DNA of 64,000 bases from Marchantia polymorpha subsp. ruderalis. Its lineage: Eukaryota; Streptophyta; Marchantiopsida; Marchantiales; Marchantiaceae. The notes under the pieces were generated by a model. The model was given only the letters and a program-made list of their open reading frames with translations. It was not told where the DNA came from and searched no databases. Position 1 is the stretch's first letter. Every line of letters starts with the position of its first letter. Positions 1-64,000 of this stretch are shown piece by piece. The position numbers and the translations under genes were made by a program. The stretch spans positions 25,670,501 through 25,734,500 of the forward strand of contig AP031353.1 of NCBI GenBank assembly GCA_037833965.1, in the 5' to 3' direction.

Positions 1-1286
1 TTTGGTATAAATGTGAAATCTAGAAATATCTGTATGGTTGGCTGGACATCTCACATTCTAAACTTGTGGCTTTATGCACAATTGTTTATATTGTTTATCT
101 GTAAAGATATATATTCATTTTTTCAAAAAAGTTTAACCAATGTTTGTATTTATAATAAGTATATCACTGACTGAAGACTAAATATTATTGATTGCTTTAT
201 AGCCAACTATAAAGTAAAAAATAAATTAGTTATAATGACTTTGTACTTTGACGCATATTTGCAGCGTTGATACTTACACCACCAGCGTAAACGCTGCTCC
301 GATAAAACATTTATGATCTAGATTTCCCTGCTCTCATGGAAAACATGAGTAGTCCCTTGTACATCCTGTCAACTTGCCTGATCTCCTTCGTCTATGGTCA
401 CAGGGTAGGATGGTCTTGGGAGGTCACGGCTCCGTGCTGCTATCCTAAAAAAAAGATGCATATTTTCATTTAAAACTCTTGAAAAAACTGATTATTATGT
501 GTCTTGACAAATCGCAATATTGTAGATATAAATTAATTTCATACGATTGTTTCTTTATTATTTCCAATATATAATTTCAATCTATTCTTATGCTGCTCCA
601 AAACTTTTTGTTTTCACTCCGAATTTATATGATCATGATCTCTCCAAGTGTTTAATTGTTTCTAGATGAGATAAGCCGGCCTTTAAAAGCTTTTGCATCT
701 CTTGTGCATGTCCGAAAAAAGCCTTGCTTGATTGTTGTTGAAGCAAAACACAGCTTCTAAATGTTTCCTATTTTTTTTTTTAAAAAAGACCGTATGAATG
801 ACTATGTTAAAAATTTATTTACTCAAGTAGAAATTGCTAATGTACGGTACTGGAGTTGGCTGTGTTTTTTGTTTTTTGGAATATGTTAGACAAAATTCAC
901 ATATTATGTTCAATTCATGAGAACATGAAAATAAAAAATATTATTTGTAGAATATTGTTCATCATAAATATCACATCATTATTGTACATTTTCATCATTC
1001 AAATGGTTGATCAATGCGTAACGTGAAGTTTTTGTTATTTAAGATATAACAGTATACTTTTAAAACTTTATAAACATCCCATTTTTCATTTAAACATTTG
1101 AATGATTATAGAGCATTCTGTTCAAATAAAATCTTTTTCTTTTACATTTACTTGTAAGCTTTGAAAATATCAAACATTCAAATTGACTTAAAATATTTTC
1201 ATCAAAAATGTGTTTTTGAAATGAACATTCTTATATATTTTAGTCATTTTCTTCCTTTCTAAAATTAAATTTTGCTCGAGAATTTA
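1..1286. other. AT-rich spacer, no feature seen
   Basis: This is low-complexity AT-rich sequence with no long frame, tRNA or repeat that I can support. It may include the 3' flank of the pectin acetylesterase gene. Confidence 0.6.
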
Positions 1287-1342
1287 TTGTCGATCCCTCA
1301 GAAGCACTAATCTGCAACATGTAGTGCATAGCAGACTTACAC
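1287..1342 (+). repeat. 56-bp dispersed repeat, copy 1
   Basis: This is almost identical to 7595-7650 (2 mismatches seen), starting TTGTCGATCCCTC and ending CAGACTTACAC. The flanks differ. It lies about 330 bp beyond the stop codon of the pectin acetylesterase gene. Confidence 0.85.
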
Positions 1343-1674
1343 AGACAATTTTGAAATGAAATCAATCATATTTGTTATCAATGTCAGAGTATATCATGTT
1401 TGGTTTCATGTGTATGCTTCCCATTGCTACTAGTGGCAACTGGATCTCTGGTTTCTTAAGTCTACTTCCACGTTGTCTCCTGAATGCTAACAACTGTACT
1501 GTCTATTATCCAATCCTGAAGTAGTTATTGCATCGTAAAGGGGAACGTTTAGTTTCCATGACTGAGCTTATACCTGTCTGTTTCTACTTGCTTATCTTGT
1601 CGCCCACTTCCTGATAACTTGCGTTCCAGTTTATTTGGCAAAAACCATGTGCATTGAAACTACGATAGACCAGC

Positions 1675-4600
1675 TCAGTCCTGAGTAACCACTAAATGTT
1701 CGGCAAAGTCTGTTTCTTCAGAGTGTGTTGTCCTTCCTGAGCATGTCGGATTTGACGGATACGGTCCGTCGACTAGCACGAAGTCATTCACATTTCTCGC
1801 ATTGTACCAGTCTCCTACGCTCTGCGCAATTGTCTGACCACACATGAGCAAAGTCATATTAGTGCTTTTCTACGATGGTTAGCTGATATGTAAGTAGCGA
1901 CAGGGTAGGAAGGTGATTCTATACCTTTCCATTGATCAAGAAGGTTTGATGGCCGTTCCATCTAGCAGTGTCTGTTGCCATGCAATGAGCATAGCAGGAT
2001 ATCACGAATTCTCCACGCACAGCAGAATCTGCAGCTTCCAAAGCCCTGACCATTCTGATTCTGAATTCTGTGAAAAAAAGTGTATGGTTAGTACATGGCA
2101 CAAGGATTTCTTCGGTCACAAGCATAGGGTGCAAATGAAACGGCAATGTACACATTTTTAATTTACCTTCAAGCACTCCAAGCTGCTTGGAGGAGCAACT
2201 TCCAAGGTCTTGTGTGCATCTCGTCCATGTGCCCGTAGGATCTGCCGACTTCGGAGCGACGAGGTTTCCAATCTGTTATCCGTCCACTCACAATGCTCAA
2301 TTAGATCACGACCGACCCACCATAACCAGCAGGTTGTGAAGTCACCTGACGACTATACATGGACATGTGGAACTATTGTGTACTGAAGTTCATGAAGTTT
2401 CAATGACATTTTATTCCGGTGCTGTACCTGATAGATATCCAGGTCTGATTGAAGTATATATAATGGCGTGTTGACGTATGGTAAAGCGTTTTGAGCAAAA
2501 AAGCAGTCCCATGCCTGGCATCAGGACACAAGCCGACGCCAGCTTAATCAGATATTGATGCACGCGGATACAAGTGTCATACTGAAATATTAGATGAGAT
2601 TTCCAACACCCCAAGATGAGAAACTTCACTTACCGAAGATGCTGGTCTCGAGGATGTGCAACGTTTATCCAAGGCAGGCATTACGTTCTGCAGTCGATAA
2701 ATGAAAGAGGGACAGATTTGGAGTGAGTGATGAGGAAAGGCAAATCTCAATGACTGTGTACCACAAGTAAGTTGCTTAATGGGAAGTCATAGCTGCACAC
2801 GGCGAAGAGCATGGAGGAGAGCGTAGACGTACATGTGTGAGGGCAACGCCACGGAAAAGCTCGAGCGATGTGAGACCGCCGCTGACATCTGGACTGCGGT
2901 AGATAACAAGAGTGCAATCTTAGGGCCTATAGTCATGAGAAAATCTTGCAATCAGGGCAGACCCCAAGAGACTGCACTAAAATAATCTGCTACGGGACCA
3001 TTCACACAAACCAAGGCCAACAGCGGGCCTGGAGGCTGGACAGACAATGCCTTGAGCTGAATTTGGCTCATGACATCGTCCCACGGTTGTAGAATGTGGT
3101 TAATACAAAGTGATGCAAAGCATGCTTCAGGAACGTAGGACCCGGAACTGGACCTGGAGATAGTGTGATTGCGGACATTGCAGTGAGTGGTTGACAACTT
3201 ACGTGTCTAGAAAGAAGCCGGCATCTGCCATACACTTGACGACGGAATTTCCAGGGAAAAGAGCTTTGAAGGAATCGCAATGAAGAATCGCTGTTAGACC
3301 CCCGGCTGAGCATCCTATGAGTAGAGCCTGGATCAAACAGAACGCACCGGGTCACACACATGGTACTTTGTTGCATTTAGCCCAAACCTGCTGTCTTGCT
3401 CCCCTTCACACCGGTCCTATGAATAGTCTTTACAGTCCTACATTTAAAATAAAACTGCACAATCGTCCGAATATAAGCATGCTCATGAAGTAGATACTTC
3501 AGTCTCCACGTTCAGGCGAATGCCTTTCTCTCTTTTGCCAGCAACGTCAGTATGGCAAGCGATGTTCATCTTCAGATCTGTATGTTTGTCGAATACAAGA
3601 GGATTACGAAACCCAAGAGAAGAGGTGAGAGACAGTTGTGCCCCACCACTTCGCATATTTTCGAGCACGTCGGTCACAAATACCTTTTCAGCTTTAGCCA
3701 TGCCGATGTCCATCAGGTCTTCCATTATCGCGTCCCAAACTCTCTGGCCTCTTAAGTAGATGGTTAAATTCTACAAAGTCCCAATGGCAAACTGCGTCAG
3801 CTCTGCACAGGATTCGTAGATTTTGCAGGAATGGGAACAGCTATATTATAAGAAGAAATGTGCACTGTCAGACTCCAAGGCGTTGAAAAAACAACATCAG
3901 ACATGTTTAAGTTCAAGGCATTTACTGGGTCCGTTGAAACACAGACATGCAGACATCTTCTCTACTGAGTCTGTGTAGTCATGGTACCTTGGAGACTACA
4001 ACAGGCTCGTCTCTATCACCAACAAACGAAGATCCATCGCAGTATCTTATCCATGCGATATTCCAGTTGTAGAAGTCTGCAATCGGGACAACGGGACTCT
4101 TCAGGAAAGGCGTTTTAAACTATGTAAAGGAAGCGAAATTAAGAAACTTTCTTCATCGTTGTAGATTACTTATGCTAAGCATCACTGCTAAGCAAGTTCT
4201 TAGCTTTTAGTGAGTGATGAGTTTTCTCAATACTTGAGTTTGTTTCTAAAGTAGAGGTAGTATTTCAGACGAAGAGCATGGAATCAAACTCGTCCAACAT
4301 CAGACCTCGGAAACTTCGATTCCAGCACTAGACTTCAACAGTTTGTATCGATAAACTCACCGGGATTCACGCCAGCGTTGTGACTGAGGATGCCCGTGTT
4401 CGGTAGGATTTCTCTCGGCGGGGAATGGTTAGTCGACCCGAGGTACGTGTTGGCTCGGTTGGCACATTCATTGATACTTCTGCACCATCCACCTCCCTGT
4501 AAACAGAAAGGTTAAAACAAAGCTAGAACCTGGTTTATAGAGGTAAGAGGAAAACCAAGAGGTTTTTCTGTGTTCCTGGTGCGTTGACAGCAAAGATAAT

Positions 4601-4960
4601 CTAATATCTATACCTCGACGTAAATCATCCAGTTTTGAACTCCGCCGCCGAATCCAGGAGAAAAATAGTACCCCGGTGCAGATCCATCTATGCAAACTGT
4701 CAATTCATAGAGAGAATTCACAAGTTATCAAAATATTAGATCAGAATGCCCGTGTTTGATCAGTCAAACAGCAGCTACAAATCAATCGCAACGAACGAAA
4801 GAAAGAGTAACTGAAGTGCAGCTTTACCTGCTCCTTTCTCCTTTGCATTGGTAAGTAAACGTAGCCCCGAGTACTGACTCTGGGCTACGTCGTCCACAAA
4901 AATTGCAGCCACAGCGATAACAAACAGCAACTGTACACTCCCATGACGAAAACTGTTCAT
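1675..4960 (-). CDS. Pectin acetylesterase (PAE/Notum family), 12 exons, 420 aa
   Basis: This is a complete gene for a secreted carbohydrate esterase that removes acetyl groups from cell-wall pectin or xylan (CE13/PAE family). I placed exons by GT-AG borders and unbroken phase: 4828-4960, 4614-4696, 4361-4496, 3988-4076, 3684-3770, 3203-3327, 2833-2893, 2634-2687, 2428-2514, 2167-2272, 1925-2067, 1675-1833. Residues 1-28 are a hydrophobic signal peptide. Family motifs follow in order: [42 protein letters not shown], the nucleophile motif GCSAGG, LHCD, DVSGG, the SDLD acid and SCYAHC (catalytic His), then VGDWYNARN near the C-terminus. Length matches plant PAEs (about 390-420 aa). No stop or frameshift was found, so it looks functional. 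The substrate cannot be told from sequence. Confidence 0.93.
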
Positions 4961-5050
4961 TGCTACCCTAGTATCTGACGAGTATCTCCTTCAGCCACCC
5001 ACGTACTTCAGCCACCAACGTACAAATGCTTCTGTGTTAGACCAGAATCC

Positions 5051-5058
5051 ATTATATA
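5051..5058 (-). promoter_or_regulatory. Possible TATA box of the pectin acetylesterase gene
   Basis: TATATAAT on the minus strand lies about 90 nt upstream of the ATG at 4960, a plausible spacing for a short 5' UTR. In AT-rich DNA such a match can be chance. Confidence 0.4.
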
Positions 5059-5106
5059 CACACAGATCGGGTAGCGGCGACTAGAGTATGTACAAAGAGT
5101 TTACAA

Positions 5107-5168
5107 AAATAGCCTACCGCTCCCTAGTCCCTGGCATGCGCCCCGGACGAGGGAGCGGTAGGCTATTT
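5107..5168. repeat. Perfect 19-bp inverted repeat with 24-nt loop
   Basis: Bases 5107-5125 (AAATAGCCTACCGCTCCCT) are the exact reverse complement of 5150-5168. The hairpin lies about 150 bp upstream of the pectin acetylesterase start, at the edge of a GC-rich block. It could be a small foldback element, a structured RNA or a regulatory cruciform. Nothing else identifies it. Confidence 0.75.
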
Positions 5169-5800
5169 GCGGTATTCATCGGAAAACTAGCGGGCGACGG
5201 CCCCATTCCTGGGCTCGCAGCAGAAACTTCTGCTGGAATGTCCACGTCCACGTCGCCCCTCCCAGACGGATCTGCGCAGGCCGACGCCGAGATCGCAACG
5301 ATGGAGGCCTTAGGAGAGCCTCGGCGCCACACGCGATATTTACCAGAAACAGCAGCAGCACCGATGGAGGCCTTCGGAGAGCATCGGCGCCACACGCGAC
5401 ATTCACCAGAAATAGCAGCAGCACCGTGAGACCCGAGCGCTGCAATCGGCCAATGGGCAGGGCGAGCTCCGTCTGCGCCATCGCTCGCTCGTCCTCGAAG
5501 CACGTTGAAGCTGTCGAAGCTGTCGACGCGGTCCTCGAGACCCCAAGCTATAGTCGAGGAACTGACCCCGGACACTGATTCTGTCCAACGGTGGCGGAAG
5601 GAAAGACAAGAAAATATTCTCCCTGAATCCCTGCCGGTCGGCCGGTCGGTCGATGGACGTTGCGCTCCTCGTTGACACGTGAGCGTTTGACGGTGTTCGC
5701 ACGGTAAGCCTTCTCTTCTACATTCCTTCCTGTGCCGTACCGACAGGCAGATGTAATTTTTGGGGCCATCCATTTCTCCCTTGGAATTTTGCTCTCTCAT
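5169..5800 (-). other. GC-rich block with open frames on both strands, function unknown
   Basis: This stretch is clearly GC-richer than its surroundings. An open frame of 228 codons runs on the minus strand (5114-5800) and shorter ones run on the plus strand. The predicted proteins are Arg/Ser/Ala-rich and match no family I know. The minus frame passes through both a hairpin and a tandem duplication, so high GC alone may keep it open. It could be a CpG-rich upstream region, an old transposon piece or an orphan gene. I do not claim it is coding. Confidence 0.25.
5300..5425. repeat. Two-unit 63-bp tandem duplication
   Basis: Units 5300-5362 and 5363-5425 both begin GATGGAGGCCTT and differ at a handful of positions. 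The unit length is a multiple of three, so any overlapping frame stays open. Confidence 0.85.
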
Positions 5801-7594
5801 GATTCTCTTTCTCGGTCTCCTCGTTGAATTGCGAGTGTTGGATGGTCTGAGGATACGTACTCATCATTGTCATGGGCTCGATCGTTAGGATTAACATCCC
5901 ATCTCACGATTCCTGTTAGTTAAATGTCCGGATTTCGAGGTTGCAGAAAGATTAGAGAGTTTGTGTATCTTGGATTTCCAACTTGTAGATAGATATCACA
6001 TAAGATATTTTCTCATCAGCTAGCAATGAGGTTCTTACTTGCTTGTTGTGATTAACCGTATTTTCATCTTACATGTAAGTATAAATTTTCTCTGGATGCA
6101 ATACACGTTCACATGACTCTACGTTTTTCGGAATGCTTGAGATGATACCAGAGTGTGTATGTTTTACATGGAGTGGACATGGATATGGATATGCGTTGCA
6201 GTCTAACGTTAAACGTTAAAACAAGCATGGTTGGAAAATACCAACCATGGTTCTCAACATGTAGCCATGATTGGGATAATTTACACACAATTTACAACAA
6301 TATTCTACAGTCATATACATATTGGCTGTATTGGTCCATTCTTATTTCACATGCCATCTCGTAAGTACGCGGATTTGGAGAGAGAAAATATCATTATACA
6401 ATTTAGAAGTATACGGTTTTATGAATTCATATTTTGGGAATTTGAAAAACAAAGTAATACGCTATCATACTAAATCTTAGATAATTTGTTCCTCCAGTTT
6501 AGTATGTAGTGTATTCAAAATAAGCAGATCCATTGTTTTACACAGAGCATCAGCTAGTGCATCTTTATATTTTATCAATATCTCACAACATCTGAGATCA
6601 TTCACTGATTAAGGTTAAGTGATCTAGAAACAAAATAAACATTTGTCCGTCATATAACATCATATCTATCCTTTGTATAATACTACTTAGTGTTAGCACA
6701 TGAAGTGATATTTTAGATAATCCACTGAATAAAAAATGATGGAAAAAAATTGCATAATTGTTTTTCTCTTTCACAGAAAAGATTAAGTTTACAGGCTATG
6801 TTTTTTGGCTTGTGATGAAACATACAGATTTGCACTTGGTGATATATTCATTTGAATGAACAGAATGCTCATTATTAGGTGTGCAATAATTTAATACTAA
6901 TTTTTTTAATTTTAGCAATTTCTTTAATTTACATGCAAAGATCATGAGACTTTATTAGTTTACGTTAAATTAATTTCATATATCCATCTACATCAGATTG
7001 GCTAAATTTTGATGCGAAAAAATTTTAGAATAATATTGAAAAGCATCTATAAAGTTAAAATTTTTAAAAGATTTTTTTGAAATCTCACTGTTCAGTAAAT
7101 AATATATTTAAAATTTTTCATTCTCACTAAGCATTGATTTTCATGAAAGGTAATGGTTTCGCTGATCTCAATAAGAATACAATTGGTAAAGAATTTTCAA
7201 CTTCGATGGTTTCCTTCAAAGTGTGAAATCTAGTGCTTCAGTAACAAAAATGTGTTGAAGTTTTACATCTTATGTTTCCGATTAGATACTAGTTGATACA
7301 TATGTTATTAGCTTGTAAACCACATTTAACAAGGCTTAAATGATTTTTTTGAGTAAGCTTAACAATCAAGATGTTGAGGTGTAGCACATGTTTTTAGTAA
7401 ATTATTAACTCATCAATATAACTTTGAATAAATCTATTTTATCAAAAAATGGATTTTGTGATCTTTAAACATTAGAAAAGTTCCAAATTTTTATGTTGTG
7501 CTACTGAATATTACATTAATGGAGGATGTAATGATATTGAATATATCATGTGATATCAATTATATATAATGTGATATCATTTTATACAGTATAT
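5801..7594. other. AT-rich spacer, no feature seen
   Basis: All reading frames are short and of random composition. No structural RNA or transposon end was recognised. Confidence 0.6.
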
Positions 7595-7650
7595 TTGTCG
7601 ATCCCTCTAAAGCACTAATCTGCAACATGTAGTGCATAGCAGACTTACAC
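7595..7650 (+). repeat. 56-bp dispersed repeat, copy 2
   Basis: This is the second copy of the segment at 1287-1342. Directly after it, base composition becomes more balanced and gene-like scraps begin (7650-8250). The repeat may mark the edge of a shared gene-end or transposed segment. Confidence 0.85.
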
Positions 7651-7742
7651 TGACGTGAAGTGGGGCGATACAATCCAGACCTTGTGCCGTGAACTTTGTA
7701 ATTTGCAACTCTGAGATTTCTCGGATTGACCCAGCGCTGAGC

Positions 7743-8170
7743 CTAATTAGACACATGGCTCACAACATGGTCGAGAACGTCTAGACTGATCTGCCACTGT
7801 ACAAGAGAAGACTTAGACACTGATCGTTGGACTTGAATGAAATAGCAGGTATTCATTGTGGTTGCCAAGATCGCGAACGCGATGGAATTTTGAGGGTTTA
7901 TTTCAAAAGCTTCCTTGTATTGTGCGGTCGCGAGCATTCTCATGCAATTGATTCTTTAGTTTTGAAAATCCTAAAGCCTGGCTGGTATCCACAGCATTGA
8001 GCATGGTCAAGATTAAGGTCTGATGAGTAGAGACTGAGTCTGTCACGATTGACACTTGCTCGTTGTAATAATCGTCCTCCTTCAAATTTCAATAAAAATT
8101 CCGAAACGTTCAGTCTAGAGATCCATGAAGACCGAAATGTGCCCCGGTTATCTATCTGCATCGTGCACAT
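7743..8170 (-). pseudogene. Possible TPR-like gene fragment
   Basis: The minus-strand frame at 7743-7943 contains AQYKEAFEINPQNSIAFAIL, which resembles one tetratricopeptide helix pair (small residue, then A, then P-x-x-S-A spacing). Frames at 7903-8170 in other phases give additional non-random peptides. No single frame links them and I find no convincing splice chain. This is best read as a decayed exon or a mis-phased set of exons of an unknown gene. Confidence 0.3.
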
Positions 8171-8796
8171 GAACAGCGGAATCGATTTCTCTGCTCGTGC
8201 TTCAAAAGATATTTGGTAAGTTCTTGGCTCATGTCAGATACTTCTTTGAACCAAAATAGGGGAAAGAGGAATTCTCTATCTGTAAATACAAATGACTATG
8301 TGCCTTCTAATTTCGTTGAAAATAGTTGAAGGTTTTAGGTGGTCCTCGAGAATGAAAATGAAGCCTCAAATTCACGGGATTCGGCAGCGAGGAAAGATCT
8401 TCTTTCTCCCTTTGTTTTTTGACCAGAAGTCATGCCCGTATAACCGTTTTGACTCTAATTGGTTCTCGTTTTTTGAAAAAGTGTGAAAAATATAATTTTA
8501 ATATAGAACTTTATTTATAACATTGAAACTTGCTATATTAAGGGCTTTGAAACTTACTGACAACAAAAAAATATCATTCCATCAAGATGATTTTATTTCA
8601 ATTGAATATTATTTTTTTGACATAAAAATCAAAAATTAAATATTGAGAGGAATGATATTATTGATATTTATTTCTTCCCATAATATAAAACTGAAGTCAT
8701 CATTTATTTTTTATCTTCTGTATATGTAGTAGGTAAAAATTTACGCCTAGTTTTGACTATTTGATAATCTCGTTCCTTCAAAACATAAAATCTATT

Positions 8797-9325
8797 GTTG
8801 TTCTTAAAAAACACAATGTTACGATACGGAAGCCAAACGGGGCTTCATCATATGCCCAAGGCACTCTAGTACGGGCCGAGATGCAGAACATTGTGATGAC
8901 AACAGGTGATGCTAAAGCTTGGCACAAATACTGCGATACTTCCAAAAGAAAAAAACTAATGCCCTCTGTAATTGTGCAGTCATGAACAGAAAACGTAAGT
9001 AAAATCTGCAGAAGTAGTCAAATGAATATACTGGAAAAGCTGGAATAAATGATGGCGGGCTAGGTGTGCACGAAGTTATACAGTTCAATCGTCGGCTGTT
9101 ATGGTCGAGCTACAGAAATGTGAATTAGATCCGAATGGAGTACACATTGCATTGAAACTAGTGCAGGATAGGAATGCTGGAATGGAAATTTATTATGAAT
9201 AGATCACGGCATCAATGTACACAGAGTTTCATACTGCAATTGAGATTTAAGCTGAGGAGAAAATGGAAGTGGGTGTTTGGAAGTCACCAGTGGCAATATC
9301 AAACCGCAAGCTTCAACAGGTAAGC
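8797..9325 (+). pseudogene. Gene remnant with in-frame stops, family unknown
   Basis: The plus frame near 8820-8985 reads as balanced protein (for example ASSYAQGTLVRAEMQNIV). The frame starting at 9100 reads MVELQKCELDPNGVHIALKL and continues to about 9318, broken only by TAG and TAA at positions where Gln (CAG, CAA) would fit. A GTAAGC that could be a splice donor follows at 9320. Codon use and composition differ from the AT-rich surroundings. I do not recognise the protein. Confidence 0.3.
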
Positions 9326-9329
9326 AGAA

Positions 9330-11555
9330 CGCGTATAAGGTGTCCGTAAAATTTATGTGAACGTTCAGGTCTCTTAGCTTTTGAAGTAGATGTAAATACG
9401 GGAATATGAAAATAATTCTTTTATTCTTCTTTCATGAGGATCTTCCAAAAGTTCTTGTAAGAAAAATCCTTCACTTTATGTGGCAGATGTTCTAAATTTC
9501 AATACACCAGTCACATTCAGTGAAATTCTTAATGTTGATAGAAATATCACTTCATTGAATACAGAGTGAAATTTCATTTTTTCATAGCCGAGTGGTGGAA
9601 TAGAGTATGATGCTGAAAATCGGCTGCCAAGCTGACCATGATTCATACTAGTTTATCCTAGTGTTGACCACGTCAAAATAGGAAAGCATTGTAACTCAAT
9701 TTCCGTCAAGGAGAGTAACTCTGAAATGGATACGACAGCATCTGCCTTGCTTGCTTCGGCAATTCCATGCCTGAGGCTGGTCTCTTGGGAACAAAATATT
9801 GTATCAAAATTCCATCCTTATAATACAGATCTGAGTTCACCTTGAACCATGTATTATTCACCGCTGGACCAATTTATAACTAGGAATAAATCATCATCAT
9901 TATAACATCATTGTACTACACAATTAACATTAAAACAATCTGAAGATTTATGTTCGTGATGCATTGTAAATGAATTCTCCAAAACACCCATAACAACAAT
10001 TCCAAATCAATAATTATACAGGTGCAACGTTCCCAGAAAAAGTGTGCCCGTGTGTCTGATTCCCCTCTCCTTCCTAGGAGCGCATCAATTTGGATGACCA
10101 AAATAGTTCTACGGTACAATGTTCGCTAATTCCTTTGATTAGAAACCAATGTAATCTGCAAGTAAATGTTCATCTCATAGTTTACAAGAATATGTAAGAC
10201 AGATATACTCGTACAAAAAATATTTTAATACTAACATTAAATATATGTACATAATTGTGAATAATTAATGGAATATATCCATATTTATGAAAAAAAAGGT
10301 TGCTCAACTTTCAAAAAACTTGAGAAGGGAATTTAATAGATTTAGGTAGCCGAATACACTAGACAAAAATATCAAGTAAATTGTGCTCTTTTTCAAGATC
10401 TTTTTAAATGATTTGTATTGAATACGCCATCATGATCTGAAGAGATGAGCAGGCTGCAAAAATATGCAATTTCATAACTCATCTAAATGTCTTTTTATCT
10501 CCTGTGAAATTCATCTTAATATGCATGTCATCATTCTAGTGAATTGCTGAAAGATTTTGATAAAAAAAAAATATTTCATGATTTGAAAAGTTGAGCATGC
10601 TGCCAAATTATGCAGTATGTCTAAATGTTTAAGTGATAATGGATGCATGTATAGTGAAAAATATACTTCTTTCTATATATCTCTTATTATGCCAAGATGC
10701 TCAATAGCAGTCATTTTTTAACAGTCATATTTTAGTTAACCTAAAGATAAACTCAATTCTCCCTAAGTATAGAATCTGAAAACTTATACACATCAATACA
10801 AGTACACCTACATTTTACTGAATAGCCTCTCATTTAAATTTTTTTAGTTACTAAGGTTGATCTGTTGCAGTCATCATTCTAATTCTATTTTGCATCTTGT
10901 TTCTTATTGAAGTATATTTTGACCAGAATTTATTTGTTGTTTACCATCATGCTCTTGGGATTGAATTTATAATTAATTTTGTCTTTACTGTATAGTTAGG
11001 ACCTTATTATGACAGTATAGTTATGTTTATCATCTTCAGTTCACTTCATTATTATGTTTTACAAAATGATGAGATGTTCAACGATGTTCAAATAGGATTG
11101 GCCACTGTTCTTTTTTGTAGAAGAGTGACCAATTCTATTGAATTTTTTCACTTATTGATTACTTCACGTACATATAAAAATATAAATTAAGATACACTGA
11201 AATAAAAATATTTTCTCAACATGTGATATATTATACTGGATCTACTGTTTTTTTTTGAAGTATATATATGTATCAAAATTATAAATCAAACTTCTAAAAT
11301 GTGTTTGTTCTCATAGTCATATGACATGCATAAGAAAAAAATATGATTGAAATCAATTAAAATTTTTTATGCAAAGAGTTTGCAATTTACGTGATAATGT
11401 TTAAGTGGAACACTCAAAACAAATCTCTAATGCATAATTAAGCTATAGATATTTAACACCAAAAATTACATCAGTGATAAGATTAAAATAATATCTAAGA
11501 CTAAAGAATTTCAATTATAGACTTGAGATAGTTAAATAAAATAAATATATATATT
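9330..11555. other. AT-rich spacer, no feature seen
   Basis: This is AT-rich sequence with scattered homopolymers. No gene, RNA or transposon terminus could be supported. Confidence 0.55.
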
Positions 11556-11720
11556 TGTAGCTAATTGAGGAGTCGAACCTCAAATATCATCCGCCTTAGC
11601 TGACTACAAAAAATTAACAAAATAGTTATCCCAAAAGAGGAGTGAAACTATTATAAACAATCTACAGATTCCAAAAATATGAAAAATAATCAAAATGTTT
11701 TTAGAAAAATTGTACCTAGA
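11556..11720 (+). repeat. About 165-bp direct duplication, copy 1, with tRNA-like T-arm
   Basis: It begins TGTAGCTAATTGAGGAGT and runs through CAGATT..AAAATATGAAAAAT. The second copy is at 11882-12045. On the minus strand both copies contain a T-arm-like hairpin, with stem TGAGG/CCTCA (TGAGG/CCTCA or one substitution) around the loop TTCGACT or TTCAACT. The D-arm and anticodon arm are not recognisable, so this is at most a tRNA relic. Confidence 0.6.
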
Positions 11721-11881
11721 TCAACGATGAATTGAATGAGAAATTTTTCTATGATGCTGATCATATATTGCTCTATTGAACTATGAATCATACTAGTACA
11801 TACCATTGAGGACTTCGATTAAGATAGCTAATTTACTCAAATTTTGGACTTGAAAGATTTACATGAAAAACTTACATAACA

Positions 11882-12045
11882 TATGTAGCTAATTGAGGAG
11901 TTGAACCTCAAATATGATCCGCCTTAGCTGCCTAAAAAAACTAACAAAAAAGTTGATCTTAAAGAGAAGTGAAACTATTAGAAATAATTTACAGATTCAA
12001 AAAATATGAAAAATGATCCAAATGTACTAGAAAAATTATATAAAA
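11882..12045 (+). repeat. About 165-bp direct duplication, copy 2
   Basis: This copy is diverged from 11556-11720 by substitutions and small indels. The copies are about 325 bp apart. It could be part of an old LTR or a segmental duplication. Confidence 0.6.
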
Positions 12046-12567
12046 CAAAACTGTACAAAATTATGATTCCAGAGTATAAACAAGTCCAAAAGTTTGTAAC
12101 AGCAACAAAAACTAGACTTTCAGAAAAAAGAGCAAACTTTAAGATCACATTAAAAATATAACACATATTTACAATGACCAACATGTTTATAGACATACTT
12201 CTATAGTAAAAGTATGTACATCATTGAAATTCCAAGTCAATAACGAGTCCAAATTAATGTAATGACAACAAGAGCAAATCCTAGTGAAGCTAGGCATAAA
12301 AGCTCAACACTATTATGTGTCATATAGTTTTTCAAAACAAAATAATCAACTAAGCTTGTGAATATTAACATAGTCATAAACAAGTCATAATTATGCAAAT
12401 AAATTCTAACAAGATGTGCAATCAACATAAAAAACAACATATATAACAAGCTATAAAACAAAGCCATGACTGTAAACAATAAACAAAATTTGGTTAGAGA
12501 ATATTTCAAATTCAAAAAGATGCCAAGTAGAATAATTTCAATGCATGCAGCAAAGAAGTATTACAAT

Positions 12568-12595
12568 ACCCTCTCATAAAAATATATGAGAGGGT
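12568..12595. repeat. Perfect 11-bp hairpin
   Basis: ACCCTCTCATA (12568-12578) pairs with TATGAGAGGGT (12585-12595) across a 6-nt loop. It lies about 95 bp before the 43-bp minisatellite. Confidence 0.7.
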
Positions 12596-12690
12596 TTGTG
12601 ACGAAATTTGAAATCTATATATATGTATTGAGCATAGGATTTCAGATGCTACAATTATGGGTTTATAGAAATAGTCTCATCATTTTGAAA

Positions 12691-12947
12691 TACGAAATGA
12701 AGCACTTCATCGTAATGATTACCACGTCATACTTACGAAATGAAGTACTTCATCGTAATGATTACCACGTCATACTTACGAAATGAAGTACTTCATCGTA
12801 ATGATTACCGCATCATAATTACGAAATCAAGTTCTTCATCCTAATGATTACCACATCATAATTACGAAATGAAGTACTTCATCGTAATGATTACCACATA
12901 TAATTACGAAAAGAAGTTCTTCATCCTAATGATTACAATATCATAAT
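12691..12947 (+). repeat. 43-bp minisatellite, six units
   Basis: Units start at 12691, 12734, 12777, 12820, 12863 and 12905 (spacing 43, 43, 43, 43, 42). Each holds the near-palindrome ATGAAGTACTTCAT followed by CGTAATGATTACC. Units 4 and 6 share variant changes (CAAGTTCTTCATCC / GAAGTTCTTCATCC), hinting at a two-unit higher-order pattern. Confidence 0.9.
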
Positions 12948-12975
12948 AACAATGTAATGTTTTGAGTGGTATGCA

Positions 12976-13154
12976 GCACCTGGACAGTGAAGGGAAGGCA
13001 AGAGTTGTAGCTGTTTTGAAAGGTCTACCTCAGAGGACCATACTCCTCGTTTCTCAGACGCATGGTGCCGTTTGCAGATGCTTTTGATCTTGTTGACGCT
13101 GTGTTGAAGGAAAACGATACTGCTAGGATAGATCTTTTGATTCATTCTGTATAG
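12976..13154 (+). pseudogene. C-terminal fragment of an ABC/SMC-type ATPase-like protein
   Basis: The plus strand reads LDSEGKARVVAVLKGLPQRT and then TILLVSQTHGA. After one frameshift near 13065 it continues FADAFDLVDAVLKEND and stops at about 13154. The pattern of a D-loop-like LDSE, then a hydrophobic strand ending in Q/H, then a DLVD strand resembles the last part of ABC-class ATPase heads such as SMC or Rad50 relatives. The frameshift and the absence of Walker motifs nearby indicate a broken fragment. Family assignment is tentative. Confidence 0.4.
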
Positions 13155-13886
13155 TTGGTCCTATTATAATGAAAAATTCAATTCTTGTAACAACTTGTAC
13201 ACGGTTCATTTCTGACGTCTACTTGGTTATCAGTTGACATGTTAACATGACAGCTACCCTTCCGGACACAGTGGAACTTTATTACTAGTCAAGGATGTTA
13301 AGATGTTCGCAGGGAGCCGAAGGACAAGACGGGGATGTACTCAGGGCTGATTTATAACCTGATCAGTTGTCATGCATGTTGCAAATCATCAGTCAAAGTC
13401 CACGTTAGGGCATGTAGACAATCTCTCTGATGTTGATGTGAAAGTTACAGGTTAGTGGAAAATCACTCGAAACGAAAAACTAAACGAGAGAACGAGGCGG
13501 TGCAAGCTATGGTCTCAATCTCAACAAAAACACATTGCTTGAGGAGAGGTCTTTGTGACCGCCACGCCGCAGTAATATATATTACTATATACGGCCTCAA
13601 TACAGCTTTGTATTCTAGGATGTTTACTGTAGATTTTGAATGCGACCACAATGTGCAAATGACACAGACTTCGACGCGACATTCTTGATGGAAGGAATGC
13701 GACTAAGAAGTGATAAAGCAAAGTAGCAAGCAATGTATTCTACTCGAAGGGTAAACCTTATAACCCAGCAAGAAGAGAATGTCTCTATAGAACAAGTACG
13801 AAGATAATAAGCCAGTATGAATTATATTTCTATTATAAATTTCTCTTTATATTCAAAATAGTAAGGGGGCAATTTGTTTACAGCAA

Positions 13887-13922
13887 ATCAGATTGGCACA
13901 GCGGAAGCGTGGTGGGCCCATA
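13887..13922 (+). tRNA. 5' half of initiator tRNA-Met (pseudogene)
   Basis: These 36 nt match the start of plant tRNA-iMet from the acceptor strand through the D-arm to the CAT anticodon, with two or three differences (core GCGGAAGCGTGGTGGGCCCA). The match ends just after the anticodon. The 3' half (T-arm, acceptor 3' strand) is absent, so it cannot make a tRNA. It may derive from a cleaved tRNA half copied into the genome. Confidence 0.7.
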
Positions 13923-13929
13923 GTTTCAG

Positions 13930-14727
13930 AACATCCCATGATTTTCTCAACTGCTCACTCGAAGCTTTGCTTGTTAGTGCTCTCTGGAACTGTACGAAAA
14001 ATCCTCACGGCGCACCCTTGAGAGTTCTTGTCAGAGTTCTCTCAGAGTTCTTTGCCAAGTCCGACTCGAATTCTTCTTTAGATGCTGAATTTTTGAAAAA
14101 TGGGAAAAACTTGGGAAAAAAACAAACGAGCCATTGGAGTAAAATAAGTGAGTCTCTCTGAATATTTTGCTAATTTCCTACTGCGATTTGGAAGGTTTTA
14201 ACACTGCAAAATTTTATTTTACCCTCCGAGTCATGGGTATGTCCCTAATTGTCTATCTACCTTAAAAACTGCTGACATTATGCAGCAGTGGCGGAGATAT
14301 TTACGAGCAATTAAGGAGCTCGTAATATTTATAGCAAAGAGTACACTCCACAATCCCTTCCACTTCACAAACTTGTTCTCCACATGCTTATTGCTGAGGA
14401 TATCGACAGTGAGCTCCCCTTCAAATTAAATCATGTGTTCTATCAACTTTGTGCTCATTATCAGTCTGCATGTTTATTTGATGGCAAGCGTTCACGTCAT
14501 GCGTACCTTGTGGGTTTTGATGTTTAAAAATTATGGCAATTTCCATCGCTCACAGATTCCACCGACATTTGATAGTGCTCTAACCCAGAAACCCGACTCT
14601 CAACACTTTTTAGACATCTATTAGTTTCACCCTTGTTGCGTGAACAATTTTATGCTCCTAAAATGCTTCGAAGTCTAGCTATAACCCACAGTTTTTTTTT
14701 GGTTTTTAAAAAATCCACATGAATTTC
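13930..14727. other. Spacer before the nested retroelement
   Basis: Short frames on both strands show no family signature. A run AGAGTTCTTGTCAGAGTTC is a small local repeat near 14020-14050. The region ends at the LTR start at 14728. Confidence 0.5.
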
Positions 14728-15130
14728 TGTGGTACCCCACTTTTGGTATTTTTGCGGAAATTAAACATTTTTGAAAAACTGTACCGCGGCAGCAGTGTAA
14801 ATAGTCATCGGTACATCAAAATAGAGTGAAACTGGATGATCTCGGAGAATCTCGTAGAATCCAGGTGTTGGGCGCAACGTCTGGGACAGACGCCGCCCTA
14901 AACGACGGGCTCTGAAGGAGTACCCCTTCGGCGCAGGGTGCATAATCCGCCTTCGGCGCTACGCCTTTAGCGCTAGAGGAATCCCTCAGAATCTAATCAA
15001 TTCTCAAACGCCTTGACTTGGTTAGGGTTTTGTTGCAAAGAGCTTGACGCGCTGGTTCTAACGAGCCTAAGAACGCCCGGAACGGATCAGGATTCAGGGA
15101 GTTGCGACGGTCGAAAGATACAAAGACCTT

Positions 15131-15279
15131 CGCCTACGCATAGGCGAGGGAAGTTCGCCTACGCATAGGCGAAATAGGGTTTGACGTAGGCGGGGAGTCC
15201 GCCGAGAATGCCGCCTACGCATAGGCGGGGAGGACTTGCACCTACGCATAGGCGGACGGAAATCGCCTACGCATAGGCG
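15131..15279. repeat. Array of CGCCTA-CGCA-TAGGCG hairpins
   Basis: Perfect 16-nt hairpins CGCCTACGCATAGGCG occur at 15131, 15156, 15212 and 15264. A near copy is at 15240 and two more variants are near 15608-15640. Between them lie GCC-TTC-GGC and GTACGGAC motifs. The same array sits in the 3' LTR at about 32400-32560. Confidence 0.9.
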
Positions 15280-15510
15280 CTTCGGCGTCGGCGGGAAGTC
15301 CGCCTTCGGTCCTAGAAATCCGCCTTCGGGGTTGGAACTTGTACGGCGCCTTCGGCGCCAGCGCATCACGGTTGGGCAAGGACCCAACGGAGTAGTAAAA
15401 TCCGTACGGACCGTACGGACTGTACGGACGGAGCGGACGAGTGCGCCTTCGGCCGGTCGGGGTTACGGAGACAAGAGCGGCGAGAGAGATGGACAGACTA
15501 GACGGAGTCC

Positions 15511-15526
15511 GTTGACCGCGGTCAAC
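15511..15526. promoter_or_regulatory. Perfect 16-bp palindrome with inverted W-box cores
   Basis: GTTGACCGCGGTCAAC is its own reverse complement. It recurs at 32784-32799, 43531-43546 and, with one change, 52869-52884, always in the U3 part of an LTR. Each half contains TTGACC, the core bound by plant WRKY factors. A regulatory role is inference. Confidence 0.55.
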
Positions 15527-16199
15527 GCCTTCGGCACAGCCGCCTTTGGCACTGCGCCTGCGGCGAGGGACCTACGCGGACGAACGTCCTGTGTGCGGAC
15601 GGAATTTGCCTACGCATAGGCGAGCGCCTACGCACAGGCAGATGAAGTTCTGCGCCGGCGGAAACTCCGCCGGGGATTCCGCCTACGCAGAAGGGAGTTC
15701 TACTCTTGTCCTATGCGCGGACGAACGCCTTCGGCGGAGCGAGACTAGCCAAGTTGAAGTACGAATGAGTGTAGCGCATCGGCAAGAAATTTGCCTTCGG
15801 CGCTGCGCGACCATGGCCGCGGCGTGGTACACTGGCGGAGTTCAAATTACCAATTTGTGAGCCTAAACTCCCCACCCTTCAGCGTTTGTAGTCCAGGTGG
15901 GGGTTCGAGCTCCCATAATCTAACTTCTCTGATCTCAACCATGTGGTCAAAGTGTATTCAAGACAATGAGATCATAAACACTTGCTCTCTCACAGACAAT
16001 TATCCAGAACTGAAAATAATAACTTGCTGTCTGCTATCTCCACAAGAGCAGCAGACAAGCTCTTTGTTACATAAAGATCTAACCCAACTCTGGGTGACTT
16101 CTCAATACCACAGCCGCTGTGGTCTATCCTAGCTCCGAGTTCCACTCCCAATTCCTACTCGGATTTCAGTGTCGATTTCTCAGCTTCCACCTTCAGATC

Positions 16200-16500
16200 C
16201 CACCAGATTCCTCTCTCAGATTCAACTCTCCCTTTTCAGTTTCAATTTCAGATCCCGACTGTCAGATTTCAGTCTCAGATTTTGCTTCACTCTCAGCTCC
16301 CATTCTCAGGTCTTCCACTCGGATTTCAGCTCCCACTCACAGATTACACTTCAATCTCAGATCCCACTCACGGATCTTACACTTCAATTTCAGATCCCAC
16401 TCTCAGATTTCACTTCAATCTCAGATCCCACTCACAGATGTCGCACTTCAATCTCAGATCCCAATCACAGATTTTTTCACTTCGATCTCTGATCCCAATC
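16200..16500 (+). repeat. 35-37-bp degenerate tandem repeat (CAGATCCCACTCACAGATT type)
   Basis: Repeated blocks of CTCAGATCCCACTCACAGAT followed by CACTTCAAT occur about seven times with substitutions. The apparent Ser/Phe/His-rich frames here are by-products of the repeat. Confidence 0.75.
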
Positions 16501-16920
16501 TAATTTCACTCCACGATACCACTCACCACCCACGAGAGGTTGCTTTCTCCTACTTCGAACTCTCCACACTCCCCTCCTAATCCTCATCACTTCCCTGCGA
16601 AAATCACTCACATCCACACTCTATCCTCCTACCGATCCCACCAGCGTCTCCACACAATGGCACACCACACGATCTCTATCCCCAGGCCGAAAATTCCTCT
16701 GCAAAGTTCAAGGGCCGAGTCACCCACAGCCCGCGATGATGGGCAACGGCCTCGCTCCCATGTGCAACTTCATGCCCCACGCTGCCACACCTGTACAGTC
16801 TTTATTTATGATCACGTCAACATCCGCCGTCCGAAATTGTCTTCCGCGCACCGCCGAAGGCATCCCCCCGCCGAAGACACTCTTCTGCACCTTTGCCTAT
16901 CTATAACAGTCACCCCGACG

Positions 16921-17965
16921 CCCATAACTCACGGATCCCTGCTTCGTTTGCAACGTTCTTGGGCTCGTTGGAACAAGCGTGTTGTGCTCTTTCCAACGAG
17001 CCCCTAACTAAGTCAAACCAATAAGATTTGAGAAAGTTATGACGGTTTTTACTCTTCCGCCAAAGGCGTTCGCCTATCCGCAGGCGTCCGCGTCCTACCC
17101 GTAGGCCGCCTATCCACAGCCGTCCGCCTGTGCACAGGCCGCCCGCCTATCCACAGGCCGCCTATCCACAGGCCGTCCGCCTGTGCACAGGCCGTCCTTG
17201 GGCCAAAGGCCCCTCTATATGTTAAAGCCGAAGGCCCCTCTAACTGTTAACGCCGAAGGCCTCACGCCTAACCATGACAGCCGCTTTCGACGCTCATAAC
17301 TCATTGATGACTGATCCGTTTCAAGAGATCTTGGTCTCGTTGGAACCAGCTCGTCCAGTTCTTTCCAACAAGACCTGAATCAAGTCAAACCGCTAAGAAA
17401 TGAAAAAGATATGCCGGTTTTACTGCTTCGCCGAAGGCCTGCAACCGCCGAAGACGTCCGTCCGCGCATCGGACAAAAGTTGATCTCCCTTCCGCGTAGG
17501 CGGAAATCCCGCCGGAGGCGAACTCCTTCTGCCGAAGGCGAACGTCTACCTATCTTCCGATAGTCATAACTCCCTAAGTCCTCATCCGTTCCAAGCGTTC
17601 TTGGGCTTGTTAGAACGAGCGTGTCGAGGTCTTTCCAACGAGACCCTAACTAACGCAAACCGTTAAGAATTGAAAACGTTATGTTGATTTTACCCTTCCG
17701 CCGAAGGCGTTTGCCTGTGCACAGGCCACCTACGCGCAGGCCGCCTGTGCACAGGCCGCCTACGCGCAGGCCGCCTACGCGCAAGCTGCCGAAGGTCTTC
17801 CATATCAGAAACTTCCGCCGCTCCTAACTCGGTGATGCCTTATCCGTTTCAAGAGTTCTTGGTCTCGTTGGAACGAGCGTCGCGAGCTCTTTTCAACAAG
17901 ACCCTAACTGAGTCAAGGCATTACACATTGAAAACGTTATGAGAGTTTCACTCCTTCGCCGAAGG
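16921..17965 (+). repeat. Four copies of a 110-150-bp module with intervening hairpins
   Basis: Copies begin near 16921, 17285, 17563 and 17818. Each runs CATAACTC, then TTCTTGGGCTCGTT-GAACgAGCG, then CTTTCCAACgAGaCCCTAAC, then GTTATG..TTTTAC. Between copies are hairpins such as GCCTGTGCACAGGC, GCCTATCCACAGGC and GCCGAAGGC. Single copies of the same module occur in reverse orientation near the start of every well-preserved LTR of the other family. Confidence 0.8.
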
Positions 17966-18303
17966 CCTTTCTCCGAAGGGACTTCAGCGAAGGCACTTCG
18001 CCGAAGACCTTGCCCCGAAGGCCTCCTTCCGCACCTCTTGCCCCCTAACCATCACACCAACTCCTAATCTTGCAGAAACTTCCAGAAAACCCCAAGCATA
18101 ATTTTGCAAGAGCTTAAATCCAAACTTCTAACTCTCATAAGGGTAAAAAGACATGTGAGCACAGTTTTGTGCTCACACAATTCGAGCGTGTGAGTGAAGT
18201 CGGCGTCGGCGGAGCGTGAAGCCGAGCGTGAGAGAGAAGGCCGTTATACCGCGAAGCCGGCGCGGCCATCAAGTGATTCGACTTTCACGACTGAGAGCCG
18301 ACC

Positions 18304-20098
18304 ATGACCTCCTACGAGCGGACAGAGGACGTCCCATTCTTGAATTTGCGATTTCAATTTCTGGTGCGAGCTGCGCGCGTCCACCTTCTAGCTGAGAGAC
18401 GTTCTAGACATCACCGCGTGGAGAGTTACTCGGTGGCTGAGAGAGAATTGAGTGCGCGACATTTGGAATTGAGAGAGATTAGAGTTTGAAGAGGAAACAA
18501 AATCGCGAGCAAGAGGCTCGGGCAGAGAAGAGAGAGAGTTGCGCAAACCAATTTCAAGAACGCAATGTCGAAATCGATGAGGCTGCGGATGGTGCCACTC
18601 AAGCTCCCGCAGAATGGGTTGCGTGCCTTTGAGGACCGGCTGATTACAAGGAAACTCGAGTTCTTGCTGTGGGGATGGAATTACGTGTGCGCAGACATGG
18701 TGCGCGAATGGCTGGACGAGGAACGACCATCTACGCGCGGATTACGTCCACACGTAGATAGATGGACTGTCCGTGATTGGGGACAGGCATTGGGGAGGTG
18801 GAGCAGGATCGATCGGTGGAGCGGGACCTAACGGAGGAGCGGATTGTCTGTCCGCAGGATGAAATTCGTGCGCGTGATGCACAATTACACCCCGCGCAGG
18901 TACATTCCGCACGATCGCCTTCGGCGGTAGACGCCGGCGGCGAAGAAGTTACAGTCGCGACACGACAGGCGGACGATGGGGATGTGGCACGGCCGCATTC
19001 ACCCACCGCCTTGGACATTTTAGCAGGGAGCAGCGCCAGCGGCGGCAGCACACGCAGACATCTCGCAGCCCCTACCAGGCCAGTCGCCGACGCAATCAAT
19101 GGCGACCGAAATCCTCAATTCGGAGGATGACGAAGAAGGAGGATCCACGGAATCAGTGTCGGGATCGGGATCTACCGAGGAGGAGGAGGAGGAATTAGTT
19201 GGTGCGCCGGCGGCGGCGCTCTGTGAGCAGGTAGTACCTCTGCTAAGGTACTTGGATCGCAAGATGGAGAAGTACGCGGATCCTCGCCAGCCTGGGTCCT
19301 ACGTCGAGTTAGTGCGCAGGCGAACTCGCACTAAAGTCCACACTAGCAAGTTGCTAGCCCGGGTGGACCAGGAACTTAAGGCTGTGCGGGAGAAGCATGA
19401 ATGCTTGTGGGGTCAGTACAACCTCAATCAGAAATTGTACAAACACTTCGACAGGATGAAGGATGGGCGACTGGAAGAGCTCACCAAGGAGCAGGTGAAG
19501 CTCACGGAAGCGCTGGATTCTGAGCAGGCTCAGAATCGAATTTTGTCAGAGGAGCTCGTGCGACAGACGCGGTTGATAGAGCAGTGTCAGCTCGCACGAC
19601 AGGCGGATGTTGCAGATTGCAGTTTGCGAATTAATTCGCAAACTGCAATCTGAGTGCGGAGAATTGAGAGCACAGCGTGCGGAGGCCGAGTTGCACTTAG
19701 TTGTGGTTGAAGACGATCGCCGACGAGAGGCAGATCGCACGAAGGAAGAGATGGTGAGGCGAGTCACCCACTGTCTCAGGGGCTACGCCCACTGGGAAGT
19801 GGCGGCGCAGGAGAAACTCACACTGCGTGAGTAAGAGCTTCGTGCAACCGGGTTGTTGACAGGTGACAGTCGGAGTCGGCGGCGAGTAGCAAAGAAGCTG
19901 GATTCTTTTCTGTCGAAGGCGCGGGACACCATGGCCACCCTTGAGACAGAGGTTTCCGCGGTGTTGCGGCGTTTGGGACTGCGCAGTCGAGCTGAAGATT
20001 GGCAGGGTAGAGAGTTATTGCGCAGCAGTCCGTCGCGCAGGAGGCGAAGCACAGGTTCTGCGGAGTGTAGTGTAGCGTGGTTCCGTGCAGGCGCGTAG
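18304..20098 (+). pseudogene. LTR-encoded (U3) protein, broken copy with internal deletion
   Basis: This is the sense-strand frame inside the 5' LTR, separate from gag-pol. Pieces are 18304-18489 (basic N-terminal extension), 18565-18800 (conserved domain start LRMVPLKLPQNGLRAFE, then LWGWNY and MVREWL), 18780-19130 (low complexity, SPTALDILA) and 19099-20098 (acidic patch EEEEE, then coiled coil ending SAECSVAWFRAG). About 1.4 kb coding the rest of the conserved domain is missing compared with the copy at 39980-43120. Several stops and frame changes make it non-functional. The family is unknown; see the same frame in other LTRs. Confidence 0.6.
19613..19652. repeat. 40-bp perfect palindrome
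   Basis: Bases 19613-19632 (CAGATTGCAGTTTGCGAATT) are the exact reverse complement of 19633-19652. Related LTRs have only the right arm here (coding ..RKLQSE..), so the left arm is a new inverted copy that replaced a few codons and broke the frame. Confidence 0.95.
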
Positions 20099-20134
20099 CA
20101 TAGTGCAGTGTAGTGTTAGTTAGGACTTAGAAGG

Positions 20135-20163
20135 TATAAAGTAATTCAAGGCGTCTTGCCTTG
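20135..20163 (+). promoter_or_regulatory. LTR TATA box and conserved downstream hairpin
   Basis: TATAAAGTA (20135) is followed 12 nt after its first base by CAAGGC-gtctt-GCCTTG (20147-20163). The same pair occurs at 37681-37709 (+), 23379-23407 (-), 39915-39943 (-), 48587-48614 (+) and 55235-55263 (-). This fixes the U3/R boundary region of the LTR. Confidence 0.75.
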
Positions 20164-21128
20164 GAATTTTTCCAGTTTCAAAAGTGCAGATCAGGAACTC
20201 ATTTTCTCTGCGTGTTTGTGTCCTTAGTTCTGTCACCACGCATGAGGAGCTACACCTTAGCGATCCGCATTGTGTAGCTGAAGGCCTTCGGCCGAATGTT
20301 CAGAGCTAGTACATTGGTTAGAGACTTGAGTGGTTCGGATCTACACCTGCGGGTGATTGCCGATGCTCAGAGCCAGTGACGAGTTAGATAGTTGAAAAGT
20401 TTCCCCCTTACACTTTCGAGTGACTGTTCCTGATTGTACTCCTTCGGGATTTTTCCCGTGAATGCCAAAGTGAAGTTTTGCTACTTTGTGTAAGCCTTGG
20501 TTGTAAATTCAGGTTACGCTGCAGCAGGTGCCTTCAGGGTAACCCCTGTAGTATTTCTGGGAATGACAAGTGCCTAAGAATTCAAACTCTTCAATAGACT
20601 GTTATGGTGTGTTACTGGAACGTGTCTCGGTGAGTCCTTCCATGCGGACCTGTGTTCTCTACGCGTTTTGTGAGTTGAGTGTGTTGTTCACCGCGTGTGA
20701 GTGACTTCGATCCGAAGTAGGAAGTCCAACCCGGGTTCCCTACACTAGCAGAAAGCTAGTGGAAGGGTTGTATAAGCCGGAGTTGGGAGTCACTACCCCC
20801 AGCTTCGGTGAGTACTCGCGAGAGACTTTCCCCCTGAAATCTTGAGTAGAGGTCCTAACCGATCTTTGGGTTGTGTTTCTGTAGTTTCAGGTGTGTGTGT
20901 TGAGTGAATTATGCTGCACTGTGCGACCTCCGAGTGAGCTCCAAGTGAACCCTTGCAGTATTTCTGGGAGTGACAGTCGCCTGAGAATTCAAACTCCTCA
21001 ATAGTCTGTTAAATGTGACACTTTGTACCCTGTGTGTTCCTCTGTCCCTGTGGGTTCGACCTTTCTACCACTATATTGCAGTTTTAGCCTTTAGTGGGTT
21101 ATTACATAAGAAGTCGACAACTTCTTTT

Positions 21129-21146
21129 TGGCGCCGCTGCCGGGGA
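21129..21146 (+). other. Primer binding site (tRNA-Asp type)
   Basis: TGGCGCCGCTGCCGGGGA is complementary to the 3' end of plant tRNA-Asp, as in many plant Ty3 elements. The 22-nt gap from the LTR end (21106) is unusually long and contains an AAGAAGT/ACTTCTT hairpin. Confidence 0.9.
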
Positions 21147-21459
21147 CAGTGCGTCAACGCCGGGGTACACGGGCAGCAATGCTCGGTGAATGTCGACAAG
21201 AGCAAGTGGGAGCAAACTAAGTGCGAGATCTGCCCGCAAGCTTCGTCGAGATTCAAAGAAAGCCGTGGAAGAGACACGGCGTCAGAATAAGAAAACACCA
21301 AAAAGAGTATCTAAGCCTAGTTCGTCCGACACCATTGGTGGAAATACCCCCAGTGACTCGTAACCAAACTTTGTGCTTACAGTTCTATTAGATATACCTT
21401 CCGCAGATTCCCTCCGTGATTTAGAACAGACCGCCCGAGAGTCGTCGGCAGACGCACCT

Positions 21460-22368
21460 ATGGCGGACGGACAAACCAATGCGCGGATGACCTTCGCTCC
21501 GCCGATTACCAAGCATTTCTATCCGAAGTATAAAGGGAGCGGGGATGACGATGATGCAGATTCCTACATCAAGTTGTTCGAATCAGTGTCTATCACTAAC
21601 CGTAAGATCACCGATGAGGACAGACTGCGGATTTTTCCTAGTCTTCTGCGGAAGAAGGCGCGCAGTTGGTATAACCACGAGAGCACCGACCCAAATGGTT
21701 TGCTAACGTGGGCTCAACTGAAGGAAAAGTTCCTTCTGCGTTTCCGTGAGCTCGGCTACGACAGTCGGGTGCTGACGAAGCTGCGTAACCTGCAGCGGGA
21801 GAAGAAGGAGAGTCTGCGTGACTACACGGAGAGGTTCCTAGACCTTCTCGACAGAATACCGAAAACGGGGCCAGGGTCCCTCCTCTCAGTCCAGCAAGCC
21901 GTGGATTGGTACGTGACCGGTTTAACCAGGGAGATGGAGACTTTCTGCAGACGCGGGAAGTGTGATACCATCGAAGATGTGATTGCATCGGCGGAAGCCT
22001 TTGAGACTTCCACTCTCAACCGAAGAGAAAGAGAGCGACGGGACTCGAAGGAATGGAAGCCAACGGGAGGACGGAGAAAGCGCAGAGGAACTACACCGTC
22101 GTCGGAAGATCAATCCTCGGACGGGAACAGTACCTCATCCGAAGAAGAGGAGACCTCCTCTTCGGAGGAAGAGAAGAAGAGGACGAAGTGCGGGGCAGCA
22201 AAGAAGAAAGGCCCAAGACGAGCAAATATGGACAGGGCGTCGGGAGACATTGCATCGAAGGTGGAGACCCTGGTGAAGGACTTCGCTAACTTGAAAGTCC
22301 ACGTGGTGGGTGGTCAGGATCGACGGAAGTCTCCAGGGAGAGTGCGAGCGAATTTGTGGTGTACTACG
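21460..22368 (+). pseudogene. Gag, N-terminal part (retrotransposon capsid)
   Basis: This is the structural protein that forms the virus-like particle. The ATG at 21460 is chosen because it opens MADGQTNARM just before the folded region; the frame extends upstream without an ATG. The Retrotrans_gag-type capsid core is visible as LRIFPSLLRKKARSWYNH, then WAQLKEKFLLRF, then LRDYTERFLDLLDRIP. An acidic/basic Ser-rich tail (SSEEEETSSSEEE) follows. The frame is cut at 22368 by a solo LTR and resumes at 27468 in the same phase, inside the first zinc knuckle. Confidence 0.9.
22364..22368 (+). repeat. Target site duplication CTACG (left)
   Basis: It matches 27463-27467 on the other side of the solo LTR. 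Confidence 0.9.
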
Positions 22369-22527
22369 TGTAATAACCCACCAAAGGCTAAAACTGCAGT
22401 ATGGTGGTAAAAAAGGTCGAACCCACAGGGACAGAGGCAACACACAGAGTACAAAGTGTCACGTTTAACAGACTTTTGGAGAGTTTGAATTCTCAGGCGA
22501 CTGTCACTCCCAGAAATACTGCAAGTA

Positions 22528-22615
22528 CTCAACTCGGAGGCTACTCGGAGGATGCTCAACTCGGAGGTCACTCGGAGGATGCTCGACTCGGAGGTCACTC
22601 GGAGGATGCACTGTG
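22528..22615. repeat. U5 minisatellite (TCGGAGGATGCTC type)
   Basis: ACTCGGAGGATGCTC and ACTCGGAGGTC units alternate about six times. The LTR at 33702-38634 has the same region expanded differently (38391-38480, 16-bp unit GCATCCTCCGAGTCGA). The array is a variable-number repeat within one LTR family. Confidence 0.8.
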
Positions 22616-23451
22616 CAGCGTAAGTCACTCAACACACACACCTGAAACTGGAAAAGCACAACTCGGAGGTTGGTCATGACCTCCGCTTAGGATTTCAGGG
22701 GGAAAGTCTCTCAAAAGTACACTCAGAGGCTCTGCAGGTAGTGACTCCCACTCCGGCTTTTACAACCCTCCCGCTAGTTTCTGCTAGCGTAGGGAACCCG
22801 GATTGGACTTCCCACTTCGGAACGAAGTCACTCATACGCGGTGGACGTCACCCTCGACTCACACTAAGCGCAGAGAGTACAGGTCCGACTGAGAACTCAA
22901 CTGAGACACAATCCAGTAACACACACACACACCACAACAGTCTATTGAAGAGTTTGAATTCTTAGGCACTTGTCATTCCCAGAATTACTACAGAGGTGTA
23001 CCCTGAGGGTGCCTTCTGCAGCGTAACCTGAATTGATAACCAAGGTTTACACGAAGTAACAAAACTTCACTTTGGCATTCAGGGGAAATGTCCCGTAGGA
23101 GTACAATCAGGATAGATCACTCGAAGGAGTAAGGGGGAACTGCTCAAGTATCTAACTCGCAACCGGCTCTGAGCATCGGCAATCACCCGCAGGCGTAGAT
23201 CCGCACTACTCAAGTCTCTAACCGGTATACTAGCTCTGAACATTCAGCCGAAGGCCTTCAGCTACAAAATGCGGTACCTTCACTAAGTTGTAGCTCCTCT
23301 ACGTGGTGCCAGGACTAAACGCACAAACACGCCGAGAAAGTGAGTTCCTGATCTGCACTTCCGAAACTGGAAGAATCCCAAGGCAAAACGCCTTGAACTA
23401 CTTTATACCCTCTAAGGTCCTAACTAACACTATGCTGCACTACCTGCTACC

Positions 23452-26028
23452 CTAAACGCCTGCACGGAACCAAGCTACACTACTGCACTCTGCAGATCCG
23501 GTACTGCGCCTTCTGCGCGACGGACTGCCGCGCTCTATCTCCCTACCCTGCCAGTCTTCCGACCGGCTGTGCAGCCCCAGCCGCCGAAGGCCCCCGGTCA
23601 CTTCCGACTCCAAGTGCGCCATAGTATCGCGCGCACCCGACAAGAAGGCCTCTAATTTCTTCACCACTCGCCGCCGACTCCGACTGTCACCCTCCGTCAA
23701 CGCCGCCGCCCGAAGCTCAAACTCCCTGAGCGTGATCTTCTCTTGTGCCGCCACTTCTCAATGGGTGTATCCTCTGAGACAGTGGGTCACCCGCGCCACC
23801 AACTCTTCTCGCGTCCTATCCGCATCGCGCCGGCTGTTGCCTTCCACCTCTGCCAGCTGCATCTCCGCATCCGCGCGCTGCGCCCTCAATTCCGCGCACT
23901 CGGATTGCAAGTTGCGCAACAACTCCTCATCCGCCTTGCGCGTGCTTTGACCTTCCTCTAATGCGCGCGTCTGGCGCGCAAGCTCCTCTGTTAGAATGCG
24001 GTTTTGTCTCCGCTCTTCCTGCAATTCCAACTCAATCTTTGCCCGCATTAGCTCGACATCCTCCTGGGCTTTTGTCGCCGCATCCTCCCGTTGTTGTTGC
24101 AGGGTTTGATGTAGCCTCTTCGTGATCGCCAGGTGCTGTTGGAGGGCAGTATTCCTCATCTCCAACGTTTGGCACCTAGTGGCCCAAATGGCCACCTTGT
24201 TCCTCGTCATGTTCTTGACTAACTCCACATAAGACTGCGGTTTTCTGAAATTCGCGTACTTTGCTGCCTTGCGATCCAAATATCGCAAGAGTGGTACTAT
24301 CTGCTCGCACAGTACCCCTGTTGGCGTCCCACGCACAGAGTCCGCTTCCTGTTCTTCCGAACTCGTCTCATCCTATGTTTCGAGGATTTCAGTCGCCACA
24401 GAAGCTCTTGGCGACTCCCTGGAACTGTGGCGCGTGGCAGCTTCCGCCGCGACTGCCGCTCCACTCCCTACTAAAATATCTAAGGCAATGGGAGATCCCA
24501 CCGCCTGAGCCTCCGCTCCGGCTTGATCTCTTGTTCCCGAAGGGGTCGGCGCCGTGGTCACTCTTGTCGCCTCTGCACCGCCCACTTCTGCTGCCAGCTC
24601 CTCCGGCGCGATCTGCGCAGAAGGTGTCTTCGCCGGAGGTGTGTCCGCCGAAGGCGCCCGCACAATGGTCGCCGGGTCTGTCCGCTTCGCAGTCGGCGAA
24701 TCTGGCCGACTCTCAGTTGACCGACTAGCAGTTGTCCGACTGGCAGTCGGATCCACTCTGCATGTCTTTACTCCACTTGGTCGCTTTGCTGAAGGCGCTT
24801 TCTGAGAAGCGTCTTCTTCCGAAGACGACTCTCTAAGAGTCATTGGCTCTGCAGCCAAACTCTCTTCTGCTTCCGGCCTGTTGTCCGGTTCAACACGCTG
24901 TTCTTGCCGACCTGCAGTTGGCTGACCTTCAGTCGCCCGACTCGCAGTCGGCCGACTCTCAGTTCGCCTGACTTCTTCCGAAGGCATCCGCGCCTTCTGC
25001 GCAGAGGGGTTCATCGACCTCCCCAGAACTTGCGCGATTATCTCCTCCTGCGTGGGCAGGACATTCCGCCGGACCGGAGTACGCCCGGTCTCCTCACTGC
25101 TTGTTGGCAACACCATCTTACGTGCCCTCTGCTTCGGCCGGCTGTGAAGCTCGTGGGTTGGCCGACTCCAAGTCGGCGCAGCGGGAGCTTCCGGCTGCCT
25201 GTCTTCTAGTCTCTCATCCCATTTCCGCTTCCGCGGCGCGCGCTCACTTCGATGCTCTTCTTCTGCTCTTGCCGGAGCCGGAGCTGGAGCTGGGCTGGCA
25301 GGTGCTTCGTCCGGATCTGTGTCCACTTCCGCCTCCCGCAAGTATCTACCCGGATTACTCCGGATCAGCAGCGGAAACCGCGCCCGCTCTGAAGCTGTCA
25401 AACATCCCATCGCTCGATAGAACACGATCAGGTAAGGCGAAAGATGATTGAGGGTCCCTCCTCTCTCTTCTTGCGCATGTTGGCGCGTCACCTTCCACAG
25501 GAGCCGTGCCCAATGAACCGGAGCTCCTGACAACACTAGCTCCACAAATCCCACTTGCCAACCATGCATGTAGGCGGTCTTGGTCGGCTGCAATATTTGA
25601 AGCAATGCAGTCGCGACATTTCTCCGCAATCGATCTTTATAATCCAGCGTCCGGAAACCGTTCTTGGGATGCTTGCCAACTTTGAAAAGATCATTGTATG
25701 AGTTCTCTTCCTCCTTTGACACCTTCACGCTTTCGGCCTCGAAGAGGAGATACCCTTCCTCGCCTGCACACCTTCCTAATACCTACGCCTAGTGACTAAT
25801 GTCCCACCTCTCGGGGTGGGGGCGGAATCCGCGCGAGGGCTGGTGTTTCTCCCGCAAATATTCGCGCACCATCTCCGGACACGTCCAATTCCATCCCCAC
25901 AGGAGGAAATCAAGCTTCAACCTTGTCAACACATCCTGGAATGCGCGCAAACCGATCTGCGGCACTCTGAGTGGAGACACTCGCAGCTGAGGGACCTTCG
26001 ACATATTTCTCGCTCTCCCTGCACACAC
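23452..26028 (-). pseudogene. LTR-encoded (U3) protein, broken by four stop codons
   Basis: This is one long frame of about 850 codons. The start MSKVPQLRVSPLRVPQ (about 26002) fits the Met conserved in all copies. The conserved domain comes first: GLRAFQDVLTRLKLDFLLWG, MVREYL, DYKDRLRRNVATALLQIL, HGWQVGFVELVLSG, VHWARLLWKVTRQHAQEE, GGTLNHLSPYLIVFYR. A Pro/Ser/Thr/Arg-rich linker with TASR/TESRP repeats comes next, then a coiled coil (24336-23452) ending SSVAWFRAGV. Stops: two at 25783-25791 (Trp and Gln codons in the sister copy), one near 24375 and one at 23755 (a Trp codon). The domain is faintly like plant-transposon helical domains; I assign no function. Confidence 0.6.
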
Positions 26029-27467
26029 AGACGTTCTTCCCTCCCGCTCGATCTCTCACAATCGCCGCTGCGCGTCGGCCGCTCAGACACTAACTGAAAT
26101 CGCTCTCTCCTCCCTTGCGCGCTCAATTTCTCTACTCTCAAACTCTCTTCGGGGTCCGTCAAGATCCTCGCGCAACTCGCCCCCGCGCGCCTGGTTGCTA
26201 CGCACTCCTTCCTGCTCACTGATTCCTGCACTTTCTCCAACTCACTGAAGGTCTCTCCGCCCGATTGAGCTGCACGTCTCAAGCTCTGAAGCTAGAAAAC
26301 TCACAATCAAGAATGAGAGAATGAGACTGGAGAGCAGACTTTTCTTCTCCGAATTCAAGATCGCACAACGCTCTTCGTAGGCAGTGGGTACAATCAAACT
26401 TGATTACGCAGCCGGCTATACGGCCTAACGGTTCTCCCTCGCATGCTTGAATTCACGACTCCGCACTGCGCGCATTCGCATGCGTGAACGTTGAATTCTT
26501 CCGCCGCCATCGTCCGCCGGCTCTGAGTTTGCCATCGCCGAGGGCTTCCGGACTCGAGTTCGCCGCGGTGGAGCGTACGCTTCGATTATGTTGTCTTTCC
26601 CCAACCTGCCCATCGCCGGGGGCATATCGCCGAAGGCATACTCCTTCTCCGTTGGCGCTTCGCTGGAGGCGCACATCAAGTCGGCGCGAATTACGCCGAC
26701 ACGTACTTGTACAACTTCTTTTGTCCGTTCTGTCCCGCATATCGCCGACGGCGCGTATCCCGCCGGCGCGAATTATGACAGCGCATCCGCCTGTCCGCGC
26801 CACGTCGGATGCGTACATCAGGCCGGCGCTTCTCTTCCGCCGCACAGCCGTCGAAGGCGCTTCCGCCTCCGACTTGATCTCCTCTCATGAGCGCGTGGTT
26901 TCGCCGAAGGCGTACGGGGTCCTTCCCGAAGGTGAACCCTAGCGCGAAGAGCGCATTGCCGGATGCGAGTTTACCGACGCTCATAACTTCCTCGTCCCTG
27001 ATCCATCTCAGGCGCTCTTGGGCTCGTTAGAACGAGCGTTCCGAGCTCTTCCCAATGAGACCTTAATCAAATAGAACTACCGTGAATCCTGATCGTTATG
27101 AAGGTTCCTCTCCCGCGCCAACGGCGCATCGCCGAAGGCGCACTCATGGTCGGAAGCATTCAGAGGTCCTTGCCGGCTTCTGACGTCTTCAGCGACATCT
27201 CCTCTGGAGGTGTCTGTGCCGGAAGCGTACCTTCCCTAAGCGCCGGAGGCGCGTGGGTAAAGACACCTCAGCAAAGGAGATCTTGTCGAAGGCGCCGAAG
27301 GCGTTTGGCGCCGTTACGCCCAACTCCGCGATTCTTCGTGACCCGCGATCTCCTCAATTCACTCTATTTAACGTACCATGTCCTAACTACAGACACTGCT
27401 TCGGTACTTCTTTTTCAAAATTGTTTAAATTCTGCAAAAAAAACAAAAAGTGTGTTACCACACTACG

Positions 27468-28967
27468 TGCGGAGCAGTGGGACATGCCAACACTGAGTGT
27501 CTTACCACCCGTTCGTCGTACCCCGTCAACGCAGTAGAGTGGGCACCACCGTATTATGGAGAAAACCCCAAGTACTATGGCGAGGCGAGCGAAGAGGCAG
27601 CCTACGCCATCCAATCGGTCCCCGCTACTACCCCGATTCCGCTAGTGCATATCCCCCAGTACCATCCGAGAGATAGGGCCACTACGGTGCCTGTGAGGCG
27701 CATGGCACCTCCCGGAACGTATGACCCACCGCCGCCGCGAGCTTGCTTTAATTGTGGGGAAGTGGGACACTACTCACCTAAGTGCCCCCATCCCAAGAGA
27801 CAAACCGGGTATGTTCCGAGCTGCAGTAACTGCAAGAAGTCTGGACATACCTCAGTGGAGTGCGATCAACCCCCAGTCCACCGGCCCACGGTGCGATTTG
27901 TGACGACTCCTGCCAAGGAGGAAGTACAGGTCAACCAGGTCGAGGCGAGTTCGGACAAAAACGACGAGGAAGAAGAGTGGCCTGCAGAAGAGGTTATGTG
28001 CGGACGGGTGGAAACTCGCAGTTCGAGGCGATCGAAGGAAGAGGAACGAGATACTCGTAAGCACAGTCGTAAGGTCGATGATCAAAAAGGGAAGGGAGAA
28101 GAGAAGGCAAGTAGCAGGACTGACTTGAGGCCTGCGCGAAAGCCTTCGGCTATACGCGAAACACCTGCAGCGCGGACTGACACACAGGTCGAGGATGAAC
28201 CAGTACGCGTGCTAAAGCGGGAGTACACCCCGGACATCAGAGACGAGGTAGCGGAACTGTTGAAAGAAGCGATCCGCACCCGAAAGGAAACAGAAGGAAG
28301 GAACATACCGACGCCCTCTGTTGCTCGGAGGTCTGCACCTTTGGAACCGCGCAAGACGTCGGCGTCGAGCCGACACGCCCACTACGACTTAGTAGAAGAT
28401 ATCAGGAATCAGCGAGCTAACATCACATTCAACCAGCTCCTTGACGACAACAAGACGTATCGGAAGATGTTGGTGCTTTCGCTACGCCGACCCCGGAAGC
28501 TGCGTGCAGTCAAACTTCCCCAGGTGTACCAAGTAACCAGTGAGGACCAAGGACCTCCGAAGATCGATGTGGAGATAGGCGGGTGTTGTGTACGCAAAGT
28601 ACCAGTGGACTCCGGATCGGGAGTCAACATAATGACTGAGGACACTGCGCGGGCTTTGGGGTTCAGTGTTTTTGAACCTACGAAACGCGTGTTGAGATTG
28701 GCAGATCAGACGCGGAGGATGCCTTTGGGTATGCTGCGCAATATCCGAACCAACATCGGAGGTGCGGAGTTTCCATTGACCTATATCATCCTGCTGTCTC
28801 TGGTGAAGCAAGGATATGACATCCTGCTCGGGCGACCGTGGCTATACGGCGTGCAAGTACGATGTGACTGGCGTAGGTATCGCCTTAAGTTTCTCCATCC
28901 CAAATATCCGTCAAGGACTATCACCGTCCCTTGGACCAAGATCCCTCATGAGGGGGAGACACCATAG
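27468..28967 (+). pseudogene. Gag C-terminus with zinc knuckles, and aspartic protease
   Basis: This is the continuation of gag after the solo LTR. The first CCHC knuckle is split at the insertion. Two more are intact: CFNCGEVGHYSPKC and CSNCKKSGHTSVEC (27745-27865), which bind RNA. A Lys/Glu/Arg-rich linker follows. The protease then shows VPVDSGSGVNIM with catalytic Asp at 28608-28610, and GRPWLYG downstream. The stop is at 28965-28967. A gap of about 200 nt with a different phase precedes RT, so gag-pro and pol were probably linked by frameshifting or the region has decayed. Confidence 0.88.
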
Positions 28968-29165
28968 ACGAGTGCGGGTTACACTTCGGGAGCGGACAGT
29001 GATTCGTCCATTCGGTCAGACGACTGGACTCCCGATTCCGATTATTTTGTGGGATTCGTCGCGTGCTGTTCTATAGAGGAGGAACTGAACGCTATTCAAC
29101 CGGAGGACGAATAGCAATTAACGGTAGGACTGGGAAGAAGCGAGACAAGTCATACGGAAGGTATT

Positions 29166-31950
29166 GTGAATCCTAGTGACTGTCACGAAGTACAACTTAG
29201 TCCTGGTAAGTGCTTGAAGGTATCGAGCACAGTGAAAGGAGAAGAGCTAAGGGAGGTACAGGCCTTCCTTCGCCATTACGTAGATGTCTTCGCCTGGAGA
29301 ATAGAGGACATGAAGGGAATACCTGCGCGGTATGGGGAACACCGAATTGATTTATTGGATGAGGCAGTTCCAATACGTCAACGCTAGTACCGGCTCAACC
29401 CCAAATACTCCTTGTTAGTTAAGGAGGAAATAGATAAGTTTCTGAGCGCAGGTATTATATACCCAATGCTCAGCAGTGAATGGGTATCCCCAATTGTCAT
29501 CGTACCCAAGAAGTTGACGGGTAAGATAAGGATGTGTCAGGATTTCAGAAAGTTGAACGCGGCAACGCGTAAGGATCATCACCCTCTTCCATTCACGGAT
29601 GCCATTTTAGACCATGTCGCGGGACATGAGTGCTATAGCTTTCTAGACGGTTTCTCAGGTTACAATCAGGTGTCTATCCGGGAGCAGGACAAGGATAAGA
29701 CGACATTCACAACCGATTGAGGAACCTACGCATACCACAAGATGCCCTTCGGTCTGTGCAATGCACCTGCCACCTTCTAGCGGATGATGACCAACATTTT
29801 CCAAGAGCAATTGAGGAAGTTCTTAGAAATATTCATAGACGACTTCTGCGTCTTTGGAAAACGGTCGGAACAGCTGGGGCACCTGAGACAGACCTTTGAT
29901 AGATGCAGGGAGAGCAGTTTATCGCTGCACCCCGAAAAATGTTTTTTCTTCATGACCAAATCCTGTGGGTCATCGAGTTTCATCGAATGGCATTGCAGTA
30001 GACACCGAGAAGGTTAAGGTCATCCTCGAACTAGAGCCACCAACGAATCTGAGGGAGCTGCGAGCATTTCTTGGTCATGTAGAATACTACCGAAGATTCA
30101 TACACATGTATGCGATCTTGGCAGCCAACCTGACCAAGTTGCTAAAGAAGGACGAGCCCTATGAGTGGGGTGAGAAGCAGCAGTCAGCATTCGAGGCTTT
30201 CAAAGCTAAACTTACGACCGCTCCGGTACTAAGGAGTCCAGACTGGGACCGACCTTTCCACGTCTATGTCGACACATCGGCATTCGCCATCGGTGTCGTT
30301 TTAAGTCAGAAGGATGACAACAAAAAGGACTACCCGATTTATTTTGCGAGCCGTCAGCTATCGCTAGCAGAAAGGAAGTACACCACGACGGAGAGAGAGG
30401 CGTTGGGAATGGTGTATTCCTGCAAGAAGTTTAGACACTACTTAATCTGCTACGAGTTTGTGTTTCATGTGGATCACTACGCCTTGCAGCATCTAGTAAA
30501 GAAAGCAGATCTGTCTAATTGGATAGCCAGATGGGTGCTGTTGCTGCAGGAGTTTACCTACACGGTACAGACCAGGAAGGGGGTGCACCACGAAAACGCG
30601 GATTACTTATCTAGATTATGGACCCAGCCTACAGAGGAGGAACTAGTGGATGACTTCCCGGACGAACAACTTTTTCAGTTGTCCGCTGGGCATGAGTCCC
30701 GATATGCAAAGTTGTATCGGTACCTGCTCACGCTTCAATGTCCCGAGGGCATGGACGTTGAGCAGAGGACTGTCTTTATACATAAGGCTGACCCGTATCA
30801 ACTCCAACAGGGAGTTTTGTTCAAGAAGATGGCGGACGAACGATTGTGCAGATGTGTGGAGGAATCAGAGGTTCCAAGGGTAGGAAGCGCGATGCACACC
30901 GAAGACGCGGGTGGTCACTATGCCACCCGGAATAAGGTGAGGAAGATTGTGAATGCAGGATATTGGTGGCCGACCATGTTTAAGGATGTTCTCGACTACA
31001 TTCGAAAGTGCGACAGTTGCCAAAGGACAGGGAGACCAACGCCTACAACGCGGTGGCCCCTGACTCCCATCATGCCTTTAGCACCTTTCGAGAAATGGGG
31101 CATCGACTTTGTAGGGCCAATACAACCAGTGACCAGGAACACACGAAGGCGCTACATTCTGGTAGCGACGGACTACACAACCAAGATGGTGGAGGCCAAG
31201 GCCACTCAAAGGGATGATGCAGCCACAGTAGCGACCTTCCTGTTTGAATCGATCATCACACGCTACAGATGTCCTTTAGAACTAGTCAGCGACCGAGGCA
31301 CTCACTTTTTGAACCAGATAATCAAAGATCTGACACGGCATTTTCACATCAAGCACCGGAAGACTACAACATACAATCCCAAGGCAAATGGATTGACGGA
31401 GAAGTCCAATGGTGTGCTGTGCAAAATCCTGCTCAGGGTCACGGTAAACCACGTTTACGACTGGGACACGAAGTTAGCAGCCGCATTATGGGCATACCGG
31501 ATAGCCGAGAAGATTACCACCAAGCAAACACCATACTTTTTGGTGTACGGTCAACATCCGATCCTGCCAATCGAATTCGAAGTACCCACCCAACAAACAT
31601 TGGACTTAAGACGGGTGAGTGGGGAGGAGAGTCAACTCTACAGGTTGCAGAAAGTCATGGTACTGGAGGAAAGAAGACGAGAAGCCGAAGAACGCACCAG
31701 GCGAATTCAGCTTCGCAGAAAGGAGAGGTATGATCAGAGTATCAGACCAGTGCTCCTCCAGAAAGGCGATTTGGCGTTGCTCTACGACAGTAGGCATGCC
31801 CGATTCCCAGGCAAGCTGCACCTGAGATGGATGGGACCCTACAGAGTCATCGAAGTCTTTCCAAACGGATCCATCCAACTTGCGGACTTAGCGGGAGAAT
31901 TACTAGGCACCCGAGTGAACGGGTGGCGTTTGAAGAAATACCACGTATGA
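29166..31950 (+). pseudogene. Pol: reverse transcriptase, RNase H, integrase (decayed)
   Basis: This is a Ty3/gypsy polymerase. RT covers about 29400-30000, with motifs KIRMCQDFRKLNAATRKDHH, FLDGFSGYNQ, MPFGLCNAPATF and the catalytic IDD as IFIDDFCVFG (about 29830). RNase H has YVDTSAFAIG and TTTEREALGMVYSCKKFRHY. Integrase has an HHCC finger (HTEDAGGHY to CDSCQR) and the DDE core WGIDFVG, VSDRGTHFLN, LTEKSN. A GPY/F-like MGPYRVIEVF follows, and the end is NGWRLKKYHV. There is no chromodomain; the tail fits the Tat/Athila side of Ty3. Three stops (29385, 29718, 29778) and a frameshift near 29955 inactivate RT. From 29965 the frame is open for 661 codons. Confidence 0.93.
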
Positions 31951-31974
31951 GTGTTCGCGTGAGCGCTCACAATT

Positions 31975-31987
31975 GAGGAGGGGAGCA
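31975..31987 (+). other. Polypurine tract
   Basis: GAGGAGGGGAGCA lies directly before TGTGGTACCCC at 31988. It is the expected plus-strand primer at the internal/3' LTR border and fixes the LTR start. Confidence 0.85.
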
Positions 31988-33123
31988 TGTGGTACCCCAC
32001 TTTTGGTACTTTTGCCGAAATTAAAACATTTTTGGAAAACTGTACCGCGGTAGAAGTGTAAATAGCCATCGGTACTTCAAAATAGAGTGAAACTGGATGA
32101 TCTCGGAGAATCTCGTAGAATCTCGTAGAATCCAGGAGTTGGGCGCAACGTCTGGGACAGGCGCCGCCCTAAACGACGGGCTTTGAAGGAGTACCCCTTC
32201 GGCGCAAGGCGCATAATCCGCCTTCGGCGCTACGCCTTCAGCGCTAGAGGAATCCCTCAGAATCTAATCAATTCCCAAACGCCTTGACTTGGTTAGGGTT
32301 TTGTTGGAAAGAGCTTGACGCGCTGGTTCTAACGAGCCTAAGAACGCCCGGAACGGATTAGGACTCAGGGAGTTGCGACGGTCGAAAGATAAGAAGACCT
32401 TCGCCTACGCATAGACGAGGGAAGTTCGCCTACGCATAGGCGAAATAGGGTTTGACGTAGGCGGGGAGTCCGCCGAGAATGCCGCCTACGCATAGGCGGG
32501 GAGGACTTGCACCTACGCATAGGCGGACGGGAATCGCCTACGCATAGGCGCTTCGGCGTCGGCGGGAAGTCCGCCTTCGGCCCTAGAAATCCGCCTTTGG
32601 GGTTGGAACTTGTACGTCGCCTTCGGCGCCAGCGCATCACGGTTGGGCGAGGACCCAACGGAGTAGTAAAATCCGTACGAACTGTACGGACGGAACAGAT
32701 GAGTGCGCCTTCGGCCGGTCGGGGTTACGGAGACAAGAGCGCCGGCGGAGCGGCGAGAGAGATGGACAGACTAGACGGAGTCCGTTGACCGCGGTCAACG
32801 CCTTCGGCACAGCCGCCTTCGGCGCTGCGCCTGCGGCGAGGGACCTGCGCGGACGAACGTCCTGTGTGCGGACAGAACTCGCCTACGCATAGGCGAGTGC
32901 CTACACACAGGCAGATGAAGTTCTGAGCCGGCGGAAACTCCGCCGGGGATTCCGCCTACGCAGAAGGGAGTTCGACTTTTGTCCTATGCGCGGACGAACG
33001 CCTTCGGCGGAGCGGGACTAGCCAAGTTGAAGTACGAATGAGTGTAGCGCATCGGCAAGAAATCCGCCTTCGGCGCTGCGCGACCATGGCCGCGGCGTGG
33101 TACGCTGGCGGAGTTCAAATTAC
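31988..33123 (+). mobile_element. 3' LTR of the main element, first 1.1 kb
   Basis: It is nearly identical to 14728-15850, including the hairpin array (about 32400-32560) and the palindrome at 32784-32799. Homology stops at ..GAGTTCAAATTAC. The LTR appears to resume at 33354, so about 2.3 kb or more of its middle is lost. The high identity to the 5' LTR suggests a fairly recent insertion. I cannot compute an age. Confidence 0.85.
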
Positions 33124-33353
33124 CTCCTGCTCGCGCCGAAGGCGCTTCCCCTCCGTATGAACCGTCCGTTCAAGCCAGGGCGCCTGTCCCGGACATTGCG
33201 CCCAACTCCTGGATTCTCCTGGATCTTCCTGGACCCGCGATCATCCATTTTAACTCTATTTTAGTGTACCGATTACTATTTACAGTTACTGTTGCGGTAC
33301 TGTTTTCCTAAAAAGTTTAAATTCCGCACAAAAACAAAAAGTGGGTTATCACA
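33124..33353 (-). mobile_element. LTR 5'-end fragment in reverse orientation
   Basis: Read on the minus strand it begins TGTGATAACCCACTTTTTG and follows the first about 230 bp of this LTR family. It is then cut off at the junction with the 3' LTR. Confidence 0.75.
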
Positions 33354-33701
33354 CCCCGTGAATGCCAAAGTGAGGTTTTGTTACTTTGAGTAAACCTTGG
33401 TTAACAATTCAGGTTGTACGCTGCCTGAGGCGCCTTCTTCTCCGCAGTATTTCTAGGAATGACTAGTGCCTGAGAATTCAAACTCGTCAATAGACTGTTA
33501 TGGTGTGACACTGGATCTTTTCTCAGTTGAGTTTCTCAGTTTGGTTCCTGTATTCTCTGCGCATTTTGTGAGTTGAGCGTGTTGTTCACCGCGCGTGAGT
33601 GACTTCGGTTTGACGAAGGTACCGCATCCGAAGTAGGAAGTTCAACCCGGGTGCTCTACTCTAGCAGTCAGAGTTAACAATCCGGAGTTGGGAAACACTA
33701 C
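33354..33701 (+). mobile_element. U5-side LTR segment, probably the 3' LTR continued
   Basis: It matches 20452-20790 of the 5' LTR (CCCGTGAATGCCAAAGTGA onward). It is interrupted at 33701 by the next LTR insertion and continues at 38658 (CTGCAGATCCTC..). Confidence 0.7.
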
Positions 33702-36700
33702 TGTGGTAACACACTTTTTGTTTTTTTGCAGAATTTAAACAATTTTAGAAAAGAAGTACCGAAGCAGTGTCTGTAGTTAGGAAATGGTACGTTAAATAGA
33801 GTGGATTGAGGAGATCGTCACGAGGTCACAAAGAATCGCGGAGTTGGACGTACCAACGCCAAACGCCTTCGGCAATATCTCCTTTACTGAGGTGTCTCTA
33901 CCCACGCGCTTCCAGCGCTTAGGGAAGGTACGCTTCCGGCACAGACACCTCTGGAGGAGATGTCGCTGAAGACGTCAGAAGCCGGCAAGGACCTCTGAAG
34001 GCTTCCGACCATGAGTGCGCCTTCGGCGATGCGCCGTTGGCGCGGGAGGGAAACCTTCATAACGATCGGGATTCACGGTTGTTCTAAATGATTGAGGTTT
34101 CATTGGAAAGAGCTCGGGACGCTCGTTCTAAAGAGCCCAAGAGCGCCGGAGATGGATCAGGGACGAAGAAGTTATGAGCGTCGGAAAACTTGCATCCGGA
34201 CATGCGCTGTTCGCGCTAGGGTTCACCGTCGGAGAGGACTCCCGTACGCCTTCGGCGATGCGCCTTCGGCGGAACCACGCGCTCATAAGAGGAGATCAAC
34301 TCAGAGGCGGAAGCGCCTTTGGCGGCTGCACAACGGAAGAGAAGCGCCGGCCTGATGTACGCCTCCGACGTGACGCGGACAGGCGGGTGCGCTGGCATAA
34401 TTCGCGCCGGCGGGATATGCGCCGTCGTCGATATGCGGGCAGAACGGACAAAACAGGTGGTACGAATACGCGGCGGTGTGATTCGCGCCGACTTGATGCG
34501 CGCCTCCAGCGAGGCGCCGACGGAGAAGGAATACGCCTCCGGCGATGGGCAGGTTGGGAAAAGACAACATAGTCGACGCATACGCTCCACTGCGGCGAAC
34601 TCGAGTCCGGAAGACGATGGCGAACTCGAGTCCGGAAGACGATGGCGGCGGGAGAATTCAACGTTCACGCATGCGAATGCGCGCAGTGCGGAGTCGTGAA
34701 TTCGAGCATGCAAGGGAGAACCGTTAGGCCGTATAGCCGGCTGCGTAATCAAGTTTGATTGTACCCAGGGAGAGCGTTGGGCGATCTTGAATTCGGAGAA
34801 GAAAAGTCTGCTCTCCAGTCTCATTCTCTCATTCTTGATTGTGAGTTTCCCAGCTTCAGAGATTAAGCGCAAGGGCGGAGAGACCTGCAGTGAGAAGAGA
34901 GAGTGCGGAGACGAGTTGCGCGAGGATCTTGACGGACCTTGCAGAGAGTTTGCGAGCAGAGAAATTGAGCGCGCAAGAGAAGAGAGAGCGATTTCAGTCA
35001 GTGTCTGAGCGGTCGACGCGCAGCGGCGATTGTGAGAGATCGAGCGGAAGGCAAGAAAGTCTGTGTGTGTGTAGGAAAAGCAAGAGAGATGTCGAAGATC
35101 CTCCAACTGCGAGCGTCTCCACTTAGAGTGCCGCAGATCGGTCTGCGCGCATTCCAAGATGTGTTGACAAGGTTGAAGCTTGATTTCCTCCTGTGGGGAT
35201 GGAATTGGACGTGTCCGGAGATGGTGCGCGAGTATTTGCAGGAGAAACACAAGCCCTCGCGCGGATTCCGCCCACATCCCGAGAGGTGGAACATTAGTGA
35301 CTGGGCGCAGGTGTTAGGAAGGTGTGCAGGCGAGGAAGGGTATCTCCTCTTCGAAGCCGAGAGCGTGAAGGTGTCGAAGGAGGAAGAAGTCTCCTACAAT
35401 GATCTTTTCAAAGTTGCCAGGCATCCCAAGAACGGCATCCGGACGCGGGATTACAAAGATCGATTGCGGAGAAATGTCGCGACTGCATTGCTTCAGATAT
35501 TGCAGCCGACCAAGACCGCCTACATGCATGGTTGGCAAGTGGGATTTGTGGAGCTAGTGTTGTCAGGAGCTCCGGTTCATTGGGCACGGCTCCTGTGGAA
35601 GGTGACGCGCCAACATGCGCAAGAAGAGAGAGGAGGGACCCTCAATCATCTTTTGCCTTACTTGATCGTGTTTTATCGAGCGATGGGATGTTTGACAGCT
35701 TCAGAGCGGACACGGTTTCCGCTGCTGACCCGGAGTTGTCCGGGTAGATACTTGCGGGAGGCTGAAGTGGACACAGATCCGGACGAAGCACCTGCCAGTC
35801 CAGCTCCAGCTCCAGCTCCGGCTCCAGCAAGAGCAGCAGAAGAGCGTCGAAGTGAGCGCGCACCGCGGAAGCGAAAATGGGATGAGAGACCTGAAGACAG
35901 GCAGCCGGAAGCTCCCGCTGCGCCGACCCGGAGTCGGCCAACCCACGAGCTTCACAGCCGGCCGAAACAGAGGGCACGCAAGATGGTGTTGCCAACTAGT
36001 AGTGAGGAGACCGGGCGTACTCCAGTCCGGCGGAGTATCCTGCCCACGCAGGAGGAGATAATCGCGCAGATTCTAGGGAGGTCGCTGAACCCCTCTGCGC
36101 AGAAGGCGCGGATGCCTTCAGAAGAAGACAGACCAACTGACAGTCGGCCGACTGCGAGTTGGGCGACTGAAGGACGGCCAACTGAGCAGCGCGTTGAACC
36201 GGACAGCAGGCCGGAAGCAGAAGGGAGTTTGGCTGAAGAGCCATTAACTCTTAGAGGGTCCTCTTCGGCAGAAGGCGCTTCTGAGAAAACGCCTCCAGCA
36301 AGCAGGCCAAGTGGAGTAAAGACGCGCAGGGTGGATCCGACTGCGAGTCGGACAACTGCTAGTCGGCCGACTGCGAGTCGGTCAACTGAGGGTCGGCCAG
36401 ATTCGCCGACTGCGAATTGGACCAGGCCGGCGATCATTGTGCGGCCGCCTTCGGCGGACACACCTCTTGCGAAGACACCTTCCGCGCAGATCGCGCCGGA
36501 AGAGCAGGCAGTAGAAGCGGGCGGTGCAAGGGTGACAAATGTAACTGCGGCGCCGACCCCTTCGAGAACCGAAGATCAAGCCGGAACAGAGGCTTAGGCA
36601 GTGGGATCCCCCACTGCCTTGGATATTTTAGCAGGGAGTGGAGCGGCAGTCGCGGCGGAAGCTGCCGCGCGCCACAATTCCAGGGAGTCGCCAAGAGATT

Positions 36701-38634
36701 CTGTGGCGACTGAAATCCTCGAAACAGAGGATGAGACGAGTTCGGAAGAGCAGGAAGCGGACTTTGTGCAGAAGACGCCAACAGGGGTACTGTGCGAGCA
36801 GATAGTGCCACTCCTGCGATATTTGGATCGCAAGATAGCAAAGTACTCGAGTTCCAGAAAATCGCAGTCTTATGTGGAGATTGTCAAGAGCAGGACGAGG
36901 AGCAAGGTGGCCACTTGGGCCACTAGGTGCCAAACATTGCAGGATAGGTATACTGCCCTCCGACAGCACCTGGCGATCACGCAGAGGCTACACCAAACCC
37001 TGCAACAACAGCGGGAGGATGTGGCGACGAAAGCCCAGGCGGATGCCGAGCTAATGCGGGCAAAGATCGAGTCGGAATTGCAGGAAGAGCGGAGACAAAA
37101 CCGCATTCTCACAAGAGGAGCTTGCGCGCCAGACGCGCGCATTAGAGGAAAGTCAAAGCACGCGCAAGGAGGATGAGGAGTTGTTGCGCAACTTGCAATC
37201 CGAGTGCGCGGAATTGAGGGCGCAGCGCGCAGATGCGGAGATGCAGCTAGCAGAGGTGGAAGGCAGCAGCCGGACGCGAGAGGAGTTGGTGACGCGGGTG
37301 ACTCACTGTCTAAAAGGATACGCCCACTGGGAAGTGGCGGCACAAGAGAAGATCACGCTCAGGGAGTTTGAGCTTCGGGCGGCGGCATTGACGGAGGGTG
37401 ACAGTTGGAGTCGGCGGCGAGTGGCGAGGAAATTAGAGGCCTTCTTGTCGGGTGCGCGCGACACTATGGCGCACTTGGAGTCGGAAGTGACTGCAGTTCT
37501 TCGGCGGCTGGGGTTGCGCAGCCGGTCGGAAGATTGGCAGGGTAGAGAGAAAGTGCGAGGCAGTCCGGCGCGCAGCAGGCGCAATACCGGATCTGCAGAG
37601 TGCAGTAGTGTAGCTTGGTTTCGTGCAGGAGTTTAGAGTAGCAGGTAGTGCAACGTAGTGTTAGTTAGGACCTTAGAGGGTATAAAGTAGTTCAAGGCGT
37701 TTTGCCTTGGCTCTCTTCCAGTTTCGGAAGTGCAGATCAGGAACTCACTTTCTCGGCGTGTTTGTGCATTTGGTCCTGGCACCACGTAGAGGAGCTGCAG
37801 CATAGTGAAGTTACCGCATGTTGTAGCTGAAGGCCTTCGGCTGAATGTTCAGAGCTAGTACACCGGTTAGAGACTTGAGTAGTGCGGATCTGCACCTGCG
37901 GGTGATTTCTGATGCTCAGAGCCGGTTGCGAGTTAGATATTTGAACAATTCCCCCTTACTCCTTCGAGTGACATATCCTGACTGTACTCCTACGGGAAGT
38001 TTCCCCTGAATGCTAAAGTGAAGTTTTGTTACTTCGTGTAAACCTTGGTTATCAATTCAGGTTATGTGTGTGTGTTACTGGATTGTGTCTCAGTTGAGTT
38101 CTCAGTCGGGCCTGTACTCTCTGCGCTTGGTGTGAGTCGAGGGTGACGTCCACTGCGTATGAGGGACTTCGTTCCGAAGTGGGAAGTCCAATCCGGGTTC
38201 CCTACGCTAGCAGAAACTGGCAGAAGGGCTGTAAAAGCCGGAGTGGGAGTCACTACCTGCAGAGCCTCTGAGTGAACTTTTGAGATACTTTCCCCCTGAA
38301 ATCCTAAGCGGAGGTCCTGACCGACCTCCGAGCTGTGCTTTTCCAGTTTCAGGTGTGTGTGTGTGTGTTGAGTGACTTACGCTGCACTGTGCATCCTCCG
38401 AGCATCCTCCGAGTCGAGCATCCTCCGAGTCGAGCATCCTCCGAGTCGAGCATCCTCCGAGTGGCCTCCGAGTCGAGCACTGCAGTATTTCTGGGAGTGA
38501 CAGTCGCCTGAGAATTCAAACTCTCCAAAAGTCTGTTAAACGTGACACTTTGTACTTTGTGTGTTGCCTCTGTCCCTGTGGGTTCAATCTTTTTACCACC
38601 ATACTGCAGTTTTAGCCTTTGGTGGGTTATTACA
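33702..38634 (+). mobile_element. 4,933-bp LTR (plus 23-nt leader to 38657), flanked by ACTAC
   Basis: It starts TGTGGTAACACAC and ends GTGGGTTATTACA at 38634. It is the closest relative of the solo LTR at 22369-27462. The 23 nt after the LTR (TAAGGAGCCGACAACTTCTT and three more T) are the leader that normally precedes the primer site. The flanking direct repeat ACTAC is at 33697-33701 and 38658-38662, so the inserted unit seems to include the leader. TATA box at 37681. Confidence 0.85.
35089..37636 (+). pseudogene. LTR-encoded (U3) protein, best preserved copy
   Basis: The start MSKILQLRASPLRVPQ is chosen because a Met is conserved here in four copies. The frame is open to a TAG at 36595-36597 (Gln in the sister copy), continues to a frameshift near 37110, and ends with SSVAWFRAGV at 37636, 45 nt before the TATA box. 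Order: conserved domain of about 230 aa, a Pro/Ala linker with an Arg-Lys patch (PRKRKWDER), a Thr/Ser/Arg repeat region, the ALDILAGSG motif, then about 270 aa of coiled coil. It is not gag, protease, RT or integrase. An extra structural, regulatory or accessory role is possible; none is shown. Confidence 0.65.
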
Positions 38635-38657
38635 TAAGGAGCCGACAACTTCTTTTT

Positions 38658-38968
38658 ACTACCTGCAGATCCTCTAAATGTACTCTCGAGAAGCTTTTCC
38701 CCTGAACCTTGAGTGGAGGTCCTAATCGACCTCTTAGTTGTGCTTTTCCAGTTTCATGTGTGTGTTGGGGTGAACTACGTTGCACTGTGCGTCCTTCAAG
38801 TGACCTCCGAGTTGAGCACTTGCAGTATTTTTGGGAGTGACAGTCGCTTGAGAATTCAAACTCTTCAATAGTCTGTTAAAACGTGACACTTTGTACTCTG
38901 TGTGTTGCCTCTGTCCCTGTGGGTTCAACCTTTTTGCTGCTATACTGCAGTTGTGGCCTTTGGTGGAT
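38658..38968 (+). mobile_element. U5 end of an LTR, interrupted 7 nt before its terminus
   Basis: It continues the LTR sequence broken at 33701 and runs to ..GCCTTTGGTGGAT. The last seven bases TATTACA are found at 44340-44346, beyond the next solo LTR. Together these restore the family's standard terminus. Confidence 0.75.
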
Positions 38969-39979
38969 TTTAATAACCCACTAAAGGCTAAAACTGCAAT
39001 ATAGTGGTAGAAAGGTCGAACCCACAGGGACAGAGGAACACACAGGGTACAAAGTGTCACGTTTAAGAGACTATTGAGGAGTTTGAATTCTCAGGCGACT
39101 GTCACTCCCAGAAATACTGCAAATGTCCACTCGGAGCGCACTCGGAGGTCGCACAGTGCAGCGTAACACACACTCACACACACACCTGAAACTACAGAAA
39201 CACAACCCAGAGATCCGCTAGGAGCTCTACTCAAGATTTCAGGGGGGAAGTCTCTCAAGAGTACACTCAGCGAAGCTGCGGGTAGTGACTTCCAACTCCG
39301 GCTTTTACAACGCTTCCACTAGCTTGCTGCTAGCGTAGGAAACCCGGTTTGGACTGCCTACTTCGGATCGAAGTCACTCATACGCGGTGAACAACACTCT
39401 GAACTCACAAAACACGCAAAGAACACAGGTCCGCACTGAAGGACTCACTGAGAAACATTCCAGTAACACAATAACAGTCTATTGAAGAGTTTGAATTCTC
39501 AGGCACTTGTCATTCCCAGAAATACTACAGGGGTTACCCTGAAGGCACCTGCTGCAGCGTAACCTGAATTTACAACCAAGGCTTACACGAAGTAGCAAAA
39601 CTTCACTTTGGCATTCAGGGGAAAAATCCCAAAGGAGTACAATCAGAAAGAAACACTCGAAGGTGTAGGGGCGAAACTGTTCAAGTATCTAACTAATCAC
39701 TGGCTCTGAGCATCGGCAGTCACCCGCAGGTGCAGATTCGAACTACTCAAGTCTCTAACCAATGTACTAGCTCTGAACATTCGGCCGAAGGCCTTCAGCT
39801 ACAAAATGCGGAACGCTAAGTTGTAACTCCTCATGCGTGGTGACAGAACTCAAGGACACAAACACGCAGAGGAAATGGATTCCTGATCTGCACTTCTGAG
39901 TTTGGGAAAGAACCCCAGGCAAAACGCCTGGAACTATTTTATACCTTCTAAGTCCTAACTAGCACTACATTGCACTACG

Positions 39980-42900
39980 CTACACGCCTGCACGGAACCA
40001 CGCTACACTACACTCCGCGGAACCTGTGCTACGCCTCCTGCGCGACGGACTGCCGCGCACTAACTCCCTACCCTGCCAATCTTCCGCTCGACTGCGCAGT
40101 CCCAACCGCTGCAACGCCGCAGACACCTCCACCTCGAGGGTGGACATTTTATCCCGCGCCTTCGACAGAAAAGCTTCGAGCTTCTTCGCTACCTTCCGCC
40201 GACTCCTACTGTCGCCTGTCAACAACCCGGCTGCGCGAAGTTCAAACTCACGTAGTGTGAGTTTCTCCTGCGCCGCCACTTCCCAGTGGGCGTAGCCCTT
40301 GAGACAATGGGCGACACGCCTCGCCGTCTCCTCCTTCGTGCGATCTGCCTCTCGCCTGCGATCCTATTCAATTACCACTAATTGCGATTCGGCCTCAGCA
40401 CGCTGCGCTCTCAATTCGCCACACTTTGACTGTAGCTTGCGGATTAAATCCTCATCTGCCTGCCGTGCGAGCTGACACTCCGCCAACAACCGCATCTGTC
40501 GCACGAGCTCTTCTGACATAATCTGATTCTGAGTTTTCTCAGACATCAATTCCTGCGTGGTCTGCAGCACATCCCTGCTGAGCTCTTCCACTCTATCCTT
40601 CCGCATCCTGTCGAGGGCGTGCGCTTTCCTCTCAAGGTTGTACTGCCCCCATAAACAGGCATGTCTCTCCTTCAATTCCCTCAACTCCTGGTCCACCCTA
40701 GCTAGTAGCTTGCTGGTGTGGACTTTAGTGCGAGTCCGCCTGCGCACTAATTTGATGTAAGATCCCGGCTGAAGTGGATCGGCGTATTTATCGATTTTGC
40801 GATCCAAGTACCTCAGCAACGGAATCACCTGCTCAGAGAGCGCCGCCGCCGGCGCTCCAACAATTTCCTCCTCCTCCTCCTCGGTATCCCCCGCACCCGA
40901 CATTTCTTTGGTGGAGCCTCCGTCGTCATCATCCGAGTGGAGAATTTCAGTCGCCATTGATTGCGTCGGCGACTAACCCGAGTGGGGCTGCACGTCGTCG
41001 ACGTGTGCTGCCTGCGAAGGCACCGCTGCAGCCTCGCTGCTCTTTGCCAAAATGTCTAAGGCGGTGGGCGAATGTGCCCGTGCTACATCCCCGTCGCCCG
41101 CCTGTCGGTCTTCTACCGTATCCTCTCTGCCGCCGACGTCCGCCGCCGAAGGCGATCGAGCGGAGGGTGGCTTCGCGGGGTTTGATTGCGCTTCGCGCAC
41201 CGAAATTTCATCCCGCGGACAGTCACTCCGCTCCACCGTCCGTTGCTGCTCCCTCGAGCGGTCCGCGGGGGCTGTGCTTGGCCTGTGCGCAGGCGCAAAT
41301 GCCGGCGCCTTGTCCGCCACAGGCGCAGCGCAGCGGACGTCCATCGCCAAAGGCGACATGGCCGGGGGCCGCTCGCCCGATGTCCCTTGGCCCTGAGGCC
41401 CTACCGCCGAAGGCGCATCTACCGGCGGATTACCCGCCGATGATGCGGCCTCCGCACGCTCCATGCTCTCATCTCCTCGGCTTGAAGGCCCTGGCGCCGA
41501 AGGCGCAAATCGCGGCGCGTTGTGCGCCGGAGGATCTGGCCCCAAAGGCCGGTGTCTCGTAGGCCGATCTTCCGCCGGCTCCTTCCCCTTCCTACGTTGG
41601 AACGGGGGTGATTCCTACCTGTGCACAGGCGGCACGTGTGGAGGTGACCTGCGCACAGGCGGACTGCTTCTTCCCACGCGTAGGCGTAGGTCCACGTCCG
41701 CTTGTGGTCGTCCGTCCGCGGAGTCTCGCCCGTCCGCGGAGGCTCGTCTGTCCGCGGATGCTCGTCCGTCCGTGGAGTCTCGCCCGTGCGCAGACGGAAC
41801 ACCTGTCCGCAACGCACGTGGTAACTCCTGAGGCCCTTGGCCCGTAGGCGGCCTCCCGTCCGTCGAGGCTGCAGCGTGGTCCGTTGCTCCTGCGGACGTC
41901 CGCGCTCCCTCGTTCTTCTCTGGCTACGCACTTCCTTTCTCTGTGGCAATCGTCGCCGTGTCCGCGCTGTTGGCTGGTAACACCAGCCTGCGCGCCTTCT
42001 GCTTCGGCCGGCTGTAGGACTCGTACAACGGCCGCGGTCGAATGGGAGCAGAGGGTTCTTGATGCTGCTCTTCTTCGGACTCCTCTCTCCATCGCCGCTT
42101 CCGCGGCGCCCGTGCTGCAGGAGTATTCCTCCCTTCGTCCCTCCTCCTTGACGGAGTAGAAGTCGGTGACTCCTCTGCATCAGTGTCGACCTCATTCTCC
42201 CGCACATACTTCCCGGGATGGTCGACGGACAACGGTGGAAAACGCGCAAGCTCCGCCGCTGTCAAACAATTCCGCTGTCGATAAAAATTGATGAGGAAAG
42301 GAGAGAGATGGTTTAGAGTTCCCCCCTTCTCCTCAAAAGCGTGCTGTCGCATCACCCTGTGCAGGATGCTCGCCCAATGAATTGGAGTTCCCTCGATGAT
42401 GCACTCCACAAAAGAGACCTCCCACAATGTGATGTAGCAGGCGCGGTGTGGCTGCAGTAATTGCAGCAGCGCCGCGGACAAAGTCCGGCGGAATCGATCC
42501 TTGTAATCGCGGGTCCTGTACCCATTCTTGGTAGACCTCCCCTTCTTGAACAGCTCCACGAATTGTGCCTCTTCCTGCTTGGTCACCTTGATGCTCTCGC
42601 TATTGAAGAGGAGGTGCCCTGGCATGCCGGCACATCTCCCCAATGCCTGCGCCCAATCTTGGACTGTCCACCGATCAACATGCGGTCGCAATCCGCGCGA
42701 AGGTGGTCCCCGTGGCTCTAGCCACTCGCGCACCATATCCGCACAGATGTAGTTCCATCCCCATAGCAAGAAATCGAGCTTTCTTGCTATCAGGCGCTCC
42801 TCGAAAGCGCGCAGCCCGTTCTGTGGTAGACGGAGCGGCAGCATCCGCAATCGGCCCGGTCTCGTCATTGCGTTCTTGGAGTTCGCCCGCTCGCTCATTC

Positions 42901-43120
42901 TACTCCCGCTCCGCTCGAGCTCCTTTCTTCCTCGGCAAACTCTAATCGCCCTCAATTCCAAATCACGCGCACTCACTTCTCCCTCAATCACCAAGAAATC
43001 CTCTGCGCGGCGATGTTGAGAATGCTTAGCAGCCAGCAGATGGACGCGCGCAGCTCGCACTAGAGAATGGAATCGCGAATTCAAGAATGGGACGCTCTCC
43101 GCCTCCCGGTCGAAGGTCAT
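39980..43120 (-). pseudogene. LTR-encoded (U3) protein, second subfamily
   Basis: This is the same protein as at 35089-37636 but clearly diverged. An N-terminal extension (MTFDREAESVPFLNSRFHSL) precedes the conserved domain: LRMLPLRLPQNGLRAFEE, LLWGWNYICADMVREWL, DYKDRFRRTLSAALLQLL, VHWA replaced by IHWAS, EEKGGTLNHLSPFLINFYR, EVDTD. 41924-43120 is open (398 codons). A low-complexity part follows (41545-40973, SPTALDILA), then acidic plus coiled coil (40957-40364) and the tail (40279-39980) ending SVAWFRAGV. The stop at 40973-40975 replaces a Gln codon. The frame changes near 41920-41550. Confidence 0.6.
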
Positions 43121-43429
43121 GGTCGGCTCTTGCTCGTGAAGGACGACTCAATTGATGGCCGCGCCGACTCTACGCTGAAACGGTCTTTGCTCTCACGCGC
43201 GGCTTCACGCTCCGCCGACGCCGATTAATCTCTCACGCTCGAATTGGCGAATTTGAACTCCGCAAGCGTACTACGCCGCGGACATGGGTGCGCAGTGCCA
43301 AAGGCGGATTTTCCGCCTTGCGCGGTACACTCGTTCGTACCGCTCCTCAGCCAATCCTCTTTTGCCTCGGCGCGTGTGTTCGCATGTCGGACAAAAGTTC
43401 AACTCTCGCCTGCGCGCAGGCGGACTCCT

Positions 43430-43925
43430 CGGCGGATTCTCCGCCGGTGCGGAACTTCACCCTCCTGTGCACATGCGCTCGCCTGTGCGCAGGCGAAATC
43501 CTTCCGCGGCGATGTGCTGGCGCGGAAGGCGTTGACCGCGGTCAACCGACTCCGTCCAGACTGTCCGTTCCTTGTCTCTCCGTCGGCGCTCTCGCCGCCG
43601 CAACTCCGCCCGTCCAAGAGCGCATCCATCCGTCCCGTCCGTACAGTACGTACGGTCCGTACGGATTTTACTATTCTGGCGGCTCCTTGCTCGTCCGCGG
43701 CGTTGCGCTGGCGCAGAAGGCGCCGTACAATTTTCTACCTCACAAGGCGCATTTCTAGGGCCCAAGGCGGATTTCCCGCCGACACCGAAGCGCCTGTGCA
43801 CAGGCGCACGCCTGTGCGTAGGCAAACTTCGCGCCTACCTCAAAACCCTATTTCGCCTGTGCGCAGGCGAACTTCCTTCGTCCGCGCATAGAACAAAACT
43901 TCTCCGCCTGTGCGTAGGCGAAGAG
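43430..43925. repeat. Hairpin-rich U3 segment with GCCTGTGCGCAGGC-type stems
   Basis: Stems CGCCTGTGCGCAGGCG, GCCTGCGCGCAGGC, GCCTGTGCACAGGC and GCCTGTGCGTAGGC occur near 43406, 43490, 43790, 43855 and 43905, together with the 16-bp palindrome at 43531. They occupy the positions where the main element has CGCCTACGCATAGGCG. Confidence 0.8.
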
Positions 43926-44346
43926 CTGAGTATCTTACAACCTTCATAACTCCCGGAGTCCTTATCCGTTGTGAGCGTTCTCGGGCTCGTTGGAACTAGT
44001 GCGTTGAGCTCTTTCCAACGAGACCCTAACTAAGTCAAGGCGTTCGGGGGTTGACCTAAATATGAAGGATTTCCCTACCGCCGCGGACGCAGCTCCGAAG
44101 GCGGGTTTTGCGCCTTGCGCCGTAGGGATCCTAACTGCAGAGCTCGCAGGGAGGGTGGTGCCCTTCCTTACCGCTGCACCCAACTCCTAGATTCTACGAG
44201 GTCCCTCGAGAATCTCTGCGATCTTCCGAATTCACTCTGTTTTGATGCATCGAAGGCTATTTACATTGCTGCTAGGGTACAGTTTTCCAAAAATGTTTCA
44301 ATTTCCTCAAAATTACCAAAAGTGGGGTACCACATGGATTATTACA

Positions 44347-45349
44347 TCGGTGCAGGGAGGTCCGCTATACTCCCGCTAACTCGTGCACTCGCATCCTTCC
44401 CCGAGGATGGCGAGTTTCTTCTCTCCGCGGCTCGTCCGGTGTCCGCGCTGCTTGCCAGCAGAACGAGCTTGGGAGCTTTTTGCTTCGGCCGACTGGACGG
44501 CTCTTGAATCGCCCAACTTTGCGCGGGAGTAGCAGACACTTCTCGCTGACTCTGCTCCGCCTCTCCATCCCACTTCCGCTTCTGCGGCACTCTTGCTCCT
44601 CGCGGTTCTTCTTCTGCTCTCGGTCGAGCTGGTGGTGTGCATGCGGGTGTCTCCTCCGTGTCGGTGTCGACCTCGCCGTCCTTCACGTACCTGCCTGGAT
44701 TGCTGCATGACAGCAAGGAAAATTGCACTCGCTCCGTGGCTGTCAAGCACCCCATCGACCGATAGAAATTAATCAAGAAGGGGGAGAGGTGATTGATCGA
44801 TCCCCCCTTCTCCTCCTGCGCGTGCAGTCGTGTCGCCTTCCAGAGAATCCGAGCTCAATGGATCAGAGCTCTAGACAACGCCAGCTCCACAAACCCCACC
44901 TGCCAAGAAGTCATGTAGGTGGTCCGGTGCGGATGCAAAATTTGGAGGAGTGCTACCGCGACATTCCTCCGCAAGCGATCCTTGTAGTCACAGGTCTTGT
45001 ACCCGTTCTTGTTGGACTTGCTGTTCTTGAAAAGGGCCCCGAAGGAAATCTCTTTCTCCTTTGTGACCTGCACACTCTCGCATTCAAAAAGAAGGTGGCC
45101 TTTTTCTCCTGCGCACCTTCCCAACACTTGCTCCCAGTCGCTGACCTGCCATCTCTCCGGATGTGGTCGGATACCGCGCGGAGGTTGGTTCCTCTCCCGC
45201 AGCCACTCGCGTACCATCTCCAGACACACCCAATTCCATCCCCATAGGAGGAAATCGAGCTTCACCGCAATCAGCTCGTTCTGAAATGCGCGCAGACCAA
45301 TCTGCGGCACTTTCAGCGGAACCATCCGCAGCAAAGTGAACCGGGCCAT
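44347..45349 (-). pseudogene. LTR-encoded (U3) protein, third subfamily, truncated
   Basis: Start MARFTLLRMVPLKVPQ, then GLRAFQNELIAVKLDFLLWG, MVREWL, DYKDRLRRNVAVALLQIL, SWQVGFVELAL. A TGA (Trp in other copies) at about 44853 is followed by EEKGGSINHLSPFLINFYR, CLTATE, EVDTD and a basic patch PQKRKWDG. The frame is lost at 44347 with the LTR. It gives a third independent version of the conserved domain for comparison. Confidence 0.6.
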
Positions 45350-46498
45350 CTTCTTGCAAGGGCTTGCTTGCTTAATTCGCTGCTGACGCAAACAACTCCT
45401 ATGCACTCACTACGGCGCGTCAAGAGCCCGGGGGAACTCGCTGCAATTTCTCTCTATACTTCTCCCGCGTACTCACTCAATTGTTCCGCGAGCTCTCCGC
45501 AAATTCTCTACAAGACTCCCGCAAGATTCTACTTCTGCACACTCGATTGCTACGCGCTCCTGCACTCTCGAAAATCCGCGCACTCTTCACACTCCTCACA
45601 CTGAGAATTCTCTCCGCAAGATTGCTGCGAATTACACTGCTGCGCGTCAAGAGCTCGGTTAACGCGAAATCAAAAATGGGAGAGAGAGCGCGGCGAGGTC
45701 TTCCCTTCCTTCAGCTATCAAGATCGCCCAACGTTCGACACTTGGACTGGCCGCAGCTCGCTTGAATGCGAGGCCGGCGCGGAGGCGTAACGGCCCAATT
45801 TGCATGCTCAAATTCACGCTCCGCCGTTGCACGGACTCCCAGGCTACTACGTTCAATCTTGATTCCGCCGAAGGTGTCTACCGCCAAAGGCGCTTGCGGC
45901 GAAGACACGTCTTCCGCCGACTTCTTTGTCCTTTCCGCTTCCGCCGAAGGCGCTCCACTGAAGGCGAGTCCTTTCGCTTAAGGCGCATCTTTCTACCAAA
46001 GGGGGATCCTAGAGACGAAGGCCTTCCGTACGCCAAAGGCGTAACCTTTCGACCAAGGCGGTGCTAGCGACGAAGGCGTTAGTGCCGAAGGTGTTGGGGC
46101 AAAGGAACTTACCGCCGAAGGCGTACGGTCAAAGGCGTATAAAATGACGAGGTCGTTTTCCGTGAGACGAAGGCGTCTATCGCGCATGCCTCGTGCATCC
46201 TGAGCGACATCTTTGGAGGCGTCTGCGCCAAAGGCGCTTCCTTCTGCTTGCGCCGAAGACACCTCAGCAAAGGAGCTGTTGCCAAAGGCGCCGAAGGCGA
46301 CCTCCCCAGCAGGAACCGTCTGCGCCGAAGGCGCTGGACCTCGGCCTTAGCCCCTCCCAACTCCTGGATTCTCCGTGACCCGCGATTCTCTTTTTTCACT
46401 CTATTTTATGTACCGATTACTATTTACAGTTGTCGCTGCGGTACTTGTTTTCCACAAATGTTTAAATTTCCCACAAAAACAAAAAGTGGGTTACCACA
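44347..46498 (-). mobile_element. Truncated LTR inserted in a minus-strand RT
   Basis: It begins at 46498 (TGTGGTAACCCACTTTTTG) inside the RT motif of the gag-pol fragment to its right. It runs about 2.15 kb and is cut at 44347 within its U3 frame by the junction with a plus-strand LTR end. Half of the LTR is missing. Confidence 0.75.
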
Positions 46499-48178
46499 CG
46501 GAGAAACCGTCGAGGAAGCTGTAACACTCGTGACCCGCAACATGGTCCAAAATGGCGTCCGTGAATAGAAGGGGGTGATGATCATTCCGCGTCGCCGCAT
46601 TTAACTTCCTAAAATCTTGACACAGCCGGATCTTCCCCGTTAACTTCTTTGGCATAATAACTATTGGGGAGACTTACTCACTACTGAGGACTGGATAGAT
46701 GATTCCAGCACTCAGATACTTATCTATTTCTTCCTTAACCAACAAGGAGTATTTAGGGTTGAACCGATATTGGCCTTGGAGAATCGGGATTGCGTCGTCT
46801 AGCAAGTCGATTTGGTGTTCCTCGTAACGCGCGGGTATGCCTTTCATTTCTTCAATCCTCCAGGCAAAGACATCCTCATACTGGCGAAGAAACGCTTGTA
46901 TCTCCCTCAACTCGCGCCCTCCAACCTAGCTCGATACCTTCAAGCACTTATCGGGACTGAGCTGTACTTCACAACAATCATTAGGGTCCACAATCCCTTC
47001 CGTGTGACTTGCCTCGCTTCTCCCTAGCCCCACCGTTAATTGCTAATCTTCCTCGGGCTGGTTGTCCTCTAGCTCTTCTTCAACTTAACAACATGCGACG
47101 TAGCGCACCTCCCAACCTTCGTCATCCGAAGAAGTGTTATCCTCGGCCGAAGTATACCCCAAACTGGTTGATGGCGTCTCGCCCTCATGCGGTATCTTGA
47201 CCCACGGAACAGTAATGACAGTCGAGGAATTGGAGGGATCTCGGAACTGAAGTCGTTTTCTTTGCCAATCACATCGCACTCGTGCGCCGTATAGCCATGG
47301 CCGCCCAATCAACACATCATATCCTCTTTTCATCGGAGGCTGCAAGATGATATAAATCAGCGGGAATGCCACCCCTCCTATGATGGTCTTAATGTCCCGC
47401 AATATTTCCAGTGGCATTCTGCGCGTTTGATCTGCCAGCCTCAACACTCGCGTCGTAGGTTCGAAGGTATGGAACCCTAAGGAGTGCGCCGTCTCTTCTG
47501 TCATAATGTTGACTCCCGATCCGGAGTTGACTGGTACTCTGAATATGGTGCACCCACCGATTTCTACGTCGATCTCTGGAGGTCCCAAGTCTTCACCTGT
47601 CACATGGTATATCTCTAGGAGTTTGACCGTGCAGGGTTTGCGCGGGCGACGTAGGGAAAGCATCAACATCTTTCGATACGTCTTATTGTCTTCCAACAGC
47701 TGGTTACAGAAAAGATTAGCTCGCTGATTCCCTATGTCCTTCGCCACATCGTAGTGAGGGCTTCGGAATGTTGCAACCGTCCTTCGTTGGTCTGCGGTTG
47801 CTGTCGAAGAATTTGTAGAAGGTCCCGACGTCTTCTGGCTCTCTGACGGCGTTCTAGCACGAAGTGCTTCCTTTAGAAGTTCGCTGACTTCATCTTTGAT
47901 GTCAGGGACGTAATCACGTCTTAGAACTTGCACCAAAGCTTCGTCTGCCTTTGTCTCAGGCTGCGCCGAAGGTGACTTGCGTATCGCCGAAGGCGTACTT
48001 GAAGACTTCGCGTCTGACTTGCTGCTGACCTTCTCCTCTCCTTTCGATTTTCGGCCTAAGGACTTACGTCCGTGCTTGCGTGTCTCTTTGTCGTTTTCCT
48101 TTGACCTTTTCAAACTACGTGTCTCTCTACCTTGTCGCACATCACCTCTTCTTCTGGCCACACTTCCTCCTTTTCAGC
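46499..48178 (-). pseudogene. Gag-protease-RT fragment of a related Ty3 element
   Basis: The gag tail and protease (48161-47085) and the start of RT (46910 to 46499) are homologous to 27960-29660 of the main element. The protease motif reads VPVNSGSGVNIM, so the catalytic Asp is Asn (GAC to AAC) and the enzyme would be dead. RT is cut at ..FLDGFS by the LTR at 46498. The upper end stops abruptly at about 48178. Frames are broken between 47085 and 46910. Confidence 0.85.
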
Positions 48179-48410
48179 CTCAGATCTTGGATCTAAAGCT
48201 GTTAAAGACGCTAGCGGCTCAGTGTAGTAGGTTTATGGTTCAGAGATCTTGCGGGGCCCATATCTTTGCGATGGAGGGTCGGATGGAGCTGAAATCTGAT
48301 GAGGCCGTTGGTCTCAGCCGGCCGCGCATGCCTGCAAATTTTCAATCTCAGAACTTGGATCTAAAGATGTTAAAGACGCTGGCGGCTTAGTGTAGTAGGT
48401 TGAGATTCAG
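48179..48410. repeat. Unidentified segment with a 60-bp direct repeat
   Basis: CTTGGATCTAAAG..GTTAAAGACGCT..GTGTAGTAGGTT occurs at about 48181-48241 and again at about 48350-48410. The copies are about 170 bp apart. The sequence matches no part of the LTRs or gag-pol I can see. Confidence 0.7.
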
Positions 48411-48411
48411 A

Positions 48412-48477
48412 TTTAGGGTTAGACTCAGAGTAAGGGTTAGGATTAGGTTTCGGATTAGGGTTAGGGTTAGATTTAGG
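48412..48477 (+). repeat. Degenerate telomere-like repeats (TTTAGGG)
   Basis: TTTAGGGTTAG, AAGGGTTAGGATTAGG and GGATTAGGGTTAGGGTTAG occur within 66 bp, resembling the plant telomere unit TTTAGGG in degenerate form. The segment sits between a minus-strand gag fragment and a plus-strand LTR. Confidence 0.65.
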
Positions 48478-48559
48478 TCGTAAGTTAGAGGAGAAGGCAG
48501 CCGCCGACTCCTCTGGTGTAGGATCTGTTTGCGGCTCGCACCGTAGCCGATGAAGTAGA

Positions 48560-49523
48560 ATGTTAGGTAGTTAGGATCTTAGAGCTTATAAAGCAGTTCA
48601 AGGCGTTGGCCTTGGGGGATTTTCCAGTTTCGGAAGTTCAGTTCTGGAACTCGTTTTCTCTACGCGTTTGTGTCTTTCGTTCTGTCACCGCGCAAGAGGA
48701 GCTATAGCTTGTCAAAGTTACCGCATTTTGTAGCTGAAGGCCTTCGCCCGAATGTTTTGAGCTAGCATAGTCTAGTCAAGATCTGAAATTCTGACTTACA
48801 CCTTCGGACGATTTTTCCTGTTTGTATTCCTTTGGGATTTTCCCCCTTTAATACCAAAGTGAAGTTTTGTTAACTTCGGAGTAAGCCTTGGTTGAATTCA
48901 GGTTGTGTGTGTTACGCTGCTTGAGGCGCCTTCGGGGGTAGCTTCGGAGTATTTCTGGGAATGACTAGTGCCTGAGAATTCAAACGCGTCAATAGACTGT
49001 TAAGTTGTAAAACTGGAACTTTTCCCAACCTAGTTTTTCAGTTTGGATTTTTGTATTCTCTGCGCGTTTTGTGAGTTGAGTGTGTTGTTCACCGCGTGAG
49101 AGGAACTTCGGTTTGACGAAGGTACTGCATCCGAAGTAGGAAGTCCAACCCGGATGCTCTGCACTAGTAGTGACTAGTGACAGGGTTTAAGCAAATTCGG
49201 AGTTGGGTTACTACCTGCAGATCATCTGAGTGTACTCTTGGGAAACTTTCCCCCTAAACCTTAAGTGGAGTTCTCTGCCGACCTCTGAGTTGTGCTTTTA
49301 CAGTTTCAGGTGTGTTGGGGTGAACTACGCTGCACTGCGCGTCCTCCGAGTGACCTCCGAATTAAGCACTTGCAGTATTTCTGGGAGTGACAGTAGCCTG
49401 AGAATTCAAACTCCTCATAGTCTGTTAAAACGTGACACTTTGTACTCTGTGTGTTGCCTCTGTCTCTGTGGGATCAATCCTTTGCTGTTTTACTACAATT
49501 TTAGCCTTTGGTGGGTTATCACA
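48560..49523 (+). mobile_element. LTR 3' part (TATA box to U5 end)
   Basis: TATAAAG at 48587, then the hairpin CAAGGC-gttg-GCCTTG, then R/U5 sequence of this family ending GTGGGTTATCACA at 49523. The U3 part with the protein frame is absent. Confidence 0.8.
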
Positions 49524-49544
49524 TAGAAGAGAACAACTTCTTTT

Positions 49545-49562
49545 TGGCGCCGCTGCCGGGGA
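49545..49562 (+). other. Primer binding site (tRNA-Asp type)
   Basis: TGGCGCCGCTGCCGGGGA, 21 nt after the LTR end. It is identical to the site at 21129. Confidence 0.88.
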
Positions 49563-49813
49563 CAGAGCATCAACTCAGGAGTACGTGTGCAGAGATGCAC
49601 GATGAATATCGACGGGTTAGACTATCGATTGCTATCACCATCAAAGAAGAGTGCAATGGTGATAGGCTGCGGATTTTTTCCAATTTCTTGCGCAAGAAGT
49701 TCTAGAGTTGGTTCAATCACGAAAATACAGCACCTGACGGGATTGACACCTGCTCTAAACTATGCGCAAAGTTGCTGTTATACTGCAATTTTAGCCTTTG
49801 GTGGGTTCTCACA
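49563..49813 (+). pseudogene. Gag remnant fused to an LTR terminus
   Basis: Degenerate gag is visible (DRLRIFSNFLRKKF, then a stop, then SWFNHENTAPDG), corresponding to 21600-21720 of the main element. At 49771 it jumps to the last 43 bp of the LTR (TTGCTGTTATACTGC.. to TCTCACA at 49813). Almost the whole internal region and most of the 3' LTR have been deleted. Confidence 0.7.
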
Positions 49814-52148
49814 GAACAATACTTGGAATCACACAGATAGGAGGAATATAGACTTGTTTTCTTCTCAACGTGAAGATAAACAAGTTTCTGTGTTTTGACA
49901 CATGATTAGCAAATTACAATGTTAAAAATGTTTTCACATAAAAATGACTTTATTTTTAAATTTGTACATTCTGATGTTAATATATTCATAATAAATTTAT
50001 ATATATACTAATGTTTTTAAATGTTTGATTTATCAATGGCATTTTTAATTAATTAAATGAAAAGAATAATTAAATTTAATTAAAACTTTTTTAGTATAAT
50101 TTTTGGATAATGGCATTATTTGGATCAAAATTCATGAAGTAAAATTCTGTAATTAATTTTTTAGCATTAAATTGACATTTTTTTATTTAAAAAAATTGAT
50201 GATTTTGTAACTTTCTCTCAAATGTAAATAATAAAAGATAAAATAAACAAAAAACTTTTCATAAAAAAATTCTTAATTTTTATTTTTTTGTGGAAATTAA
50301 TCATACAAATTAAATTTTAAGTCTCAACATATATTAAGAATTTATTAATTATTTATAGATGATTTCATTTAGATGGAGAATTGTTATTATAGTTTTTCTT
50401 TTTGATAATGTGTTGGAAATATGATATATCATATCACATAATGTATTGGCTTTAAGACTAAAAATATAAATTTTTATGCTATTAATGCAAACATTGTTAC
50501 AGATCAATTTTAGAATTGATACATGATGTATAGTAGATCAATATGTATCATATGATAAATCACCAAGCTAATATTTATATTCGGTTTACATTTTGATTGT
50601 AGCAATTGATGCACTAGATATGTAAGACAGCTACGTGAAATTTAAAATAAAAAACATGAATGTTAACAAAGTAATTGAATTCACAATGAGTGAAGGTTTT
50701 CTAAAAAATTTGTAAAATTTTGTACACTGAAAAAAATAGGAAATCTCAACTATGAATACCAGATAGATTCAACAGATAGAATTCAGAAATAAAATTATGT
50801 TGTTGTATATTGAAAAATTTTAATTTAGTCTATCAACATTAGGTTACATAAAATCGTACTTGATATTTCATACAGTTATTTTTTTCTTACTGTATTTTTG
50901 TTAAATTTATATAATACTAATGATAGTTGAATTTTATTTAACCAAAATATGATATTTCAATTGATCTTAAATTAATGATATATTTGGCGTTGATCTTAGA
51001 ATAATATTTATAATTTTGAAAATTTTTAATTTTTTGATTTTATTTAAGATTTTTGAACTTATTTATTGATTATAATTTCAAAGCAAAAAACATATAAATA
51101 AAGTTAGTGATAATAGATAACAAATTTAGTGTTTTATGCCTTGATAAGATGCTATTGAGATATTTATTAAATTTTTGTAGTGATAAAAGAACCATTTCTT
51201 CGATTCAAAATTCTCAAAAAAATATTTATAATGAAAAAATAACCAAAAAATCAAATATAAGAAAAAAACGAAAATATTTTATCAATCGTTGCATTTGATG
51301 ATAATACTTTTCATAAATTCATTTTACTTAAATTTGTATAAATTTCATCTTCAAATTTTTTTTTAGAATTTCTGAATATTAATAAACTTATCTATATTTC
51401 ATGATAGATAAAATAAGTCATTATTCAAATCTAGTATATACAAGATTAACAGTAAATATTTAAAGTTGTCTTAACTGTCATTAAGAAATAAATACAAAAT
51501 TTTATTTTTTTAACTTTTTTAGAATCTGTAGTGAGATTTTGAAATACAAAAATATAGATTGTGTAAGTTGAATATGGCAACATAAATCTCATGACTTTGA
51601 TACTTTCTTTGATAATTCTTCCTTAACTGTAAAATTTATTCTGCTGCAATAATGTATGGATTTGAATTAAAGCAGAAGAGTAATGATATTTTATTTTATT
51701 TTATTTTGTTTTGTTTTCTCTAAATTTTGAATTGAATTGTATCTATTGATATAATTATATGTTATTATATGTTCAAAAAAATTTCAGATCCTTAAAAAAA
51801 GAATATTCATTAAATTAGATGATTAGTTGGATCAAATATCATGACTTTAGTAATAAATGCAACTAAAATTTAAAAGTTACCAGATATACCTTCATCCATT
51901 AAATGAAATGATTAGGTGGATCAAAAATCATATATTTAGTAATGGATGCAACATAAATTAGAAAAAAACCTAGATAAATCTACATGGTTACTCCAATATT
52001 CGAAATATTTTATCAACTTGAGGAATTGAATATTTGAACATCTAGTGGAAGTATAGTTTGCATCTATGTGAATTTTGCCATTTTTTTCTTGTAAGAAGTC
52101 ACTATATGAAAAATACAAAAATTATCATCAATAAAGCTTCAAGGATTG
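49814..52148. other. AT-rich spacer, no feature seen
   Basis: This is very AT-rich with only short random frames. No transposon end, RNA gene or gene-like codon pattern was found. A short direct repeat (ATTAAATTAGATGATTAGTTGGATCAAA.. type) occurs near 51812 and 51898. Confidence 0.6.
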
Positions 52149-54289
52149 TGTGGTAACCCACTTTTTGCTTTTGTGCGGAATTTAAAACATTTTTGGAAAA
52201 CAGTACCGCAGCAGCAGTGTAAATAGTAATCGGTACAGTTAAATAGAGTGGAAATGGATGATCGCGGGTCTCGTAGAATCTCTCAGAGCTTATGCAATTC
52301 ACAACGCCTCGACTTTCTTAGGGTCTTGTTGGAAAGAGCTCAACGCGCTTGTTCTAACGAGCCCAAGAACGCCTGGAACGGATGAGGACTCAGGGAGTTG
52401 TGATTGTCGGAAGATGCTAAGACGAGCGCCTACGCGCAGGCGGAAGGAGTTCGTCGTCGGCGGGAAGTCCGCCGAGATTTGAGCCTACGCACAGGTGGAA
52501 GGAAGTTCGCCTACGCATAGGCAGAATGAGTTTGACGTCGGCGGGAAGTCCGCCGAGAATTTCGCCTACGCATAGGCGGAAGAAATTTCATCTTCGGTGC
52601 GAACGGAATTCACCTACGCGTAGGCACTTCGCCATCGGCGGGAAATCCGCCTTTGGCCCTAGGAGTTTGCCTTCGGAGGTGGAGCTCGTACGGCGCCTAC
52701 GGCGCCAGCGCTAGATTAGGTACGTACCGACAGAGTAGCGAATCCGTACGATCCGCCTTCAGCTCAACGCGACGGCGGTACGGACGGGTGCGCCCTCGGC
52801 GGGTCGGGACTTCGGAGACAAGAGCGGGTGTGGAGAGGCGAGAGAGATGGACGGACGGGACGGAATCCGTTGACCGCGGTCAATGCCTTCGGCGCTGCGC
52901 ATACGGCGATGCACCTACGCCGACGGACAACGTACGGGACCTACGTCGACGGACGTCTTCTGTGCGGACGGTCAGCGCCTACGCACAAGCGGATGAAGTT
53001 CGTCGCCGGCGGGAAGTGCGTCGGGAATTCCGCCTACGGCGAAGGAAGTTCGGCTTCGGCGGACCGTGCGGACGAACGCCTACGGAGGAGCGGATTGACT
53101 GTCGGCCGGAGGAAATTCGTGTGTGCGATGCACAATTGCACTCCGCGGAGACACATTCCGCACAATCACCTTCGGCGGTAGACGCCTGCGGCGATGAGGA
53201 GTTAGTAGAAGCCGGGCGGGCGGGCGAAGTGAATTTGGCACAACTGCATTCACCCACCGCCTTGGACATCCTGGCAGGGAGCAGCGAGGCTGCAAGGGGC
53301 GACAGTGGCGGCAGAGAACGCAGACATTGCGCAGCCACGCTCAAGACAGTCACCGACGAATTCGGTGGCGACTGAAATCCTCAATTTGGAGGATGACGAA
53401 GAAGGAGGATCGACGGAATCAGTGTCGAGATCGGAATCAACTGAGGAGGAGGAGCAGGAAGTGGTAGGCACGCCGACGGCGGCGCTCTGTGAGCAGGTGG
53501 TACCTCTGTTGAGGAACCTGGATCGCAAAGTGGAGAAGTACGCGGACCCCCGCCAGCCTGGGTCCTACGTCGAGCTAGTGAAGAGGCGAACCCGCACTAA
53601 AGTCCACACCAGCAAGTTGTTGGCCCGTGTGGATCAGGAACTTAAGGATCTACGGTAGAGGCATGATTGCCTGTGGGGCCACCTCAACCTCACTAAGAAG
53701 ATGTACAAGGCTCTTGACAGGACGAAGGACAAGAAGCTGGAGGATTTCGCCAAGGCAAAGGCGAAGTTAGCAGAGGAGCTGGATTTTGAGCAGGCTCAGA
53801 ATCAGATTTTGTCAGGGAAGCTCATGCGACAGACACGGTTGTTAGACCAGTGTCAGCTCGCACGGCAGGCGGATGAAGAATTAATCCGCAGACTGCAATC
53901 CGAGTGCGGGGAATTGAGAGCGCAGCGTGCGGAGGCCGAATTGCAGTTGGTTGTTGTTGAAGACGATCGCCGGCGGAAGGCAGATCGCACGAAGGAAGAA
54001 ATGGCGAGGCGAGTCACCCACTGTCTCAGGGGCTACGCCCACTGGGAAGTGGCGGCGCAGGAGAAACTCACACTGCGCTAGTTAGAGCTTCGTGCGGCGG
54101 GGTTGTTGTCAGGTGACAGTCGGAGCCGGAGGCGAGTGGCGAAGAAGCTGGATTCGTTTCTGTCGAAGTCACGGGACACCATGGCCACTCTAGAGACGGA
54201 GTTTTCTACGGTGTTGCGGCGGTTGGGACTGCGCAGTCGAGCGGAAGACTGGCAGGGTAGAGAGTTAGTGCATGGCAGTCCGTCGCGCA
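52149..54289 (+). mobile_element. LTR, 5' part, interrupted at 54289
   Basis: It starts TGTGGTAACCCACTTTTTG after the AT-rich flank GATTG. It contains the module (52290-52415), hairpins (52425-52640) and U3 frame remnants. A minus-strand LTR end (TGTAATAACCC) begins at 54290, so its U5 is not seen. Confidence 0.85.
53100..54289 (+). pseudogene. LTR-encoded (U3) protein, C-terminal part only
   Basis: The N-terminal conserved domain is missing. What remains is the SPTALDILAGSSEA motif, MATEIL-like acidic segment (ESTEEEEQEVVG), then coiled coil (LCEQVVPLLRNLDRKVEKYA, KVHTSKLLARVDQELKDLR). Stops lie at about 53656 and 54079, and the tail from 54103 ends at the junction. It is closest to the copy in the 5' LTR at 19099-20098, which also lacks most of the N-terminal domain. 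Confidence 0.55.
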
Positions 54290-55760
54290 TGTAATAACCC
54301 ACTAAAGGCTAAAACTGCAATATAGTGGTAGAAAGGTCGAACCCACAGGGACAGAGGAACACACAGGGTACAAAGTGTCACGTTTAACAGACTATTGAGG
54401 AGTTTGAATTCTCAGGCGACTGTCACTCCCAGAAATACTGCAAGTGTCCACTCGGAGCGCAATCGGAGGTCGCACAGTGCAGCGTAACACACACACACAC
54501 ACACACCTGAAACTACAGAAACACAACCCAGAGATCCGTTAGGACCTCTACTCAAGATTTCAGGTGGAAAGTCTCTCGCGAGCACACTCAGCGAAGCTGC
54601 GGGTAGTGACTTCCAACTCCGGCTTTTACAACACTTCCACTAGCTTGCTGCTAGTGTAGGAAACCCGGTTTGAACTGCCTACTTCGGATCGAAGTCACTC
54701 ATATGCGGTGAACAACACTCTCAACTCACAAAACGCGCAGAGAACACAGGTCCGCACTGAAGGACTCACTGAGAAACATTTCAGTAACACAACAACAGTC
54801 TATTGAAGAGTTTGAATTCTCAGGCACTTGTCATTCCCAGAAATACTACAGGGGTTACCCTGAAGGCACCTGCTGCAGCGTAACCTGAATTTACAACCAA
54901 GGCTTACACGAAGTAGCAAAACTTCACTTTGGCATTCAGGGGAAAAATCCCGAAGGAGTACAATCAGAAACAAACACTCGAAGGTGTAGGGGCAAAACTA
55001 TTCAAGTATCTAACCAGTCACTGGCTCTGAGCATCGGCAGTCACCCGCAGGTGCAGATCCGAACTACTCAAGTCTCTAACCAATGTACTAGCTCTGAACA
55101 TTCGGCCGAAGGCCTTCAGCTACAAAATGCGGAACGCCAAGTTGTAGCTCCTCGTGCGTGGTGACAGAACTAAGGGCACGAACACGCAGAGAAAATGAGT
55201 TCCTGATCTGTACTTCTGAAATTGGGAAAGAACCCAAGGCAAAACACCTTGAACTATTTTATACCTTCTAAGTCCTAACTAGCACTACACTGCACTACGT
55301 TACACGCCTGCACGGAACCACGCTACACTACACTCCGCGGAACCTGTGCTACGTCTCCTGCGCGACGGACTGCCGCGCACTAACTCCCTACCCTGCCAGT
55401 CTTCTGCTCGACTGCGCAGTCCTAACCGCTGCAACGCCGCGGACACCTCCACCTCGAGGATGGACATGGTATCCCGCGCCTTCGATAGAAAAGCGTCTAA
55501 CTTCTTCGCCACCTTCCGCTGACTCCTGCTGTCGCCTGCCAACAACCCTGCTGCGCGAAGTTCAAATTCACGCAGTGTGAGTTTCTCCTACGCCGCCACT
55601 TCCCAGTGGGCGTAGCCCTTGAGACAGTGGGCGACACGCCTCGCCATCTCCTCCTTCGTGCGATCTGCCTCTCGCCTGCGATCCTCTTCAATTACCACCA
55701 ACTGCGATTCGGCCTCCGCACGCTGCGCTCTCAATTCACCACACTCTGACTGTAGCCTGC
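54290..55760 (-). mobile_element. LTR 3' part in reverse orientation, truncated
   Basis: On the minus strand it runs from within the U3 coiled-coil frame (55760) through the TATA box (55257-55263) and R/U5 to ..GTTATTACA at 54290. It is almost identical to 38969-40450. Its upper end is cut by the second-family LTR at 55761. The U3 frame remnant covers 55300-55760 (coiled coil and SVAWFRAGV tail). Confidence 0.82.
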
Positions 55761-56258
55761 TGTGAGCTTTTATCTCCCACCCTTAGCGTTGTAGTCCGGG
55801 TGGGGGTCCAAGCCTGCACATATATCTACCTTAGCCACCACAACTCTCCATTCTCTTACCCAACCCCATGAAGCACCACTATTAAGGCTTCAAGTTTTGA
55901 GAGTTCTTTTCTGAATCCACACAACCCTCACTGTTGAGGGTGCAGCTCTTCTCCTACACCTTGCCTCCACTCACACCAACTAACCAAAGTACATGAATCC
56001 CAAAACCATCAGAAACCAACTGTAAAGAGAGCCGCGCTCAGTTCCTACACTATGAATCCACGACAACCCACACTGAGGCTATAGCCCCGTTCCTACTCTC
56101 TCGAAGTCGAATCTCCAAACACCAACACGAGACTGCCCTATAAGCAACACGGAGCTGCCTTATAAGCAACACGGAGCCGCCTCCGAGGCACCCCGGAAAT
56201 CCAGGGAGTTACAACCAAAGTAACACCTGGCACCCTATCCTATCCAACCTTATCCACA

Positions 56259-57530
56259 TTATCTATCCAAGTCTTCGAAGTTTGGTAAGTGACCACGCTG
56301 ACCCTCAAACCTTTGCTTGTCATCTGCTGACGATTGAGTCTGCTCACCCTCCAGTGCTGTGAAAGGGTCTGCAAAAGCACTGGAATTCCTGTCCTCAGAA
56401 TCAGCATCTGTAGCCGTATTCGAGGCTGCCAGCATCTGCCTGGACGTTGCCTGATTTGACAACTGTACCAGAGGCCCTACACGAGGAACCGTATCCTCCT
56501 GGAAAACTACCCTCCTTGCTGACGTTTAAATCAATCTGCAGGCACTGGACAGCAGGCGGACGCTGCTGCTGTAGAAATCCCCGCTGTAGAGAGACCTGCT
56601 TCCGAGTCTGCTTCCGGAGGCTGGTGAGAACTAGCCACACCAGAGGACGCTGCAGCCGCAAGGCTTGCCAGGCTTTCTAAACTAGCATTCGTCTCTAATT
56701 TTAGTCTTACTCCCGTGGGCCGGGGTATAGAACCTCCTTGACCATCAAGTGTGCCTGATGGAGACATCAGAATTTCTAGCACGAGTCTTCGTTGAGAAGC
56801 TGGCTTGTAAGTCGCTTCGTCAGTTCCATGACTACCCGAAGCCTGTGTTCCAGCATTTGTAGACGGAGAAATACTCGAAGGAGCGCTAGTGGTTGTAATT
56901 GTTGCTGTGATTGTGGTCATAGAACTAGAACCAGATCCCCCTACAGTCCGACTAGCGGAAGCGAAAGCTGCAGCTGAACTCGAGCTCCCCGAAGACGCTG
57001 AAGACGCTGCGGCTGCCAGCGACACAGAATCTTGTGTAGTTTCTGCATCTGATTTTTTTCTGGGACTCCCGACTGCCTGAAGATTTCTTGAAGAGATTGC
57101 GAGCATTGAACCAACCCCCTTGCAGACCACTCGCCATTCCGTGTCGTCTACTAGAGAGTCCAGATAAGCATTCTATAGATCCCGAACCCAAAGACGTCTT
57201 CCCACAGGCTGCATCCATTAGTGGCTGCAAGAGGCCCCCGGCCGATCCTGTTCTAGAACTGCTTTTCGATCGTGATAACGAGTTGTTTCCACTACTTGTC
57301 TGAGAACGACGAAATCGCACACTGCCACAAACGCAACAAAGTTGCGATTCTCCACCACGGTACTGATAAGGACTGGGAATTTGGTTTTGCTGCAAGGAGC
57401 GCTGAGTGAGATCATGAAGGTGGGCACATTGCTGTTCAGCGTGTACGTCCAGAATATGAATAGCAATCACAAGGACAAACGCTGCGACTATGAGAACTCC
57501 GGCCACCAAAAGAATGACCCATACCGGCAT
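56259..57530 (-). CDS. Putative single-pass membrane protein, frame interrupted
   Basis: It opens MPVWVILLVAGVLIVAAFVL, a strong N-terminal membrane anchor, then HILDVHAEQQCAHLHDLTQR and a Ser/Gly-rich region to GGWFNARNLFKKSSGS. At a run of seven A (about 57050-57056) the good frame shifts by one: downstream coding-like sequence (KSDAETTQDSVSL, Ser/Ala-rich, to about 56531) lies in the next phase. A final coding-like piece (FTALEGEQTQSSADDK.. LPNFEDLDR, 56462-56259) needs an intron whose acceptor may be at about 56498. I do not recognise the family. It may be a captured host gene, a real host gene, or a pseudogene. Confidence 0.4.
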
Positions 57531-57997
57531 CGTATCCTCACAATGTCCTCTCCTCTGGTGAGCAAACTAGGTCTCACCACTTGCCCGGCCCGCAGGCACT
57601 CCGTTGTCTAGTCCTTTAAGGAGCTCACCGTGAAATTAGACCAACCCTGACCGTGTACTGGCCTCCAAACAACACATGTAACAAAAAGACAGTACCAAGA
57701 CACTCTACAGCCACTTCCGCTTTACGATCCCATCAACGAGCTCCATCCCTTGTACCGGCCCGTAGAAGTTATCATCAACCACTCATCCTCTGATCCGAGC
57801 TCCTTCGATCTAGGTACAGCCACCATTCGTGCACAACACAGGGACGACATTGCACACGGCGTACACCTCAGCCTACCATTTCCTTCTCATCGAACCAAGT
57901 TTCCATGTCAGCCGATCCCCATCTAGCACTCACTCACCGACTCACTCTCGCGCTCTCACTCACTCGACTGTTCCCGAGACTACCCCCGACGAAGACG

Positions 57998-58270
57998 TCA
58001 CACCACTGTTCCTGTCTGCCCCAACGGATCATTTGCCTTCGCCACAATATCCCCGTGCAAAAACGCTCGATCCACCACTTGAATGTCCCCTAGTTTCTCC
58101 GTTGATTCTTCCGAATTAATCCAGCACACTCTTGCAGAACCCTCCGTGACCTCGTCCTCTCCCCCGTCTTCCTCTTGCTCTTCCTCCTCATCCTCACTCT
58201 CTGAATTATCCTCGCTCATGATCTCGCTCTTTTTCTCTTCCATCCCTGTCCCGTTCATGATCTCTTCCAC
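57998..58270 (-). pseudogene. Fragment of a PHO2/UBC23-24-type E2 ubiquitin-conjugating enzyme
   Basis: After an acidic stretch (SEDNSESEDEEEEQEED) the frame reads SARVCWINSEESTEKLGDIQ and then VVDRAFLHGDIVAKANDPLG and QTGTVV. This closely follows the N-terminal region of large plant E2 enzymes of the PHO2/UBC24 and UBC23 type (family pattern VVDRxFLHGDxVAxAxxPxGQxGxV). The catalytic UBC domain is not present in the window. The frame ends at a TGA right after GTVV, which could be an exon edge. It is likely one exon or part of one, carried inside the LTR. Confidence 0.6.
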
Positions 58271-58843
58271 GGTCTTTCTCCTTTAATCGCGACTTCTGAC
58301 GATCCTTCTCCTCTCGTTCTCTCTCATTGTCCCTGTCTTTGTCTCGCTCCGCGACCTTCTCTCTATCTTTCTCCCGCTCCTTCTCGCGCTCTCCGAGCTT
58401 CTCTCGTTCTACAACTTTTTCTCTCTCCCTCTCTCGCTCTTTGTCCTTCTCTCGTTCTTTGTCTCTGTCTTTCTTAGATCGATACTTCTCTCTTTTTTCT
58501 TGTCCTTGTCCCCACCTCTGTCTCTCTCCTTATCCCTTTCTCTGTCTAAATCCTTCACCCTCTCCTTTTCTCGTTCATGTTCCTTCCCTCTATCCCTGTC
58601 GTGGTCTCTGATTCTACCATCCTTTTCCTTCTCTGGGTCCTTTGCCCTATCCTTCTTCTTCTCGGAATCTCGATCTTTCTCTTTAGACTTCAGCTTCTCC
58701 TTCTCGCGAATTTTCTCCCTTTCCTTCTCTCGCTCCCTATCCTTATCCCGTATTTTGTCCCGCTCCCTCTCTTTCTCTCTATCTTTCTCCTTCTCAATGG
58801 TCCGGAGACCCTCTGCCCTCCGCCTTTCCTCCTCGTCCTTCAC
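58271..58843 (-). pseudogene. Lys/Glu/Arg/Asp-rich charged-repeat region
   Basis: The frame 58843-58409 starts MKDEEERRRAEGLRTIEKEK and consists almost wholly of K, E, R and D. After a frame change near an A-run at about 58490 a second phase continues the same composition (for example EREKDREKVAERDKDRDNE) to about 58215, overlapping the E2-like frame. Such RED/ER-rich tracts occur in splicing-related and other nuclear proteins. Composition alone cannot name it. It may be simple-sequence expansion of a GA-rich tract (the plus strand is CT-rich). Confidence 0.4.
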
Positions 58844-59049
58844 CTGCGACGTCTCTCTTGCCAGGCCCGTTCTTGATACTTAACAGATACATTCAATAAA
58901 TAATCTACGTCTACTTACGTTACTAACTACTACTAACCTACTACTACTCTATTAAATAATTTTTTTTTCTTTCTTTGTCTGAAGTCCCTAATATATCATA
59001 CTAACTAATGCTAATTATTTAATTGAGTTCATAATTGAACTCACATAAT

Positions 59050-59067
59050 TGGCGACCATCAGGGGAT
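59050..59067 (+). other. Probable primer binding site after the second-family LTR
   Basis: TGGCGACCATCAGGGGAT begins 4-5 nt after the LTR end. It has the TGGCGAC.. start and GGGGA ending of known plant Ty3 primer sites. Which tRNA it pairs with cannot be decided by eye. It implies a plus-strand element, opposite to the pol gene that follows. Confidence 0.55.
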
Positions 59068-59102
59068 GGATCCAGAATCTCTAGCTCCCAGCTAGTTAGC
59101 AT

Positions 59103-62100
59103 CTATGCTCTATATTCCTTACATCGACTGCTTGACGTGCGAGTAGGAAAAATTTCTCCATTCAAGGTCTCTAGCTGTACTGAATTGTTTGTAAATGCCT
59201 CTCTAACAAGATACGGCCCTAACCATACAGCATCAAATTTTCCCGGAAAATCAAGTTTTCGAGCATCTTGAATCATCACCATCATACCTGCTCTAAGTGT
59301 TCTCGTCTTATGTTTCTTGTCGAAGGCGATCTTTCTCCTCCTTTGAATGGCCTCAATGTGTTGAGCACTCATTCTCCTCCTCTCATCAAGCTCTGCTAAC
59401 ATTGTGAACCTATCTAGTAACGATTGACTGGTTGTAAGCCGTGACTGCACTGCCACTCGGAGTGATTCCACCTCAAACTCAATTGGAAGAGTAGCTTCCA
59501 ACCCATACACTAACGAAAATGGTGTTGCTTGCGTTGTTACCTTGAAAGTTGTCCGATAAGCCCACAATGCCGCCGTAAGCTTGGAATCCCAATCCCTCTT
59601 CGAGTCAAAAACTGTCTTGCGCAATATGCTCACCAATATTCCATTGACTCGTTCTGTCTGGCCATTTGTCTGCGGATGATAAGGAGTTGTTTTCCTATGG
59701 TCTATCTTAAACCTATCAGTTAAATCTTGAAACATCTCATTCAAGAAATGGGTCCCCCTATCACTAACCAAAATCCTTGGACATCCAAACCTCGAAATGA
59801 TATTCTCGTACATGAATGTGGCGGCATGGGCAGCTGTGTTTGCTTTCACCGCCTTAGCTTCTGCCCACTTAGTCAAGTATTCAGTTGCAACTACAATGTA
59901 AGCCATGCCTCTCGATGAATGGGGATGAATCTCGCCAATGTAATCAATCCCCCACTTCTCAAAAGGGACCAAAGGTAAGGACACCTGAAGAGGCATCTCC
60001 ATTCTGAGATCGTTTCTCGCATATCTTTGACAAGCATCACATTTTTTGACGTAACTGTAGGAATCTTGAAATAAGGTAGGCCAAAAGTAACCTGCTCGAA
60101 GTACCTTCTGACCTGTGAGCTTGCCAGAAAAATGCCCTCCACACGCGCTATCGTGACAAGCTTCTAGTATTGATGGAACTTCAACCTCTGACACGCACCT
60201 CCTCAATATTCCGTCTGCACCTCTCCTGAACAGCCTATGACCTAACACTATAAAATGTCTACTGTTGACTCTCACTTTTCTCCTCTCTTCCTTCGTCCAG
60301 TCGCTTGATAATTTCTGAGTGGTCAGAAACTCTACAATACCTCCATACCACTCAGGCTTTGCCGTAATTACAAAAAGACTTTCGTCTATCAACCTGTCAT
60401 CTACCGGACGAGTTCCTATCTCCTCTGAAAGCCTTGACAAATGGTCAGCTTGTAAATGCATTCGACCAGGTTTGTACTCTACAGTGTAGTCGAACTCTTC
60501 TAGCAACAAGACCCACCTAGCTAACCTCCCACTTAATTCTGCCTTGTTGACTAGATACTTGATAGCCATGTGATCGACAAAAAACACCACCGGGTTACAC
60601 ATGAGATAATGGCGAAATTTTTTGACTGAAAACACCATAGCCAGACACTCCCTCTCAGTGGTAGAATAATTTCTCTCTGCCGGTGTTAACTGTTTGCTAG
60701 CATAAGCAATGGGTTGATCCTTGTTCTTCTCTCCTGTTGCTTGGCATAATGCACTTCCAACTGCTAGATTGCTAGCATCACAGAAAACATGAAACGGTTT
60801 GTTCCAATCGGGTGGCCTTAAGACAGGATATGTACTCAACTTGGATTTTACCTCCCGAAATGATCTTTCGCAAGACTCTGTCCATTCAAACTTAGAGTCT
60901 TTTTTCAGCAACTGAGTGATGGGAATCACTAGGGTAGCAAAGTCTGGAATTAATTCCCGATACCATCCAACGTGACCTAACAACTTTGCTATTCCTTTAG
61001 CATTGGTAGGAGTTGTCAACTGCTCTATGACTGCCACTTTTTCTGGATCTGGTTCCCGTCCCTTCTCGCTGACCACGTAACCTAGTAAAACTCCCCTCTG
61101 AACACCCAAGAAAGTTTTTTCGGGATTCAAAGCTAATTGCATTTTACGACATCTGATCAAAGCTTCTCTCACACACTGTAGATGTTCACCTATGCTAGAT
61201 TGCGTGCTAAAATCGTCAATGAAGACTGTCATCGATTTGTACAAAAGATCAGAGAAAATATAAGTAACTAATCTCTGAAAGGTGGCCGGAGCATTGCACA
61301 ACCCAAAAGGCATTACTACCCACACAAAAGTTCCCCATGGCGTCGTGAACGCTGTCTTGTGCACGTCCTGCCTAGCTATTGAGATTTGGTTGTAACCTGA
61401 ATATCCGTCCATGAAGCTGTATCTAGCATGTCCACCTACTTCCTCCAAAACTAGGGTAATAAAAGGCAAGGGAAAGTGATCCTTCTGCGTGCAGGCATTG
61501 AGTCTTCTATAATCCACACAAACCCTTAATTTCCCATTTTTTTTCTTCACCAAAACCATAGGGGAAACCCAATCTGTAATTTCTACTGGTTTGATGAATC
61601 CCGCTTGCAACAATCTTTCTAACTCTGACTTAACCAACAGCTGCAGTTGAGGATTCATTCGTCTCTCTTTTTGTCTAACAGGTCGAGAACCTGGAATTAA
61701 AGGAATACTATGTTCTACCATCTCACGAGGTATTCCCTTGAGCTCATCATACGACCAAGCAAATGTATCACTAAATTCGTCCACGAGTTTTCCATACTCA
61801 CGGATCTCATCATCCTCCAACTGAGAACCCATTTTAATCTTCCTTATGTTTCCTGTACGCATTGTCACATCTACGTACTTCCAATCCTTCTCAGTCACGT
61901 GAGTTTGTTCGTCAGTATTCCGATACCAATCCAAGGGAACTTTAGGATAATCTTTCACATCCTGCCCAGCTATAATCCCTGAAGATGTGGTTTTGAAGTG
62001 CAATGGCTCTTCCAGGTGTGAAGCCTTAAGCGTGACATCGTCACCTTGAGTTCCGTCCACGTGTACTATTGTCACTTGATGGTCCTCTAGATCCTCAATC

Positions 62101-63998
62101 CACGGGGTTAATCCGCCCTGTATCCATTCTTCTTCTGTAAGCACTTCACATGGCTCTAACAATGACCAACTATCCTTGGATAAACAATCTCTATCATCCT
62201 TGTATTCACAATGTGAAATCATAAGTATATCATATCCTGAGTCAGGGTATTCCTTCAACCACCTGTTATACTCATCATCCCTCTCCCAATTGTAAAAACC
62301 AGGACCTAGATGGCTTAGCCTCCCATTAACTGTAGTTTCTTTGCAACCTGAATTGACAACTCCCACCAGTGTGTCATTGTTCTCAACCTTTTTCTTCCCT
62401 TTAGGTTGTTCGTCCGAAGAAGTCACTACTTCTGCCCCCGTCAAACTGCCTATTGGAACCTTGGCACGATTTTCTCTTGGCCCATAGGTAATAGAAGGTT
62501 TAGATCCTCCCCAATCCACTATGGCATCTGCCATTCTCAACCAAGGTCTACCTAATAAGATGGGAAAAGTATCTTTCGTTGAATGCATCCTAATAACATG
62601 AAAAGTGACAATATACTCCTCCCCTCCTGTACTAATTCTACAATCTTTAATCATTCCAAGAGGTACCGCAGAGCTTTGATTAGCCATGTTGATGATGAAG
62701 GGTGATGGTCCGGTTAAACTGAGGCCTAGCTTTTTCATTGTGTGTTCAGGCAAAATGTTCAACCCACTTCCTCCATCTACCAGTACGTTGGGTACTACTT
62801 TATCCACGATAATGGCCTCTATTTCCACTGCCTTTACATCTCGGATTTTCTCTAGCGATTGCACCCTTGCTGCCACCCTAGTTTTTAACTTCCTTGTCCT
62901 TCGTGTTACTGGTAACCCTTCTTTCAGTTTTTTACGAGCCAATGGTGAGATCTCTAATAGTTGGCCAAAAGAGATATCGGCCTTGAGGGAACTAAGATTA
63001 GCCCATAAATCGTATCCCTGTAACCTCTTCATCTGTGTAGCCCTTATTTTATCAAATTCTTCTAAAGGAACACCAGGTCCTTCCCAATCACCCCCTTCAC
63101 TAGTTTCTAAGTCATGACCCTGACTTTCCCTTTTTCCATCTTGGAAAAACTCATTGTTTTGCTCTAGAGCCGTGGCTTCCTTTCTTGCTGTTCTTGCTAC
63201 TCTCTCTAACTCTGAAAGATGGGGACCATCTTCTGAGTAGTACTCATCTTGCTCATCCATTTCTTCAATGGCTTGGAGCTTGTTTCGCATCGACCTAGTG
63301 GTAACAGCGAGTGCCGGAGCTTCTTGCTTGTTCTTTTCCTGAAAATCTCTTAATTCAAAGGTTATAACATTAGCATTCGGAGGCCATTTGTTTTGTTCAT
63401 CTCCAGGTGTTGGTAACGAAGGGGCAGCTTTGTTAGGATTTGAATGTGCAGTTACATCCATGTATCTAACATCCTGAGAAGTTGACGGACCTTGATCATT
63501 TGATAGACCTTGAACTCTATTCTCTTGAGACTGTGGTCCTCTGGTTCTATCTTGTATAGGAATGTAGCCATTTGCTGTCTGTAAACCTACCGGCGAGTGT
63601 CCTGTTTGTCTTGCATTTCCATAATCGTAATAAAGGTTTGAAGGCCTCGGTTTGGTTTGAGGTGGCTCTTGTGGCCTGGCACCTCTCAGATTATCCCTGG
63701 CTTGCTGATGAGGATTAGTCACCGGGTGAGGTAATGCAATGACCTTGTCTGGCTGACGACATTCGTCAGAAGGGTGATTTCCTCCACAGTTGCTACAATT
63801 AGAACCTTGTACTTCTGACCAACATTGTCCAGGGAAGTGCCACCTCCCACAAAAAGAATGAAATTCTTTTCTTGCCCCATTATGCACACCTTGTGCTCTT
63901 GGAGGCCCCCTAAAATTACCATACGTATTTTTAGCTTGGCCTCCATGCATCGGTGGAGGTGGTACTCCAACCAATCTCTGATCGCGATTCTGTCCCAT
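59103..63998 (-). CDS. Gag-pol polyprotein of a Ty3/gypsy element, open to the window edge
   Basis: It has 1,631 codons with no stop, and its N-terminus lies beyond the window. Order (residues approximate): zinc-binding gag tail (CGRWHFPGQC, CSNCGGNHPSDEC, 50-80), acidic/basic linker, aspartic protease VLVDGGSGLNILPE (about 405), RT 770-1000 with VCVDYRRLNACTQKDHFPLP, FMDGYSGYNQ, MPFGLCNAPATFQ and FIDDF (about 928), RNase H FCDASNLAVG and STTERECLAMVFSVKKFRHY, integrase HHCC finger (CHDSACGGHF to CDACQR) and DDE core WGIDYIG (about 1350), VSDRGTHFLN (about 1414), TNGQTERVN (about 1447). A GPY/F-like WLGPYLVREAF follows; there is no chromodomain. All catalytic residues are present, so it looks recent or active. 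It is less GC-rich than the main element and clearly a different lineage. Confidence 0.95.
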   Translation of the reverse strand: MGQNRDQRLVGVPPPPMHGGQAKNTYGNFRGPPRAQGVHNGARKEFHSFCGRWHFPGQCWSEVQGSNCSNCGGNHPSDECRQPDKVIALPHPVTNPHQQARDNLRGARPQEPPQTKPRPSNLYYDYGNARQTGHSPVGLQTANGYIPIQDRTRGPQSQENRVQGLSNDQGPSTSQDVRYMDVTAHSNPNKAAPSLPTPGDEQNKWPPNANVITFELRDFQEKNKQEAPALAVTTRSMRNKLQAIEEMDEQDEYYSEDGPHLSELERVARTARKEATALEQNNEFFQDGKRESQGHDLETSEGGDWEGPGVPLEEFDKIRATQMKRLQGYDLWANLSSLKADISFGQLLEISPLARKKLKEGLPVTRRTRKLKTRVAARVQSLEKIRDVKAVEIEAIIVDKVVPNVLVDGGSGLNILPEHTMKKLGLSLTGPSPFIINMANQSSAVPLGMIKDCRISTGGEEYIVTFHVIRMHSTKDTFPILLGRPWLRMADAIVDWGGSKPSITYGPRENRAKVPIGSLTGAEVVTSSDEQPKGKKKVENNDTLVGVVNSGCKETTVNGRLSHLGPGFYNWERDDEYNRWLKEYPDSGYDILMISHCEYKDDRDCLSKDSWSLLEPCEVLTEEEWIQGGLTPWIEDLEDHQVTIVHVDGTQGDDVTLKASHLEEPLHFKTTSSGIIAGQDVKDYPKVPLDWYRNTDEQTHVTEKDWKYVDVTMRTGNIRKIKMGSQLEDDEIREYGKLVDEFSDTFAWSYDELKGIPREMVEHSIPLIPGSRPVRQKERRMNPQLQLLVKSELERLLQAGFIKPVEITDWVSPMVLVKKKNGKLRVCVDYRRLNACTQKDHFPLPFITLVLEEVGGHARYSFMDGYSGYNQISIARQDVHKTAFTTPWGTFVWVVMPFGLCNAPATFQRLVTYIFSDLLYKSMTVFIDDFSTQSSIGEHLQCVREALIRCRKMQLALNPEKTFLGVQRGVLLGYVVSEKGREPDPEKVAVIEQLTTPTNAKGIAKLLGHVGWYRELIPDFATLVIPITQLLKKDSKFEWTESCERSFREVKSKLSTYPVLRPPDWNKPFHVFCDASNLAVGSALCQATGEKNKDQPIAYASKQLTPAERNYSTTERECLAMVFSVKKFRHYLMCNPVVFFVDHMAIKYLVNKAELSGRLARWVLLLEEFDYTVEYKPGRMHLQADHLSRLSEEIGTRPVDDRLIDESLFVITAKPEWYGGIVEFLTTQKLSSDWTKEERRKVRVNSRHFIVLGHRLFRRGADGILRRCVSEVEVPSILEACHDSACGGHFSGKLTGQKVLRAGYFWPTLFQDSYSYVKKCDACQRYARNDLRMEMPLQVSLPLVPFEKWGIDYIGEIHPHSSRGMAYIVVATEYLTKWAEAKAVKANTAAHAATFMYENIISRFGCPRILVSDRGTHFLNEMFQDLTDRFKIDHRKTTPYHPQTNGQTERVNGILVSILRKTVFDSKRDWDSKLTAALWAYRTTFKVTTQATPFSLVYGLEATLPIEFEVESLRVAVQSRLTTSQSLLDRFTMLAELDERRRMSAQHIEAIQRRRKIAFDKKHKTRTLRAGMMVMIQDARKLDFPGKFDAVWLGPYLVREAFTNNSVQLETLNGEIFPTRTSSSRCKEYRA

Positions 63999-64000
63999 GC

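What the first reader, a model, noticed from the sequence alone, without database searches (positions are those of the whole stretch)
35089..37636. A conserved ~850-codon protein is encoded inside the U3 of ~5-kb LTRs
Seven LTR copies (18304-20098, 23452-26028, 35089-37636, 39980-43120, 44347-45349, 53100-54289, 55300-55760) carry the same sense frame or part of it, outside gag-pol. Three subfamilies differ in many residues yet keep the pattern L..MVPLKVPQ.GLRAF, LLWGWN, DYKDR.RR, FVE, P.HWA, EE.GG..NHLSP.LI.FYR, EVDTD. This suggests past selection on protein rather than chance openness. The stop always lies 37-45 nt before the TATA box. In genomic RNA the frame would be the last, after pol, a position like retroviral 3' accessory genes (an analogy only).
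Basis: partly seen in the sequence, partly recalled or inferred. Interest (0 to 1): 0.88.

Follow-up and report, generated by a model that had tools for sequence, protein, structure and literature searches.

The report
Conserved protein gene inside liverwort LTRs
A family of Marchantia-type liverwort retrotransposons carries a roughly 850-950-amino-acid protein gene inside its long terminal repeats, a part that is normally non-coding, and evolution has preserved that protein, so it probably serves the element.

Summary
Elsewhere it is intact: 851-853 codons in 10 of 10 fetched A-type LTRs (chosen for long frames; one starts TTG) and 950-957 in two B-type LTRs. LTRs measure 4.82-4.93 kb (7 measured, 6 with 5-bp target duplications); the frame ends 32-44 nt before TATAAA. 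In a copy with gag-pol it follows integrase. Between subfamilies dN/dS is 0.15-0.24 in the N-terminal domain and 0.22-0.24 over the whole frame, against 0.92-1.69 in shifted forward frames: purifying selection on protein. No curated family matched; all named homologues are Marchantia polymorpha 'hypothetical proteins'. Parts: N-terminal domain, conserved nuclear-signal-like stretch, disordered middle, coiled-coil-like C terminus. Best reading: a nuclear accessory protein of a Tat-like Ty3/gypsy element, probably made from a spliced 3' transcript. Plant extra ORFs are known between pol and the 3' LTR; my searches found none inside a plant LTR, though mouse mammary tumour virus sag has that layout. 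Expression, structure and function are unshown.

The parts
14728..21106 (+). 5' LTR (B type) of the host Ty3/gypsy element; starts TGTGGTACCCCAC, ends TTATTACA
18565..20092 (+). B-type copy of the LTR frame in that 5' LTR; central deletion and frameshifts
21129..21148 (+). primer-binding-site-like TGGCGCCGCTGCCGGGGACA, 22 nt after the LTR end (tRNA-Arg type recalled, not matched to a tRNA here)
21373..22368 (+). gag (PF03732) of the host element, cut by the nested LTR
22369..27462 (-). nested solo LTR (A type) with target duplication CGTAG
23455..26004 (-). A-type LTR frame, 858 aligned positions, with internal stops
27466..31950 (+). zinc knuckle, protease, RNase H, integrase (H2C2, rve) frames of the host element
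31988..33124 (+). start of the host element's 3' LTR (B type), 37 nt after the integrase frame; interrupted downstream
33702..38634 (+). A-type LTR that holds the frame of the finding; target duplication ACTAC only if the 22-nt pre-primer-site spacer is counted as inserted
35089..37636 (+). the LTR frame of the finding (A type), from the conserved ATG; stop at 36595-36597, frameshift near 37113
35089..35796 (+). N-terminal 236-aa domain, dN/dS 0.15-0.24 between subfamilies
35863..35880 (+). conserved basic stretch PRKRKW, nuclear-signal-like; a second (RPKQRAR) lies about 30 residues on
36760..37636 (+). C-terminal charged, coiled-coil-like part, its last 200 residues conserved between subfamilies
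37681..37686 (+). TATAAA of the LTR promoter, 44 nt after the stop codon of this copy
   Evidence: read
38971..44334 (-). nested LTR (B type), reverse, probable target duplication ATCCA
39983..42868 (-). B-type LTR frame, 963 aligned positions, damaged; open for the first 314 codons from the conserved ATG
44360..45349 (-). third-subfamily (C) fragment, N-terminal part, one stop in the domain
53082..54342 (+). C-terminal half of a B-like copy
55303..55758 (-). C-terminal fragment of a B-like copy

Best explanation
The frame is a real gene of a Tat-like Ty3/gypsy retrotransposon family. It lies in U3, between the LTR start and the TATA box, and so is the last gene of the genomic RNA, after pol. 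Reverse transcription copies that single U3 into both LTRs, so each insertion carries the gene twice and solo LTRs keep it. Shown: the layout, the intact frames and the purifying selection. Inferred: the protein is made from a spliced 3' transcript that starts at the 5' LTR TATA box, because 9-21 upstream ATGs make scanning from U3 implausible and a CAG lies 7-14 nt before the start codon in 10 of 12 copies. Inferred: it enters the nucleus through its conserved basic stretch, oligomerises through its coiled coil, and acts there as an accessory factor for the element's RNA, pre-integration DNA or LTR chromatin.
For: LTR limits from 5-bp target duplications in 6 of 10 fetched A LTRs. One element shows gag, zinc knuckle, protease, RT, RNase H, integrase (in several frames), then the 3' LTR after 37 nt; the frame's sequence is in the 3' LTR and in the fetched part of the 5' LTR, and the two LTRs are 98.64% identical over that part (2836 of 2875 aligned sites). 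dN/dS, A against B: N-terminal 0.21-0.24, middle 0.33-0.46, C-terminal 0.12 in one pair and dS saturated in the other, whole 0.22-0.24; window copies 0.151-0.244. Yardstick, other frames of A and B elements: zinc knuckle-protease 0.137; RNase H-integrase dN 0.082 with saturated dS. In 20 loci not chosen for frame length, 40 of 92 gaps in the frame after the domain are multiples of 3, against 21 of 91 in U3 upstream, Fisher p 0.005. The ATG is kept in all 7 aligned copies while the sequence before it diverges. RKR[K/R]W in 12 of 12 and RPKQ[R/K]AR in 11 of 12 full frames. No TATA-like site upstream of the frame in 5 of 6 LTRs examined.
Against: No RNA, ribosome or protein data were available. 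The splice site is a guess: CAG before the start is missing in 2 of 12 copies (one A, B2) and in the window A and B copies, and no donor was proven. Two structure predictions of the domain failed (mean pLDDT 50.2 and 42.8), so no fold supports any activity. Nuclear entry rests on a short basic motif. dS between subfamilies is 1.5 or more, near saturation, so dN/dS is approximate. Copies were picked by protein similarity, which lowers dN among A copies. One reverse frame also shows dN/dS of 0.27-0.45, which I take as codon-phase coupling but did not test. Weak sub-cutoff profile hits exist (best E 0.0013 in 1 of 36 members; PriC 0.0032; SMC 0.0035); I take them as coiled-coil or composition matches.
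Confidence: 0.6

Rival explanations
1. The frame is an independent gene of each LTR, including solo LTRs, driven by a TATA-less promoter in the first 1.4 kb of U3 and ended by the LTR's own poly(A) site; it is a dispersed gene family rather than a 3' cistron of the genomic RNA.
For: All 6 solo LTRs with target duplications carry frames of 851-853 codons, though copies were chosen for long frames. Upstream ATGs argue against simple scanning from the genomic RNA. Public M. polymorpha gene models are pieces of it, e.g. Mp_8g15400 = P0073.
Against: No TATA-like site upstream in 5 of 6 LTRs; U3 just upstream of the ATG is poorly conserved between subfamilies; gene models are no proof of expression.
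Confidence: 0.2
2. The protein is structural, a gag- or envelope-like particle component, rather than a nuclear accessory factor.
For: Coiled-coil-like C terminus; dN not far from that of the zinc knuckle-protease part (0.35-0.48 against 0.295); some plant 3' sense ORFs are called env-like (PMC7264820, passages read).
Against: A separate gag with PF03732 and zinc knuckles is present; conserved basic nuclear-signal-like stretch; no 50-residue block above 46% hydrophobic residues (no transmembrane predictor was run).
Confidence: 0.12
3. A captured host gene or host-domesticated protein hitch-hikes in the LTR.
For: Other retrotransposons capture host genes (PMC7264820, passages read).
Confidence: 0.05
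4. The open frame is a chance result of G+C-rich, repeat-like sequence.
For: The middle part is low-complexity and P/S/T/A-rich.
Against: Frame-specific dN/dS; conserved start, stop position and length.
Confidence: 0.02

Closest known systems
Extra/additional ORFs (eORF-3'F, aORF-3S) of plant LTR retrotransposons such as OTA/Tat and SIRE (PMC6317226, PMC7264820: passages read)
   Same: Extra sense gene after pol, outside gag-pol, lineage-specific sequence, unknown function
   Different: Described most often between pol and the 3' LTR; here the frame is inside the LTR (U3), hence doubled per insertion and kept in solo LTRs. No shared Pfam domain found.
Retand antisense TRP28 ORFs (PMC11963269: passages read)
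   Same: Accessory gene near the 3' end of a Tat-lineage element, with a proposed DNA-binding or regulatory role
   Different: Antisense, internal, PF04195; here sense, in U3, no PF04195 match
Mouse mammary tumour virus sag (PMC4667437: passages read)
   Same: Most of the gene lies in U3 of the LTR; found mostly in solo LTRs; purifying selection reported (omega 0.289)
   Different: Retrovirus of mammals; sag is shorter (recalled) and its protein was not compared here
[not shown]
   Same: Marchantia, Ty3/gypsy with native RNase H and no additional RNase H
   Different: The passages I read mention no LTR gene; I did not place this family on an RT tree

Membership tests
Ty3/gypsy LTR retrotransposon | LTRs with TG...CA ends and 5-bp target duplications | tested here: met
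   6 of 10 fetched A LTRs; window LTR 22369-27462
Ty3/gypsy LTR retrotransposon | order protease, RT, RNase H, integrase | tested here: met
   successive frames in L033, G000:C4:10257583-10267582
Tat lineage | additional RNase H (aRH) domain | tested here: not met
   [not shown]
Tat lineage | RT/integrase phylogenetic placement | not tested
   no reference RT set was at hand
Tat lineage | primer site complementary to tRNA-Arg | tested here: inconclusive
   TGGCGCCGCTGCCGGGGACA follows the LTR; the tRNA type is recalled, not matched
plant eORF-3'F / aORF-3S | sense frame of at least 250 codons downstream of the polyprotein | tested here: met
plant eORF-3'F / aORF-3S | placed between pol and the 3' LTR | tested here: not met
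   frame lies inside the LTR
plant mobile domain, Transposase_28, Athila ORF-1 proteins | profile match PF10536, PF04195 or PF03078 | tested here: not met
   none of the three among matches of 36 members at E 0.1; full frame 0 families at E 1; remote homology is not excluded
MMTV-type U3 gene | gene in U3 of the LTR | tested here: met
   frame between LTR start and TATAAA
MMTV-type U3 gene | Sag protein homology | not tested
   no Sag sequence was compared; the full frame has no Pfam match at E 1

The most novel reading that the evidence does not exclude
A plant retrotransposon lineage has independently built an MMTV-like layout: a gene in U3 that encodes a nuclear protein acting back on the LTR that carries it, such as an anti-silencing or transcription factor. 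Reverse transcription doubles the gene at each insertion and solo-LTR formation spares it, so the LTRs of the genome form a dispersed gene family.
Probability: 0.25. Interest if true: 0.82.

Novelty: new variant of a known kind. Interest (0 to 1): 0.64.

Why it matters
LTRs are treated as ordinarily non-coding. A selected gene of 850-950 codons in U3 of an apparently abundant liverwort family would mean that plant LTR retrotransposons can be complex in the retroviral sense. It would help to explain the unusual LTR length, and it recasts a set of public Marchantia 'hypothetical proteins' as retrotransposon products. It also makes testable why extra ORFs are kept: intact frames are many and Marchantia is an experimental model.

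Tried and rejected
Chance openness: rejected by frame-specific dN/dS. Ordinary gag: rejected, gag is a separate frame. Known extra-ORF domains: no match. Whole-genome searches for PF20167, PF04195 and PF10536 found nothing, but their controls were silent too, so they show nothing. Homologues outside Marchantia: none named in three searches (4 of 46, 9 of 59 and 0 of 10 hits come from a source 'lgn' without organism; searches scored only the 8000 best candidates). Structure: two predictions too poor to use, so no fold search was run. Antisense frame 34216-35277 across the start of the frame: no Pfam match, not pursued. A TATA-driven promoter upstream of the frame: none in 5 of 6 LTRs. My indel count used loci in mixed orientation and is void; one search replaces it. 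The indel count used copies chosen for open frames and is biased; I do not use it. Literature (open-licence PMC only; titles and abstract starts of the listings): searches showed 20 of 143, 20 of 108, 15 of 184 and 15 of 47 papers; others showed all 7, 7 and 5. None of those listed looked like a report of a gene inside a plant LTR. I read passages, not whole texts, of PMC6317226, PMC10508981, PMC11963269, PMC7264820 and PMC4667437. PMC6317226 looked for extra ORFs up- or downstream of the polyprotein, so an LTR ORF could be in its tables unseen by me.
Full report
Where it is. The window is G000:C4:25670501-25734500 of a 241-Mb, nine-contig genome. The nearest named proteins are from Marchantia polymorpha subsp. 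ruderalis, so I take the host to be a Marchantia; the genome itself is unnamed.

The window. A B-type Ty3/gypsy element starts at 14728, with its 5' LTR to 21106, a primer-site-like stretch at 21129, gag at 21373-22368, zinc knuckle-protease to integrase to 31950, and the 3' LTR start at 31988. Into it are nested an A-type solo LTR in reverse (22369-27462, duplication CGTAG), an A-type LTR in sense (33702-38634, the one of the finding), and a B-type LTR in reverse (38971-44334, probable duplication ATCCA). Each of these nested LTRs carries a full-length but damaged frame; further fragments lie at 18565-20092, 44360-45349, 53082-54342 and 55303-55758.

The family. The B domain also returns 150 of 8073, at least 95% identical, 47 of them without a stop in the domain and with an open frame of 1000 or more (my count). 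An older subfamily (P0046 as query) gives 136 match rows, of which only three longer than 100 residues are free of stops (my reading). So the family has dead, ageing and young branches that share one frame.

LTR anatomy. Ten A copies with long frames were fetched with about 10 kb on each side of the start codon. Seven gave both LTR ends, 4823-4929 bp long; six of these are solo LTRs with 5-bp duplications (TAGTG, ACACT, GTAGT, TCAAG, ATCCA, GGTTC) and the seventh is the 3' LTR of an element; three were not resolved. The LTR reads: about 1.3-1.4 kb, then the frame (851-853 codons), then TATAAA 32-44 nt after the stop, then about 1 kb of R-U5. In the copy at C4:10257583-10277582 the order is 5' LTR (fetched from inside the frame on), R-U5, primer site, gag, zinc knuckle, protease, RT, RNase H, integrase, 3' LTR with the frame; its gag-pol lies in several frames. 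The integrase frame ends 37 nt before the 3' LTR. A B-type 5' LTR of about 4.95 kb with an open frame of 1043 codons (950 from the conserved ATG) is followed by the primer site and gag.

Selection. Between the window's A, B and C copies dN/dS of the domain is 0.212 (A-B), 0.151 (A-C) and 0.197 (B-C), and 0.244 between two A copies. The shifted forward frames give 0.81-1.69; one reverse frame gives 0.27-0.45 and the other two 0.61-1.90. Over full frames, A against two B copies: N-terminal 0.238 and 0.208, middle 0.461 and 0.333, C-terminal 0.12 where dS could be computed, whole 0.242 and 0.215. dS is 1.5 or more, near saturation. For comparison, the zinc knuckle-protease part of an A and the window's B element gives 0.137, and RNase H-integrase has dN 0.082 with saturated dS: in dN the LTR protein is nearer to the gag-side proteins and faster than RNase H-integrase. 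In 20 loci not picked for frame length the frame after the domain has 40 of 92 gaps in multiples of three, U3 upstream 21 of 91; only 3 of those 20 stay open to the end of the fetched stretch.

The protein. The ATG is kept in 7 of 7 aligned copies while the sequence before it diverges. The N-terminal 236 residues and the last 200 are conserved between A and B; the middle is not, except around a basic stretch RKR[K/R]W (12 of 12) and RPKQ[R/K]AR (11 of 12) about 30 residues later. The middle is rich in P, S, T and A; the C-terminal part is charged and in places heptad-like (a crude score of my own). No Pfam, NCBIfam or PDB match reaches a curated cut-off or is otherwise convincing; weak ones are PriC (E 0.0032, a C-terminal piece), single-member Pfam hits (best E 0.0013 in 1 of 36), SMC (E 0.0035) and PDB hits at E 0.52 and 0.64. 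AlphaFold gave mean pLDDT 50.2 and 42.8: mostly helical, unusable for a fold search.

Relatives. 42 of 46, 50 of 59 and 10 of 10 hits in three searches are M. polymorpha hypothetical proteins; the rest are 'lgn' records without organism. P0073 (Mp_8g15400) reads as the C-terminal part of an A-type frame, and P0035 and P0079 hold both ends: these public gene models are pieces of the LTR frame.

How it may work. Genomic RNA runs from R in the 5' LTR to R in the 3' LTR, so U3 occurs in it once, after pol (established retrotransposon biology). The 9-21 ATGs in the 1.36-1.5 kb before the frame (12 copies) argue against scanning, and no TATA-like site precedes the frame in 5 of 6 LTRs. A CAG lies 7-14 nt before the start codon in 10 of 12 copies, but not in the window's A and B copies; a GTAAG lies in R-U5 of the one A and the one B element examined. 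I infer a spliced 3' transcript; this is unproven. With its basic stretch and coiled coil I infer a nuclear accessory protein. This is the weakest step.

Noticed in passing
window 33702-38661: This LTR insertion seems to end not at TTATTACA but 22 nt further on, just before where the primer site would be; the duplication ACTAC fits only then. It may record integration of an untrimmed cDNA end.
   Followed up: partly
G000:C1: Many rows of the old, decayed P0046 subfamily lie on contig C1, whose listed coordinates stay below 5.4 Mb (perhaps the sex chromosome; inferred).
   Followed up: no
G000:C1:2315780, 2709213, 3075333 and 2426623, 2832992, 3175505: Two sets of three places with equal scores, spaced about 0.34-0.41 Mb apart, suggest a large segmental triplication on C1.
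   Followed up: no
window 59103-63998 (-): An open frame of 1631 aa with RT, RNase H and integrase of another Ty3/gypsy element, near the window edge.
   Followed up: partly
window 46501-48171 (-) and 48568-49523 (+): Reverse pol fragment with a weak protease match beside an LTR tail of a further, diverged LTR type with the same primer site; no LTR frame was recognised upstream of that tail.
   Followed up: partly
R-U5 of one A and one B element: A GTAAG donor-like site (CGTGTAAGCCT) at about the same distance into R-U5 in both; a candidate splice donor for the 3' gene.
   Followed up: no
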